A stretch of 64,000 nucleotides of DNA from Gelatoporia subvermispora B (Eukaryota > Basidiomycota > Agaricomycetes > Polyporales > Gelatoporiaceae), in NCBI GenBank assembly GCA_000320605.2, contig KB445791.1:2834802-2898801 (forward strand), in the 5' to 3' direction. Under the pieces are notes generated by a model, which was not told the origin of the DNA, searched no databases, and was given only the letters and a program-made list of their open reading frames with translations. This document shows, one piece after another, positions 1-64,000 of this stretch (the stretch's first letter is position 1; each line of letters begins with the position of its first letter). A program made the position numbers and the translations under genes.

Positions 1-333
1 GTCGCGCTGGCGTGAGCTGGCCCGACCGCGCTCGAGCGCTCAAGCGCTCACGGCCCCCCTCCCTCCGACTCCCGGAGAGCGCCCACGCCCCTCGCTTGCG
101 ATTCATGACCACGTCTTTGCGTCGCGGATCTATCCAGATCGAACATTCCAGCCAGTCAGCTCCCAGGGAAGTAGTATTAGGATTGCTCGACCACAAGGCC
201 ATAAGTAACGGAGACTGGTAGTACAATGGCGCGCCGACGCGCCGGATGCAGGTGAGATATGAGACCATGAATGATGCAACGATGATATCCAACAGAACGC
301 AGACAGGAGGCAAGACAGTCCAAAAATGCAGAT

Positions 334-1075
334 GCTATGTGATGACCAGCGCGAGGCCGTCCTCGAGGTCCGCCAGCAATACCCGTTCCCTGATTCGCTC
401 CCGTCAGCTAATGGCAGCGTGGAGCGGAAGTGGACACCACTTACTTGGTCTCGAGCTTGTGGTTTTGAATAGCAGCAACCGCAGCTGCCCTGACCCTATT
501 CGCGTCGAGGTCCGGGGGTAGTGCGCACACGAGACACAGGGGGCAGTTTGCAACCTGGAGTCGATACGAGGCTGCGATCTGTGTGCGAATTCAGCGACGT
601 TTTGATAGGCACACGACAGGTAGACGTACTCCGGACGCTCGCAACACCTCGACCAGGTTGTGCACAAACATGAGAGAGCGGGAACGTAAGTCATGAAGGT
701 CGTGAAGATCGCCTGTCCTCGTGTCAGTAGGGACTGACATGAGGACACTTAGTAGCCTTACAAGAGTCTGAAGGGGAGGAGAGGTTAGGGATCGTGCAGT
801 GCAGTCTTACTGCCTGAGAAGACTGGCGGATCAGGCTGATCAGGCTGTTAGCATCGCAAAGGCATGTGGTTTAATAATGGGCAGACGTACTCGGCGAATG
901 GTTCCAGAGCGTCCTGCAAGTTGCCAAGCTAGGGACGACAGCGTCAGACGACATGTACGGGAGCGGCCGAGCACGCGGAAATGCAGCTCACCTCGTTCAG
1001 CCCTACATCCTTCTGCTGCTGGCCTTCCACATGCAGAGACAGATGCTCGGATGCGGGAGCAATGACAGCCATCAT
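334..1075 (-). CDS. Hypothetical protein, small multi-exon gene (about 160 aa)
   Basis: Not recognised. Reading the reverse strand from ATG-ATG at 1075, a chain of short exons joined by good GT..AG introns gives a continuous product. It starts MMAVIAPASEHLSLHV, passes through a leucine-rich part (LIRQSSQA, then TLVRLLSVL), and ends in EDGLALVIT before a TAG at 334-336. One 51-bp intron has a GTACGT donor and splits RASG from IAASYRLQV. A CxxC (CPLCLVC) is visible near the C-terminus, but no complete zinc-binding motif. The supporting evidence is frame continuity and splice signals only. It could instead be the 3' part of the reverse-strand gene just upstream (1137-1940). Confidence 0.38.
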
Positions 1076-1136
1076 CGTGGATTGAATATTTGGGTGATGA
1101 GGAGTAGAGCTGAAGGCGGGGCTGGCTGAGACAGTT

Positions 1137-1940
1137 CTAGTAGGTCAGGACATATTTATGTCGGGTCACGGAGACCTCGTTGCAAGGCTTCGCGGAGGAT
1201 TTCGGAGGGACCGGTCCCCACGGGAACGATCGGTGCCAAATCGACCATGTTTTGAGGTTCTCGGTCGTCGAATCCTCGGCCAGACAGAACTGGGCGACGC
1301 GATGCAGAAATCCAGCTACAAAAGAAACAGACCATCTCGTCGCTTTGGCTCATCCCATTGTAGAATTGTCCGGATCCCACGTAAATCATTCTCCACTCCA
1401 CATATTGGGGAATTTGAGCACTGTGCATTGTCTGGTCCACACCCTCAGCCCCTTTGGTACATAAAGAAGATCGCATATGAAAAGCACACGGCCGCACACG
1501 TACGTCGTGGGCAGTAACATGCTCCTCAGGTCATGTAATATGACCAAACTCAATACATAAGAGTGCTCTTCGTTGGCCATAGAGATCAGGGGGCAAAGAT
1601 CTGCTTCCACATCGGAGGCCGGGGCGGACGATTGCAAAGATAGGTTGTCCAGACTGTCTAACGGCTCCACGAACGGGAGGCCGGTATTGAAGAGGAACCA
1701 AGGCTTGAATATCCTATAGCACAAATATACGCTTACCATAAAAGGCAAGGATGACGTACTGCATCAATTCCACTTGCGGGCGTCGAAGTCGCGAACTCGG
1801 TGCTGCAGGACGTGCAGCTCGTACATGACTAGCTTGATTATCACGAAACACCGGAATCTCTGAAATCACCTGTGTTACTAGTGTGCTACTAGTGTGTTGT
1901 ATACCTTCGTGTCATCTTCCAATCGGAATCCAGGGGTGCA
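1137..1940 (-). CDS. Hypothetical protein, partial model, head-to-head with VPS13
   Basis: Not recognised. Reverse-strand exons can be joined into a protein-like frame. An exon ending in GFRLEDDTK is followed by a GTATAC donor, then VISEIPVFRDNQASHV. A 46-bp GTACGT..TAG intron leads into QIFKPWFLFNTGLPF and a following 70-residue stretch. After another intron comes FLHRVAQFCLAED, ending at a TAG at 1137-1139. No good start codon was found: the first exon frame stays open toward the VPS13 start codon at 1962, so the true 5' end may overlap the VPS13 promoter or the gene may be decayed. Near the 3' end two frames both look coding (one gives APIVPVGTGPSEILREAL), which suggests a missed intron or a frameshift. 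Confidence 0.3.
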
Positions 1941-1961
1941 GGAGAAGCCGCGGAAACAGTC

Positions 1962-4900
1962 ATGGTGTGGTGGACTGACCCTGGCAAGGAGGTGTTGAAC
2001 ATCGTATGCAGCAGCATCAAAACATATGCAATGTAGTAGCTGATTTCATCTGATGTCAGCTGTTCAACAGGGTCCTCGCCCCATATGTTGAGAATCTGGA
2101 CATGAACCAAGTGAACTACGGTATTGGCCAAGGTGCGCGCTCAGGACCCTGTGACACGGAACGAATTCACATGGCGATGTAGGACGTATCACGCTGAGCA
2201 AGCTCAGGCTGAAGAAGGGTGCCCTTGACAAGTTCAGATTGCCGGTTGATGTAGTTGAAGGCGCGTCCAGTGTCGATCTGTCCAATCACAGTCACCATTG
2301 ATATCAACACACACACAGGCCATCTGGGCAAGTTCACTCTGTCCCTGCACTGGTTGAACCTGGGAAATCAGCCTGTGGAGATTACTATTGAGGATGTGTA
2401 CCTTCTTGTGGTCCCATCTTCTGAGACCACGTATGACGCCGATGAGGATGAGCGGAGGCAGCAAGCTGCCAAAATGGAGCGCCTGGAGAACGCAGAGCTG
2501 TTGCATATGCAAGGAAGTGACGTCGCCCAAGGTAAGTAGTCCCTTAATATGACTGCCCGTGTCTGACACTATTGCTCTGTAGACTCGCCACAGTCTCAAG
2601 GTTTGCTGGCCTCGTTGACGGCCAAGATCATCAACAATCTCCAAATTACTGTCCGTAACATACATGTACGATATGAAGACAAATTGAGTGTCCCTGGCGT
2701 ATGTCTATTTCTGATGGAACTTCTATATATGTGGACATTGATGCCGGAACTATTCACAGCACCCATTCGCGGCTGGTCTAACATTGGCAGGCCTGACAGC
2801 GGTATCCGTGGATGACAAATGGGAACCGGCTTTCATCGACAGCAGTGCTGGAGCCATCCACAAGGTCAGTAATTTATGCCACATCTGGTTTGATCATCCT
2901 TAGTAATCTGCCTCGTAGCTCTCGAAATTGGAGTCACTTGCGGTATACTTTGATACCGATTCCGGTAGTCTGTCAGGATTATCTTACGACGAGCTCGTCA
3001 AGAGATTCGCGGCTCTGGTACGCCTCCGACATGCCTATCCGGTGTACTCTAACCCAAACCGCTTGACACAGATCCCGAAAGATGACGCCTCGTCCGATCA
3101 CCAATTCATTCTCAAACCTGTTACCGGCGAGGGTAGGGTAAGTGGATCAGTCTACGTCTCTCCGGGTCCAGCTTACAGTTGCGCAGATCATCATGAACCA
3201 TCAGCCAGACAAGGAGATACCTCGGTTTGATGTGCAGCTATTCTTCAATGAGATCGGAGTCATCCTGGACGACAACCAGTACCGCGACGTCATCTCGCTT
3301 CTCGATATGTATCATTTCTACATGCGGCAGCACCAGGTCCGTCCGTAAGATTCACGGAAGATACTTCAAGCGCTAATGATCCTGAAGTACCAAAAATACC
3401 GCCCGTCCGCGGAGGAACTCAGTGCAAATAGACCAAGAGCACTTCTCACGTTCGCCACGAGAGCTATTTTAGACGAAGTTCGGGAACGCAAGCGGAAATG
3501 GACGTGGGCATACTTTGCTGAACGGCGAGACGACCGGCATAGATATGTGGACCTTTTCAAGAAAAAGCAGCTCGACTCGTTGGTAAATGGGGTATATGAC
3601 TTGATATACTCTCCGTCATGGCGTGAGCTGATGCCGCGAAATCCAGGAAGTAGCCGAATTCAATGCTCTCGAGAAGAAGCTGTCGTATGAGGACATTCGC
3701 TTCTACCGCTCGATCGCGAGGTCCAAAGTGAAGAAGGACCTTGCCGCACGGAAGAGAGTTGAAGACGAAAAGAAGAAGCAGCAACAGCCCCAGCAGCGCA
3801 GTAGCTGGGGAAGCTGGTTGTGGGGATCGTCTGATACGACCGAAACGTCGAGCCAGGATCCAGTCTTCCCGGAGGAGCTCACGGACGACCAGCGTAAGGA
3901 GCTGTATGAGGTGCTCGACTATGATGAGAAGACGGCATTGGCAAACTCGTTCGAGACTCCGCAGGATGCGTTGAAGGCCCGTGTCGCAGCGCAGCTGAAA
4001 CGAGGCTCGTTCGCTCTCAGGACCGACCCGAGGGGCAAACGTCAAGATATCGTGTCCATGGTCTTCGACGTGTTTCAAGCAACTTTCATACAACGAGAGG
4101 ATAACTTTGAGACATCCATGTCCCTAGGAGGATTCGCTGTTCACGACGGCACGACGAAGAACACCCTATATCCACTCATCGTCCACGTCCAAGAGAGCCG
4201 TGATCAAGATGGTATCGTGAAGGCTCTGCCGATTGGACAAAATGAGCCGATGCACGGTGCCGAGGATCCGTTCTTCTACCTCAAGTTCGAGAACAATCCC
4301 CTGGACGGACGTGCTGATAGTGCTCTGACATTCCGCATGCGATATATGGAGATTGTGTATCATAAAGGGTACATCGAAGCAGTATACAGGTTCTTCAAAC
4401 CTCCTGCGAGTCAGCTCGAGTCCGTCGAAGCTCTTCTAGTATGTCTTTTCACAACCAGGTGTCGCTCTTCATTCATTGTTCGCAGAGTGCAGCAAGCGAA
4501 ACACTGGAGGGCCTGCGAAAGGAAACAAGAGCAGGTCTCGAGTATGCCCTGCAGACCCACAAGACTATCGACGTCCACATGGATCTTAATGCGCCTATTA
4601 TCATCATACCCGAAGAGTACGTGTTTCTTAAAGGTGTCAGAAGCTCGCATCTGAATCTCCTGCAGTATCACAACGAACAACTGCAGGCACCTCGTCATCG
4701 ATGCGGGTCACATTGCCATCAAGAGCGAGCTGGCGGACAAGAAGACGATGAAAGAGATACAGGCCAAGCGCAAGCAGCAGTACAATGATGAGGACTACAA
4801 GCGCTTAGAGTCTATGATGTACGACAGACTGTCTGTTAGGCTTGAATCCGCGCAAGTATGTCACATCTCTTTGGGCACTGAGCGTCTCTGACAGTGCCTC

Positions 4901-7900
4901 TAGTTCCTGCTTGGTGACGACCTCAAGTCGTGTATGGACGCTCTGACGTCCTCGGAACAAGACAATCTGCATCTGCTCGAGCGGATCAATTTGGATCTAC
5001 AAGTCCAAAATTCGATTGTACCCACTGCTTACAACTTGGCACGTTTCAAGATTGCCGCTCACCTCCCGACACTCCAAGTCAACCTATCGGACAGCAAGTA
5101 TAAGTCCCTCATGCGGCTGATCGACGTCTGTGTGCCACATTTCGACGACGATGAGGCCAAAGCCGTTTCTTCGGATAATACCCAAAGGCCTTCCACATTC
5201 CGGTTAACGCCGGGTATCTTCGGGTCTGGCGGAGAATACAATGTCGATGACGATGAGGACGAGCATCATCTAGAGGTTTCCAGCCCGAGGGACAATCAAG
5301 AGGAAGAGTTCTTCGAAGCTCAAGGCGACAGTCAGGGTGTATGTCATTATTGCTCGAAGAAGGCGCGAACTGACGCATCATATAGGACCCTGCAACGCGT
5401 CAACATGTCGTGGAACTCAACTTCACAGTGGACACTTTGCGAGCGTCGCTTTCTAAATGTGTCGGGAATGATGAGAGGCCACTTGGGGATGTCACGTTTG
5501 ATCGCTTTGGCTTAGCGTTCGCCATGGCGAAGTATGTCATGACTGCCAATGTCAATTTGAGGTGTGTATTACCCACTGACAAGGTATAAGACACACGTTG
5601 ATCAGGATGTAGCTCTTTAGCAATGCACATCATGCAAGATGGGAAAGATCCCATAGAATTCATGTCATCGACGGAAGCGAATACGGATGAAGACCTGCTC
5701 ACAGTCAAATATACTAGGGTTCAGCAAGAATCGCCCGAATATCAAACCATCTACGAAGGGATAGACCAGAATGTGGACGTGAAAATCTCCACGTTCCTGT
5801 TCCGAGCAGCCCCCGAGCCTGTCCTGACGCTGTATGATTTCATTATGACGACATTCGTGCCCCAGGACTCCACCAATCCTGCCGCAGAATCACATCAAAT
5901 TTCGACCGATGTCGCCGCAGAACGTCCAGCTGAGGCTCAAAGCGGCCACAACTCTACCGAGAAGATCCGCGTGCTGTTGAAACTTGCGAGCATACAAGGT
6001 CAATACATATGCCAATGCCATGAGGCCGGAGCTTTATGAATGCTGACGTTCTTCCAGTGATCCTGATCAACGATGACAACAGGCTCGCGACGTTGTCGCT
6101 GTCAACTGCAGATGTTTCGATCCTTCTTCGCTCTGGTACGATGCGTGTGAGTGGGAGACTGGGCAGCTTGGACCTCCTCGACAATTCCGAGGTCCAAACG
6201 GCCAGTCCTGCTTTCAAGCAGATGCTTTCGATTGAAGGCGACAACTTCGCGGATTTCCAATATCAAACCTATGATCCGAACGACAAGGAGAGTTACAAGG
6301 GGATCAAGTCGTCGATATACCTTAACACAGCGTCGTTGAAAGTACACTACCTAGAGCAACCGCTGCACGACATCTATGTCTTCGTCACAAAACTGGCCAA
6401 GCTCAAAGGCCTGTACGATGCAGCAACAGAGGCGGCGGTACAACGCGCGTCAGAAATCGAACGCATGCAGTTCACGATCTCCATCAAGTCTCCCATCCTC
6501 ATATTCCCCTCTGATGCGCAGCAATCATTGGACGTGTTAACGTTGCGTCTCGGCGAGTTCGCCGCCAAGAATGCTTACGATGACCTTGCAAATAAGACCA
6601 CTGCGAGTCTGCGCGGCATTCAGCTAGCGTCTCAGCTGTATCATGACGACAACGCTTCTCTTCTGAAGATGATCGACGATATAAATGCCCAAGCAGAGGT
6701 CATCCAGCCCTTGAGTATTGATCGAGTAAGGGACACGTCTTCACCTGACATACAGGTTAGTGAAGAAGCTAGTCAATCCGGATCAGGACTAACAAAAGTT
6801 CCAGATCAGAGTCGAGATATCAGACGTTCGATTGCACCTTACGCAGGTCCAGTATGGGCTGTTAATTGCATTGTCCTCATCTATTCCACGAGTATTTGCT
6901 GGCCCCATCGATATACCGGAAGCCGGAGACCTCGCTCTGAATGCTATCTCAACTGGGCAATCATCGCAAGATCTCACAAAACCAACGGATGCTCCCGCCG
7001 ATATAGATCTACAACCAGAATTACGCCGTGTACCAGATGCAGAAGCTAGTATCTGGACATCGGTCGACGCTGTAGTCACGATCAACGCAGTCAAGTTGCA
7101 TCTATACGACAAAGCAGCTTTTACTGAGGCCGACCTTAATGAACATGGTATCGCGCGATTCGCTCTGAACAGTAGCTCTTTGCGGACCAAAGTTCTCTCG
7201 GATGGCGCTATCGAAGCTCAAGTCATTTTCAAGTCCATGACAATGAGCAATACTCGACCTGGCCATTCAAAATTCCGGGAAATTATTCCTGCCAGCAAGC
7301 ATGACAGGAATCAGGTGATGTTGTTGTACACGATGTCCGGTGGGATAGACCGATCCTCTCTAGCCGTTGTCACAATCGATTCCCCCCAGGTCATCTTCGC
7401 AGTCGACCCCATCATCGCTTTGCTCGATTTCTTCACTAGTGGGCTACCCTCTTCCAATGATATCGATCCAGATACTCTGAACGAATCGAGTACTACCACA
7501 AACACTTCAGGCTCTCCATTCGCATTCCGCCTGGACCTGCATGACATTTCTATCAGCGTCCTGGAGGATGACTCTGATCCTGAATCCCAAGCTATACGAT
7601 TGGGTATTCAACAGGTCTCTCTGTCACAGCAGGTGCGCTACTTGATACCATGTGTTTGCCATGATCCACTGAATAAGATGAAATCCAGGCAACCGTTGCT
7701 CTGAGTGTGACTCGTCTCGGCATGTCTCTTGTTCGAATGGGCGGAAGCCCTGAGAGCGTGCGATTCCTAGATGATGTGGATTTGACATTGTCTCTGGATA
7801 ATCGTGCCACGGATGCGCACCGTTCTATGGATGTCGAAGTTTCGGCACAACCCATCGTCTTTCGAGCATCGTACCGGGATATCAATTTGATTACGAGCAT

Positions 7901-10900
7901 CATCAACAAGGCGATAGAACTGTATGGTTCTTCCGTCGCATTTAGTCGCGAAACGTCAGAAGTTGCTCTCAAACAGTCCTCGAAGACCCCGTCGAGGCGT
8001 CTGCATGCATCCCATAAGACGTCCCGGTCTCTTTCGAAAGGACAGCCGGTTGGAAACGCTCACGTGCTGGTTTCGAAAGAACAGGTAAGCCAGCCCTCGA
8101 TAACGCCGGAACATTGATCTGATATGGGCTACACAGTTCAAGGCTTCGTTCGAGGGTCTGCGTCTTGTGCTTATTGGCGACTTACATGAACAACCCTTGC
8201 TGCACTTCAAGGTTAGACCATTTAGCGTGGAGGCTCGGGATTGGTCTAGTGCGGTTCGTAATCTGTTCTAGGGGCGCTCTCGTCCTGACAAGTAGTAGCT
8301 ATTGGCAACATCAAGCCTGACGGCACAAATCACCTATTGGAACCTCTCCAACTCGCACTGGGAACCTCGTGAGTCACATCTACTTAGCGATCAACAATGA
8401 TAATTGACATTGGCCCTAGTGATCGATCCATGGACGTTCGCACTTATCGTAAGCTAGTACCACGCGTTTGTTCCTTGTGACTGCTGACACTGCAACAGGT
8501 TTCCAAGCAAAGTCCCACTGCGGGCTTGTCCATGACATTGTCGGCACAGGAGCGACTAGACCTTAACGTGACAACGGTTTTCGTGGAGCTGGCCCTCGCC
8601 ACCGCCAGAATGTTCGGCAAAGAGGGTGACCACGTTCTGCGCAAGGCCCGTGGAAGTTACGCACCATATCGGATACGCAATCGTACGGGATCCAGTGTCT
8701 ACGTTTGGTCTGACGTGGAGGGCACAAACCATACCACGGATGCAACCGCTGTGCAAGTTGCTCACAATAAGACCATCGATTGGAGGTTCGATGACTGGAA
8801 GACGACACGGGAGGTCAGTTCCATATCAGTTCCACAAGTTTCGCTCATAACCATGCACGATGTACTCACCGATATCTAGCACGTATCATCAAGTGGGCAT
8901 AACAGCATTGGTTTGCAGATCATCGGAAAGCCTTGGGAACACATCAGGAGCATTCCGGTGGATAGAGAAGGGGACTTCGCGTTCACCCTTCGCCCGAAGT
9001 CCGAAAAGTACGCCCATCGTCTGTTGTGCGAAGTCACTGTACAAGACAACGTCAAGATTGTCACGCTACGCTCTACTTACAAAGTCGAAAATTCAACTTT
9101 GTATCCTTTGGAATTGACGCTTGTGGATGCTTCGGGTCAGCCGGTACAAGCGGTGGAGAAGATTGGTACGTTTGTCATCACACTGTACAGTCAGCGGTGT
9201 ACTGAAGAGCCAACAGCGCCTGGACATGATTATGCACTTCCGATCGATGCGGTGGGCCAATACAGAGTCAGGATACAGCCAGACCGTGAGTTACCAGTTC
9301 CATCTGACCGGACTACTTATCGAATGGATCCTCCAGAGGGTTTCGGTTACCGATGGTCCAGTGCGATTCGCTGGGAGGATGTAGTCGCGAAGCGGCGATT
9401 CACGATCAAATGTCCACATACTGATCCAAACGAGTCCGCCTTTAGATTCCAAGCGTCTGTCGAGACTGATGTCAGTGACGTTAACTCTGCGTAAGTCAGT
9501 TTGTGATGTGGTCTTCCTGAATATGATATCAAGCTCGATATGACTAGAAAATATCCGAAGATCTCTCTCAAACTGCGGGCTCCCCTAGAATTGGAGAATC
9601 TCTTGCCGTATAACTTGAAATACCGGATTTACGACAAGAACTCGGATCAGAATTGGCGAAGCTATCTCCGCCAAGGAGGAATCATGCCTGTACACTCAGT
9701 CGAGCTGGGCCACCTCGTTCTTCTCAACATTCAGATCGAGGATTCCGGTATGTGATTCGCAAATCACGAGAGCTGCTTGATACTGATTGGCGTCCAGTAT
9801 TCAAGCCGAGCGATTTCGCTATCATCAACACTGATGGAAATTCAGATTTCGATGTGGAGAATAGTCTTATCCTGAGGGATGCTTCAGATCGTAAATTGGA
9901 ATTGAAGTTGAACTATGTGTAAGCATGGCATCTCATTTTGATGCCTTATCTCATGGGGTTGCAGTCGATATCCCAACACGGGAGGCTCGTTCAAAGTCCA
10001 GATCTACTGCCCTTATCTCATAGTCAACAAGACGGGCCTACCGTTTGCTGTCCGCCCTTCACGATCTACGCGCATAGGAACCCCTTCGGATGTAGCAGGA
10101 GATACGCGGCCAGGTACGAGGTACTTAAACTTCATACAGCGTCTCCATTCTTACTTATCACCTGTTAGATGTTTTGTCCAGCAGAACGCCATTCAGTAAG
10201 TCTTCAGCTCCCTCACATACTTAGTTGACTCAATGCCTTACCAACAGTGCTATCGCACTCTGAGCGAGGGAGTGGTTTCAATTTCAAAGTGGGCGAATCC
10301 ATGTGGTCACAGGTACTTCCTATCATCTAAATAGCATACAAGTGACTTATCAGCCCGTACCCAGGATGTGAGCTTCGAGGCCCCCGCTGCTGATACACGA
10401 CTCGCAATGCCGTCTCAAGCTCGACGCACCGAAGCGATTCAAATTGGCCTGTCATGGTCGGAAGGGCTTGGGAAGTACAAACTCACGAAAGTCATCACCT
10501 TGGCGCCTAGATTCATGGTGAAGAATGACTTGCCTCGGCCAATCGCTTTCCGTGAACATGGCGTCGCGCCGAAAGGCCGTTCCACCCTGGGCCCAGGGGA
10601 GCGATGTCCCTTGCACTTCATCAAATCTGGAGACGAAACATTATTGACCTTCGCATTCCCCGGCCTTAATGCGCAGTGGTATGTTCATCACCTATGTAAC
10701 TATCTGATCTCACGGAGTATGTTCTATAGGTCCACGCCTATCAATGTGGAAGATATCGGTTCAGTTCATCTACGCTTGCATTCGGGCGAGGAACGGTCTT
10801 CAGTGTACCTTGTCCGCGCGGACATCAAGTTGGGTGGATCAACAGTTTTCGTTACGTTATCGGAAGCAGGGGAAGGCTGGCCACTCTCGATTGAGAACGA

Positions 10901-13724
10901 CAGCGATTACTCCTTTACTTTCTACCAGGCAGTCAGTGGATCTCTTTAGTAACGGACTGTGTGAATGTCTGATAAACTTCACAGGATCAGTCTAATCCCG
11001 AGGTTCAAGCTCCGGGAAAATCCCTCCCAAGTTACACGGTAGATAAAAAATCCGCCGTTGACTATGCATGGGATTATCCCGCTGCAAGAGACAAGAAGAT
11101 TGTGCTGACCATCAACGGAGCTCGCCGTGCCGTAGATATTATGGAGATAGGCGACTTGATGCCTTTCAAGTTCTCGGTTCGTAGTCATCTCGCCTTGTCG
11201 TGTATTCTGGGTTTGACTTATTCGAACAGGACCAACAGGGACTCCGTGTGGTATCGCTTGACGTTCGGGCCGAGGCTCACAAACAAGTGCTACGCATCAC
11301 CAACTACAACCCAGAGCATAGTCTATATAAGCCAAGGCACAGGAGTTCGACATCTCTATCCAGGCGCGACTCCGTGAACAGTAGCCAGGATGCATTTGAG
11401 GTTGTACAAGAAGAAGTGCCTCCATCCCTGATCGTTTCCCTGGCGCTAGAAGGGATTGGTCTCTCCTTGCTAAACAGGAAGCTCGTTGAAGTGGTGTACT
11501 TGTCCGCTAACGGCCTCAAGCTCGAATATTCCAGCAGTCCCATATCACAGGCGATAGAAGTAACATGTCAAAATCTCCAAGTCGACAACCAGCTCCACGA
11601 CGCTCTCTTCCCTGTCGTTCTCCAGCCCACACCATTGTCTACCGATTCTACCAATGTCGCATCTTTACCTACCATACAGGTCTCCATGATCTGGTTGACC
11701 GACCAAGGTCGGTAGTGAGCTGCTCATTTGCGCAACATGCCCATTAACCCTTGGACAGAGCACGGCGTCTTCTTTGTCAAATACTGTTCGATCCTTCTCC
11801 AGGCGCTGACCATAGAGGCGGATGAAGACTTCCTATTAGCTGTGTATGACCTTACGAAGATCAAGGGCGCCTCCTGGGATGAAGAACATGACGAGTTAAG
11901 CCCTTTTGCTTGTAATTTATCACGCGCTCAGATGAGGATATAGTATACTGGTTCAACATCCCGACGACATACCCGAGCCCCAGGATACCGCTAGTGGACA
12001 GGATTTCTATTTCGAAGTCTTGGAATTACAGCCAATCAAGCTGTCTATGTCATTCATGCGCACAGAGAGGACCAACAGTGACGAGAAGTGAGGATTCCTC
12101 TCAGTGTTAGCAATGAATCCACTGACTCCGTGTAGGCTCAGCATCCGGAACCCGTTCGCTGTGGTGATCAACGCTATTACTATGGCGGTTGGCAATATCA
12201 ACGATGCCTCATTGGAGATGAATGCATTAGCAATCAAAGACATGAGGTTGACGCTACCTGATTTGCAAGATCGAATCATGCATCACTATCGTCAGGAGGT
12301 GCTACGACAGCTGTACCGTATTCTTGGATCCGCAGATTTTATCGGTAACCCAGTGGGACTGTTCACGAATGTCAGTTCTGGTGTTGCCGACATATTCTAT
12401 GAGCCCTTCAACGGTGTTGTGATGCATGGAAATAGGGACATAGGTGCCGGGATTGCCAAGGCAAGTGGCAGCATTTATGTTGTCGTCCTCATCATGTGCT
12501 AAACGTCTTTGCAGGGTGCAGCAAGTTTTGTCAAGAAGACGGTCTTTGGTTTCTCAGATAGTTTCACGAAGTTCACAAGCAGTGTTGGGAAAGGTAGTAA
12601 TCCAGATTCTAGAGTGTTTGACTTGCTCATGAAGGTCTAGGACTATCCGCAACAACGTTTGATGCTGAGTACCAATTACGACGGCGGATGAATCAGAGAC
12701 GCAACAAGCCAAGACACGCGATGTGAGTGGGTTGGCAGCCTATGTTGTAAACGCGCTAACATCATTTCCCAGCTATGGCGTGACTGCCGGAGCTGAGGCA
12801 TTTGCAAGTAGTGTGGTTAGCGGAGTGGAAGGAGTAGTGGTATGTTGCAATGGAAGTACGGTGGGCATCATGCGCTAAACCAAACTGTCAGATGAAACCT
12901 CTGGAGGGTGCTGAGTCAGAAGGCGCCAAGGGATTCTTCAAGGGCGTAGGGAAGGGCCTGATCGGGTACGTCTTTATGTGATTATGCAAATCCGGTTCAA
13001 TATACTGAATACTATCCAGTGTCGTGACCAAACCTGTAGTCGGAGTATTCGATCTTGCATCTAATCTCAGCGAAGGTATTTCATTTGTCCTTGTCACGGA
13101 TTGATTCGCTCAATTGCTCCAAGGAATTCGCAATACTACGACAGTCTTTGATAACCCTGCAAGGGATCGTGTTCGGCCGGTACGTGTGTCAGTGATTCTC
13201 AATGCAGATGATCCTGACCCAAGGCTCTGTGAAGCCGCGTCTCATACCGGCTGATGGTGTCCTAGTCGTAGGTCTTCGGTTATCTTGCTCAAAACACGTT
13301 TAACGCATTAGCCACAGCCATATTCGGAGCGCGAAGCACTGGGTCAGTACTGGATGAAAGATCTGGAGCAAGGTCGCTACCGTAACGAGCAATACGTCGC
13401 GCACATCAGTATGTACACTTTTCGGCACCTCTTGCAGGTTCTCACGTCGTTCCAGATTTACCGGGCGGAGACAACGTTGTACTGTTGACAACTTCCAAAA
13501 TCCTGTCCTTCTGGTCCAACAAGCTTAGACTGGAGTGGGAGCTACCTTTCACTCAGGTTCAGGGTGTTACCATCGAAGATACTGGCATCAAATTCGCACA
13601 CAAGATGGGCAAGGAATACGACAAGTTCGTATACATACCGGACAAGGGGTCTCAGTCGTGGTTCTTCTCTCAGATTGCATCAGTGGTGAAGGCATACAAC
13701 GCCAGGAGGCGGATGGACACGTAG
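1962..13724 (+). CDS. VPS13: VPS13-family bridge-like lipid transfer protein
   Basis: A giant protein (over 3,000 residues, many short introns) that moves lipids in bulk between membranes at contact sites. The start at 1962 (MVWWTDPGKEVLNI) joins through a GTATGC intron to LFNRVLAPYVENLDMNQVNY, the chorein N-terminal helix and lipid groove. KFRLPVDVVEG, IEDVYLLVVP, KIINNLQITVRNIHVRYED and FTLSLHW are typical chorein-N blocks. Between about 8.6 and 10.95 kb lie six repeats of the VPS13 adaptor-binding domain, each with the conserved Asn: RNRTG, VENST, ENLLP, VNKTG, KNDLP and IENDSD. The C-terminal third has the ATG2_C-like Gly-rich helices (GVTAGAEAF, GFFKGVGKGLIG, TKPVVGVFDLAS) and a PH-like end with VLLTTSKILSF, ending in NARRRMDT. 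All domains are present, so the gene looks functional. One intron (2261-2318) appears to use a GC donor. Confidence 0.96.
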
Positions 13725-13988
13725 CGTAGATTCGGGGACAACGCAGGAGACTATAGGAGACTATGATTGTATTGCTAAGGATCCTAACACTGTGCGTCCT
13801 AGACGCAGTGAATGAAATGAGAAGAGATCCAGATGTAATTAATGCGAAGCTACGATGCTGACACAGATGGATGCGCATATATCAAATGGGAGCGCGCTAA
13901 AATGAGACAAAATCGGCCGCAACACCGAAGAACGAAAATGCCTCGAAAGGACTATAGGCTGATGAAATAAATATACTGGCTAGACTCC

Positions 13989-16900
13989 TCACGCCGCTGA
14001 TCCCAGAGGACGCTGAACAGGACTAACGGTGTCCTGGCTTGCTGAGGTGTCGCGGCGGACCTTGGCTCCAATTGCGGTGCTGGTACTAGAGACGCGTTCT
14101 CTGCCTTTGAACGTGTCAGCCGTGCCGTAGAACTCGTCTAGGCCTCCTGTCTCCAGCTTCGTTGGCGTGCCGTGCCCACTGTCGCTGGTATCGTAAGTCT
14201 GAACCGCGTAGGTCTCGAGACTCCCGTTACTATCGCGTGGACTTGCGGAATACGCACTCTGGAAGTCCGTGTCCTCGTCGTCGGTGGCTATGCTGGCACC
14301 GAGCGAGAGTGACGGGGTGGTGGGAGTGACCATCGACGGGGATATCGAACCACTCTCAGCGTTGAAAGAGGGCGACGATGGGGACCTGATCAAGTTCGAG
14401 GTGTCGATGGTCTGTTGATCCCGAATGTCCATGGGGTGGACGCCAGGATGTGCTTCGATGACTCTGCCGCTGGAGTCGGATAGCGGTGAGATGGGGGACA
14501 TCGGAGACTCCTCGGGCATCATGGGCGTGGGCGAGGTCTGGAGGACAGGCGTTGCGTGCCCGCTTCCGCTCGCAGAGAACGTGAAGCTCCTCTTGCCCTT
14601 CTTGTGGGTGTGCCTGTGGGAGGAGCGGCTGCCCTTGCTGCGATGCGTGCGCGCTCGCGGCGTTTCCGAAAGCTCGCTTTCGCTCGCATGGCTGTCGATC
14701 GAGCGGCGCATTGCATCAGCAGCCAACGCGGATTCCAGCTGCCACGCCATCACATCAGTTCTGCGCCGAAGCTCGTGGATTGGAATACTCACTTTTCGCT
14801 GGATCTGCATCACCTTCAGGGCGATCTTGTCGCTCTTCTGGCTGATGCCCTCGTCCATGGCACCCATGCCGTCCTGCGCAAGCTCGGTCGCGTCCACCGA
14901 GAAGCGCTTCTTCGGCTGGGCGAGCAGCTCTTCCACCTCTTCCTCCACCTCCGGCACGGTGCTCGCCCTGCGGTCAGTCTTAGTAGGAAACTCAGTCAGA
15001 TCTCCCTCGTAGGAGTCGGCGAGGGTCGAGTCGGTACTGAAGGATCGCAGGCCGCGCTGGCGGAGGTCTGTTCCCCGGCGGAATGTACTGGGCGCAGAGC
15101 GCGAAGACAAGCGGCTGCTCGGGCGGGAGCCACCGTATTCGGACTCCTCCATATCGACCGCCATCGACGCGAGGGCGCGCTCGATCTGTGCCTCCACCTC
15201 TGCGATCATCTCCGTACGCTCCTCTTCCATCTTGACCATCTGCCGGCGCATGCTCTCGAGCTCGTCCAAGGCCGCTTGGTGCGCTTGCTCGGTCTCCGAG
15301 AGCTCTGCAGATGACACGTCAGGACGGGCGCAGCATCGCAGCGTAGCGAGAGCACTTACTGCTCTGCAGCTTCATCTTCTCTGATGCAGTCATGGTGACC
15401 ATACTCGACAGGCGCTTGGTCTCGCGCTGCTCCTTGTTGATCTTGGTGCGCAGCTCGCCCGCCTCGACGCTCAACTTCTCTGCGTACTGCTCGAATGTGA
15501 CGAACTTGTCTCGCCAGAGGTCCGACTCGGTCATCAGGAAGTTGAGGCGGCGCGAGAGCCGTCCGATCTTCGTCTCCAGGTCATCGCGAGCGTCGACGAA
15601 CGCCATAGCGCGCTTGCGGATCGAGTGCTGTATGTGCTGCTCCGCGACGGAGAGGCGCGGCGGCGCGCGCACAGCCCCGAAGGAGCTGATGCGCTTGAGC
15701 AGTGATGGCTTCTTCATCTGTCATCACATTCAGTATACAAACCTACCTCGCTAGCATGAGCGGAGCCCACCTTGTCTGCCAACACACTGTCGAAGGCTTG
15801 AATGATGCGGGTCGAATGCCACCATTCTGGGGGCTTGACCATGTCCGCCACAGCAGTGGATGCGGCGCCCCGCTTTGCCTGGATCTTGCAGACCGGCCTA
15901 AACCGTCCTGCCGGGAAGGCTTCTTTGAACTCACTACAACAATCCGTCAAAACCTGTTTACCGACGATGTTACGCTGTGCTTACCTTGGCACACAGTGGT
16001 CTGGGTGATAGTGTGGTTCAAAGGCCGTGAGGAGCTTCTGCCTGTACTTGTCACGCTGCTGCTTGGTCGATACGACGCCGGGCGGCGGTGCAGGGCAGTT
16101 GAGGTAGTTGATATCCCTAAATTGCATCGACGTAAGCGCATATAGTCAGGCAGCAGCGCCGTGCGGCATCTTACAGGTCGACCACGCAGACCTCCGCTGG
16201 CGGGCGAATGCAGTAACGAGCCTCGGTGGCGAGGCCGATGATCCACGGACCAGGGTCGTCGATGTAGATCTTCGCATCGCGCGAGTGGACTGCAGGAAGC
16301 GCAACGCCGTTCCAGCCGCGCAGCTCTACGAGGTACTTGATGGTGAACACGGCAATACCGAGGATTGCGGGATGGCGCGAGATGAACAGGATACGTCCAG
16401 TAGGCGCCAGCGCGATCTGCCATTCATTGTAAGCTCATCTCTTGTAGATTTGAATAATAATAAAATGATTCGCACCTCGCAGATCGTCAGGATGTTATCA
16501 ATGTTGAGGCACTTGAACAGCGGCCACATGGTGAAGTTGACGTCAACGAGCCCGCGCCCGAAGTCAAGCCCGCCAGGGAAGCGCGCGACGACTTCGAGAT
16601 TTGTCTCCGCGTGCGCGCCTGTGGCGTTGGGCGCAGCCGACGCGTCGAGGCGCACGAGCTCGCCGGCACGCGGCGCGGGGTGCGACAGGATCTTGCTGAT
16701 CTGGAGCGTATGCGACTGCACGTCCTTCGAGAAGCGCGCCCACGAGAGCGTGAGGTAATCGCGCATGAGGTCGTAGATGGGAAAGCGCGACACCAGGGCT
16801 GGCGGGGAAAATCTCAGCATTGTTCCATTCTTCGAGCCGTGCGGGCGTAGAGGGGCACTTACTCAACGCGTAGGGGAGCCAAAAGACGGTGTCGCCCGGG

Positions 16901-18460
16901 AGGAAGAGCGTGCTCTCGCCGGGCCCGTGCCCCACCGTGCTCACTCCGTCAAAGTCGCTCTCGCTCACCGCGCCGCCCTCGTTATCAGTCTCGCCCTCTG
17001 CGTCCGTGTCAGCGTCCGTGCCTGCGCCCCACGGCCCGCGCGCGCCCATCCGGGCGCGACGGCGTGCCTGGCTCGCGGGATCGGCGTGCTTCATGCGCGC
17101 TGCGACCAAGCTCTGTGCGCTCTCCTTCCGCGCGCGTCCCTGTTCGAGCGTGCGCCGGATCGCGGCCGTGCGCTCTGCGTCGGCGTGCGACCACACCGTG
17201 AGGCACACGCCGTGGTACGTGACTGTGCTCGCTGCAGGCTTGCCATCGGGGCGCGAGGACGAACTAGAGTGGGGGGAGAGAACGGGCGGCCCGAGGAACG
17301 CAGAGGAGGGACGAGCGCGCGAGAATGGGTCCTCAGGGTAGCCGTTGGAGAAGGAGAGAAGGGAGGAGTGCGGGTCCGAAGTTGCGGTGAGTACAGAGGC
17401 GCGGAGCATGTCGGTTGATGGGGACGGCGCGAGCGGGGTCGCAGGCGCCGGGAGGTTGAACGTGAACGTGTGCACTGTGCTCGCGGGCTGGAGCGTCGAC
17501 GCGATGATCTCGACTTCGCGCGTGAAGGAGAGCTGCGAAGCGGTTAGTGTGCAGTGCTACGCGAGGCGGGGAAGGCGGGCGTACCTTGAGCGCCTTTGAC
17601 AGCATCTTTCCAACTTCCTGCTTGCTGAGGTGGCCTGCACTGCTGAACACCGTGTCTGCGTCGCTCTTCTTCTTCTTGCGCTTGCCGCCACCGCCTGCGC
17701 CGGGGCTCACGGTGCTGCCGAGGACCTCGGGACGCCACCACCGGCCGACTGCGCTGTCCGAGTGGTGCAGACCGAGCACCGAGTCGGGATCAGAGAGGGT
17801 CCATGTGTGCGGGCTCTTTGGGAGCCCAGAGACGACGTATAGCGACGCAAGGGGCATGGTGGGTCCTGACGGAGGAGGGGGAGGTGCGCTGACGGACTCG
17901 GGCGGGGCAGAGCGCGCCGAGGCGAGCGAGTTGCGGTTCGAACCCGGGATGGGCTCCATCTCCTTGCGATGCCTGATGCCGAGGACGCGGGCGGCCTTGT
18001 CTGTGCGGGGGGAGTGGGGGACGAGAGCGTCGGGGCCGGGGTGCTCGACGGTCACGTAGTCGTTGTCGTCGTCGTCGGTGAGCGGATTGGGCGACCTGGG
18101 CGAGGCGTCTGGGTCGAGCTCTGGAGAGTTTGGGCTGCTTGACGGCTCGATCGGGGACTGCGCAGAAGAGATGGTGATGATCGGGTCAGGTGCTGGGATG
18201 GGTCGCGGCGCTCGGGAACTGGTAGGATGCCTCCCAGGCTCGGGCTTGGAGGCGGCCGCAAAGCTGCTCGCGGCGGAGCGCAGGGACAGGTTCGACTTTT
18301 GGGTCGCTCTGCGGGCAAGGCTGGCAGGTACGAGAGAGCGCGGGGAGGTGGGATGGTCCTCCTCTGAAAAGCGAGACTTGAGGATGCGCTCGCCGATGAA
18401 GGGAGTCGCAGAGACTGCGAGTGGTTGCACCGGCGCGTTCGCCCGTGTGCGTGGTTGCAT
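13989..18460 (-). CDS. DENN-domain protein (probable Rab guanine-nucleotide exchange factor)
   Basis: DENN proteins activate Rab GTPases in membrane traffic. The reverse-strand model starts at MQPRTRANAPVQPLAV (18460). A Ser/Pro-rich disordered region of about 280 residues with a GGGGKRKKKK stretch comes first. The upstream DENN part follows (TYHGVCLTVWSHAD, ESTLFLPGDTVFWLPYAL), then the central DENN core: RFPIYDLMRDYLTLSW, FSKDVQSHTLQISKIL, ARFPGGLDFGRGLVDV, FTMWPLFKCLNIDNILTIC, FISRHPAILGIAVFTIKYL. After the downstream DENN comes a Lys/Arg-rich part (KPSLLKRISSF) and a long coiled coil rich in Glu (MRRQMVKMEEERTEMIAEVE), ending in a Ser/Thr/Pro-rich tail. The gene converges on VPS13 with about 260 bp between stop codons. 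A Rab4-type GTPase lies 39 kb away; a functional link is only a guess. Confidence 0.88.
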
Positions 18461-19726
18461 GGTGCTTACGTGGATGACAGCAGATGCAGGAACGAACAAA
18501 GTTGGAAAGAAAGAGGAGGGGCAAAAGGGTGTTAAGGAGAGTGAGGACGCGGGGATGCGCCGTTGAGGAGAAAAGGATGGCACAGGAAGAAGATGAGCCG
18601 CACCCACAGGCGAACTCGACACCGAGCACGTCCTCTCTGTCTGGGCGGGCGAGTGCGGCTCTGCGCGGTTCTGCGCCGTTTCGTACGCGACAATCGTCTC
18701 CGCCCCGCGCTATCACGCCGTTTCAATGATTTCTCCCCCGATTCGCGTGCTCCTCCCATCCCACGCCTCCATGTCCGTACCGCCGTGGCGCGCCCCCTCG
18801 TTTTCTCGTCATCGTGGTCGATTTCTTCTCTTCGCGGGCGCGCGTTTGCGAGTGTGCCGCGCTCTTTCGAAGATGGACCACGCTGCACACGGCATCTAGC
18901 TTGTGCTCTGACGCGATCACGTGTCACTCGCGAGATGTCATAGCCCGATCACTCCCACTGAGCCGATCCCGCCATCCTCGCATCTGGCCCCCACCTGCCA
19001 TAAATGGCAGTCCCAGGCTCTGGTCCCAAGCGCCGCGGGGGAATTCCTCAAATGCAACGCCATGGCGACCGGTGGCGAATCTCCCGGCTCTCCTGCAAGG
19101 CCCCAACGGTCTTTATGACCGATGCGCAGAACATACCAGAAGCTCTTTTAGCTTGCTTTTCGCTGCACCGACTCCCCCGCTCATCGTCTGCGCCAGTGTC
19201 CGTAGCTTCGCGCGCGTCCACCGTGGGCATCGTATCGCACGTTCAGCAGGCAGACAGCGAACGTCCCTTAGTGCCTTTCTCGGAGATTGCACGGCCCCCG
19301 GTGGCACCAACACTCTCCGCGAGCGATGTTCAACGTTCAATGCCGGCAACGTCCATCAGCGCCCTGGCCCGCCCTGAGCACCACCGTGCAACTCAAACAC
19401 CTCCCCCTGACCTAACTTCCGTTCCATATCAGAACACGTCTAGCCTCCCCTGCTTTGGTCGTTCCAGCTCGCTTCCCCCGCCTTCTCCTACTCTCCGCAA
19501 GGTAGTCCCGTCCGCTATTTGAGCTCCTTCCCGGTGTTCCTCGTGCTACGTCTCTCTACGCCGTCGGGCCCGACGTCCGCGCGGTTGCCGCCGCCGCCTG
19601 ATGAACGCATCCCGAGGGCGTCATTCACAACCTCTTCGTATCTTCATCACTGTTCTCCGGCGCCGGTATCTGGCAACCAGCTTGCTTTTTCGTAAATGCT
19701 TCGACTCGATTTCACAACTCAAATTT

Positions 19727-19790
19727 CGAACACGGTTCATGTCCAGCTTTTAGTGGCTGCTCCCGGACCGCTCAAGACTTTCGGATTCTC
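19727..19790 (+). repeat. Internal 64-bp unit, first copy
   Basis: CGAACACGGTTCATGTCCAG through TGGCTGCTCCCG to AAGACTTTCGGATTCTC. It recurs with few changes at 19801-19864, a tandem duplication nested in the larger repeat. Confidence 0.8.
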
Positions 19791-19800
19791 TTTCAAATCC

Positions 19801-19864
19801 CGAACGCGGTTCATGTCCAGCTGTTGGTGGCTGCTCCCGCGCCGCCCAAGACTTTCGAATTCTC
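19801..19864 (+). repeat. Internal 64-bp unit, second copy
   Basis: CGAACGCGGTTCATGTCCAG through GTGGCTGCTCCCGCG to AAGACTTTCGAATTCTC. A third, more diverged unit lies inside copy B near 20069-20125. Confidence 0.8.
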
Positions 19865-19963
19865 CTTGTTACGGTGTTGAACCCGTGAAGCACTAAGGAA
19901 GGTCGAAGGTTTCTGGACCCGATACCTGGGACACTACGATTACTACCTTCATTGATTGGGGTT

Positions 19964-20194
19964 TCGTTCATAATCTCTTCGTATTTTCACCACTGTTCTC
20001 CGGCGTCGGTATCTGGCAACTAGCTCGTTTTTTTGTAACTGCTTCGACTCGATTTCGCAACTCAAACTTCGAATGCGGTTCAAGTCTAACTTTTGCTGGC
20101 TGCTCCCGAACCCCTCAAGACGTTGGTCCCGTGATGCGCCACGAAAGGTCGACGATTTCTGGACATGGATACCTGGGACACTGAATACTACCCT
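19964..20194 (+). repeat. Direct repeat, copy B (about 230 bp)
   Basis: Diverged second copy of the block at 19620-19950, with a single internal unit. The shared blocks keep their order and spacing up to the end, where GGTCGACGATTTCTGGAC and ATACCTGGGACACT match copy A. It lies about 14 bp after copy A. Confidence 0.75.
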
Positions 20195-21654
20195 CGGGTA
20201 CCTCCCCTACCTTCGCGGAGGTAACACGGCGCGGAAACAGTCCTCGACCCGTTCACTGGCTGTTCTCTTGATGATTAGACCTATTTGCTGGCACCTAGCT
20301 GTGAGCGGCCTTCTGAACCCCAAGCGCGCCACCTCCCGCACTTTTGCCGAGAGACAAGTGGGGCTCAATCTGCAGTTCAGGACTGGCACCTAGATGCCAA
20401 CAGCCCAACAATCAGCAATACTTTCTCCTGTCTGGTTGTTTGTCCTCGACAATTATTACCCATGGTTGAGGATCTGGGAGACGGTCGAACGAGCATTGTC
20501 GGATTTTGACAAATTTTGAGGCGCCATTGTGGCTGAATTGCGTATGCTTTTCTAGAGGCTGCTCATTCCCGTGCGATTCCGTTGATACAGTAGTAGCGGG
20601 AACAGTAACCACGGGTTTCCCCAGTACAATTTTAGTAGTAGTGACAAATCAATGCGATGTTCTCGAGCCAAGTGTAGGTAGTGAAACATCCAACACTGTT
20701 CCGCTTACCCTATACGGGCATGATGGCTCTCGCGACTGCTGCGTGCAGACGTCGGCCGTCAAGCCACATTCCGGTTGATGGGCGCGAATATGGACACTGC
20801 ATTCTGACAATCGCGAATGCGAACAGTTCGTGATGCACTACTGTCACTGGCGTTGACACAATCACTGTGGATATATGTCAGAGAAGAGCTATGAACGTCT
20901 GCGCAACCGTCGTACGCAGAAGTGAGGACGACCCACAATGTTGAGGCCTCTGCCCTCGTGCACTTCGAGCGCGGAATCATTGTTTGCAGCGCTCGTTGGG
21001 CGAACGTCGCGCTATAATCCAGGGCATCTGCACCGGTATGGCTGATCGTGTCCGTTCGGGGCTCTACGAGGCCGGAACTAGATGATGTGATGAGCGCTGC
21101 GTCTGAAATTATCAGATAATGCGGCAGCGGTTGCTCCTCCTTGCACCGACTTTTTGATCATCAAAGGCTTCGGAGTGGCTGAGACGCCCATTAGGAAGAT
21201 CGTAAGGCATCACGTGTTCCGACGCGTCGACAACGCCGCGGAAGCAGTGCTCCATTCGACGCGTTTCTCCACTACGTTTGGTCGTAGCGTGTCTTCTGCG
21301 CTCACAAGACAGTATCTCTTCCCAGCGATATTACGACCCTAACTTGCTCAAGCTTTCTACAGCTCAAGGTCACTCCTCTCATCACCGCCTGCGAGGCGAG
21401 AACGCTCGCGACTCATGCCGCTCATCTCGGATTGATGGAGGAGTAGCACTCGGTGTCATGATCCACACAGGCGCGCTGGGTTGCCGAACTACGATGGCGC
21501 CTCGTAATACTGCGGTGTCTGCGATTCGTGCCGGCCAGAGCAAGCCAGCCCCTTGCGTTGCTGGGGGCTCTGATGCTCTCCGTATCCTCATCACAGCATG
21601 AAACTCGCGCACAGCCTGTGCGCACCATCGCGCCAACGCACCAACGCGGACGCA

Positions 21655-21660
21655 TATAAA
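21655..21660 (+). promoter_or_regulatory. TATA box of the 2OG oxygenase gene
   Basis: TATAAA in the context CGCATATAAAGAG, about 120 bp before the ATG at 21779 and followed by a pyrimidine-rich stretch (CTTTCTCCTCCTCTCTTCC), a common arrangement in well-expressed fungal genes. Confidence 0.55.
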
Positions 21661-21778
21661 GAGTGATATCGATCGCAGTGGAACCTCACAGCGCATTTCC
21701 TCTCTGCATACACACTCACGACTTTCTCCTCCTCTCTTCCTTTTTAACGTTTAACGCCCTCCAACGTAAATCGTAATA

Positions 21779-23152
21779 ATGGACTGCTTCCCTGGTCTCC
21801 CGCCGTTCCCCGAAGACGTTGTTACCCACCCGCTGGTCGTGGTGGATTACCTCAAGGTCAAGGCTGGTGATGAGGAGGAGATTGACAAGCTGTACGGTGC
21901 CGCAACCGGACTCGGTTTCTGGTAGTAAGTAAGATTCGGACGCCTTGCTTGGAACAGATAGCTGAACGTAGTGCATAGCCTTAAGAACCATGGCATTGAT
22001 GAGGCCAACGAGGTCTTCGTCATCGGCGCTGAGACCATGGCGCTCCCCCTCGAGGAGAAGATGAAGTACGCCGAGAGCGGAGGCGAGAAAGTCTTCGGGT
22101 ACATATCACACCATACCTCACTTAAATGTGTCTAACCGCCGTGTGCAGTTACAAGGCCGCCGGTGTCTGCGTTATCGACGAAAAGGGCAACACGGACATC
22201 ATCGAGATGCTCAACGTCGCCAAGGACGACGTCGTGGCGTGGCCGCAGCAGGTGCACCAGGACTACCCGCGCCCCGCGACGGACAAGATGGACAACATCC
22301 TCAAGCCGTTCGTCCAGAAGACCGTCGAGGTTAACCATGTTCTCCTTGACGCGCTCAGCGTCAAGCTGGGTCTGCCCAAGGATGCGCTCTCCCGCCGCCA
22401 CAGACTCGATGCGTCCAGCACTTGTGGTGTGCGCTGCATCAAGACCCCGCCTGAACCTGAAGGCTGGTCGGAGGAGAAGGCGCTCTTCGCCGCTCACAGC
22501 GACTATGGTTCCATCGTGAGTTGATCTTACACATTGTTCGTAGTGCAGGCACTGAGAATTACTTCTAGACCTTCCTGCACAACCGTCTCGGCGGCATGCA
22601 GGTGCTCGCACCCGGTACTAAGCAGTGGCAGTACGTCAAGGTAGGAGTTTATCACTTTGCGTATTCCATATCTTGTACTCACTTAGTTCCTGCAGCCACT
22701 GCCTGGTCACGCCATCCTAAACGTTGGTGACTCCCTCAACCTGCTCAGTGGTGGTCTCCTCCGCTCGAACCTTCACCGCGTGGTGTAAGTCTCCTTTTGG
22801 TATACGTGTTTCGGCATGACGCTGATGATGCACTAGACCACCACCGGGCGAGCAGTTCTCGCACGAGCGCTGGACTGTCGGCTACTTCATGCGGCCCGAA
22901 AACGACGTCCCGCTCAATGCGCTCGTCGACGAGAGCCCGCTCATTGCGGAGGCTGTCGCGAAGAACCCCGAGCGCAACTTTATCACGAACGAGACCGCGC
23001 GCGAGTGGTCGATCCGCCGCTTCAACAACATCCGCGCCACAAACTACAAGGGCAAGGAGAACTGGAAGGCGGGCGGTGGTACCGAGAACTACAAGGCCGT
23101 GCGCGAGGCGGTCGATGCGAGTGTGGGCGCGACGGTTCCGGTCAACGCATAA
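21779..23152 (+). CDS. 2-oxoglutarate/Fe(II)-dependent dioxygenase, isopenicillin N synthase-like
   Basis: A non-heme iron oxygenase of the IPNS/DIOX type. It starts [15 protein letters not shown]. The N-terminal DIOX_N part has GLGFWYLKNHGID, typical for this fold. The catalytic core shows the iron-binding HxD in [10 protein letters not shown], the distal His in SNLHRVVPPPGEQ, and the 2OG-side [10 protein letters not shown] with the basic residue. [17 protein letters not shown] and [17 protein letters not shown] are standard landmarks. Introns are short with clear GT..AG ends. The natural substrate cannot be told from sequence; fungal relatives include hydroxylases and desaturases in primary and secondary metabolism. 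The last exon ends in TVPVNA. The gene stands alone, with a repeat-rich spacer upstream. Confidence 0.92.
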
Positions 23153-23225
23153 GGTGGTCATCAATGTGGTCTGTGCAGCTTGCTTTCGTATTTAAGGAGT
23201 GTACTATGGTGTATGTTATGACAAT

Positions 23226-25561
23226 TCATGATGCGCTGTGATATATCGGACGTGTGATATCGAGTGAGATCTTATGGGTAGGCTGTGGATCATAGGTAGC
23301 TATGGCCCTAGTCTTCCTGTTTGATGATCGTAACTTGAGCCTTCTTCCGCCGCCTTCGCTGCACCGCATGATTTCTCGGATCTTTCCATTCCAACTTGGG
23401 CTGAAGCTTAAAGCGTCAGGGAATTTGCCAATGCGAGGATCTGGAATGCTATGTACCTGATTCCCTTGCCATGTGGTCCTGATCCCCATCTCTTCCTCGT
23501 GTTTTTCGTAGTGCAAGGAGACCATCCGTAGAAAGCAGTCATCGACCCAAGAATCACTTAATTTCCACCCGCCCGCCACCAAGCGCTGTTTGTCATGCGG
23601 AAGCAAGCCTCTGAGATTCTCGTTTGAGGGATTCGTCAAATCCAAACGGTATGTACAAAGGTGAAGAGGGCATGCCCAGATGAAAGACGCGGGTAATGCA
23701 GGAGGCTGCATGAGTGCAGTGGGGTACTGTCCCAATAGCGCTGGATCAGTTGGCGTAGAAGAACGTGAAGGGAGAGAGTCTGAAAATGATGCATCTGAAG
23801 TCGAAGGCGGCGAGAAGTCCGGGTCGAAAATGTGGCCAGCCTCATAATCATCGTCAGACGGGATCTGTGCCGGGCGTGACATCGGCGCGAATAACGAGGA
23901 CCGCGTTCGAGTTGCATTTTTAGGAGCCGGACCAGTCTAGGTGGTTTGAGCATCGTAGTTCGCTATCAAACATGCTTCTACTTACTGCGGAACCCGCTTG
24001 CTGCTTACGCCTTGAGCTACGCCTCCGAGGAACGGAGGCACGTTCTTGGTCACTGTCATAGTCACTGCCGTTATCGGCAGCGACGTCCTCCTCTGGATCG
24101 AACAAACCCCATGTAACGCCATACTGGGCAGCCTCTTGCCTAGTTCTTTTGACCACGGCCAGCCACTCCTTCCAGACGTCAACATCGATATACCTATCCC
24201 GTCTTCTCTTTGTCTGGTTCGCCACCAACCACTCGGCATGGGATGCAATCAAGGACATGAGCTCCGCCGTCGATATGTGAGGTAGAGTCCGTTTGCGGGG
24301 TCTACGCAGCTTCCCTTCGCCTCCCAGCATCGTATCTGAGTCCGAGTCGGGGGGTATGATGCGACGAGTCCGCACGTTTATCTCATTCGCCAGGTATGAC
24401 CTGTATAAACGTACGAACCAGTCGGGTGTACGCTGAGGGGTGGCAGTAACAGATTGGTTTTTGGAAGTTTGCATCTTTTTATCCAGCGCAACCATCTCCT
24501 TGAGAAAGTTGAGGGCCTCGTAGCGGCTCAAAAACTAACAAAAATTCAGCGCCGGATGAATGCGGGAATCATAGAATGCACCTTGCGACTCATTTCATAT
24601 ATTTCAGGCAACATCGACACAATTTGGTAGCTGCGATTGCTGCAAAGAAGCTCCTTGAATGCGTAGAAGACTACAACGGGCGAAATCAGACATACCGATC
24701 CTTAGAAAATAGCATAAGCCCGTCGAGAGCGTATTTCGCTGTCAATGGCCATGTATTCAATATCTTTAGTATTTCTTTGGTTTTTCATGCAGAGCGGCGT
24801 ACAAGTAAGATATTGTGCGGTCAACGCCTTCGTTGCTTGGACCCACACTTTGACTCTGAGATCACCGGCCCCACTGTACAAACTTTCGAGTTGAAGGGAC
24901 GACGTGATGCCCAGTCGATTCCCCGCTTGTGACCGTGCTACAGCACGCTTTCGCAGATCCTTTTGCAATGCCTCACGGCCTCGCGGCGTTAACCAAGCAA
25001 GCTTGTCGATCTGAAGGATGCCACGGAAGCGGATTTCGGCCCTACGTCGATTCGCTGGATGATTCCGAGATTCTGGCTGGTCAGGCTCGAATTCGGTCAA
25101 ACTCACAGAGGGCGCGAGTGAGCAGAAGGATTGGCTATCAGAGGACATACGCAGCGCACCCAGTGGCTTTGCCCTCGCATTCAAAAATCAATCCGTTGAG
25201 GCGCAATACTTGCGACTGGGTTGTTTTACACTTGTCGCTCAGAATGTCAGAATCAACATAGGGACCGAACGGATCCGCAAGCAGCGCCCGGAGGGTTCGC
25301 GATTCATGGAGCCTGGTCATCAGCCTTCTTGGCTTTAGCAAGTTGCGGTTGTGCTAGACCAGTATCGTAGATATAACACGCGTCGAATGCAATCCCTAAA
25401 GGTCTGGGTAGGTAGTTCAGAATGATGTCTGGCTTCGGAACGGTAGAGACGGTTAGAGTGGCTGGCAAGCGGAAGCGCCGATTGCGGGCGAAAACACTCT
25501 GCCGGCGCCTAGCGAAGATGCGCCGTCCGCAGTGGAACCTCATGCACAACTCGCTGAGCAT
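23226..25561 (-). CDS. Hypothetical protein, multi-exon, possible zinc-finger-like C-terminus
   Basis: Function not recognised. Reverse-strand exons run from about 25561 (MLSELCMRFHCGRRIF, then NYLPRPLGIAFDACYIYDTG) through a middle segment (NGLIFECEGKATGC; RGILQIDKLAWLTPRG). A basic, acidic-patch-rich part follows (SLIASHAEWLVANQTKRRRD, WKEWLAVVKRTR, DPEEDVAADNGSD). The C-terminal exon contains ACPLHLCTYRLDL followed 50 residues later by SLHYEKHEEEMGI. This C-x4-C ... H-x3-H arrangement resembles a C2H2 zinc finger with a long loop, seen in some basidiomycete orphan proteins (inference). Lys/Arg clusters suggest a nuclear location. Exon edges between 24.5 and 25.5 kb are uncertain. Its 5' end is only about 120 bp from the divergent CorA gene, so they probably share a promoter. 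Confidence 0.5.
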
Positions 25562-25680
25562 CTTCTTCGCTCATATTTTCCCCGCTTATTCCATGAGACG
25601 GTGAAGCCTTTCAAGGCTCTGCCGCCTCGATCCAGGCAGCATCTCCTCACAGGCACGATTAATCCCCAGATGTTCCCGAC

Positions 25681-28176
25681 ATGTCCTCCGACCCCACATC
25701 TTACCTCCCTGAATTCCCTCCCGACCACCAGCCGCTTGGTCGACCGTCGAGCTCCAATGATGACCACGGACCGGGAATAAATGAAGAAGGTGACGAAGAT
25801 ATCTACCGTGGTGAACCTCCTTCACCGCCGAGGTCTCCTAGCCCACAATCAGTAACTTCATCGTCGTCCAGTTCCGCTTCGTCTGTCTTCCGAGGTCGCC
25901 TGGGGGCTATCTCGGCTGGCGTAGAAAATGCCATCTCACGCTGGGCGCGGGCATGGATATCTACCTCCTCTGTCTCGTCCTCGTCGTCAGACTCCTCCGA
26001 TGCGTCCATTATTACTATGACAAGATCGCAAATGGCTCGGAGACGGAAGCGGCGGATGAGTCTCGCAGACCTCCACAATGCTCGGAGTGAACGAGAGGTC
26101 GCTGCTCGGATCCGTGCCCGTGAAGAATACCGAACAATCCCTCGCGCTTTCGTTCTTTACAGTCCGCGCTCACTGGAACCATGGGTTCCAGGACTGGATG
26201 TCACATCGCAAGATGACTATATGCGACGGCATGTGCTACATACCTCATCCTTACCACTGGCCACTACACACCTTGCTGCTATTCTGAAGGAGAAAGAGAA
26301 GGCACGACGTCCGCGGCCGGAACTTGTACATACAGCACCGATCCGATCTACTCCTGTCGTCCATGACTACATGATGCCGGAAGTTGTCCAGGAGGCCTCT
26401 ACTCAATCGACAGCCTCTGACCCGGTTCCAGGACGGCGGGGTAGAAAAGGAAAGCAGAAAGCGGGCACTATGCCACTGGCCTCAGGTTCTACACCCGTCA
26501 CTTCAAAGCCGTCATCCCCGAGCGGCCTCCAGCAACAGGCGCACAAGGCGTGGTGGCTGGACGTCTCATCGCCAACCTGGGAGGATATGCATGCTATTGG
26601 CAAGGTGAGAAATCGCGAAACTATGTAATGCTGTATATACATAATGATTTGAATAGCTCCTTCATCTGCATCCTTTGACACTCGAGGATATCCTACAGCA
26701 GGATCCCCGGGAGAAGTTAGAAGTTTTCCCCAAGCTTGGATACCATTTCATTGTCTTTCGGGCGATGGAAAGCAAGAAAACGAGGGAACGTCTCCGTCTT
26801 CTACATGGTGGGAACGAGGGCCCTATAGACGAGGGAATTATTGGAGAAGTCATAGTATATTTAGTCGTTTTTCGTGAAGGCATCTGCACGGTACGAAATC
26901 TGCCAAATGATAAAGACATAACTTAATTCATGTCTATTTAGTTCCATTTTGCCGATATAGCAGGTTGGTCCGTGACTTGATGATGAGAATGGTCTTACTC
27001 ATATCCCTCAAGAGCATACAGACCACGTCCGTCACAAGATACTCACTCTTGGCGAGAACACCCACATGTCTTCTGGTGCGTAGCGAGTGGATATTTATCC
27101 CACTCGTTTCCTGACGGCCAGCAGACTGGATTGCGCATGGGCTCATCGATTCTATTGTCGATTCCTTCTTCCCCTTCCTGGAACGGATTGAAGATGAGGT
27201 TCTTGATATAGAGAACCTCATATTCTCGGATAGGCCAGACCAGCCACCTAGCCTTGATCCTCCACCTTCTGGTGGCGCACAAGATGACGGGAATGCCACT
27301 CACGGGAAGACCAATCGTGAGCTCCGAACGAGCACCTCCACGTTGGCGGAGAAACCTGCCAGCCCGCATATGGAGAAGACCGCTACTACGCACCCAGCGG
27401 TATCGCAACGCAGAACCCGTTTCGCAGTTCCAGCGGCGCCTTCATTGCTTTACCGACGTTTCAAGCGTTTCCTGCGAGGTCTCGTTAGCATGGTGCCGGA
27501 TTATCGTCCTGAATTCAAACATACCAACCCTTCTATCTCAAGCAACACGGTTCACCGTATGGCACGCACCAGACGGCTTGTCACTTCGCTGACCAGACTA
27601 CTTGCTCTGAAATCGGAGGTTGTATCGCAAGTGCAGAAACGTCTCCTCTCAGCCGGGGAATGGGGTCTACGAAACGGGACCGATCACATGGATGTGTATA
27701 TCTATATGGGGGATGTTCAAGGTATGATCATCAATCTGTTGCTTGCTCGCAACAGCTGAACCGCTCGCATCTTTGTAGACCATATTCTGACACTGCAGCA
27801 GTCGCTTGCTCACTACGAGCGGATGTTAAGTCAATCGCACCCGAACTATCTCTCCCACTTGCGATTGTCCGTCCGTAAGGCACAGTCAGGAACCGATAAG
27901 GCCATTGTCACGTTAACGACTGTCAGTCTTGGAGTCCTCTGCGTGCAGACTGTCATTGGTACGTCTCCCACAGCCCTTCTCCATCTAGTGGTCTCATGAC
28001 TGTTACACGCAGGGGTGAACTCGATGAACACCACACTGCCTCACAACGACCTAGCGGGGACCAACTACAGTGCCTTCTTCATTGTCATTGCCATCTCCAT
28101 AGCCGTCACCATCATTTACGGTGCGCTGGTGCGCTGGTGGTGGATTTCTGCCAAGAGAAGGCGGCGAAATCTTTGA
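25681..28176 (+). CDS. CorA-family magnesium/divalent cation transporter
   Basis: CorA-type channels carry Mg2+ (or related ions) across the plasma or vacuolar membrane. After a long Ser-rich cytosolic N-terminus (MSSDPTSYLPEFPPDHQPLG, an RRKRRMSLADLH patch) comes the CorA cytosolic domain: PTWEDMHAIGKLLHLHPLTL, EDILQQDPREKLEVFPKLGY, VIVYLVVFREGICTFHF, then GLIDSIVDSFFPFLERIEDE and a long coiled stalk helix ending in ILTLQQSLAHYERMLSQ. Two C-terminal membrane helices follow (VTLTTVSLGVLCVQTVIG and FFIVIAISIAVTIIYGALV), and the protein ends in basic RRRRNL. The loop between the helices reads GVNSMNTTLPHN, formed across an intron, where most CorA proteins have the signature GMN. The domain order matches fungal Alr/Mnr relatives. 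Confidence 0.88.
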
Positions 28177-28445
28177 TGTGACCCTTGTGTGTTTCCATCT
28201 TTTCTCGATGTTGTCGATCTTTTCTATGCTATGTCTCGCATTGGGCTTGCGCACGGACGACGCACTTGTATCCGGTATCGCTAACTTATGACTTGAGACA
28301 TACACTATGTACAGATGCATACGATATAATACAATTCGTTGTGGGTATCCGTTCCTCTAGTTTGTGGCAGTGATAATTTGAACCCCTGGCATTGATACAA
28401 AAGAGATCTAACCTGAACTAGGTGCATTCATGCACGTCTCTCTTC

Positions 28446-30053
28446 TTATCGCAAAGCTGCACAACGCGCTTGGTCTCTTCCAACACCGCTACCACTGCTA
28501 GGCTTATCAACTGGCTTGTCAATGCGGTGGTTTACTGCAATCTCACCTTTCTCTCGGAATTCCCCTTCTTTCAATTGCAGGCGCTCGCAACTGGCAATCA
28601 GCCTATCCTCCTGGTCCAATACTGCCTGCTGCTCGCGGAGAAGGCTCTCCGTCTCCTGCCGCACCCGCTCTGACGCTTGCGCGACGCTCTTGCAGAGCCC
28701 CCTCAAAACGGCTATCTGCTCCTGGTGCTCGGTCCGGACCTCTTCCAGCTCATTACCTGCAGAAGCTCCGAATCAGCAACTCGGCTGCACTCTCGAGAAC
28801 AGGCAGGGCATTACCGAGCGTGTCCGCCTCGTTCGTCGCCTCGACGAACTTGGCCATCTGGTCCGTCCAATCGCGGTCCATCGCCCACGCGACGGACTTG
28901 TTCTGGCTCGCGATGCTCAGCCGGCTCATGCTGTTCGACTTCTTGAGGCTGCTGCGCCGCCGCGGCAGGGCCGGGCGCCCGCCGCCGTCCTGGCTCTCCG
29001 CCTCGTGGATCGTCGAGAGCGCCTGCTCGCCCAGCGCGAGCGCCGGCGGGTCGTTTGGCACGAGCGTCGAGACCTGGCTCGGCGACGGCGGGATCTCCTC
29101 GGGGGACTCGGTGAACGGGATGGTGTCGTCGACGAGCGGGCGCGGGGGCTGGAGCTGGGGCGAGGGCTCGCGCGGGCGGAAGGGGATCGGGAGCGGCTCC
29201 GGCGATTGCACGTCCGAGCGTGGGTGCGACGTGCGCGAGGCGGCGTATGCGCCGCGCCTCGTGTCTGCGGCGCCGCCTGGGACGTCATCGGGTGCGCGTA
29301 CCACGGAGGGTATGCGGCTTGGCGGCCGCAACTCAGAGGAACGCGCTCGCCCTGGCGGCTTCAGTGGCAGTGGAGGTGGCGATATATTGTGAGGTACAGC
29401 GCGTTGCGCCGTGGTGTCCCCTGTTCGCCTCGGCATTGCCTGTGGGGGCGCGGCTGTCCTGTAGGTCTGAGGTGCGCCCCGCGGGCGAGTGGGGCCTGGG
29501 GCAGGTCGGGCATGAGTCTGTGCTTGGGCAGCGTTGCCCTTCTCGCAGCAGTAGGGTGCTTGACTCGCAGCCCTCTCGCCGAAGACGTGCGCAAACTCTG
29601 GACCCTGCGCGCGGAACCATCTCTCCATCTCCTTCAGCCTGAAGTCCGGCGGCGCGTGCACGGTGTAGAACATGACGCGTGCCTTGGGCTTGCCCTGCGG
29701 CTCGGAGGAGCGTGCCAGTCGCTGGCACTTGCGGATCATGCGGTCCTTGAGGTGGCGGATCTCGACGACGCGCTCCCAGGAGGCAGCCTTGCCCTTCGCC
29801 AGCTCTGCCGCCTCCGCACTCAAGAGGTGTCCATATAGTGTCGCGGTGCGCGGAGGTAACAGAACCTGGGCGATTCGATATTATGATCAGCAATCAATGC
29901 AAATGGCATAAGTATGCGTACCCTGAGCTCGTTGGGGGTGTCTGTGCATTGCAGGAATCGCCATCCCGTCTTCGAGAAACCTTCGGCGCTCTCGAGCTGG
30001 CCGCGCACGGGACTCTGCCCATAATAGTTCAGCTCGCGGAGGGTACTGCTCAT
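28446..30053 (-). CDS. Hypothetical protein with C-terminal coiled coil
   Basis: Function not recognised. The reverse-strand model starts MSSTLRELNYYGQSPVRG (30053), and an intron joins TDTPNELR to VLLPPRTATLYGHLLSAEAA. The N-terminal domain is compact and well conserved in character (AKGKAASWERVVEIRHLKD, ARVMFYTVHAPPDFRLKEME, WFRAQGPEFAHVFGER). A Pro/Ser/Arg-rich disordered middle of about 200 residues follows, then MSRLSIASQNKSVAWAMDRD. A 59-bp intron (28757-28815, GTAATG donor, CTGCAG acceptor) then joins NEADTLG to NELEEVRTEHQEQIAVLRG, a coiled coil that runs almost to the end. The layout suggests a cytosolic scaffold or trafficking protein (inference). A possible extra 5' exon lies near 30212-30505 (MTTYQIEISIESHDDVNID), but no join was found. 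Confidence 0.62.
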
Positions 30054-31149
30054 GGCGAGCAGTCCGAACAGTCGCACTGGGTTGGCGGACGGATCGTAGG
30101 GAGCGCAGAGAGCGAAGGAATAGAGAGCAATTGTCCCCCCGGTAATATAACCGAGGCACGAGTCTAAAGTTTTAGTGATGAGACATGGCTGATGTCCTGA
30201 TTCAGTGTCGCTTAGATGCAACGTGTGGTTCCATAGAGCATTCTGCGTCCCAGAGAGGGAATCCCGCCGTAGGAGATATAGATCCGGAAGAGGCTGGACA
30301 GAGGGCGTGGAGATGCCCTGCAGAATGTTTGAGCTTCCCTCATTCGGAGCACATGCGCTTTCACCACGCGAATCCCTGATGTATCTACTGATCTGCTCAC
30401 GCGCTGCGAGGAAGGTTCGCGGACGTTGGCCACGCAGCGGACCTTGCAATCTATGTTTACATCGTCGTGGCTCTCAATTGAGATCTCTATCTGGTAGGTG
30501 GTCATAAGGCGGAGTTTGTAGGTATCTCGAGCCGGGCGGGACGATGGGGCACTCTATGCTATCATTGCTATGTACATAGATAGGCAACATGGCGGATGTA
30601 CCGAATGGTCCGTCCGAGTTAAGGGAAGCTGAGTTGGATGCGAGAGCCAGGATGTGGGTAGTGTCGGGTGTTGCTGAAAGTAATCTTGAACAAACTACTC
30701 CTCGCTCGATCAGCATGCGGCAACCTCAGTGATCGAGCGAGTCAAGCGACCACAAGTCGGTATCAGGCTGTCGTGCTGCACCACACGAGTTCCCAACGCG
30801 CAAGATTACAGCCTCAATCTGCACAGGTTGCGACTGAGGGTGTTGGGTACTTTGGAAGAGCAATTTTGGGGCGACACTTGGAGAGGACGGGCGTGGCGCT
30901 GTCCAGGGTGAGCCGGGTGCCTTCCTAAACGGGCGAAAACTCGTGAGAGGTGGATCGGCAATGGGGATGCCGAGGGGGACGAGCGCCTATTAAGAGTACC
31001 CCAGCGGGGGCCCTGGTTGGCCGCCTTAGCACCATCGTCCGGCGTCGTCCACTGGCTCACGCTCACCACCATCTTCAACGCCCGCCTGGCTTTCAGGCGG
31101 ACGCGCTCCCCATTTTCTCGGCTTTCTGTCTCTGCTTTAGTCTCTTCCT
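30054..31149. other. Intergenic region upstream of both flanking genes
   Basis: Divergent promoter region between the coiled-coil gene and PEX16. A reverse-strand open segment at 30212-30505 looks weakly protein-like but has no clear splice partner. The right 400 bp contains pyrimidine-rich stretches before the PEX16 ATG. No RNA gene or repeat was seen. Confidence 0.5.
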
Positions 31150-32487
31150 ATGTCGTCCGCTCTCGCGAAATACGAGTCCTTCCTTGTTGAGAATGTCTCT
31201 ACCATATCCACCCTCGAGTCGACTCTCAGGTCCATTACGTGGATCTTACCGGGCAGGCTGAAGGATGGAGAATTGGCCTCTGAATCTCGTTAGTTGTTTC
31301 CTACGTTACCCGTTCTGCGCCCCTGTTTCTCGGTAGACCTCTAATGCAATGTCTGTTAACCGTAGTTTCCGCTGGCCTGAACGTGATGAGCATGTACCAT
31401 GACACGCTCCTTGCTAGATACTTGCAAGGCGTCCCAAAGTATAAGCCATTGCTTCCGTCATCGCCACATGCCAAGTACACCAGGGCATGGTGTGAGAAGA
31501 GTGCCGTCTACAAGTGGGCTGCGCGCGTCCTCGAGCTCATCCGCTTCACACAATTGTTGATCGAGATGGGTCTCCGGCGGAAGGCGTCGCCTCGCACGCG
31601 ATGGAGAGGCATCGTGTTACTTGAGGTCATCAAGTAAGGCCCCACTCTCCCTCCCGACAAAGTTTATAGGCTCATCTTGCCCTCATAGGGCCGGCTTGCG
31701 CCTGCTTCTCCTTCGCATCACACGGAGACCACTCTTGTCGCCGCCAATTCCCGAGCGCGAGTTCGACCCCTCTTCCTTACCTGCTGCATCGGATACCTCG
31801 TCACCCACGCTTGCTCCTTCATCCCCGCCTACCTCCCTCCCCTCTACCCCCGAACACCTCAAGAATAACCATGTGCCGCTCCCCGTGCACCCCTTGTTCA
31901 CCCTTCCGCCGCCGGCACAATCAGTTGAGTCGGTCGAGGATTACCTCTTGACGAAGGCCCTTACCACGGCGGACGTCAAGTCACCCACAGCTCTTGTCAA
32001 GCCCTTGACAACGCCGAAGGACTGGATTTCGGAAGGCATCTATACCTTACGTCCCCTGGCCTATGGTATGCAGCTTCAGCTACATTGGTCATCGCAAGCC
32101 GTTGACTCTACATTGCTTAGCTGTCCTTTTGTCATCCACGAGAGGCGAGGATTCCGATCGGGCTATCATGGGTGCCCTTGCACTTGAGGTTCTATCTCGG
32201 AACCTTCGGCGTACCCCGCTATCGGCCTCCGCGCTCGAGCGCTCCGAATACGCCAAGCGGGACAGAGACATGCTCTGGTACCTGCTCCGCGGTTCTATCT
32301 GGCGGTCATGGACACGTCCGAAGTTGGAGGCATTTGCGAACACGACCGCTCGTGTGCCGTTGCTCAACGTCTTCGGCGCGCTCATGCAGGATTGGATCCC
32401 GCTCATCGACGAGTACTATTATTGTGCGTACACTCGTTGGCCAAAAGGTGCAGATACTGATTACTTTTTCCAGATACGGCACCTTAG
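31150..32487 (+). CDS. PEX16: Peroxisomal membrane protein PEX16
   Basis: Peroxin-16 takes part in the insertion of peroxisomal membrane proteins and in peroxisome formation from the ER. The start is MSSALAKYESFLVENVSTIS followed by TLESTLRSITWILPGRL, the classic Pex16 N-terminus. MSMYHDTLLARYLQ, YTRAWCEKSAVYKWAARVLE and RTRWRGIVLLEVIKAGLRL follow. The middle has a Pro/Ser-rich insertion, then WISEGIYTLRPLAYAVLLSS and the conserved C-terminal block (RDRDMLWYLLRGSIWRSWTR, NVFGALMQDWIPLIDEYYYY). The last intron (32424-32473) splits the tyrosine run, and the protein ends YYYYTAP with a stop at 32485-32487. Introns are short and canonical, and the length is normal for the family. It is not part of an obvious cluster. 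Confidence 0.93.
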
Positions 32488-34150
32488 TATATATCATATC
32501 ATTTGGAAGGTCCCTGTGGACCGCGGCTGTATTGTCTGTTTACTCCCTATGTCATTCTTGTGCTGTGCTACCAGACGCTATTGGACGGATTCACCACTCT
32601 GAGTACGAAATTTTGAGCGTCGGAGTTGTTCGATCAGCATCCGTGTAAGCAGTCCCGTGCGTGCGGAACAAGATCTGCGGAGTCGCACAGGGAGCGCTCC
32701 GCTGCGGCACAACGAGACTCATAGGAAACGCCTACCTATTTTGATCTGCATGTATTCACCATTACCGGATCCATCAGGCCGTTTTCTGGACTTACCCACG
32801 TTACCGATCTCGAGAGCGCGGGATATGTCATCATCATCGAGGGTGAGCAACATCTTAATTGACTTCCTGGCGGCTGCTGACATCAATGAAGGTGCTCGTG
32901 ATGAGCCTCCTCCTGAGTACGCGCGGCCTTGACAGGATTATGGCCCCTCCACAAAGGACCATGCGAACCATAGAATAGTTTCGAAGACCACGATGATAGC
33001 GGTGATGTTAGTGCTGAGTTGGATCGGAAGTCGGTTTCACTTCAATTGCAGTATCACAGCAAATACTGCCGTCTTCGGCAGCGTCGATATACCACGTCTT
33101 GCCCCATCTGAACGCGTCTATTTGTACTCCAGTGGTGAGTTGACTCACATGATTGGCTAGATCGTTTCCAGTTTCGCGCACAACTGGCTGGGCAAGGAAG
33201 AGAACTAACTGGGACCTAGGACACAGGTGTTTTTCGAAAGCCGAGGGCAAGCACTTGTCGATTCCTTGTGTCGCTAATGCGGTGCCTCGCCGTGCGAAAG
33301 GTTTCGGCACCGCATCAAGTCTCTTGGTGTCGCGATTCCCAGTACTGGGGCCAATACTACTACGGCTGCCCATATGTCGGCGCCCGACGCCCCTCTTTGT
33401 AAGGCAGAGAAGATACTCTCAGGTAAGCAGATTGTCAGGAATTTACGATGTTCTCATTGCAATTGCCCTATCGCTGTCATCTTGCTGATAGGTGTACTGC
33501 TATGTGACGCGATGACGAGAACTGAATGAATCATATTCTCACTGGTGGCGGCGCATCGAAGACCACGGCGCCAGCGCAAAAGTCCCATAAGGTTTACCTC
33601 GATGAGAGCGCGGGCAAGGCATCCTTTCCCCCCTCCATCGGTTGTAGACAACAGATCTCTCGTTTTACAGAGACCAGCAGAACAACTATCTTATGCCACA
33701 TTGGTGCGAGACGACATCCTGGGACCCGCTTCTGACTGCACATCCAACACTGAACTTCTCGGGATGTTCTGTCTTGCTCAGTCCACTTTCAACGGAATAT
33801 AGCGATCTATGCGGGATAGGTTTCTCGAACCAGTAAAGAGGCAGGTATGCACCACCATCGGTGGTTCCCTCGGGTCCCCGGCCAGCCGCGCGGCGTGCCT
33901 GTCACAGTGATGTGGCGCCCATATACTGCCCAAATATCTCTCAAACTGGCTACCTCGGGGCGGCTTCGAGAAACAACGCATAGCTGGTGCTGACGTTAAC
34001 TTTGCTGGCGTGTGTGAGCCCGGCTTTTGCTTCTTCGTGTCGTCATTCCATTGAATTCGCACCGCGCTCCCGTGATTGTATGTCTTATGGTCTCAATTTT
34101 GTCGCCGTTGTATAAGGTTTTTATCGGATGCTCGAAGCGCTTGCGTGTTG
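32488..34150. other. Intergenic region, no supported gene
   Basis: About 1.7 kb between PEX16 and the P450. An open segment on the reverse strand (33008-33373) and one on the forward strand (32657-32932) are present, but neither shows a recognisable domain or splice partners. I cannot call a gene here. Confidence 0.45.
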
Positions 34151-34157
34151 TATATAA
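34151..34157 (+). promoter_or_regulatory. TATA box of the P450 gene
   Basis: TATATAAAC context, 46 bp upstream of the ATG at 34197. The next bases run into a short 5' leader without other ATGs. Confidence 0.5.
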
Positions 34158-34196
34158 ACGAGGACAGCTCGCCGGGACAAAATCAGCATCGACGAG

Positions 34197-36366
34197 ATGT
34201 CTCTCTTGGCTTCAGTATCTCAGCTGACCGCGGTGTTGGCACTCTGTGCTTTCGCTTACATGTACTTGAAGCGGTCTCAAACTCGATATGCGTCTCTTCC
34301 GCCTGGTCCTCGGGGAAGCTGGCCTTTCGGTATCAGAAAGAGCATCGCAGGTCCATAGTAAGAGATTTAGCTGCATTCCTGCGAATTCTACTCAATGAAA
34401 ATACCAGTTTACCTAGGATCTACGAAACGTTATGCCAAGAATATGGACCGGTATTCACTGTGAAGCAAGGAAATGATCTCACAGTCGTTATAGGCAGATA
34501 TGAGGTCAATTTCTTCGCTCATCTAACATCCGCGTTCATCTCTGACAAGGTTTCTGTAGGCTGCCGTCGAAATTATGGGCGGACATTCGGCCGACCTGAT
34601 CGATCGCCCTCGCGCTGTTGCAGCGCAAGAGATCATGTGTCAAAACAACTCTCTTATCCTTGCAACTGGAAAGGAGCAAGTTCGAAAGCTTAGGACGTGA
34701 GCCTACCGGATTAATCTCGTATATCATCACTTCACTTTTAACATCTTCGTGGTAGTGCGACCCACAATGCCACACAGCCTCGTATTGCTGCGACCTACGA
34801 GCCCCACCAAATCAAGGGTGCCAAGCAGCACATACTAGATATCTTGGAGGACCCAGGAAATCAACTGGAACATGCGAAACGGTACGATTGGGAATCATTC
34901 CGCTGCTCGACACTCAATAACTTTTCCAACACCTCGCCACCATCAGATATGCGGCGAGTTTGATCATGGAAGTGACATTCGGCAAAACCACGCCCACATC
35001 CTATTCAGACCCGGAGGTGAAAGCGATCAAGAATGTCGCGGCTAACTTCAGCGGCGCTTTGCTTCCAGGCAAATACCTTGTCAATTCTTTCCCTGTCCTC
35101 AAGCATATCCCATTCTTCGTTTCTGAGCTCAAGAAGATGCATATGCACGAGATTTCCCTGTATCGGAGACTTCTGGGAGCGGTCAAGGAAAGCATGGTAA
35201 GCTGATCTCTATTGATTATACGTTTCCGCAGAACTCACTGGTGATTGTCGGTATACAGGACAAAGGAGAGGCGCGGTCGTCCTTTGGGACATACCTCCTC
35301 GAGAATCAATCCAGACTGGGACTCACAGAAGGTGAGATGGTGTATCTGACGGGAGACATGTTCATCGCTGGATCCGATACTGTAAGTGTTTCGCCCTTGT
35401 ATTTGGCATCCGTGGTACTCATCAATCTGTGCAGACTTCCGCGGCTCTTGGTGTTGTGTCTATGGCTGCCGCCTGTTATCCTGAAGCTCAGGCACGGGTG
35501 CAAGCTCAGTTGGACGAAGTCGTTGGTCGAAACAGGAGTGAGTTACCTAGTCGGCATTCGTTCGGGGCCAAACTGAATACCACACACAGTCCCTACGTTC
35601 GATGATCGTAAGTTGTTAACTGAAGTCGAGGCATTTGTTCTAGAGGTGTTCCGCTGGAGACCTGCCGCCGTTCTCGGTAAGTATCACTGGAAAGATCGTA
35701 ATAATTCGAGACCCAAATTACTTGAATTCTCATGACTGCATTTGCACAGGATTCGCTCACAAGGCCACCAAGGACATCGTCTGGGTATGCACACAATCTG
35801 ACAATCGGACATGTCTATTGACTATCTGTCAGCGTGACTACGTGATTCCCGCCGGAACGTCGGTGCTAGGATGCCATTGGTGAGAGCACTCAAACTTGGT
35901 GTCACTGACCTTTATATAATATCCTGCACAAGGGCTATCTCACGGGACCCTGAAGTCTTTCCTGAGCCGGAGGTATTTAAGCCGCAAAGGTGGTTGGATA
36001 ACAACGGCAGTATTAGAAACGATGTCAAATTTCAAAACTTCGGTTTTGGCCGCAGGTCAGATGCACTGTGTCACACTGTTCGAATTGCTTTTGACAATTC
36101 CTCAGGGTGTGTCCTGGGCAGCCCATTGCAGAGAGGTGTGTGGCATAAATATCAGGCTTGCATATCGCTTACATTGTGCTGTTAGGTCCCTATTCATCAA
36201 CTGTGCTTTGATTCTCTGGGCGTTTGACATCTCTCAAGTCCCCGGCAAACCCATAGACACGTATGCATTAGCTGACACCATTATCACGCAACCCCTTCCG
36301 TTTGCAGCTCACTACAAGCGTCGTATTCCCAATCTCGAGGAAGTGATTGCTGCTCACCAGGATTGA
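34197..36366 (+). CDS. Cytochrome P450 monooxygenase
   Basis: A microsomal heme monooxygenase. The N-terminus MSLLASVSQLTAVLALCAFA is a membrane anchor followed by the Pro-rich hinge LPPGPRG. A 50-bp intron (34358-34407, donor GTAAGA) leads into LPRIYETLCQEYGPVF. The I-helix oxygen-binding motif AGSDTTSAALG is formed across an intron. The K-helix ExxR lies in LEVFRWRP, and the PERF-like region is PEVFKPQRW. The heme-binding loop FGFGRRVCPGQPIAER is complete only after splicing: an intron falls between the second Arg and Val. Helix L then continues SLFINCALILWAFDI. All key residues are present, so an active enzyme is likely. The substrate is unknown. It begins the block P450, KARI-like, SDR, cupin. 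Confidence 0.92.
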
Positions 36367-38023
36367 AGTACTAGGATTTGTCGTAGTTCGAGTGGTCTCG
36401 GTCATGTATTCCTCTCAGCCCGACCCTAGTTCGGTCTTCGTCTTCGAGTGTTGTCCGTGGCTCCATTGTTCGCCGAAATTTGCCGATCATGTATTCCCTC
36501 CAGAAAACCAAATGCGCGCTCCAATTTCACCCAATATGTCTGACCTCGCGATTTCGTTTGGGTTCATTGGCGCAGTGCTTAGGGTCAAATATATGTGGGC
36601 GCTCGTGGGAAAAGTCCTGTAACTGTGACTATCTACCGCCAGTCAACCCACTTGGCTCACACAGCCCGTAATCGATAAACCAGATCACACTTAGGAAGTC
36701 TTCTAAGTTCCTTTTCTCAGCCCCGTACGTTGCCAAGGCTGTATCACATTATCGCTTTTGTGTACCATAATTACTAGTGTCCGACATACAATGTCAAAGC
36801 AGTGGCGCCTTCTAAGGCCTCCCTTCAGTCGATTGCTGCGCGTCTTGAAGAGCATCGTAAACAGACACTTTTGCCATTGTCACCTCCTCATTCTAAACCC
36901 CCCGCTTTCTGTGGATGGCCCACGTTTCGTCCGTCACCATGTCCATCGCGTCCTGTTTCAGCCCAGAGAGGGCCGAGTGATGACCCCAATCCCCGCAACC
37001 CGATCATTGTCTTCCAGATGACCTCCATACCTTTCGCAGATATTGTGTGCGCTTGCGACGTTAGCGGCCCGTTGAGACTTTTGATGAGCGTGATTGCTGC
37101 ATACGCAATCTAGAACCCGTGAGTAACTGCAGTCTGCGCGACTATTGTGTCAGGAGGGAGTGGCTTCTTTCGCTCGTTTTGGAGGATGGTCGCAGAGGTG
37201 GTGATACCGCATGTCTAGAAAAGGTGATTACACTTATGCTACGGAAGATATAGCAGTGCTTGCCTGGGAAATGTATGCAAAAAGGCGAAAAATGCAAGAG
37301 CCGTAGCGACAGCAGCGAAGTCGAGGGTGCTGAGAAAGTTCGATGGGACAATGGCGACGAAGGAGAGCTCAAATGCACAGCTCTTCTCGATTTCAGCCTT
37401 GCATGATGGGGGCTCCGAGACGAATTCTTGTCGACGCCTTGAGGAATCTGCCGACGCCGAGTATACTTCGTCCTGCGGTATAAGAATACAGAGAATGCAG
37501 ACATTGCGAATTGTGATACGACGACGTTTTATATGATCCCGCATGTTAGCGATCGTGTAGGTGTCGAAGCAGAAGCCAAGGAAACTGGATCACTCTTCGC
37601 TTGAGCGCACTCCGGTATAGCGCTCCGATGACGAGGAAACTTGGGAGCGTGAGCAACGCTGCTCCGCTTTACTCGGAATATCCATACGCGGTTGCTTGTC
37701 GCCGCAAGCGTCGATCGGCCGGCCAATTCTGGACTGTTGTGCCTCGGGCGTCCAATCACAAGTGGCCGAATCGCGCCACCGGAAAGTTCGAAAGATATAT
37801 TGATTGGCTGCTTGAGGGGGAAGGGCCTCCCGAGATCGCTGTGGATTAGGATGTTCACGGCGCATCAGGCCTCAGGGCGCATCTGATACGTTGCTTGCCA
37901 CAAGTTCTACTGCTCGTCGCGTCCGCACGATTGCCAGTAAGGAGGCGGAAAACGGATTCATCATCGTTGGTTGGTAAAGTGATACATGACGGATTCTATA
38001 CAGCTTGCAATCGGTTCCGACTC
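36367..38023. other. Intergenic region, unresolved reverse-strand fragments
   Basis: Between the P450 and the KARI-like gene. On the reverse strand around 37540-37690 there is a hydrophobic stretch (LLTLPSFLVIGALYR), and around 37240-37540 another (FAAVATALAFFAFLHTF). They could be pieces of a decayed membrane protein. No start, splice chain or family assignment could be made. Confidence 0.4.
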
Positions 38024-39484
38024 TCACACTAGGCCTGCGAGTCGTGCCCTCACCCTCTTCTCTGCCTGCGCCAGTTCCATACTCTCTGACCTTTTGTACA
38101 ACACATTGAGAGGGTTGGCGTCACCCTCTTTCTCGAGGTCCTCCTCAATCTGGCTGAATTCGCTACAGAATTTGCCATTCAACACCTACGGGATTTTGAG
38201 TCACTGGATTCGACGGAGTACGTTATAGATGACGCACCTGATTGTAAAGAATCTGTTTGAATTGCTCCCGGGTAGCAGCACCGTCGAGCGCCAGTGCACC
38301 GCTCAGCTGGCCGAATTGGGACACGGTCGAATGATGCTTCAGCTACATAGATAGTCAGCTGCCACATCACCGGGATCATCTAGTGACATGCCTGGTCCAC
38401 GAAGCCATCCTCGGCCGCCCTTTCGAAGATTTCTGCAGGCTCCTTGGACATCCACCTGATGTACGTGAGACCAGGTCGACCACTGAGATCGCCGAAATTA
38501 GCTCACATCTCGTAGCACAAAGCCTCGTCAGAGCAGCCAGCCTCTTTCAGTACACTGAATGCCTCGCTGTATAATCGAACATCTCAGCACGTCAGCACGT
38601 CAAGGTACATACATCAGATGACTGAAGCTTACCGGAATAGCACGATGATATTGGGCCACAAAGCCTGTTCTGCAAAGAGATCCATCATAGTCTCCTCCTT
38701 GGCTGATGATGCTATCGCCCCTGCCCGTGTAGCTCCGATAGCACGCGAAAGTGATAGAGCGATCGGCAGAGCTTGCCCCGTCCCATCCTGCTCCGCCGAG
38801 ACAAAACACGGAAAGCCCTTTCCCTTTACATAAAGGCTTCGGACAGAAGACCCGATCATCCTGATGACCATCATATCATGAGTGGAAGTTGACGAAGGAG
38901 ACACATGAATATACCTCGGAGCAACCATGATCACATCTTGTGTCGCTTGGAAATTGAGTAACTTGAAGAAGACATTGTATCCGCTAGCAATCACCACAGC
39001 AGCCGTGGGCTTCAGGCGCGGTGCGACCTGCTCATTGAATACGCGAGGCTGGGCTTGGTCTGGGATTAGCAGAAATAGGACTATCACGTTAAGCGTTAGG
39101 GGCAATGTCATACAGGATGGTATAACAGTGCAGCATACCGTCAGCAACCTCCCCGGCCTTGCCAAAATCATGCTCGACTCTGAACCCCTTAGACTTGGCA
39201 TCCTCTGCATAAGCGTCGACTCGGTTGGCAATGAGTATATTCTCATTAGGGATGCCTGACTCTCGCAAATTCTGAGCCTGTGCGGCCCCCTGGTTGCCAA
39301 AACTAGGTATAATGCTCCATTAGGTAAAGCGATAGAATTTGAAGGACCGGCACACCCCAGGAAGACGATTGTCTTGTCGCTCAACAGTCCAAGATCAGCG
39401 TCAGCATCGTAATAGCTAGAATCAGTGTTAGCTCAGAAATATACGCCAGGGACACATCCCTGCGACTTACATCTTAGCAGACAT
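38024..39484 (-). CDS. Ketol-acid reductoisomerase-like protein, no mitochondrial presequence
   Basis: KARI (IlvC/Ilv5) converts acetolactate to dihydroxy-isovalerate in valine and isoleucine synthesis. The reverse-strand model starts MSAKIYYDADADLGLL, as in bacterial-type KARI, with no targeting peptide. The Rossmann motif GFGNQGAAQAQNLRESG is formed across an intron. Then follow FLLIPDQAQPRVFNEQ, VVIASGYNVFFKLL and DVIMVAPRMIGSSVRSL. The metal-ligand helix KEETMMDLFAEQ keeps the Asp and Glu. The C-terminal domain has KEPAEIFERAAEDGF and STVSQFGQLSGALALDG, and the protein ends RVRARLAGLV. Usual KARI has His in the HGFN block and Lys in APKGPGH; here these read ASGYN and APRMIGS. The reaction may therefore differ from normal KARI (inference). 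It lies between the P450 and the SDR. Confidence 0.85.
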
Positions 39485-39819
39485 CTTGCAGCTCGCGGTG
39501 AGTTTCCAAAGGGCTAACGTCGAGATGACCTGTGCCCTTTATGTGTGCATTGCGAGAACCCTCGTCCGGAATGAATGGTCCGCTCTTCGGTGCCCTCACC
39601 CGCGCCGTGAGCTCCAAAGTCTGTGAATTGTCAAACCAGGTCTCGAGCTTGCGTCCTAGTCGTGTCCCTGTGACACAGGAGCGGATCCAGCGGTCCGTTG
39701 GCCTTTGTCACCGAAGCGAAACCATGATCATGCGCCGAGTCCAAAATCAAGGCGCGGGTATGTCCTGGGGTATGAAATGAGCGCAGTGAATGCGAGATGG
39801 AAAGAGGACATCTCGAGGC

Positions 39820-40888
39820 ATGTCGCTGCTACAGGGCAAGGTCGTCTGCATCACTGGCGCGTCTCGCGGCATCGGTCGCGCGTGTGCGGTTGAATCCGCG
39901 AAGCAGGGCGCTAATGGCTTGATCTTGCACTTTCTGGGCGATGCAGAAACTCAAGCTGAGATAGACACCCTCAAACAAGATATTGAGGCCGGACATCCTG
40001 CGCGGATTGTAGCAGTCCCTGGTGACATAGCCAACGCAGCAACCTCCGAAAATGTGGGTATCTGCCAAGTGGGCGTGACGTATTCTGCTGTACATTCATT
40101 CAATTGGGATATCGAGCAGATTGTCGAAGAAGGTGTCAAGGCTTTTGGTCGCATAGGTGAGTATAACGTATAACTTGGGATGTGCATGCTGCGAACGACC
40201 TATGCCTTGAAATCTGCGTAGATGTTCTAGTCAGCAATGCCGGGATATGTCCGTTCGCTGAATTTCTCACTATGCCACATTCAACATGGGAGCGCACTCG
40301 TCAAGTAAACCTCGACGGGTCATTCTACATTGTACAAGGTATATTGAATTGCTTTCAGAACGTGAAACTGGTCTTGATGAAAGGATCAGCCGTTGCAAAC
40401 CAGATGAAGGTGCAGATGCCACAAGGAGGGTCAATTATCGGCATTTCTTCCATATCCGCTCTTGTAGGCGGCGAATTCCAGTGGTACAGCCTTTCGAATC
40501 GTTCTTAGCACACATTTGACACACTTTTACATGCAGTCATTACACTCCGACAAAGGCCGGCATACAATCTCTGATGCAAAGCTGCGCCGTTGCACTCGGA
40601 AAGTATCACATACGTGCAAATTCTATCTTGCCTGGCACAATCGCCACGGATATCAATAAGGAAGATTTGTCGGACACAGCCAAAAGAGAGTATATGGTCA
40701 AGCGCACCGTATTGGGACGACTTGGTGGTGTGTATTCTATGTGTGTTGCCTGTCGCTATCAATTGACGCCATCCCCAGATCCAGATGATATCGCAGGTCC
40801 AGTTGTGTTTCTCGCAAGTGACCTTGCAAAATATGTAACCGGAGCATCGCTCTTAGTAGATGGCGGCGCATTCGCTAATTTCCAATGA
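39820..40888 (+). CDS. Short-chain dehydrogenase/reductase (classical SDR)
   Basis: An NAD(P)(H)-dependent oxidoreductase. It starts MSLLQGKVVCITGASRGIGR, giving the cofactor motif TGASRGIG. DVLVSNAGICPFAEF carries the NAG motif. SIIGISSISALVGGEF gives the catalytic Ser. After an intron inside a Cys codon comes CHYTPTKAGIQSLMQS with the YxxxK pair. SILPGTIATDI and the C-terminal LASDLAKYVTGASLLVDGG are typical of 3-oxoacyl-ACP reductase/glucose dehydrogenase-like SDRs. Six exons with canonical short introns, and length close to the family norm of about 250-260 residues. It is divergent from the KARI-like gene, with about 335 bp between start codons, so the two may share a promoter. Confidence 0.92.
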
Positions 40889-40959
40889 ATCATCTGATCA
40901 TATACTGTTACAAAACGCATGTTCTCGTAGTCATCCCTATGTCGATCATCATGATGCGA

Positions 40960-41704
40960 TCACATTCTCATCTCTGCCTCCAGGGTCTTACCGCCCACGA
41001 CGACGGGCTTCGCATCAACGACGACGGTAGCCCACCTGGTCCAGTCGGGACCCGGGTTGTTCCAGGAGTGAATCGTGCCCCTCTGGATGACCAGGTCTCC
41101 AGGAGTTTCGAGCAACCTTTGCACGCCGCCGTCCAGGGTGACGAGCAGCTTCCCACTGACTGCACGATGGGTATGGTCTTTAGTGTCAAATTCCAGGGGA
41201 CAATACCAATTTGGCAACGTACCGAGAATGTTGTAATCCAAAGATGAAGTCCGATGCTATCGCAACATATGAGCTCTGCAGCGGTTTGATGAAGTGCCGC
41301 TAATCTTACCATAGCAATGCTCGCACCAGGAGCAAGGTCCGTGTAGCGCAAGCTTGTCCCGTCCTTCATGACAAGGCCGAAATCACCATTCGGGGTTTTA
41401 GAGTTCCCATCGGTGCTGACATCGATTGAGCATTTTACGAAGAATGACCAACAGTACCACAATCACTCACCTCTCATTGTTGTCGTTCGTCGGAGTTGCA
41501 TGCGTGTTCCACGGCGTCTCGCTGTTAACTCCTGGCCATCCGTCGGCGGGCTGTAGGAGCAGTCTCTGTGTATCTAAACCATGCTATTTCGGAGAATAAG
41601 CACCGTACCTTGGGCAGAAGAGTGTCTTCAGTCTGGAAAATCGGGACACCAGCCTCGGTGTGGCCAGTCACAAGTCGGCGCACGGCAGGAAGAGGTGAGG
41701 TCAT
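40960..41704 (-). CDS. Small cupin-domain protein
   Basis: The reverse-strand model starts MTSPLPAVRRLVTGHTEAG (41704), followed by a short variable part (PADGWPGVNSETPWNTH). GLVMKDGTSLRYTDLAPGAS leads into the cupin barrel. A tiny exon supplies MHRTSSLDYNIL, then VSGKLLVTLDGGVQRLL, ETPGDLVIQRGTIHSWNNPG and WATVVVDAKPVVVGGK follow. The two cupin motifs are recognisable: HRT...LDY in the first and PGD...QRGTIHSW in the second, so a metal site is possible. Relatives are small fungal cupins of unknown or varied function, some encoded in biosynthetic clusters. It converges on the SDR with about 70 bp between stop codons. Confidence 0.85.
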
Positions 41705-43080
41705 TGTCGCTGAGGTGGTGCTGTTGATGATGTTGCGACCAAGGATTCGAGAGTAGTTATACTAGAACCCGGACTTCCAGGCCTGCCGCTGTTCCGGTCT
41801 CGTGAGAAGATGGAGCCCCATATCCGAATGGCGATGGCTGGCGGAGGATGAGTCTGATCCCTTCTGATCCCCGCGATAGCGACTCACCAGGCAACAAATG
41901 GAGAAGACGATCATCCACGTGCCGACTTGTTTCCACTTGACAGATTGGCAGCCTGTCTCATCTAAGGATGGCCTCTCTTGCATCAATATTTGACTGATAG
42001 ACGTGTCGCAGGTCGGTTGCAGAGGTCGTTAAGCATGTGCTGCCTGCCCTGTATCCCAGCACCCATACAGTTCTGTGTTACTGGGATACTGAAGGGCTGT
42101 GTCTGCAAATATGGTGCATGCGGACATCATGCTCAAGGACAGAAGATTCGCATTTCACAATCAGAATCGATGGCGGCTCGACAGATGGACAGGTCTCTTC
42201 TTAGGCTATGTATGTTGGGCCAAGTGTCTCGCGTTCCAAGTTCTATTAGGTTCCGCGTCCGTCGCGTCTATTTAGGGCGAGCTCTCGACATTACTGCAAA
42301 CGCGCGCAGATGAGTGGCCATTGACCAACCATATATGACAAGACCTGCAATCCTCGAAGCTTCGAAAGCAGACAACGTGGGGAATGCGACGACTGCGGTC
42401 AGAATCTCGACTCTCAGCATGGCTTCTTTAGACCTCACATTGGGCTTCCTTATAAATACTGGATGATCTTGGATGTTGACCGTGTATGCCTGCAGCCAGT
42501 AAGTCCGCCCAGTATGTCCATTTTCCACGTTCTCTGACTTCTTCTCTGGGAGCACTTCTCAGATTGTGCCACGAAGCCTCAGATCCTCTGTTAGAAACTA
42601 CTTAGCTTGGCATCGTTGTGCTTTTGTCCTAGGCCCCATACACCGTGGTGACCCTCCTGGAACAGCGTACGGTCTTCCTGGCACCCTAGTATGCTGTGGT
42701 CCGATTACCCGGAGATCTGGTATGCATCGAACACTCACACAAGCGTCATTGTAATATCAGCGTGGCGCCAGCGTTACCCATGCATATTGTCCTGGTAGCT
42801 CAACCTCGCTGGTACCTTGCCCGAGCTCAATTTAGTCTCCAGCGTTCATTTTCCAAGATTATCCATGCATTACACCACCCCAACACCCGCGTCATCTTCG
42901 CCTACTCGAATTCCCGTCGTCTCATTCTGTACAAATTGCAAAATGTAGGGTATCAATGCTCAAACTACATCGTAAATACGTGTCCGTCCGTCTAAATTGC
43001 GAACTAGATGGTGACGATCTGGAGATGTGTGACAATTATGTTACTGAGTGGAATAGGAGACTGCTCGGCACATGCATTCA
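41705..43080. other. Intergenic region, no supported gene
   Basis: About 1.4 kb between the cupin start and the NIPA stop. An open reverse-strand segment at 42268-42555 (MLPEKKSENVENGHTG) has no domain or splice context. I see no repeat or RNA gene. Confidence 0.45.
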
Positions 43081-45318
43081 CTAACGTTTACCTCCAGTGA
43101 TGATGCCGCGCAACCATGCCCATCGTTGCCGAGCGGGTTGATGATTTGAGGTTGGGAGTAGACTGTCCTGCTCTCCATGGGGCAGATCTCCGTCGCTGTA
43201 GGCAGCTGGGAGTTGGGGGAGCCTGCCGGCAGAGCTCGCTCCCAGCGCACCATCGCTGACCACCCTTCTTCTTCCTCCTTCCACGTCACCGTTCAGCCTC
43301 CGTGCTTCTCGGACAGGATCACTGTCGGTGCTCGTGCCGTTTCGGAGTAGTCCACCTCCTGTGAGCCGCCGCCGCCTGTCCCTGGGCACGAGGACGAATC
43401 CGGGGCTGACTGGTGAGAGCCCAATCGAGAAGCCTGCACCAAAATTAGATGGGCCAGGGGAAAGCGGATTAGGGAAGGGATGTGGTTCGTCGGAGAGGCC
43501 AGCAGCCGCGAGGGTTGTCCGACGTCGTGAGATACTGCTCCGGCTTGGGCGGTTTGTGACAGTATCTGGAACATACGCGGTCTGAGAGCGGCGAGTCCGA
43601 CTACCGAATAAGGCACTATCCGTCTGCAATCGGGGGTGGGCAGAACGGGGCGATGGCGCTGGTGTCGAAATGCATGGGGACGAGATCGGTCCCGGGGGCT
43701 CAGTAACGATGCAGAGATCGGGAATGGAGTCGAAATGGAAGCGGCCGTTTCGCTTGACTACCGCGCCAGAAGGCTCACCACTGGGGCCATGCATAGGAAG
43801 CGGCTCATCTTCATACATCTCTATCTCCTGCTCTTCATCGTCTTCGGTGGGACTCGTGACTGAACCCACGTCCATCTCTAGATGCTCGCCTGAGATGCCC
43901 TCATCTTCTGCCCATGGTCCAACGTCGATGCCACCCCCTATGGATGGGAAGCTCACGACCCATACACCAGCAAGAAGAACAGTGATTCCAAGAATCACCA
44001 TCCAGAGCTGAAGTGTAGATAGGGCCGAGAACTGGTCGAAGTATACAAGTCCATTCAGGATGGAGGAAAGATTATAGAAACAGAATGCCACTATTTCCAA
44101 CGGATATGAAATCATGGACGTGCAAGAAACTGGAGCCAAACTTACGCGGGCATATCAACGTAGGATCTGCAAGGACGAGACTCTTGTGCATGTACCACAA
44201 TTGTAGCAAGGCACAGACAGCTAAGGCAAGAACTAGCACCCATGCTTGCCATCTCCAGAATTGGTTGTCTCCGCCAAAAGTGAGGACAAGAAGCTCGACG
44301 CCACTTTTGGCGAATAGCAGACACATTCCTGAGATAATGCCAGAGGATGAGGCGTAAGAGGCGGCGAGGATTACAGGGGTGGAATTAGAGTTGACGAAAG
44401 AGAAAATGGAGCGAGAAGTGCTGGATTCGTCCGAATCCGATAGTGGTGATCTGGATCTCTTGACTACAGGCAGCTTGCGATCCAGAAGCGGTGTGCGTTC
44501 GGTCGCAATCTCGGGATTCGCGGATGATGTGGTGACCGCGGTAGTCAGGATAGTTGGCGCAGTGGTCGGTGCGATTAACGGAGAGAGAGGCGGGGACGCA
44601 GAGGGCAATGCTATTCGCCGTACGTAGTAGTATTCTGCTACATGAGTCTGGAAGGGATGAGATTCGGAAGGTACAGAGGCCGTCTGGAAACTTACGATTC
44701 CGAGGCATACAACGACGACGAAGGCAAGCAACGAAAAGTAGACCACAAAAGTAGGTCTATTGAAAAGTCGAAGCAGGTCCTCAAGAGAGTGTGTAGGTTC
44801 AGCAACGATACCGAAGATCCCAATCAGGACAGCACCCCCCGCAATGAGTAGGGTGCCGATGATCATCCAAGGGGAGAAGACGTCTCCAAGCAGTATGCGT
44901 GCGAAGAAGGCATTCCACAGAAGAGATACCGCCCCAAGAGGCGCTAGAATGACGACAGGCAGAGATGCGATCTGGAAAATTGAGCCAAACAGGTTCGAGG
45001 AAATGAAGATGCCTGCAGTGTTGTCACTTCAGGAGGTCTCTAGACCTTCGCAGGGCGACGAACGTACCAAATCCTAGCAACCACAGGCTGAACCGATGTC
45101 AGACCATGCATCAGTATATAAGAATGACATGCTGCTCACGGCCTTCGATACTCCGCCTTCCTCTCGCCCTCCGGCAACGCATGGTTCAATACATGACTCT
45201 TCCGCTGGATGGTCAGACCAAGGGACTGTATGAATGATGCGAGGAGGCCTATGGCAATTCCGAGAGGAATAGAGATCTGGGTGCCACTTTCCGTCGAGAT
45301 ACGTGATGATATGGCCAT
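43081..45318 (-). CDS. NIPA-type magnesium transporter (DUF803), multi-pass membrane protein
   Basis: NIPA proteins are drug/metabolite-transporter-fold carriers linked to Mg2+ uptake. The start MAISSRISTESGTQISIPLG leads into IGLLASFIQSLGLTIQRKSH, the first membrane helix. The highly typical NIPA block follows: WLLGFGIFISSNLFGSIFQ, ASLPVVILAPLGAVSLLWNA and FFARILLGDVFSPWMIIGTL. More helices are VVYFSLLAFVVVVCLGIVSF, YASSSGIISGMCLLFAKSGV, WRWQAWVLVLALAVCALLQL and TLQLWMVILGITVLLAGVW. An insertion of about 90 residues separates helices 4 and 5. The long C-terminal tail is Ser/Pro-rich and disordered with an acidic patch (TEDDEEQEIEMYEDE), ending RGIITGGKR. It shares a 440-bp upstream region with the divergent RBM39 homologue. 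Confidence 0.9.
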
Positions 45319-45760
45319 GAACCTGGTAGGCCTAGCACAGAACGCGAGGTTGGACTGTCCTCACCGATGCTTGACGTTAAGCGGTGGCAACCGCATGCAG
45401 CCCACGCGACTTGAATCCACGTGGTGAGAATGTGACTTGTCACGCCAGTGACCAAAGGTATTCGGTGCTCAGGCGTAGGTAGTACCAGAAGAAAACACTG
45501 TGGAGGATAAGAAATTTCTACACGAGAGAAGCCCTTTGTCGAAGGCCACTGCCCTCCATTTTCGCTTAAGGTGTGAAAGTACACTGTGCTCTAAACAGGC
45601 GCTCACAGCCCCAGAGGCTGGGCTGAGGGTGTGATGTGTGACCATTGTGACACAGGGCTTTCGAGAGACCGCGGGTTCTTTGGCCTCGCACCAGCTCCGA
45701 GTTGTCCTTCCAAGACCACTCTCTCATCTGGTTGCTTTCCTTCACTTTATAGGTCATCCA
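45319..45760. promoter_or_regulatory. Shared divergent promoter region (NIPA / RBM39)
   Basis: A 442-bp gap between two start codons on opposite strands; both genes must carry their core promoters here. No clear TATA box was found; a pyrimidine-rich patch (CTTTCCTTCACTTTATAG) precedes the RBM39 ATG. Confidence 0.5.
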
Positions 45761-48155
45761 ATGTCTGCCGCGGGAGACAAGATGGATATTGATAGGGAGA
45801 GATCCCTGGACAGAAGGTCAAAATCGTGAGTCCTCATTTACCTAAGACGACAGCACTTCGGTTGACTAGCATGCTCTAGCTCCCGTAATCACTCTACTGA
45901 GACTCATAGGACACGCCGTTCACATCGTTCTCGCTCTCGTGACAAGGATCGGGAGCAGCGAAGGCGCGAGCGTGATGTGTTGGACGATCGACGCAGCAGT
46001 CGGGACATACGTGAGAGAGATCGATCTCGCGAACGGTCTCACCGCGATAGAGACAGGGACTACGACAGAGAACGAGACCGTGAACGTGACAGAGACCGCG
46101 ACCGGGAGAGGGAGAAGGATCGCGACCGCGACAGAGACCGTGAACGGCGAAAAGAACGCGACCACCGCAGCGACCGCGACAGAGAACGGGAGCGTGACGG
46201 GGATAGACGTCGCAAGCGGCCCGACGATGTGGATGACACGGACGACCGTCTCAAGAGGAAGCGCAGCGATGATGGTCCTCCGGAGTCATCGCTTCCTGCC
46301 CCGCCTCCTTCCGCCGGACTGCCTCCTCCTCCGCCTCCTTTGACCGATAGCCCTCGCCGTCACGGAGATCGTTCGCGTGAAGCTGACCGCAGGTACGGCG
46401 ACAGACCACACAGGCTCCGTGACCCGCGCGACGAGTTCGACGATCCACCTCGGTTCGGTCGAGACAAAGAGCGAAGCCGAAGAGATCATCGCACCCCTCT
46501 CGACGAAGCTCGTTCTGAACGCAGCCACGACCGCAAGAGCGTTCCTCCTGTCACGTAAGTCTCAACTTTTCGCACTGGGCCACTCACTAATTATGTGGCT
46601 TGCAGGCGTCCATCTCCTTCGTACGAACCGATTGTAGACGTCGACCCGATGAACCCCGAAGAGCCGAGAGAGGACGATTCAGAAGCCCGGTCTGTATTTG
46701 TATCTCAGCTCGCAGCCCGCCTGACTGCGCGTGACTTGGGTTACTTCTTCGAAGATAAACTCGGCGAGGGCTCAGTCATGGACTCTCGTATCGTCACTGA
46801 TAGGATCTCAAGACGTTCTAAAGGGTTGTTGCTCATCATCTCCCGCATCAATACTTCATTAACCTTCTGCCTCAGAATTGGTTACGTTGAGTTCCGCACC
46901 GTAGAACTGGTGGACAAAGCGATTGCTCTCAGTGGCACTGTCGTTATGGGACTCCCTATACAGATTCAACACACGGAGGCAGAAAGGAATAGACTACACC
47001 CAGGGGACGGGTTGGTGATCTTATCGATTTGATCTGCTTCATTCACTGAACACTCAGCAGAAACCTCAATCTTCCACCGGGCGTCAGTGCTTCCCACGGT
47101 GGCATGCAGTGAGTCTCAAACTCGTGATGAGGTTTTTGTCACTACTGACATCCATCTTTCAGGCTTTATGTCGGTTCGCTCCATTTCAACCTCACCGAGT
47201 CGGATATCAAGCAGGTCTTTGAGCCTTTCGGTGAACTCGAATTTGTCGACCTGCATAGGGATCCTATGACTGGTCGTAGCAAGGGCTATGCTTTCGTACA
47301 GTGAGTAGAGTGTCTCATTACATTCTGGCCTGTCATTCAATCGTTTTCAGGTACAAGAGATCGGAGGATGCCCGAATGGCCCTCGAACAGATGGAAGGAT
47401 TCGAATTGGCTGGTCGTACGGTGAGCGTGTGCATTCGCTACCTGCCGGTCTTTGTCTAACCAACATCTATAGCTTCGTGTGAACACTGTCCACGAGAAAG
47501 GGACTATACGATACACCCAGCAGGACTCCTTGGATGAGGCCGGCGGTAAGCTTCGTGTGCTTGCTATGATCAACTGACTGACTCACTGTACCGTGTCCTA
47601 GGCGGTAACTTGAACGCAGCTTCTCGTCAGGCGCTGATGCAGAAACTAGCCAGGACTGATCAGACTGTTATTACACCACCGCCTGTGTACGTGGCCACCG
47701 GATGCAGTTCTCAAAGAAGGAACTGACCCTGGTTTCTCAGTGTGAGACCTAACATCCCTCAGACTATGCAATCGCGCTCTGTCCTGCTCAAAAACATGTT
47801 CAACCCGGAGAAGTTAGTCGGGTTCTACCATACTTATGCGTCGTGGTCTAATTCTCCCCACAGTGAAACGGAACGTGACTGGGACAAGGACCTCGCCGAG
47901 GACGTCAAGTACGAGTGTGAAGACAAGTATGGCAAAGTCGAATTTATCAAGGTCGAAAAGGACTCTCAGGTGTGTTAGGTGGAACCTATGTCTCATACAT
48001 TGTTTACTAAGATCTCTCAGGGCGAGATATACGTCAAATTCGATTCAGTCGAGTCCGCCAAGAACGCTATCCAAGGTTTGAACGGCCGATGGTTCGGCGG
48101 CAACCAAGTCTCCGCCGGCTTCATTTCGGATGCGATCATGGCCGCTCACCAATGA
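45761..48155 (+). CDS. RBM39/CC1-like splicing factor with RS domain and three RRMs
   Basis: RBM39-type proteins (fission yeast Rsd1) bind U2AF and take part in 3' splice-site choice. The start MSAAGDKMDIDRERS is followed by a long Arg/Asp/Glu-rich RS-like domain of over 150 residues made of DRDRER-type repeats, then a Pro-rich patch and a linker. RRM1 has SVFVSQLAARLTARDL and GIGYVEFRTVELVDKAI. RRM2 has QLYVGSLHFNLTESDIKQVF and SKGYAFVQYKRSEDARMAL. The C-terminal RRM3 is the degenerate U2AF-homology type, with SVLLKNMFNPENETERDWDK, DKYGKVEFIKVEKDSQGEIY and FDSVESAKNAIQGLNGRWF. Motif order and spacing match the family. It is probably nuclear. Many short introns; one phase-2 intron splits the NPEN motif. 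Confidence 0.94.
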
Positions 48156-48957
48156 GCGATCGTCTCCGCAACGTCTGTACTGAAACTCTGCTTTGTGTCT
48201 AGGAATAAGAGAGAATATCTTTCCTTCGTATCGGTTCCAATTCTCATGCGTTGATGGTGCTTCTTAACCATACATGTCACGTTATGCAGATCCCTGTGCC
48301 ATCACCTCGTAGTTCCGGAAGTTCTGGGTGCATGCGTCTCATGCAGAGGCAGGTCGATTATTGGTATTTTGTGTCGTCTACCGTTCCCTACTCTCAACCG
48401 CTCCTCTTGCCCTAGATCGACAGTGGCCAATGAAAAAAATATCTTGGTGCCAGTCACGAAGTGTGCATGTATATCTTCTAACCTCCAATCATGTAGATTC
48501 ATATTTGTAACCCGCCATGATCTTGCAGCGCGTGCATCAACCTTGGGGGCTTCTGTCAGGTGACAATTTCGCTGCAATGCGCGTTGCGTAGAGTTCTCAG
48601 TGACATTTAGGGCATAGAAGCCTTCACAAGTCATGATCTGCGGGCCTTAGACAGTCAGCCAAAGCGGGTCTGCCATACCCGCAGCTCGGTGTGTCGGGCT
48701 ACACCGAGTTACTGACAATGAGAAACTTTTACAGGGCGTGGATGACCCATCCTAGTCCACTAGCGCAAGCAAATCCACGCTTGTGCGTTGTCCGCCGAGA
48801 AGATACGAGATCTTACTAGCCTACATGGCCAAGTCTGGGCATGGGTATCCAGTTGATTGATATAATGATATAATCACTACAACAATTTCCACAGAAGTCT
48901 TCTCCTACATCTCAATAATATCGTCCGTATAGGTCGTTTCACAGTGTCCATATTGTC
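48156..48957. other. Convergent 3' intergenic region
   Basis: About 0.8 kb between the stop codons of the RBM39 homologue and the alpha/beta hydrolase. It holds 3' UTR sequence only, as far as I can tell. No gene, RNA or repeat was recognised. Confidence 0.5.
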
Positions 48958-50299
48958 TACTCAGTACCGAAGGCGCGTCCCAATGCCCCGGCTGCGTCGC
49001 TGACAAGTTGGCGGCCAACCTCCAGGACACTAGCAACGCTCAGGTTAGTATACAAATCAGCTACCTCGGATCGCAAAGACTCACCCTATATTCCAGTGAT
49101 GATGAGATCAGGATCTATCAGAGATTTGGTTATGAGCATAGAGAGACCAAGAACGCACCGTCCATAGCCATGATCGGGTGCGGAGCGCCCTTGTAGAGAT
49201 CGACGGTAACTTTAGCGCCAGCTTCCTCCAGCTTCTTGCCGTACGCGATGCCCTCATCCCTGAGGACGTCCAGCTCCGCCACACCGATCCACGCGTCGGG
49301 GGCCTTCTTGAACGATTCCTCGGGCGCGAAGATCGGCGAGTTGTCCCACGCTGTCCAGTCGTCCTTGTTTGGCAGGTAGTTGTCGCGGAACCAGAGCATC
49401 TTCTCGGGCACCAGCGAGACGGTGTTCGCGTTCTCCTTCCAGGAGGGGTATTTTTCGCCGTCGGGCATGGCGGTGTTGTCGACGACGGGCACGACGAGCA
49501 GCTGGAAGACGAGCGGGATGGGCGGTGAAGAGAGCGCGGCTTTGTGCGTCAGGATCGCCGCAAGGTTTGCTCCGCTGCGGAGCAGATATCAGAAGGGCGC
49601 GCTCAGAGTGACGGATGGAAGGCGCACCTGGAGGACCCGCCGACCGCGATTTTTTCGGGATTGATACCGAGTTCTTGCTTGCCTTGGTCGCGGACCCAGT
49701 GCAGCGTCTCTACGGCGTCATCTACCGCCGCAGGATACTTGTGTTCTGGGGCGAGACGGTAGTCTACGGACACTACGACGCAGCTTGCTCCTGGCGTACC
49801 GGCGCCATGCATGAGCGTCTGGACAATATGGAACCCACATACAGCACGCGCTTACGCTTGCACATATTCGTAGAAAAGGCGTTTTCGGTGGCGATATTTC
49901 CCAAGGTCCAACCGCCTTGATCGTGCATCTGTCATTCAGGGTCTTGCTAGACTACGAACTGTGGTGCTCACCTCCATGGAAATAGATGAGGACAGGCCAA
50001 CCCCCTTGTGGGCGTGGTCGCTCAGGGGTGAATACGCGCACAATGAAGTTGGTTAAGCGAAAGTCCCTGATGCTGCCCACTTGGAGTGGCTGGGAACCAC
50101 CGGGCACGGGCTGGCCGAGGCGGCACTTGGGGTTCCAGGGTAGCTCATGTATGGGACGGGTGTGGGCGATGTAGGCGTTGTGGTACGCAGCGTACTCGGG
50201 CAAGAGCCGGGGAGCGAGCTCAGGGTGGATGGGCTGGTGAACAGCACGTTCGGCGATGTCGTCGAGAGGCATTTGGCTAGACAAGGTCGGGGCGCTCAT
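48958..50299 (-). CDS. HSL-type alpha/beta hydrolase (esterase/lipase)
   Basis: A serine hydrolase of the hormone-sensitive-lipase family. The reverse-strand model starts [20 protein letters not shown]. The cap/N-terminal part has LRLTNF-type strands ([16 protein letters not shown]). The oxyanion motif HGGGW is assembled across an intron (LIYFHGG then GWTLGN). [20 protein letters not shown] is the family signature. The nucleophile elbow GGSSSGANLA spans the next intron. [20 protein letters not shown] holds the Asp region, followed by [12 protein letters not shown]. The catalytic His is in [12 protein letters not shown]. The C-terminus reads [16 protein letters not shown], ending at 48958. All catalytic residues are present. 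Fungal relatives act on small esters or lactones; the substrate here is unknown. Confidence 0.9.
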
Positions 50300-50316
50300 A
50301 GAACTAGAACGCGGGG

Positions 50317-50324
50317 TATATAAG
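50317..50324 (-). promoter_or_regulatory. TATA-like element before the hydrolase start
   Basis: On the reverse strand CTTATATA in a GC-rich setting, about 18-25 bp from the start codon at 50299. If used, the transcription start would lie very near or within the assumed first codons, so a slightly later start is possible. Confidence 0.35.
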
Positions 50325-50731
50325 GCGGTGTGCTGGTGATTATCTGGCGTTGTGCGGCGGACGCGCCTGGTTCTGATTGCTATACGAGGCGAAGGATATC
50401 AACACCTGGTGGCGCTGCCCCGGGTGCATAAGATCGGCCATCGGGCAGTGGTACTGTTCGCCCGAGGGTGGGTTTACTCTATTTGGGCCCTCGTGAGACA
50501 TACCATAATCTCACAAGGATGCCAGAGGACGCCGTGCAGCCGCCCTGCAGTCGCTCGCCGCTCGCACTGGTGCTCGTCTCCGCGGATAAGGGCCACTTAG
50601 ACGCCCGTAGGCAGGCGTAGGCACACCCGGCAAAGCGGCCCGGGAGCACGTGGACGAGAGCACACGGCTATCGCCACGATCGCGTTGTGCCGCTCGGTAA
50701 GCGCTCGCCACGCGATCCGAGAGTGGATGGG

Positions 50732-50739
50732 CCCGCACC
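50732..50739 (+). repeat. Left target-site duplication CCCGCACC
   Basis: The eight bases immediately outside the left terminal inverted repeat, identical to those at 51550-51557. Confidence 0.85.
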
Positions 50740-51549
50740 AGGACCCTGGGTTATCCCTAAATTGGTCCGATTCTGATCCGGACAGTTTTGACCAGGATGA
50801 GGTCCGGATGGTAATCCAGCCTCTGGATTGACACCCATCATTTGGTCCGGACGTGGAAATGGCCTGATCGGGCGCCTAATGGCGCGAAATTCCCCAACAT
50901 TTCCTGTTACTCTTTCCATCGAGCGAAATCTGCGTCTTGTGCATGGAAATGTACAAGGAAATGTCTGGCTTGGGATTCGAACCTATTACCTGAAGACACC
51001 AGAGGCATTTAGGCACGCCGCGCACACGTGAAGGTCGCGATTTGCTCCAGCTGCACTATACTGAGTACTGACCCCACAAACGGTCACGTCACTGTGGGTC
51101 AATTGTATTGTTAATTTGGCCAAAATAATGTCACGTAACGAAAAGACCGTCTGAAGGCGGATGACAGGACGTGATGGCCTCAAAATTGCCTACAATTGTG
51201 CTACACCATTTTCTGAAGCCCTGCGGGGCCAAATTTCTGATTAAACATCATAAAAAACATGAAGAATTCGTGAACCACACGGGTCATGGGGTCAAAATGT
51301 TAAGATTCCTACCCAATTGTTATGTCACACGCTCACACCCGATTGTTATAATTAAGGGGGGGTCAGTATGTCCGGACGTTGCACCTGGCATTGCCTCCCG
51401 ATACTATCCATGTTTTGTCCGGATTCTGACCTGGCCTGAACCCGGTTTTTGAGAGGTTTTGTCCGGATCCGACCTGGCCTTCAGGCCGTTTTTGGCCCCA
51501 TCAGGTCCGGACTGGGGCCCACCAAGCTGTAGGGATAATTCAGGGTCCT
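50740..51549. mobile_element. Non-autonomous hAT-type element (MITE, 810 bp)
   Basis: The ends are inverted repeats: AGGACCCTGGGTTATCCCTA at the left, and the reverse complement of the right end AGGACCCTGAATTATCCCTA (18 of 20 match). The element is flanked on both sides by the same 8 bp, CCCGCACC (50732-50739 and 51550-51557), the target duplication length of hAT transposons. The interior is more AT-rich than the neighbourhood, has no long reading frame, and carries six copies of GTCCGGA plus one ATCCGGA clustered near the two ends, like subterminal transposase-binding sites. Insertion point: about 100 bp before the ATG of the D-serine dehydratase-like gene. The perfect target duplication suggests a fairly recent insertion. 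Confidence 0.85.
50962..51022 (-). other. tRNA-Leu-like 3' half inside the hAT element
   Basis: On the reverse strand one reads CCTAAAT (an anticodon-loop-like TAA), CTCTGG, a variable-arm-like TGTCTTCAGGTAAT, the perfect pol III B box GGTTCGAATCC, and then GCCAGACA as an acceptor 3' strand. The matching 5' half (TGTCTGGC, A box) is absent, and the T-stem has mismatches. So this is a truncated, non-functional tRNA-derived piece, possibly the remains of a tRNA-derived SINE. Confidence 0.45.
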
Positions 51550-51557
51550 CCCGCACC
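51550..51557 (+). repeat. Right target-site duplication CCCGCACC
   Basis: The eight bases immediately outside the right terminal inverted repeat, identical to those at 50732-50739. Confidence 0.85.
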
Positions 51558-51651
51558 CAGTTCCGCTCCGCTGAACGCAATCCGATCCTCGACTCGCCTC
51601 TGCTACCGACTTCCAATAGCCTCAGTCTGTCCGGTCTACATACAACCGTCC

Positions 51652-53209
51652 ATGCCGCTCCAGCCGCAGCAGACTCGCACTCCCTACCATATCAGCGGCA
51701 GGGCCGATGAACAGGCCCTCGTCGACGAGTTCAAGGGCAAGCCGCTCACGGCCCTCAGAACCCCTGCCCTGATCATCGACCGTGCCATATTTGCACGGAA
51801 CTGTGCCCAGATGCACGAGCGAGCTAAATGCTGGGGTGCGAGTTTCCGCGCTCATGTCAAATCCCATAAAGTACGTCATGGAATATGACACCGTCGTTGC
51901 ACCAGCCCTGAAAATTGATTTGTAGACTGCTGAGGGTACGAGGCTGCAACTGTCCTCGAGCGCAGACACCACACATGCCATCGTCGTGTCGACTATAATG
52001 GAGGCGTGCGAGGTCCTCAGGGCTGGTCTACTAGTGGACGGAATGGTGAACGACGTGCGTATCTATCATTCACCGGTCAAGATAACAACCGTTGACCAAT
52101 GGCTGTATCACCGATAGATCCTCTACGGATTGCCGCTCGCTCTGAACAAAGTTGCAGACCTTTCGGCGCTATGGGACCAGTGTACACCGTTCAACTGCCA
52201 CTTCCGTGTCCTCATCGACCACCCGGAGCAAATCCGCTTCGTCGAGGCCTGGGAACAGCAGCGCGGATCGAAGCGTCGCTGGTCCGTCTTCATCAAGGTC
52301 GATTGCGGGTTGAAGTGCGCAACATCCTCCGTTGCTGACTTGACGATGAGTGACCGTGCTCGGCAGGCGCGCAGGGCTCCAGCCCGCCGACCCTATATTT
52401 GAAGAGCTTCTGCACAAAGCGCTCACGTCCACATTCATCTGCGTGTACGGCTTTTATACCCACGGCGGACACTCATACTCGGCGACCTCCCTGCCCTCCG
52501 CTACCGCCTTCCTCTCAAAAGAGCTTGACGCGGTCAACACCGCGGCAGGCCGGGCACTGCAGATCCTCGCGAGCTCGCCAGATGCGCAGGCGCACGAGAG
52601 CCCGTTCGTCCTGGCGATCGGGTCCACGCCCACGGCGCACGCGGTCACGCCGGAGGCGCGGGAGTTCCTGTCGAGTCTGAACGGGCGACTAGAGATACAT
52701 GCGGGTACGTAAACATGAACGACGTTCCGGCCGCTCCTGCTACATGCGTATCAGGTAATTATCCGCTGCTGGACCTCCAAATGCTGCACACGGGGCTCGT
52801 CGGCGCGGGGTCCGTCGCGCAGCGCGTGCTCGCGACGATCATCTCGTACTACCCCGGGCGCGGCGAGGACGGCACGGACGAGGCCATGTGCGACGCGGGC
52901 GCGATCGCGATGAGCAAGGAGACGGGCCCGATCGAGGGGTATGGGATGGTGGTGGACAAGCCGTGGCGCCTGAGCCGCATCTCGCAGGAGCACGGCATCC
53001 TGACGCAGACGCGGCTGTTCACGCGCGAGGAGATGGAGGGGAAGGAGGGCAAGGGCCCCCGCCTGAAGATTGGCGACAATGTGTCGATATTCTGCCAGCA
53101 CGCGTGTCTGACGCTGGCCAACTTCCCGTGGTACTATGTTGTAGATTCGGATGGCCCAGATGGAGCGAAGAATGTGTGTAGTGTATGGGTGCCGTGGAAA
53201 GGTTGGTAA
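51652..53209 (+). CDS. D-serine dehydratase-like / D-threonine aldolase-type PLP enzyme
   Basis: A fold-type III PLP enzyme with a Zn2+ site, related to yeast Dsd1 (D-serine to pyruvate and ammonia). It starts MPLQPQQTRTPYHISGR; LRTPALIIDRAIFARNCAQM begins the alanine-racemase-like barrel. The PLP lysine is in AHVKSHKTAEGTRLQL (intron after HK). VDCGGRAGLQPADP is read across an intron with a GTTGAA donor. FYTHGGHSY and AIGSTPTAHA follow, then EIHAGNYPLLDLQML. The C-terminal domain has CQHACLTLANFPWYYVVDSD, where the His-Cys pair is the zinc-ligand pair of Dsd1, and the protein ends VWVPWKGW. All expected key residues are present. A hAT element sits about 100 bp upstream, and its 3' end is duplicated at 56.5 kb. 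Confidence 0.88.
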
Positions 53210-53599
53210 AGGCTGGGGGCTGATTGACTGGTCTGCATGCGAGCAAGATCATATCTTATACACGATACCGCTCATGTCCAATACACCAGTTTTGCCTCTG
53301 TGCACCACCTACCGTGAAATTGAGAAACGAAGGATGAGTGAACTCGTAAAGTGGTTTTCGTGATCCAGAAGCTGGTGTATGCACTGCGGTCGAACTTGAG
53401 TGCATCTCCTGGCGTAAGTAAGTTGTACCGCGAGTCGCTGTGAGTGGGGTGGAATTGCCATATGCCGCTTTGAAGCGAGAAGCTTTCTTTCGAGCTCCTT
53501 CACGTCGCTTTCGCATTATTTATCGCCCGCGACTGACTCTTTGATGGGTGAACAAAGCTCTATCTGATGACATGTAAAGATGCGAACGGTGAGTGCAGG

Positions 53600-53763
53600 C
53601 CAAGAGTCTGGCGGATATTGTGAATGAAAAACAAGGTCGTCAAGATGGTATGACCGCCTGCGTACCCCACATGCCTTCGTCATTGGCGTTGACATGGAGG
53701 ACTGGCGATCGCTTCATCTGAGAGGCAAGTTTGGTAACAGATATACCAGGTGTAATTGTCATT
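53600..53763 (+). repeat. Diverged direct repeat, copy 1
   Basis: Shares ordered blocks with 53886-54049: GTCTGGCGGATATTGTGAATG against TTCTGGTGGAAATTGTGGATG; GGTCGTCAAGATGGTATGAC against CGTCGTCAAGTTGGAATGAC; then GCGATCGCTTCATC against ATGATCGCTTCTTC; and finally CAGGTGTAATTGTC against CAGGTACAATTGTC. Old duplication of non-coding or decayed coding sequence. Confidence 0.7.
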
Positions 53764-53885
53764 CGGGAGAGTGGTAAATCATGTCGCGGAACCAGACGGT
53801 ATGGACCCCTGAACTTCTTGTCCGATTGATAGTATTTGAATGAAGCCCAGGGAACACCACCGTTCCTCAGAAAGCCAGTTTCGAA

Positions 53886-54049
53886 ACTGAGATTCTGGTG
53901 GAAATTGTGGATGGAAGCAACGTCGTCAAGTTGGAATGACTATCTGTATGCCCCGTATACCTTCACAATCAGCTCAACCTCGAGGACTAATGATCGCTTC
54001 TTCCAGTGAAGGTAAGTATGATATCAGATGTGTCAGGTACAATTGTCCC
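53886..54049 (+). repeat. Diverged direct repeat, copy 2
   Basis: Second copy of the unit at 53600-53763, offset by about 286 bp, same orientation. No open frame runs through both copies. Confidence 0.7.
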
Positions 54050-54128
54050 CAAACTCCTCTGTTCTCCCGCGAGACCAGGCCGACGACGGACCCTGGGCAA
54101 GCGGCGGGCAATGAGACACTCGTAGCAT

Positions 54129-56160
54129 CTAGAGTTCGGTAATAGCTATGTTATCCCAAAAAAAAATAAAGGATGCCTGCCGGAGGCCTCCTACCACGAG
54201 GATGAATGCTAAAATCACCAGACATGCCACTACATAAACGGCAGGGAGTTTAATCGTATCTGGTATGAAGCAAATGCTAGACAATATCTGCAAGGGGAAC
54301 AGGAGGAGGGACCATAATGTGCAGGCTTGGGGGATACAGAAAGTGGCAGAGATAGGCCCAAACCCTAGTGTTTTGTCTTCGATTTGGCGAAGGTAAACAG
54401 CCTGCTCATTGACGTCAGATATATTATTCCGGGACAGGGCGCATTGCCTTACCACTATGGCAGCATCGAGGTTTTTGGCTTTGGCGTAGCGACGGAGAAG
54501 AATGGTTGCTGATAGTATTCCGCCCATCGTGAGGAGTATAGAAGCAAATGCTAAAAATCTCGGAAACGGGCCGATGGGGAAGAACAAGAACGCGGTATCA
54601 ATACTGGGAAACAGTAAGTTGTGTATGGTCGCACATTCGGCACATGGAATCTCACCTCAGTATCCTGACGTCCTGTATGATTGACCGCACATCGTGATCC
54701 ACATTGCAATGATCAGAGTTGAGTACATACGAGTTCCGCAGCACCTTGCCAGCGTTTTGTAATTTCTGTGATGAATGTGCGCCATTCGACCGCATAAACT
54801 ATGGTGTCCATATAGAGGAGCTCGAGCTCAACCTGGAGTCCCTTGTGGAGATGGAACACGAGAGCGGAGCAGATTTTCATGTAAAGATTAGCCTGTGCCA
54901 CAGGCTTCCTAGAAACCCCTCGGTCACGGCAAAGACGAACATGCTGCTCCCCGTAAAAGTGATCGCACTGATGACGAGCTAGATATGAGAGGTTTTAGCG
55001 TAACCATCTGCTAGAGCCGATCATGATCAACCTATCACAGCCCATATGTGTGCTAATGAATTCAACGATTAGGTCATACAATGGTTTGGAGAATAGTTCA
55101 CATCGCATGGCGTACCGAAAAGGCAAGTCATGTATTCAGTCACTTCGTCAGCTATATCGATCATCTATCAGAAAGAGTCGATTAGTAAAATGTAGAGAAC
55201 AGACGATCACAGTCGATGGCCTGGATAAAGTCTGCGCATTGTTGAGCGTTGTAAGGGAACGTCGAGGTCTTCGACGTCATTTGGTCTGTCAAGTGTGTAT
55301 CATTTGGCTGCCAGTTGTGTCTCAGGTTCTCCTCTCACCTGCGCGAGCATGGCGGAGAAGGTCAGCTAATCTTATCCTCAGATGCTTTGGGACAGACTTG
55401 TATGGGAAAAATTCCACATGTGTCCAGTAATGATTCTGTAGAATGTGCTCTGCGCGCCAGGTTCAATTGGCCATCAAATGTAACGAGGATCAGGATCGAC
55501 CTCACTCATGTGATAAGTAGAAGAAACCTCTGGTATACTTAGTGAGGCCATCTCGATATCTTGCAGCCAGAATTCGGTCTGAGCGTCATGGTCCACGAAG
55601 TAGTATCTGTATCCTCCGGCAGCTTTATCGAATCGGATGTATAGCTCTGCATTCCTAGGCAATTGGAACGACAGATCTTCGATCTGGGCTATGATATGGC
55701 GAATCCCTTTGTAGAGCTCCTCCTGCGTATCACTTTCTTCTACCATGGAGTCGGTGACTATACTGAAGGGATGCGATGCGATCACATAGTATGGAGATCC
55801 TTCGGGATTGATGTACATCTTCCACTGACTGGTATCCGTGGAAGACCTATGGCTGTTGTGTCGTAATCTCACAGACTGCCGGGGTGAATAAACGACTCAC
55901 CCCGACGCCCGTGTGGAACTGTGCGTTCCACCGTGGGTTTTCCGGAATTCAGTGCGGATACTGAGACGAACCTCGGTCAAAAGGATTTGGCGATCTCGGC
56001 GAATGAGATGTTTGACTCACGTGAATCCTGTGCTCGAATCATATCCTGGATTTTGTGTCGCAGTAGTGGGCCAAATGAGGATCTCAGAGTCAGGCAGCCG
56101 ATGCAGTAGCCGCCGTGGCTGATTGACAGGATCCGAACAAGGAATGAGACCTCTAGTCAT
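54129..56160 (-). CDS. Uncharacterised agaricomycete membrane protein with a WW-like N-terminal segment
   Basis: No function is known for this type of protein. Many short reverse-strand exons. The N-terminal part (start uncertain, perhaps at 56160) leads to SQWKMYINPEGSPYYV and LYIRFDKAAGGYRYYFVDHD, two aromatic strands like WW or related repeats. YWTHVEFFPYKSVPKHLRIR and STFPYNAQQCADFIQAIDCD follow. The C-terminal half has several membrane helices: ITFTGSSMFVFAVTEGFL, FLAFASILLTMGGILSATIL, ACTLWSLLLFPLQILSSICF and LPAVYVVACLVILAFILVVG, ending WDNIAITEL. Paralogues with this layout are common in agaricomycete genomes (from memory, not searched). It lies between the D-serine dehydratase gene and its duplicated fragment. 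Exon edges between 54.6 and 55.5 kb are approximate. Confidence 0.55.
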
Positions 56161-56523
56161 CTCTAGAGTGTTCTGCATGCTATATAACCTGGTGTAGCTG
56201 GATGGCCAGGGTGATATGTTCGTCTGACGGTGCGTCTCCTCTTATCTGCATGCCGCGACTTCTAGTTGTTGGCGAGGTCGCACATGTCAGGGCTGCGAAG
56301 ACAGCGAGATGGCAGAAGGGAATGGAATAAATAGTACGGGACGATTTCGATGATTTGGTGACTGTAATGAATCACCAGGCACAACTCTCAAGACAGCATG
56401 TATTGCCAAAATGTGACAGCTCAACAGTCCACTCGGGTCAGCTGTACGGGTACGATGATCCTAATCAAGCGCATTAACCGCATTAACACATCGGCGTCAC
56501 TCTGATATTTCGTCCTGACGAAC

Positions 56524-56998
56524 GTTCACGCACGAGGAGCTCCAGGGGGGAAAGACAAGGGGAAGGGAGAGAAGGGCTTCCGTCTGCAGGTGTTGATATT
56601 CTGCCAGTATGCGTTTCTGACGCTAGCGAACTTCCCGTGGTGCTATACTGTATGTTCGGATGAATGTTCAGATGGCCTGGATGGAGCGAAGAATGGATGC
56701 AGTATATGCTTGCGGCGAAAAGGTTGGTGCAGGGTGGGGAGCTGCGTCCCTCTGCTGCCATGATCAACCATTCAGCAGACGAGCTAGATTCTTCAGCATA
56801 TATAGCACCGGTCATGTCCAACACAGCCGGTTACCTTTATGCAGTACTTCGGATGAAATTAGAATAAACGGATGACGAGTGAATTCGTAGATTATTGTGA
56901 TTCTGAAGCCGGTGCACCGCAGTCGAATTTGAGTGTATCTTCTCCCATCTTCTCCGCGAGTGGGGTAGAATTGTCATCTGCGGCTCTGGAGTAAGAAG
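56524..56998 (+). pseudogene. Decayed duplicate of the 3' end of the D-serine dehydratase gene
   Basis: This segment matches 53019-53482 in order and orientation, including part of the last exon (TTCACGCACGAGGAG; GATATTCTGCCAGTATGCG; AACTTCCCGTGGTG) and about 270 bp of 3' flank (GGATGACGAGTGAATTCGTA against GGATGAGTGAACTCGTAA). The coding frame is broken, and the zinc-ligand pair His-Cys reads Tyr and Phe here. No start or upstream exons are present, so only the 3' end was copied. Confidence 0.85.
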
Positions 56999-57210
56999 TG
57001 TGCCTGGGGCGTCTGCGATGCCCAGAGCTCTCGGCGCGACGAGTTCGCGCGGAGCTGGGTGTCATCGCAGATCGCAATCACGTGCCTCCTCCTCGCAGCA
57101 GCGGCTGCAACTTCCAAGCACTGCGGCCCAACACCTTGCACTGCATCCCACCATCTATCCACAGCTGCTTTCTCCATATTCTCATCCGTGCACCCTGGGG
57201 AGCGACTATC

Positions 57211-58320
<1,110 letters not shown>

Positions 58321-58902
58321 TGGTCGTGCAGCATTTTTGTCCTCGCTTCTCGGTCTAGGCCGTCTGACGTCTTACCTTGCGTGAGTACCAGATATTTACT
58401 GCGTTTGTGCTCGATACTGATTGTTTCTAGCCTATTATGAACGACGCCACATGATATAACGATTCACTGGCCCGCCGTCTTCAGCCGCCTCGAAAGACAC
58501 AGTGCCTCACATGACCCATACCACACCACCACGGCTATACCACCCCACATTATGTCTCATACTTCCTACGCCTCCCCATGTACGGCCCCTCTCGGGTCTC
58601 ACCCTGTAGTATTTCTCATAATGCCTTTGCTTGGATGTATCGGAATATCTGTACCCTATGTCTTTCGGACTTTCGTCTTCATCCCATTCACGATAGATTT
58701 TTTACCCAGGCACATGCAGCGCTGACCGTTATTGCTGGGCTTCCTGCCTGAGACACACATGCAGCAGATTTAGACCCCACGAGAACAACCGAGCATCTCA
58801 TTGGGTTAGATCGGTATAGATGTACATATGTCAATAGGACTTCTTGAAACCTCATTCCCTCGACCACGCAGGGCTTCACCAGCTTCAGCACAAACGAGAC
58901 CA
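58321..58902. other. Convergent 3' intergenic region
   Basis: About 580 bp between the Rab4-type stop and the isochorismatase-family stop. It is pyrimidine-rich in part (ACCACACCACCACGGC). No coding exon or RNA gene is apparent. Confidence 0.45.
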
Positions 58903-60095
58903 TCACGAGTTCTGAGCAGCAGAGATAACCCTGCTGGAGTCAGTCAGAAAGCCGTATGACTGTGCCGATTCGGATCAGTTGACAGCGCTGGATCGAAGTG
59001 AGCCAACACGTACGTTGCCACTGTTATACAGGACATTCTCGAGACCACCAGTAGGAGAGGTAGTGGCGATGGCATCTGAGACCACAATGCAATCGTATCC
59101 TCGGAAGTACGCGTCAACAATGGTGCCAAGGACACACTACCAGGATGTTTCAGCATGATAAGAATGACTCCTTAGGGGCTCACATACCTGGTCTGCGTTC
59201 ACGCCTGCAAAGAACAAGGTTGTGATGCCGTTCTCTTGGAGATACAGATCGAGCGCGGTTTGATAGCCCCACAGACCGCTGATTCTATGGCGGAATGAGA
59301 TCTTCACGCAGGTTCTAGTGTGCTTCTGCGCTAACTTACCGGTTCTTATGGATCCAGACATCAGTGCCGAGTTCTTTGCCTTCTTCGTACAGCGCCTGAA
59401 GTGGGCCATACAGTGCGGAGTTGTATTCTCCGCGCATCAGAAGGCGTCCGAAGTCACCCGCAAGCTGCGCGCCGAAGCCGCCTTTCCCGCCTTTCATGAA
59501 GCCACGCACAAGTGACGGTGGGATCGTCGTGAGCTCGTGTTCTGTGAGACCCCAGTTACTGGGCCAAGGTGAAGTCAGATAGTGCCGGGCAGAAGCGGAA
59601 GCGAACATACACCCAGAGGGTCTTGATACCTTGTGTCCGCAGCGCAGGGACCATGTTCATGAGCGGCTCGACGCAACCCAGCCCTGTCGGGTGGCTCCTC
59701 AAGTCCGGATGCAGGAAGAAGCTAAAGACCGAGCATCAGACAACAGTCTGCAAGCTAACGGTTTGTCAAGAAACATACTTCTGCATGTCAATAACGATAA
59801 GCGCAGTGCGCTGCTTGGCCAGCCTGACTACCCTGTCTCCATCGACCGGGACTTCAAGCTGCGCGTCAATCTGCAGCGGGGGCACTGACGCAGCATCCGC
59901 CGCCTGGCTCTGTACGACATCGCCCTTCTCGAGGGGGCCTTGCTGCAAGTGGACAGTGCGGGAGACATCCACTAATCCCGACGGGTACTCAACCCAGAAG
60001 GATGCTGCATTCCCATACTCGACAGCAGAAGAGACGCGGGGCCGAGTAGTCATTCCGAGAATGGGTGTGTCGTAGATCGGCGCTGCGCTGGTCAT
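58903..60095 (-). CDS. Isochorismatase-family cysteine hydrolase
   Basis: A Rossmann-like hydrolase family acting on amides, carbamates or vinyl ethers. The reverse-strand model starts MTSAAPIYDTPILGMTTRP (60095). A leader of about 90 residues (EYGNAASFWVEYPSGLVDVS) precedes the core. ALIVIDMQNFFLHPDLRSHP, joined across an intron, gives the catalytic Asp. LRTQGIKTLWVNWGLTEHEL and GTDVWIHKNRISGLWG supply the Lys region. FFAGVNADQCVLGTIVDAYF carries the nucleophile Cys. YDCIVVSDAIATTSPTGGL and SYGFLTDSSRVISAAQNS end the protein after a terminal intron. The triad Asp-Lys-Cys is complete. Fungal members are often co-regulated with secondary metabolism, but no cluster is seen here. Confidence 0.88.
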
Positions 60096-60762
60096 GGACG
60101 GTCGGTACGCAGGTTGAGCAGGCTAGAGATACGCCGACGTCGGTGCGATAGACCCATTGTGTGGACGGCGCAGAGATAAGGCAAGGTACGTGTGCACACG
60201 CAAAATATAGATGAGCCTGCTGATAACGAGTAGGCATCAAGTGCTAAGATTCAGTCTCGCGTTCAGAGCCGGGAATAAACGCGTCACGTGATGTTGCGCG
60301 AGGGAACAGAACCCGTGCGCAAGGGAAACTGGACTGATATCAAGCAATCACAGGACCGGGAGTTAGGATGGGAGGGGAGCAGCTAGACTCGCTAGCCAGT
60401 CGGACGGACACGTCGTTCCCTCTGCCAGCGCTTCGAGGTCCTTCTCTATATGGTAACTTGCGAGGAGAGTCACTTCCTCAAATGGTTACTGAGTTTGAAA
60501 TGGGAAGACGCGCCCGTACCGACTGGGCAAATTGGACGCCATTTACCCCAGTTGAACCGTGGGAATCGGGACTTGGTGAAATCGCGTGCATCCTCTCTAG
60601 ACGAGACACAGCAAAATCCTCCTGGGCTGACATATGACCGCTCCAGCTGCCGTTAATTTACTAGGGACACTGTATTCACTCAATTTGTACCTGCTCCATG
60701 TATTTCTTGACCAGCAATACAATGTTTCGCAACAACCAAACCCGGTCTTTGTCCCTACGGTC
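60096..60762. other. Intergenic region upstream of the isochorismatase-family gene
   Basis: About 670 bp that hold the promoter of the isochorismatase-family gene and the 3' flank of the RecQ-like gene. A short forward open segment (60368-60637) has no recognisable domain and is not called. Confidence 0.4.
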
Positions 60763-63179
60763 TTACCCACCCTGCCCGCGTCCGCGAGAACGTCCGCGCC
60801 GACCACCCCGTGCCCTCGTTGAAACGGTATTCCAGTTATCAGGGGTGAGAAGTGTCGTTTGTGCAAAGGTTGTATATGCTTGCGGGGTTCCCGGACCACT
60901 GCTCTGCCTCGAGGTGACTGCACCCGGCACTGCGGGTATGCCACTCGCAACCAGGTCCCCTGGGTGATGATTCGGAATCACGGGATAACCCAACGATCCC
61001 ATGAACGGCACCATCGGGAGGGATGGTGGCACCCATGGCACGAACTGTTGCCGAGATGCTCCCGCGTTGCGCTCGATGCGCATGCGCTTGCTCGAGGATC
61101 CACTGCTTGAACCTTGTAGTTCTTCCGGTGAGTCCATCTGCGTTGCATCACGTCTGTTGCTTCTCGTGCTTGCTCGCTGAATGAACGGACAGTCTAAGCT
61201 AGTGAGCAGCCGCAGCAACTCCGGCCCGTGCAAATCCCACCAAATCCACGCTGTCTCGAGCAGCTCAGTATACACTGTGTCGTCCACCTCGCCTATGGAG
61301 CTAAGCAGGTCGATAGTTGAGTCGTCCAAGATAGCAGTGCTGTCGTAGTGGGCGTGCACATGGTCACGTTGCCAGACAGTCTCCCGCCAGGACTCCAGTT
61401 CAACCTGAACACCTGGATACGGTTTGCCTCGCCGAGGCGGCTTCACTTTGGCTAAGGTGACCTTTGGGGGGCGTGTCCGATCCAGCAGAGATGGGTCGCA
61501 GATGTCGCAGCAGGGTACTGGCAGTGTACCTATGATTACGTGAGTTGTCCCGTAGATCACTGACAGGAGACCCCACTTACCTTGAGATGTGCTTTCAAAC
61601 ACAGCACTCCAGACTTCTCGCCGGCATCATGTCGTCTGTACGAATGACAATAACCCCTCATCAACCGCATCCAAGTCCACGAGCGGCTCGTTAGGCAGCG
61701 GAATGATCTCGTCCTTGCCTTGAGAGCTGCCACGATTCACGCCGTGGGATTTAGCATAGTCTTTCGGTATCTTTCTCTTTGCGTTTTCTCCCGCTTGGTT
61801 TTTCTTGCCACGCTGACGCCCCTTGACAGGTCGTTGACCACCAGCAGTGCTCAGGTCGATCGAGTATGCAGACCGCTCGACCAGAAGTACAGCCAAACCC
61901 GTCCGCCCTCGACCTCGAGCAGCACGCCCTGCTCGTTGTATCCAGTTGGACAAGGTTGCTGGGAGCTTCCATTGGACCACAAGGTCGACGTCCGGGATGT
62001 TACAGCCCTATTCCCCGTCAGTACCATATAACAACGTGTCTGTCAATCTAGCACTTACCATTCCAGCAGCGTCAGTACATACAAGAATGCGGACCAACGA
62101 CTCAGTCAATTCTGGATCTGGCGCGCGGCGGAATGCAGCCATCGCTTCTCGTTTGTACTCTTGCGAAAACGCCGCATTGAAGGGTCTTATCAAGCCTGCG
62201 GTTGCTAGTGTCGGGTTACGTGATCGCAGTAGGGACTGGAGATGATCGACAATATCACCACCAGCCTTAATGTTGTCGGCATACACATACGTCTTCGGGA
62301 TGTCAGCCACAGTGTGTATCGAGTTTGGAATAATGAAGTCGAGGTCGCGATATGATGACTGTGGGTATTCGCATGCTCGTACCATGAGAGATACATTGGG
62401 CCGGTGATTGCCCTCGTTCCGACTGACAAACCCAGTCTTTGCAAAGTGCAGCTTGGACAGCAAGTCCTTTCTGACACGTGCAGTGAGAGTAGCTGTCACT
62501 GCAATGACAGGGACATTGCGAGGGAGAAAGGCTCGCGCGATGCCTAAGCTGGCAAACTTTTTGCGGAAATTTGCACCCCAATGTGAAATGCAATGGGCCT
62601 CGTCTACAATTACCGAGAGGACACGTCGTGTGAACTGTGGATTACGCAGGAGTCGATTGATGAATGTACGAGATTGGAGCATTTCGGGGGACACCAGAAT
62701 GATGTGATACTCGCCACCAAGTATTCGGCTGATAACTAGAGGGCTGCATGCCCCATTGGTACTGTTTAATGCGACCACGGACAGCCCGAATTCATCACGG
62801 AAGGTGTTAACCTAGGTTGCGGACTCCGTTAGAACCTGTAAGTGTGCAGCAAATTGGCATGACGCACCATCTCTTCCTCAAGTGCAAGCAGCGGGCACAC
62901 CATAATAGTGATCCTTCCTTTCACTCCGTCCCACAGATGAGGCCCAGCTGCAATCGCTGTCTTGCCTGAACCTGTTGCAGCTTGAATTATCGCATCCGAT
63001 CCCTCAAGCTGCGCCTTGATGCCGGCCATCTGAAATCCGCGGGGATTACTCGACCAGCCATACTTGCGCCACATGCGATCCGCAAGGCTGTCAAGCTCCT
63101 CTGAAGAAATTGTAGGGCGTATCTGGCGAGTCTCTGTCTGGCGTGGCCGCCAGCGTTGTGTTGAAGGACGAGGTGGCAT
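60763..63179 (-). pseudogene. RecQ-like DNA helicase, interrupted by an in-frame stop
   Basis: A superfamily 2 helicase. The reverse-strand model starts MPPRPSTQRWRPRQTE. Motif I is AATGSGKTAIAAGPHL; IVDEAHCISHWGANFRKKF is the RecQ DEAH box and aromatic loop; VIAVTATLTARVRKDLL is motif III. Lobe 2 has KTYVYADNIKAGGDIVDHL, RILVCTDAAGMGCNIPDVDL and WIQRAGRAARGRGRTGLAVL (motif VI). A Lys-rich linker (RQRGKKNQAGENAKRK) and the Cys-rich CCDICDP segment follow, then a Ser/Arg/Gly-rich tail (RARGGRRGRSRGRGQGG). After LLSFVQTT a TGA (61627-61629) comes before CRREVWSAVFESTSQ, which is the same frame. So the C-terminal third is cut off unless the stop is read through or spliced. Such RecQ-like genes are often multi-copy in agaricomycetes (general knowledge, not checked here). 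Confidence 0.8.
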
Positions 63180-63598
63180 CGCGGGGATATGGGATACGAC
63201 CAGCAGCCTGGTCAAAGAGCCTGGCAGACGATGTCCATGTGGCGCGTCGGAAGTGATCGAGGAGTGGCTCTCGTCAAATCAATCCATCCTGTCAGAAGCC
63301 GTCCTGTCAGTCTACGACGCAATGTCAGCCAGCACCAACTTGCCATTCAACCTTTTGCCACTCACGACTATAGACGAGCTCGATGAACTGGAAGAGTTCG
63401 GCGAGCCTTTTGGACTGAGCTCTAATGCCTCACAGAACATTGCCCCTATCTCACCAACGACCTCTGTCAGCAGTCGCTTGACACCCTTCAGTTCACCTAT
63501 CCGGGGAGTAAGGCTCCAACCTTTTACTTTACGTTTACAGATTTCGTGTATGTAGATAGTAAACTGTAAGTAGATAGTAAATACTGGGTATAAACTGT
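63180..63598. other. Spacer between RecQ-like gene and hAT transposase remnant
   Basis: Mostly unassigned. Near 63550-63596 the motif GTAGATAGTAAA occurs twice, 20 bp apart, just outside the transposase stop; the hAT element's own end may lie here, but no inverted repeat partner is inside the window. Confidence 0.4.
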
Positions 63599-64000
63599 TT
63601 AAACTCTATGGATCGGCGGGAGTCCTGCGACAACGAGCAGTCCCTCACGGATCCACTCGCGAGCGCACATCAACTCAGTAATCGTCGCCGCCTTCATCGA
63701 GCACCGAGTATCGGCGCATGCATGGCGCGATCCCGAGAAGAGCCGCTCCACTGCCACGCTCGCACCCGGAATAGCGAGAAAGTCTTTTGCCATAAGGGCA
63801 ATGACTTCGAATTCCTGCTCATTCTCCTGCATAAATACAGCGTCAGCTTCGATACAAAACCAAAATCTAACGACAAACCTTCCACCAGTCAAGAGGATAG
63901 TGGGGATTTCCCGCGCCGCCATCACCCGAATACCAACGTTCAAGCTCCGACCTCTGCGGTGCGTCGGACGTGGTATGGTATCTTGACCGTTGACACGATG
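63599..64000 (-). mobile_element. hAT-family transposase, C-terminal end (runs off the window)
   Basis: The reverse-strand frame is open to the window edge: RWYSGDGGAGNPHYPLDWWK, then an intron (GTTTGT..GCAG) and ENEQEFEVIALMAKDFLAIP followed by GASVAVERLFSGSRHACADT. The hAT C-terminal dimerisation domain is seen in full: the WW pair, LAIPGASVAVERLFS and TELMCAREWIREGL. The stop is at 63599-63601. The catalytic DDE core would be beyond the right edge, so whether the element is complete cannot be told. Confidence 0.8.

Follow-up and report, generated by a model that had tools for sequence, protein, structure and literature searches.

The L-rhamnose catabolism of Scheffersomyces stipitis and Aspergillus niger, in which the first dehydrogenase is encoded within a small linked group of genes (the LRA cluster), is among the described systems closest to the locus presented here. 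According to the available part of PMC12028159, the A. niger enzyme, LraA, is highly specific. Less is in place for two polypores, P. chrysosporium and D. squalens: the accessible text of PMC9781776 gives orthologues for rhamnose steps 1 and 4 and none for steps 2 and 3, with those of LrlA and LrdA missing. The same text describes poor growth of both species on L-rhamnose, and a P. chrysosporium proteome in which sugar-inducing patterns were not obvious except for galacturonate. A comparable series of reactions is the D-apiose route, which employs dehydrogenase, lactonase, oxidoisomerase, kinase and decarboxylase enzymes in the excerpt of PMC11747546 available. The third point of reference is ketol-acid reductoisomerase (KARI), whose Mg2+ ligands in Sac-KARI are D191, E195, E227 and E231 (PMC5940873, in the section available).

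The window (the whole 64,000-nucleotide stretch analysed, from contig C1 of Gelatoporia subvermispora) contains a block of four complete genes, for which we built spliced models:

34197-36366, + strand: P450, 13 exons, 499 aa, heme motif FGFGRRVCPG
39484-38024, - strand: KARI-like protein of the APRM clade, 9 exons (39484-39471, 39415-39356, 39302-39139, 39080-38915, 38860-38633, 38566-38507, 38455-38392, 38342-38238, 38185-38024), 340 aa
39485-39819, no strand: KARI-like/SDR intergenic stretch, start codons 335 bp apart, possible shared promoter
39820-40888, + strand: SDR of the L-rhamnose 1-dehydrogenase (Lra1/LraA) type, 6 exons (39820-40053, 40120-40156, 40222-40338, 40390-40483, 40537-40727, 40779-40888), 260 aa, TGASRGIG and YTPTKAG motifs
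41704-40960, - strand: small cupin, 5 exons (41704-41609, 41550-41471, 41415-41310, 41256-41223, 41159-40960), 171 aa

These models, together with domain and fold matches, bear out the preliminary description of four complete neighbouring genes within 7.5 kb. The orientations that it gave are also correct: the KARI-like and SDR genes diverge from the 335-bp stretch, and the SDR and cupin genes converge, with stop codons 71 bp apart. The P450 and KARI-like genes likewise converge. Annotated G. subvermispora proteins match the SDR and cupin models at 100% identity, and an Obba rivulosa protein aligns with the whole KARI-like model (340 aa) at 91% identity; one intron of the KARI-like gene is GC-AG (GC donor after exon 38455-38392) and all the others are GT-AG. 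The genes flanking the block are housekeeping-like. Rfam and tRNA scans of the whole window gave no matches, and no PKS, NRPS or terpene synthase was found among the 30 other window ORFs covered by a non-exhaustive scan.

Three of the genes appear to be an old linked trio in Agaricomycetes: the KARI-like gene, the SDR that diverges from it and the cupin that converges with the SDR. We inferred linkage in other fungi from locus tags and from contigs of identical length. In 43 of the 46 species named in both match lists (expected, 2.4-3.2), the contigs that carry the KARI-like and SDR genes are equal in length; the same is true of the SDR and cupin for 16 of 17 species, and of the KARI-like gene and cupin for 15 of 17. 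Different strains or assemblies stand behind the two entries in the exceptions. Serial locus tags, where readable for both the KARI-like gene and the SDR, are consecutive in all seven species (Cerrena, Paramarasmius, Coniferiporia, Dentipellis fragilis, Stygiomarasmius and two Marasmius). Metagenome contigs of 1304, 3204 and 4130 bp each have a length common to an SDR and a cupin from one source, a type of match that can mislead for very short contigs, as with KARI P0099 and cupin P0277, both on 1178 bp, which cannot share a contig. Among the best 120 matches of each, identity is 69-91% for Agaricomycete KARI-like proteins and 69-87% for the SDR outside G. subvermispora itself, and these homologues span many Agaricomycete orders; the patchy distribution expected of a natural-product cluster was not seen for either. 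Thus, of the four genes whose synteny in related agaricomycetes the preliminary description had suggested checking, three appear to travel together. The fourth, the P450 (Pfam p450, 253.6 bits), is probably a chance neighbour outside the conserved module. Within the genome it is most closely related to copies in tandem on C13 (754-762 kb), with one more near 730 kb, and to a copy on C3 (1.09 Mb); most exons are 60-78% identical between them and the window gene, and some 42-57%.

Family assignment makes the SDR an Lra1-type enzyme (L-rhamnose 1-dehydrogenase), and activity on L-rhamnose is predicted. It carries an adh_short_C2 domain (Pfam, 193.8 bits), and its best NCBIfam model is NF053807, L-rhamnose 1-dehydrogenase Lra1, at 379.3 bits, which is under the curated cut-off of 400. 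The second model is another L-rhamnose dehydrogenase (247.6 bits) and the third scores 194.4, so that Lra1 leads the top-scoring model for anything else than L-rhamnose dehydrogenase by about 185 bits. The best PDB match, 7b81/7do5, reaches 302 bits, and the next 157. Three of the SDR homologues listed bear the name L-rhamnose dehydrogenase, and the next best match within the genome is 31% identical. The genome also holds two MR_MLE genes that, from the one exon of each compared, resemble L-fuconate dehydratase/ENOSF1 and D-galactonate dehydratase.

The KARI-like protein is, on alignment and tree, a member of a distinct "APRM" clade, nearest to actinobacterial proteins. It passes both Pfam thresholds (KARI_N, 158.5 bits with a cut-off of 20.6; KARI_C, 84.4 with 29.1) and misses all the NCBIfam KARI cut-offs (224/336, 179.7/226.15, 159.1/406 and 84.6/713 bits). 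A predicted model of its Obba orthologue (pLDDT 94.7) matches KARI folds. The KARI set of Mg2+ ligands is present as judged from sequence: D195, E199, E230 and E236 are invariant in both alignments (A1 and A3), E236 being assigned by reading the alignment, after a two-residue insertion. The HS..SQ.G serine region of KARI is conserved as well. The histidine of AHGFN and the lysine of APKGPG have roles in KARI isomerisation, and these are replaced by serine and arginine in nearly all of the 120 homologues listed: ASGYN occurs in 120 and APRM in 119, the single exception being without that stretch, and APKGPG in none. In a tree whose canonical rows do not include fungal Ilv5, the KARI-like proteins fall outside the 15 bacterial and archaeal canonical rows sampled (support 100/100), and the fungal ones join nine actinobacterial rows (100/99). 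The clade occurs in Actinomycetota, Acidobacteriota and archaea; its fungal members are named acetohydroxy-acid reductoisomerase in public records. A search of IMG/VR for contigs with the KARI-like gene returned 88 pattern matches, with no relative among them. We also set aside a role as stand-in for the ketopantoate reductase PAN5, since the genome has an ApbA/PAN5-type match at C1:2416431.

The protein could in principle be a cytosolic second KARI, acting in branched-chain amino acid synthesis or on a related acetohydroxy acid, with its linkage to the SDR reflecting a shared promoter and no shared pathway. Complete KARI domains and fold, the retained Mg2+ ligands and the serine region would all fit, and the nearest solved relative was deposited as a KARI, so activity on acetolactate may persist despite the altered residues. 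Because the alignment shows no N-terminal extension beyond prokaryotic KARIs, the protein is probably cytosolic, again as this explanation would have it. We nevertheless think it unlikely. At C16:683978-685104 the genome has a further KARI gene, with stronger domain matches, which is taken to be Ilv5, the main KARI; and the missed NCBIfam cut-offs, the histidine and lysine replacements and the place of some bacterial members in acid-sugar operons, with another KARI relative in all five bacterial genomes checked, argue against a role in amino acid synthesis.

The prokaryotic neighbourhoods give a mixed picture. Sugar or acid-sugar genes adjoin the KARI-like gene in six bacterial genomes. In two Acidobacteriota genomes it lies beside an SDR and genes for a GH106 alpha-L-rhamnosidase and a RhaT-family transporter, the bacterial RhaT protein scoring under the NCBIfam RhaT cut-offs (250/369 bits); in a third, an SDR, a Gfo/Idh/MocA protein, a member of the MR_MLE dehydratase family and a 2-hydroxyacid dehydrogenase are near. 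In the Pseudonocardia acaciae family, 16 genomes have the KARI-like gene; a DUF1537 kinase and PdxA accompany it in three of them, one of these also with an IlvD/EDD dehydratase and a DHDPS-type aldolase, and the pair is missing in the other 13. A DUF305-type gene, its family named from one locus, is adjoining or one gene off in nine of these 16. Most bacterial APRM loci showed no sugar genes, which counts against a sugar-catabolic role. The one Vulcanisaeta locus scanned has heme and tRNA-synthetase genes, and an AHGYN-type member (L041) adjoins a TPP enzyme, as in ilv operons. The fungal SDR has only 33-34% identity with the SDRs from the two rhamnose loci of bacteria, and Lra1 was not among the 25 best families for the one bacterial SDR scanned. 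Across the ORFs of 74 prokaryotic KARI loci, the fungal SDR found matches in six loci (24-36% identity), and the cupin and P450 found none.

The family evidence, the sugar neighbourhoods of some bacterial members and the linkage lead us to read the trio as sugar or sugar-acid catabolic. We propose that it oxidises a sugar, most likely L-rhamnose. Going by its family, the SDR would oxidise C1 of the aldose to give a lactone. Opening of the lactone would then yield the aldonate, a 2,3-dihydroxy acid, and the cupin may carry out this opening or a later step. The KARI-like protein, with NAD(P)+ and two Mg2+ held by D195, E199, E230 and E236, would oxidise the C2 hydroxyl of the aldonate, the KARI redox step in its reverse direction. 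This oxidation may or may not be coupled to a ketol shift that yields a 3-oxo acid, and the product would be cleaved or decarboxylated. The earlier idea of a KARI-like enzyme with a keto-acid-like substrate is plausible, in that the protein may act on a keto-acid or hydroxy-acid beside a dehydrogenase. That the trio is an old linked sugar-catabolic module of Agaricomycetes, with the P450 probably there by chance, is the reading we prefer, and we give it an even chance. The poor growth of P. chrysosporium and D. squalens on L-rhamnose, and the P. chrysosporium proteome pattern noted above, weigh against this reading, as far as the available text of PMC9781776 goes. More tentatively, the trio may represent an undescribed mushroom route for the breakdown of L-rhamnose, or of some other deoxy or branched sugar from plants. 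A small cupin and an oxidoisomerase of the KARI superfamily, the latter acquired from an actinobacterium-like donor, would there take the place of the ascomycete lactonase and dehydratase.

A related explanation is that the trio degrades a different sugar (such as D-apiose, L-fucose, L-lyxose or an acid sugar), with a dehydrogenase, a lactonase and an oxidoisomerase working like D-apionate oxidoisomerase. Apionate has a tertiary C3 hydroxyl, as does the true KARI product. The DUF1537 kinase and PdxA next to some bacterial members point the same way, as does the enzyme set of the D-apiose route in the excerpt of PMC11747546. Both of the SDR's best NCBIfam models are L-rhamnose dehydrogenases, however, the first far ahead of other kinds, and the high specificity given for A. 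niger LraA in the available part of PMC12028159 also speaks for rhamnose; we regard a different sugar as rather improbable.

The preliminary description had instead raised the possibility of a cluster of an unusual type. All four genes, the P450 included, would then form a specialised-metabolite cluster, and the KARI-like enzyme would have been taken over from primary metabolism like BurG. In favour of this, the genes sit within 7.5 kb, the cupin resembles fungal StrC, and the KARI-like fold matches include BurG structures (titled as cyclopropanol-ring biosynthesis in bacterial toxins), which imply that natural-product pathways can recruit relatives of KARI. We nevertheless consider such a cluster very unlikely: conservation of the KARI-like and SDR genes is broad, unlike that of patchy natural-product genes, the 30 ORFs scanned hold no core enzyme, the P450 has close tandem relatives elsewhere, the flanks are housekeeping-like, and what the families indicate is catabolism of a sugar or sugar acid.

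The sugar-catabolic module, if real, would address the published gap at rhamnose steps 2 and 3 in two polypores (PMC9781776, available text), for which the trio offers candidates in basidiomycetes. It would also mean that the fold of a textbook enzyme of amino acid synthesis serves carbon catabolism in major wood and litter decayers, and would supply a functional hypothesis for the APRM clade of Actinomycetota, Acidobacteriota and archaea. Among the open-literature papers listed, none described a KARI that takes part in the breakdown of sugars, which is no proof of absence from print, and their titles and abstracts gave no link between a KARI and a fungal cupin gene cluster or a rhamnose gene cluster.

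The Cupin_2 match of the cupin is just below cut-off (Pfam, 25.0 versus 27.2 bits), and its predicted model (pLDDT 96.5) matches solved cupins. The two closest, StrC of Stachybotrys (8x0u) and 3es1 of Novosphingobium, which is titled as of unknown function, share its single-domain cupin fold, with TM scores of 0.80-0.84 (normalised by query) and 27-33% identity. We found no account of the pathway or role of StrC in the open literature; its place among these model-based relatives may count against a sugar module. The KARI-like protein resembles class I KARI in its two Pfam domains, its fold and its Mg2+-ligand Asp/Glu set, but differs in falling below the NCBIfam cut-offs, in its separate clade, in the His to Ser and Lys to Arg replacements and, in fungi, in its Lra1-type SDR partner. 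Its closest solved relative by sequence, Sso-KARI (6jcv, Saccharolobus solfataricus; class I IlvC, EC 1.1.1.86), has in common with it the ASGYN, APRM and HHST motifs and the two-residue insertion before the last Glu. The proposed pathway shares with those of D-apionate oxidoisomerase and DUF1537 the logic of a sugar dehydrogenase, a lactone, an oxidation with ketol shift, a kinase and a decarboxylase, and DUF1537 does lie beside some bacterial APRM members; unlike the DUF1537 pathways, the locus has no DUF1537 kinase among the window genes examined, and the likeness to ApnO is one of logic, with no homology claimed. Finally, the SDR resembles Lra1/LraA (EC 1.1.1.173) in being a full-length SDR with classical motifs and NF053807 as top family, but scores below 400. 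As in the LRA clusters of S. stipitis and A. niger, an Lra1-type gene lies within a small linked group; unlike there, its immediate neighbours are the KARI-like and cupin genes in place of the LRA2 lactonase and LRA3 dehydratase.

The preliminary description had placed a P450, a ketol-acid-reductoisomerase (KARI)-like gene, an SDR and a small cupin side by side, and manual splicing and Pfam confirmed this observation, with its coordinates and orientation. Pfam matches fit all four names, that of Cupin_2 lying a little below cut-off.

The four genes, manually spliced (window positions)
34197-36366, + strand: P450, 13 exons
39484-38024, - strand: KARI-like gene, 9 exons
39820-40888, + strand: SDR, 6 exons
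41704-40960, - strand: cupin, 5 exons

The SDR and cupin models match Gelatoporia subvermispora B proteins at 100% identity. The reading frame after a GC-AG intron of the KARI-like gene (window 38391-38343, - strand) is backed by full-length alignment to Obba rivulosa. When 30 flanking ORFs were scanned, all those with a family match were housekeeping-like: VPS13, Pex16, a NIPA-type transporter, a D-serine dehydratase-like domain, a DEAD helicase and an RRM protein, with a weak CorA match besides. The window's contig in the 37.7 Mb assembly (contig C1 of genome G000) also holds an ApbA/ketopantoate-reductase-type match at G000:C1:2416431-2417015 (- strand).

Flanking features from the ORF family scan (window positions)
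~3600-11000, + strand: long VPS13-type gene
31561-32184: Pex16 exon
44075-45028: NIPA-type Mg transporter
52529-53206: D-serine dehydratase-like domain

Linkage in other fungi was inferred from an identical size of the longest contig and from the locus tag printed for each protein-search homologue, and was counted over species named in both homologue lists compared. It had been proposed to ask whether the four genes move together; the KARI-like gene, SDR and cupin do. The KARI-like gene and SDR lie on contigs of equal length in 43 of 46 species, SDR and cupin in 16 of 17, and KARI-like gene and cupin in 15 of 17, against chance expectations, for a 30-40 Mb genome, of 2.4-3.2, 1.0-1.3 and 1.0-1.3, respectively. 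Maxima in 200,000 simulations were 13, 8 and 9, and the observed counts were never reached. Species that depart from the pattern are Agaricus bisporus, Rhodofomes roseus, Postia placenta and Taiwanofungus camphoratus; names or tags show differing strains or assemblies in the first three and suggest them in Taiwanofungus. Serial locus tags could be read for the KARI-like gene as well as the SDR in seven species, and in all seven they are consecutive, leaving out one truncated tag and JGI-style protein ids, whose order may differ from gene order. All three genes share one contig in 11 species, and three short metagenome contig sizes are each common to an SDR and a cupin from the same source. Equal-length contigs, consecutive tags and shared metagenome contig sizes thus mark the three as, almost certainly, an old linked trio.

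The P450 is another matter. Its closest relatives in the genome, most of whose exons are 60-78% identical to it and some 42-57%, lie on two other contigs, C13 and C3, which suits a member of a dispersed family.

Closest P450 relatives in the genome, by exon identity
G000:C13:729611-762520: tandem array
G000:C3:1091280-1093430: single copy

What is left of the proposed four-gene cluster is a conserved trio, with the relevance of the P450 in doubt.

What might the trio do? The SDR's best NCBIfam model is the L-rhamnose 1-dehydrogenase Lra1 (379.3 bits, under the cut-off of 400), followed by another L-rhamnose dehydrogenase (247.6) and a different family (194.4). Against the PDB its top match scores 302 bits and the next 157; the top record states just SDR, and we take it to be a rhamnose dehydrogenase. 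Its next best match within its own genome reaches 31% identity. In the cupin, D101 and H136 are invariant and H95 nearly so, which suggests metal binding; its pathway step would be a guess.

Prokaryotic relatives that share the KARI-like protein's APRM motif were surveyed by neighbourhood. The Acidobacteriota (396 genomes) gave three matches at 1e-85 or better. Two loci contain, in order, an outer-membrane barrel, peptidase S15, RhaT-family transporter, KARI-like gene, possible MBL-fold hydrolase (23.7 bits; cut-off 22.7), SDR and GH106 alpha-L-rhamnosidase; one has an extra CstA transporter, and the second was annotated through 69-96% identity to the first. The third has an SDR, KARI-like gene, Gfo/Idh/MocA oxidoreductase, MR_MLE dehydratase-family protein, 2-hydroxyacid dehydrogenase and fumarase-type protein. 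The Pseudonocardia acaciae family (390 genomes) gave 16 matches at 1e-75 or better, and in three of these genomes the acid-sugar genes DUF1537 kinase and PdxA adjoin the KARI-like gene (families assigned with Pfam at one or two loci and by sequence clustering at the others). In P. acaciae the order on one strand is DeoR regulator, DUF1537, PdxA, KARI-like gene, IlvD/EDD dehydratase and DHDPS-type aldolase. The pair is absent in the other 13; in nine a DUF305-type gene adjoins the KARI-like gene or lies one gene off, and four have neither. Conserved neighbours at loci L131-L136 and L138-L140 are DUF305 (9 loci), DUF3105 (6) and two larger genes without a family (8 each), with no obvious link to sugar metabolism. 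One genome, G671, has two KARI-like copies (L127 and L141), one matched over its first half alone. No recognised sugar genes were among the ORFs scanned at the remaining APRM loci: Solirubrobacterales (citrate synthase, MFS, ornithine cyclodeaminase family), Acidimicrobiales (methionine synthase), Vulcanisaeta (porphobilinogen deaminase), Terriglobia (sodium symporter) and Binatia (pseudouridine synthase, histidine kinase). An AHGYN-type member, L041, has a TPP-enzyme gene next to it, an arrangement known from ilv operons, and a second KARI relative is present in all five bacterial genomes checked. The sugar reading thus rests on the sugar or acid-sugar neighbours in six genomes of two phyla, many others being uninformative. 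A sugar or sugar-acid role for the trio is probable, and its field is likely to be sugar catabolism rather than specialised metabolism.

A published account gives the ascomycete route as L-rhamnose, lactone, L-rhamnonate, 2-keto-3-deoxy-rhamnonate, then pyruvate plus L-lactaldehyde; it records step 1 and 4 orthologues as present and step 2 and 3 orthologues as absent in P. chrysosporium and D. squalens, and poor growth of both on L-rhamnose (PMC9781776). Two MR_MLE genes found in the Gelatoporia genome, each compared through a single exon, are like L-fuconate dehydratase/ENOSF1 and D-galactonate dehydratase, a resemblance that fits the gap at steps 2 and 3, and two weak HpcH_HpaI matches are candidate aldolases. 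L-rhamnose is a credible, still tentative, substrate. The KARI product is a 2,3-dihydroxy acid, as are aldonates such as L-rhamnonate; a KARI-type enzyme encoded beside a sugar dehydrogenase could reverse the usual redox step and oxidize C2, with the ketol shift optional. An oxidoisomerase and a kinase take part in a published D-apiose route (PMC11747546). That the KARI-like protein is a true oxidoisomerase is possible, though less likely than not.

A second KARI gene, on contig C16, has stronger domain matches and is taken to be Ilv5, the genome's main KARI. The window's protein has both KARI domains yet falls under all four NCBIfam KARI cut-offs; a model of its Obba orthologue (pLDDT 94.7), together with a fold search, gave a plain class I KARI fold. 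In a 56-row tree, midpoint rooted, with long branches flagged and without fungal Ilv5, 15 canonical KARI rows form one clade (100/100) and 20 fungal rows another (100/100), the latter joining nine actinobacterial rows (support of 100/99 at the joint node, but 93/74 for the nine by themselves). Besides Agaricomycetes, the fungal rows take in one member of the Pucciniomycotina, Meredithblackwellia, and Saitoella. The simple reading is gain from an actinobacterium-like donor, donor and direction being putative.

Invariant Mg2+ ligands and a Rossmann domain speak for a functional enzyme. Both the His and the Lys of canonical KARIs, which presumably serve in isomerisation, are gone, suggesting that this step is altered or absent. 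A third KARI-like type, in Acidobacteriota (L043, L042, L044, L045 and L052), has ASSYG, SPRAMG and NLFGEQ, with Asn replacing the first metal-ligand Asp; these five are the SPRAMG loci of the bacterial and archaeal set, and L043 has a sodium symporter gene 3-5 kb downstream. APRM and a two-residue insertion before the last Glu ligand are common to the window's protein, the Saccharolobus solfataricus KARI and the bacterial and archaeal set; ASGYN marks the window's protein and most of the APRM set, some having AHGYN or LSGYN. Among the homologues listed, ASGYN occurs in 120 of 120 and APRM in 119. Canonical KARIs have SHGFN, APKGPG or similar, and S[ND]TAE at the corresponding places.
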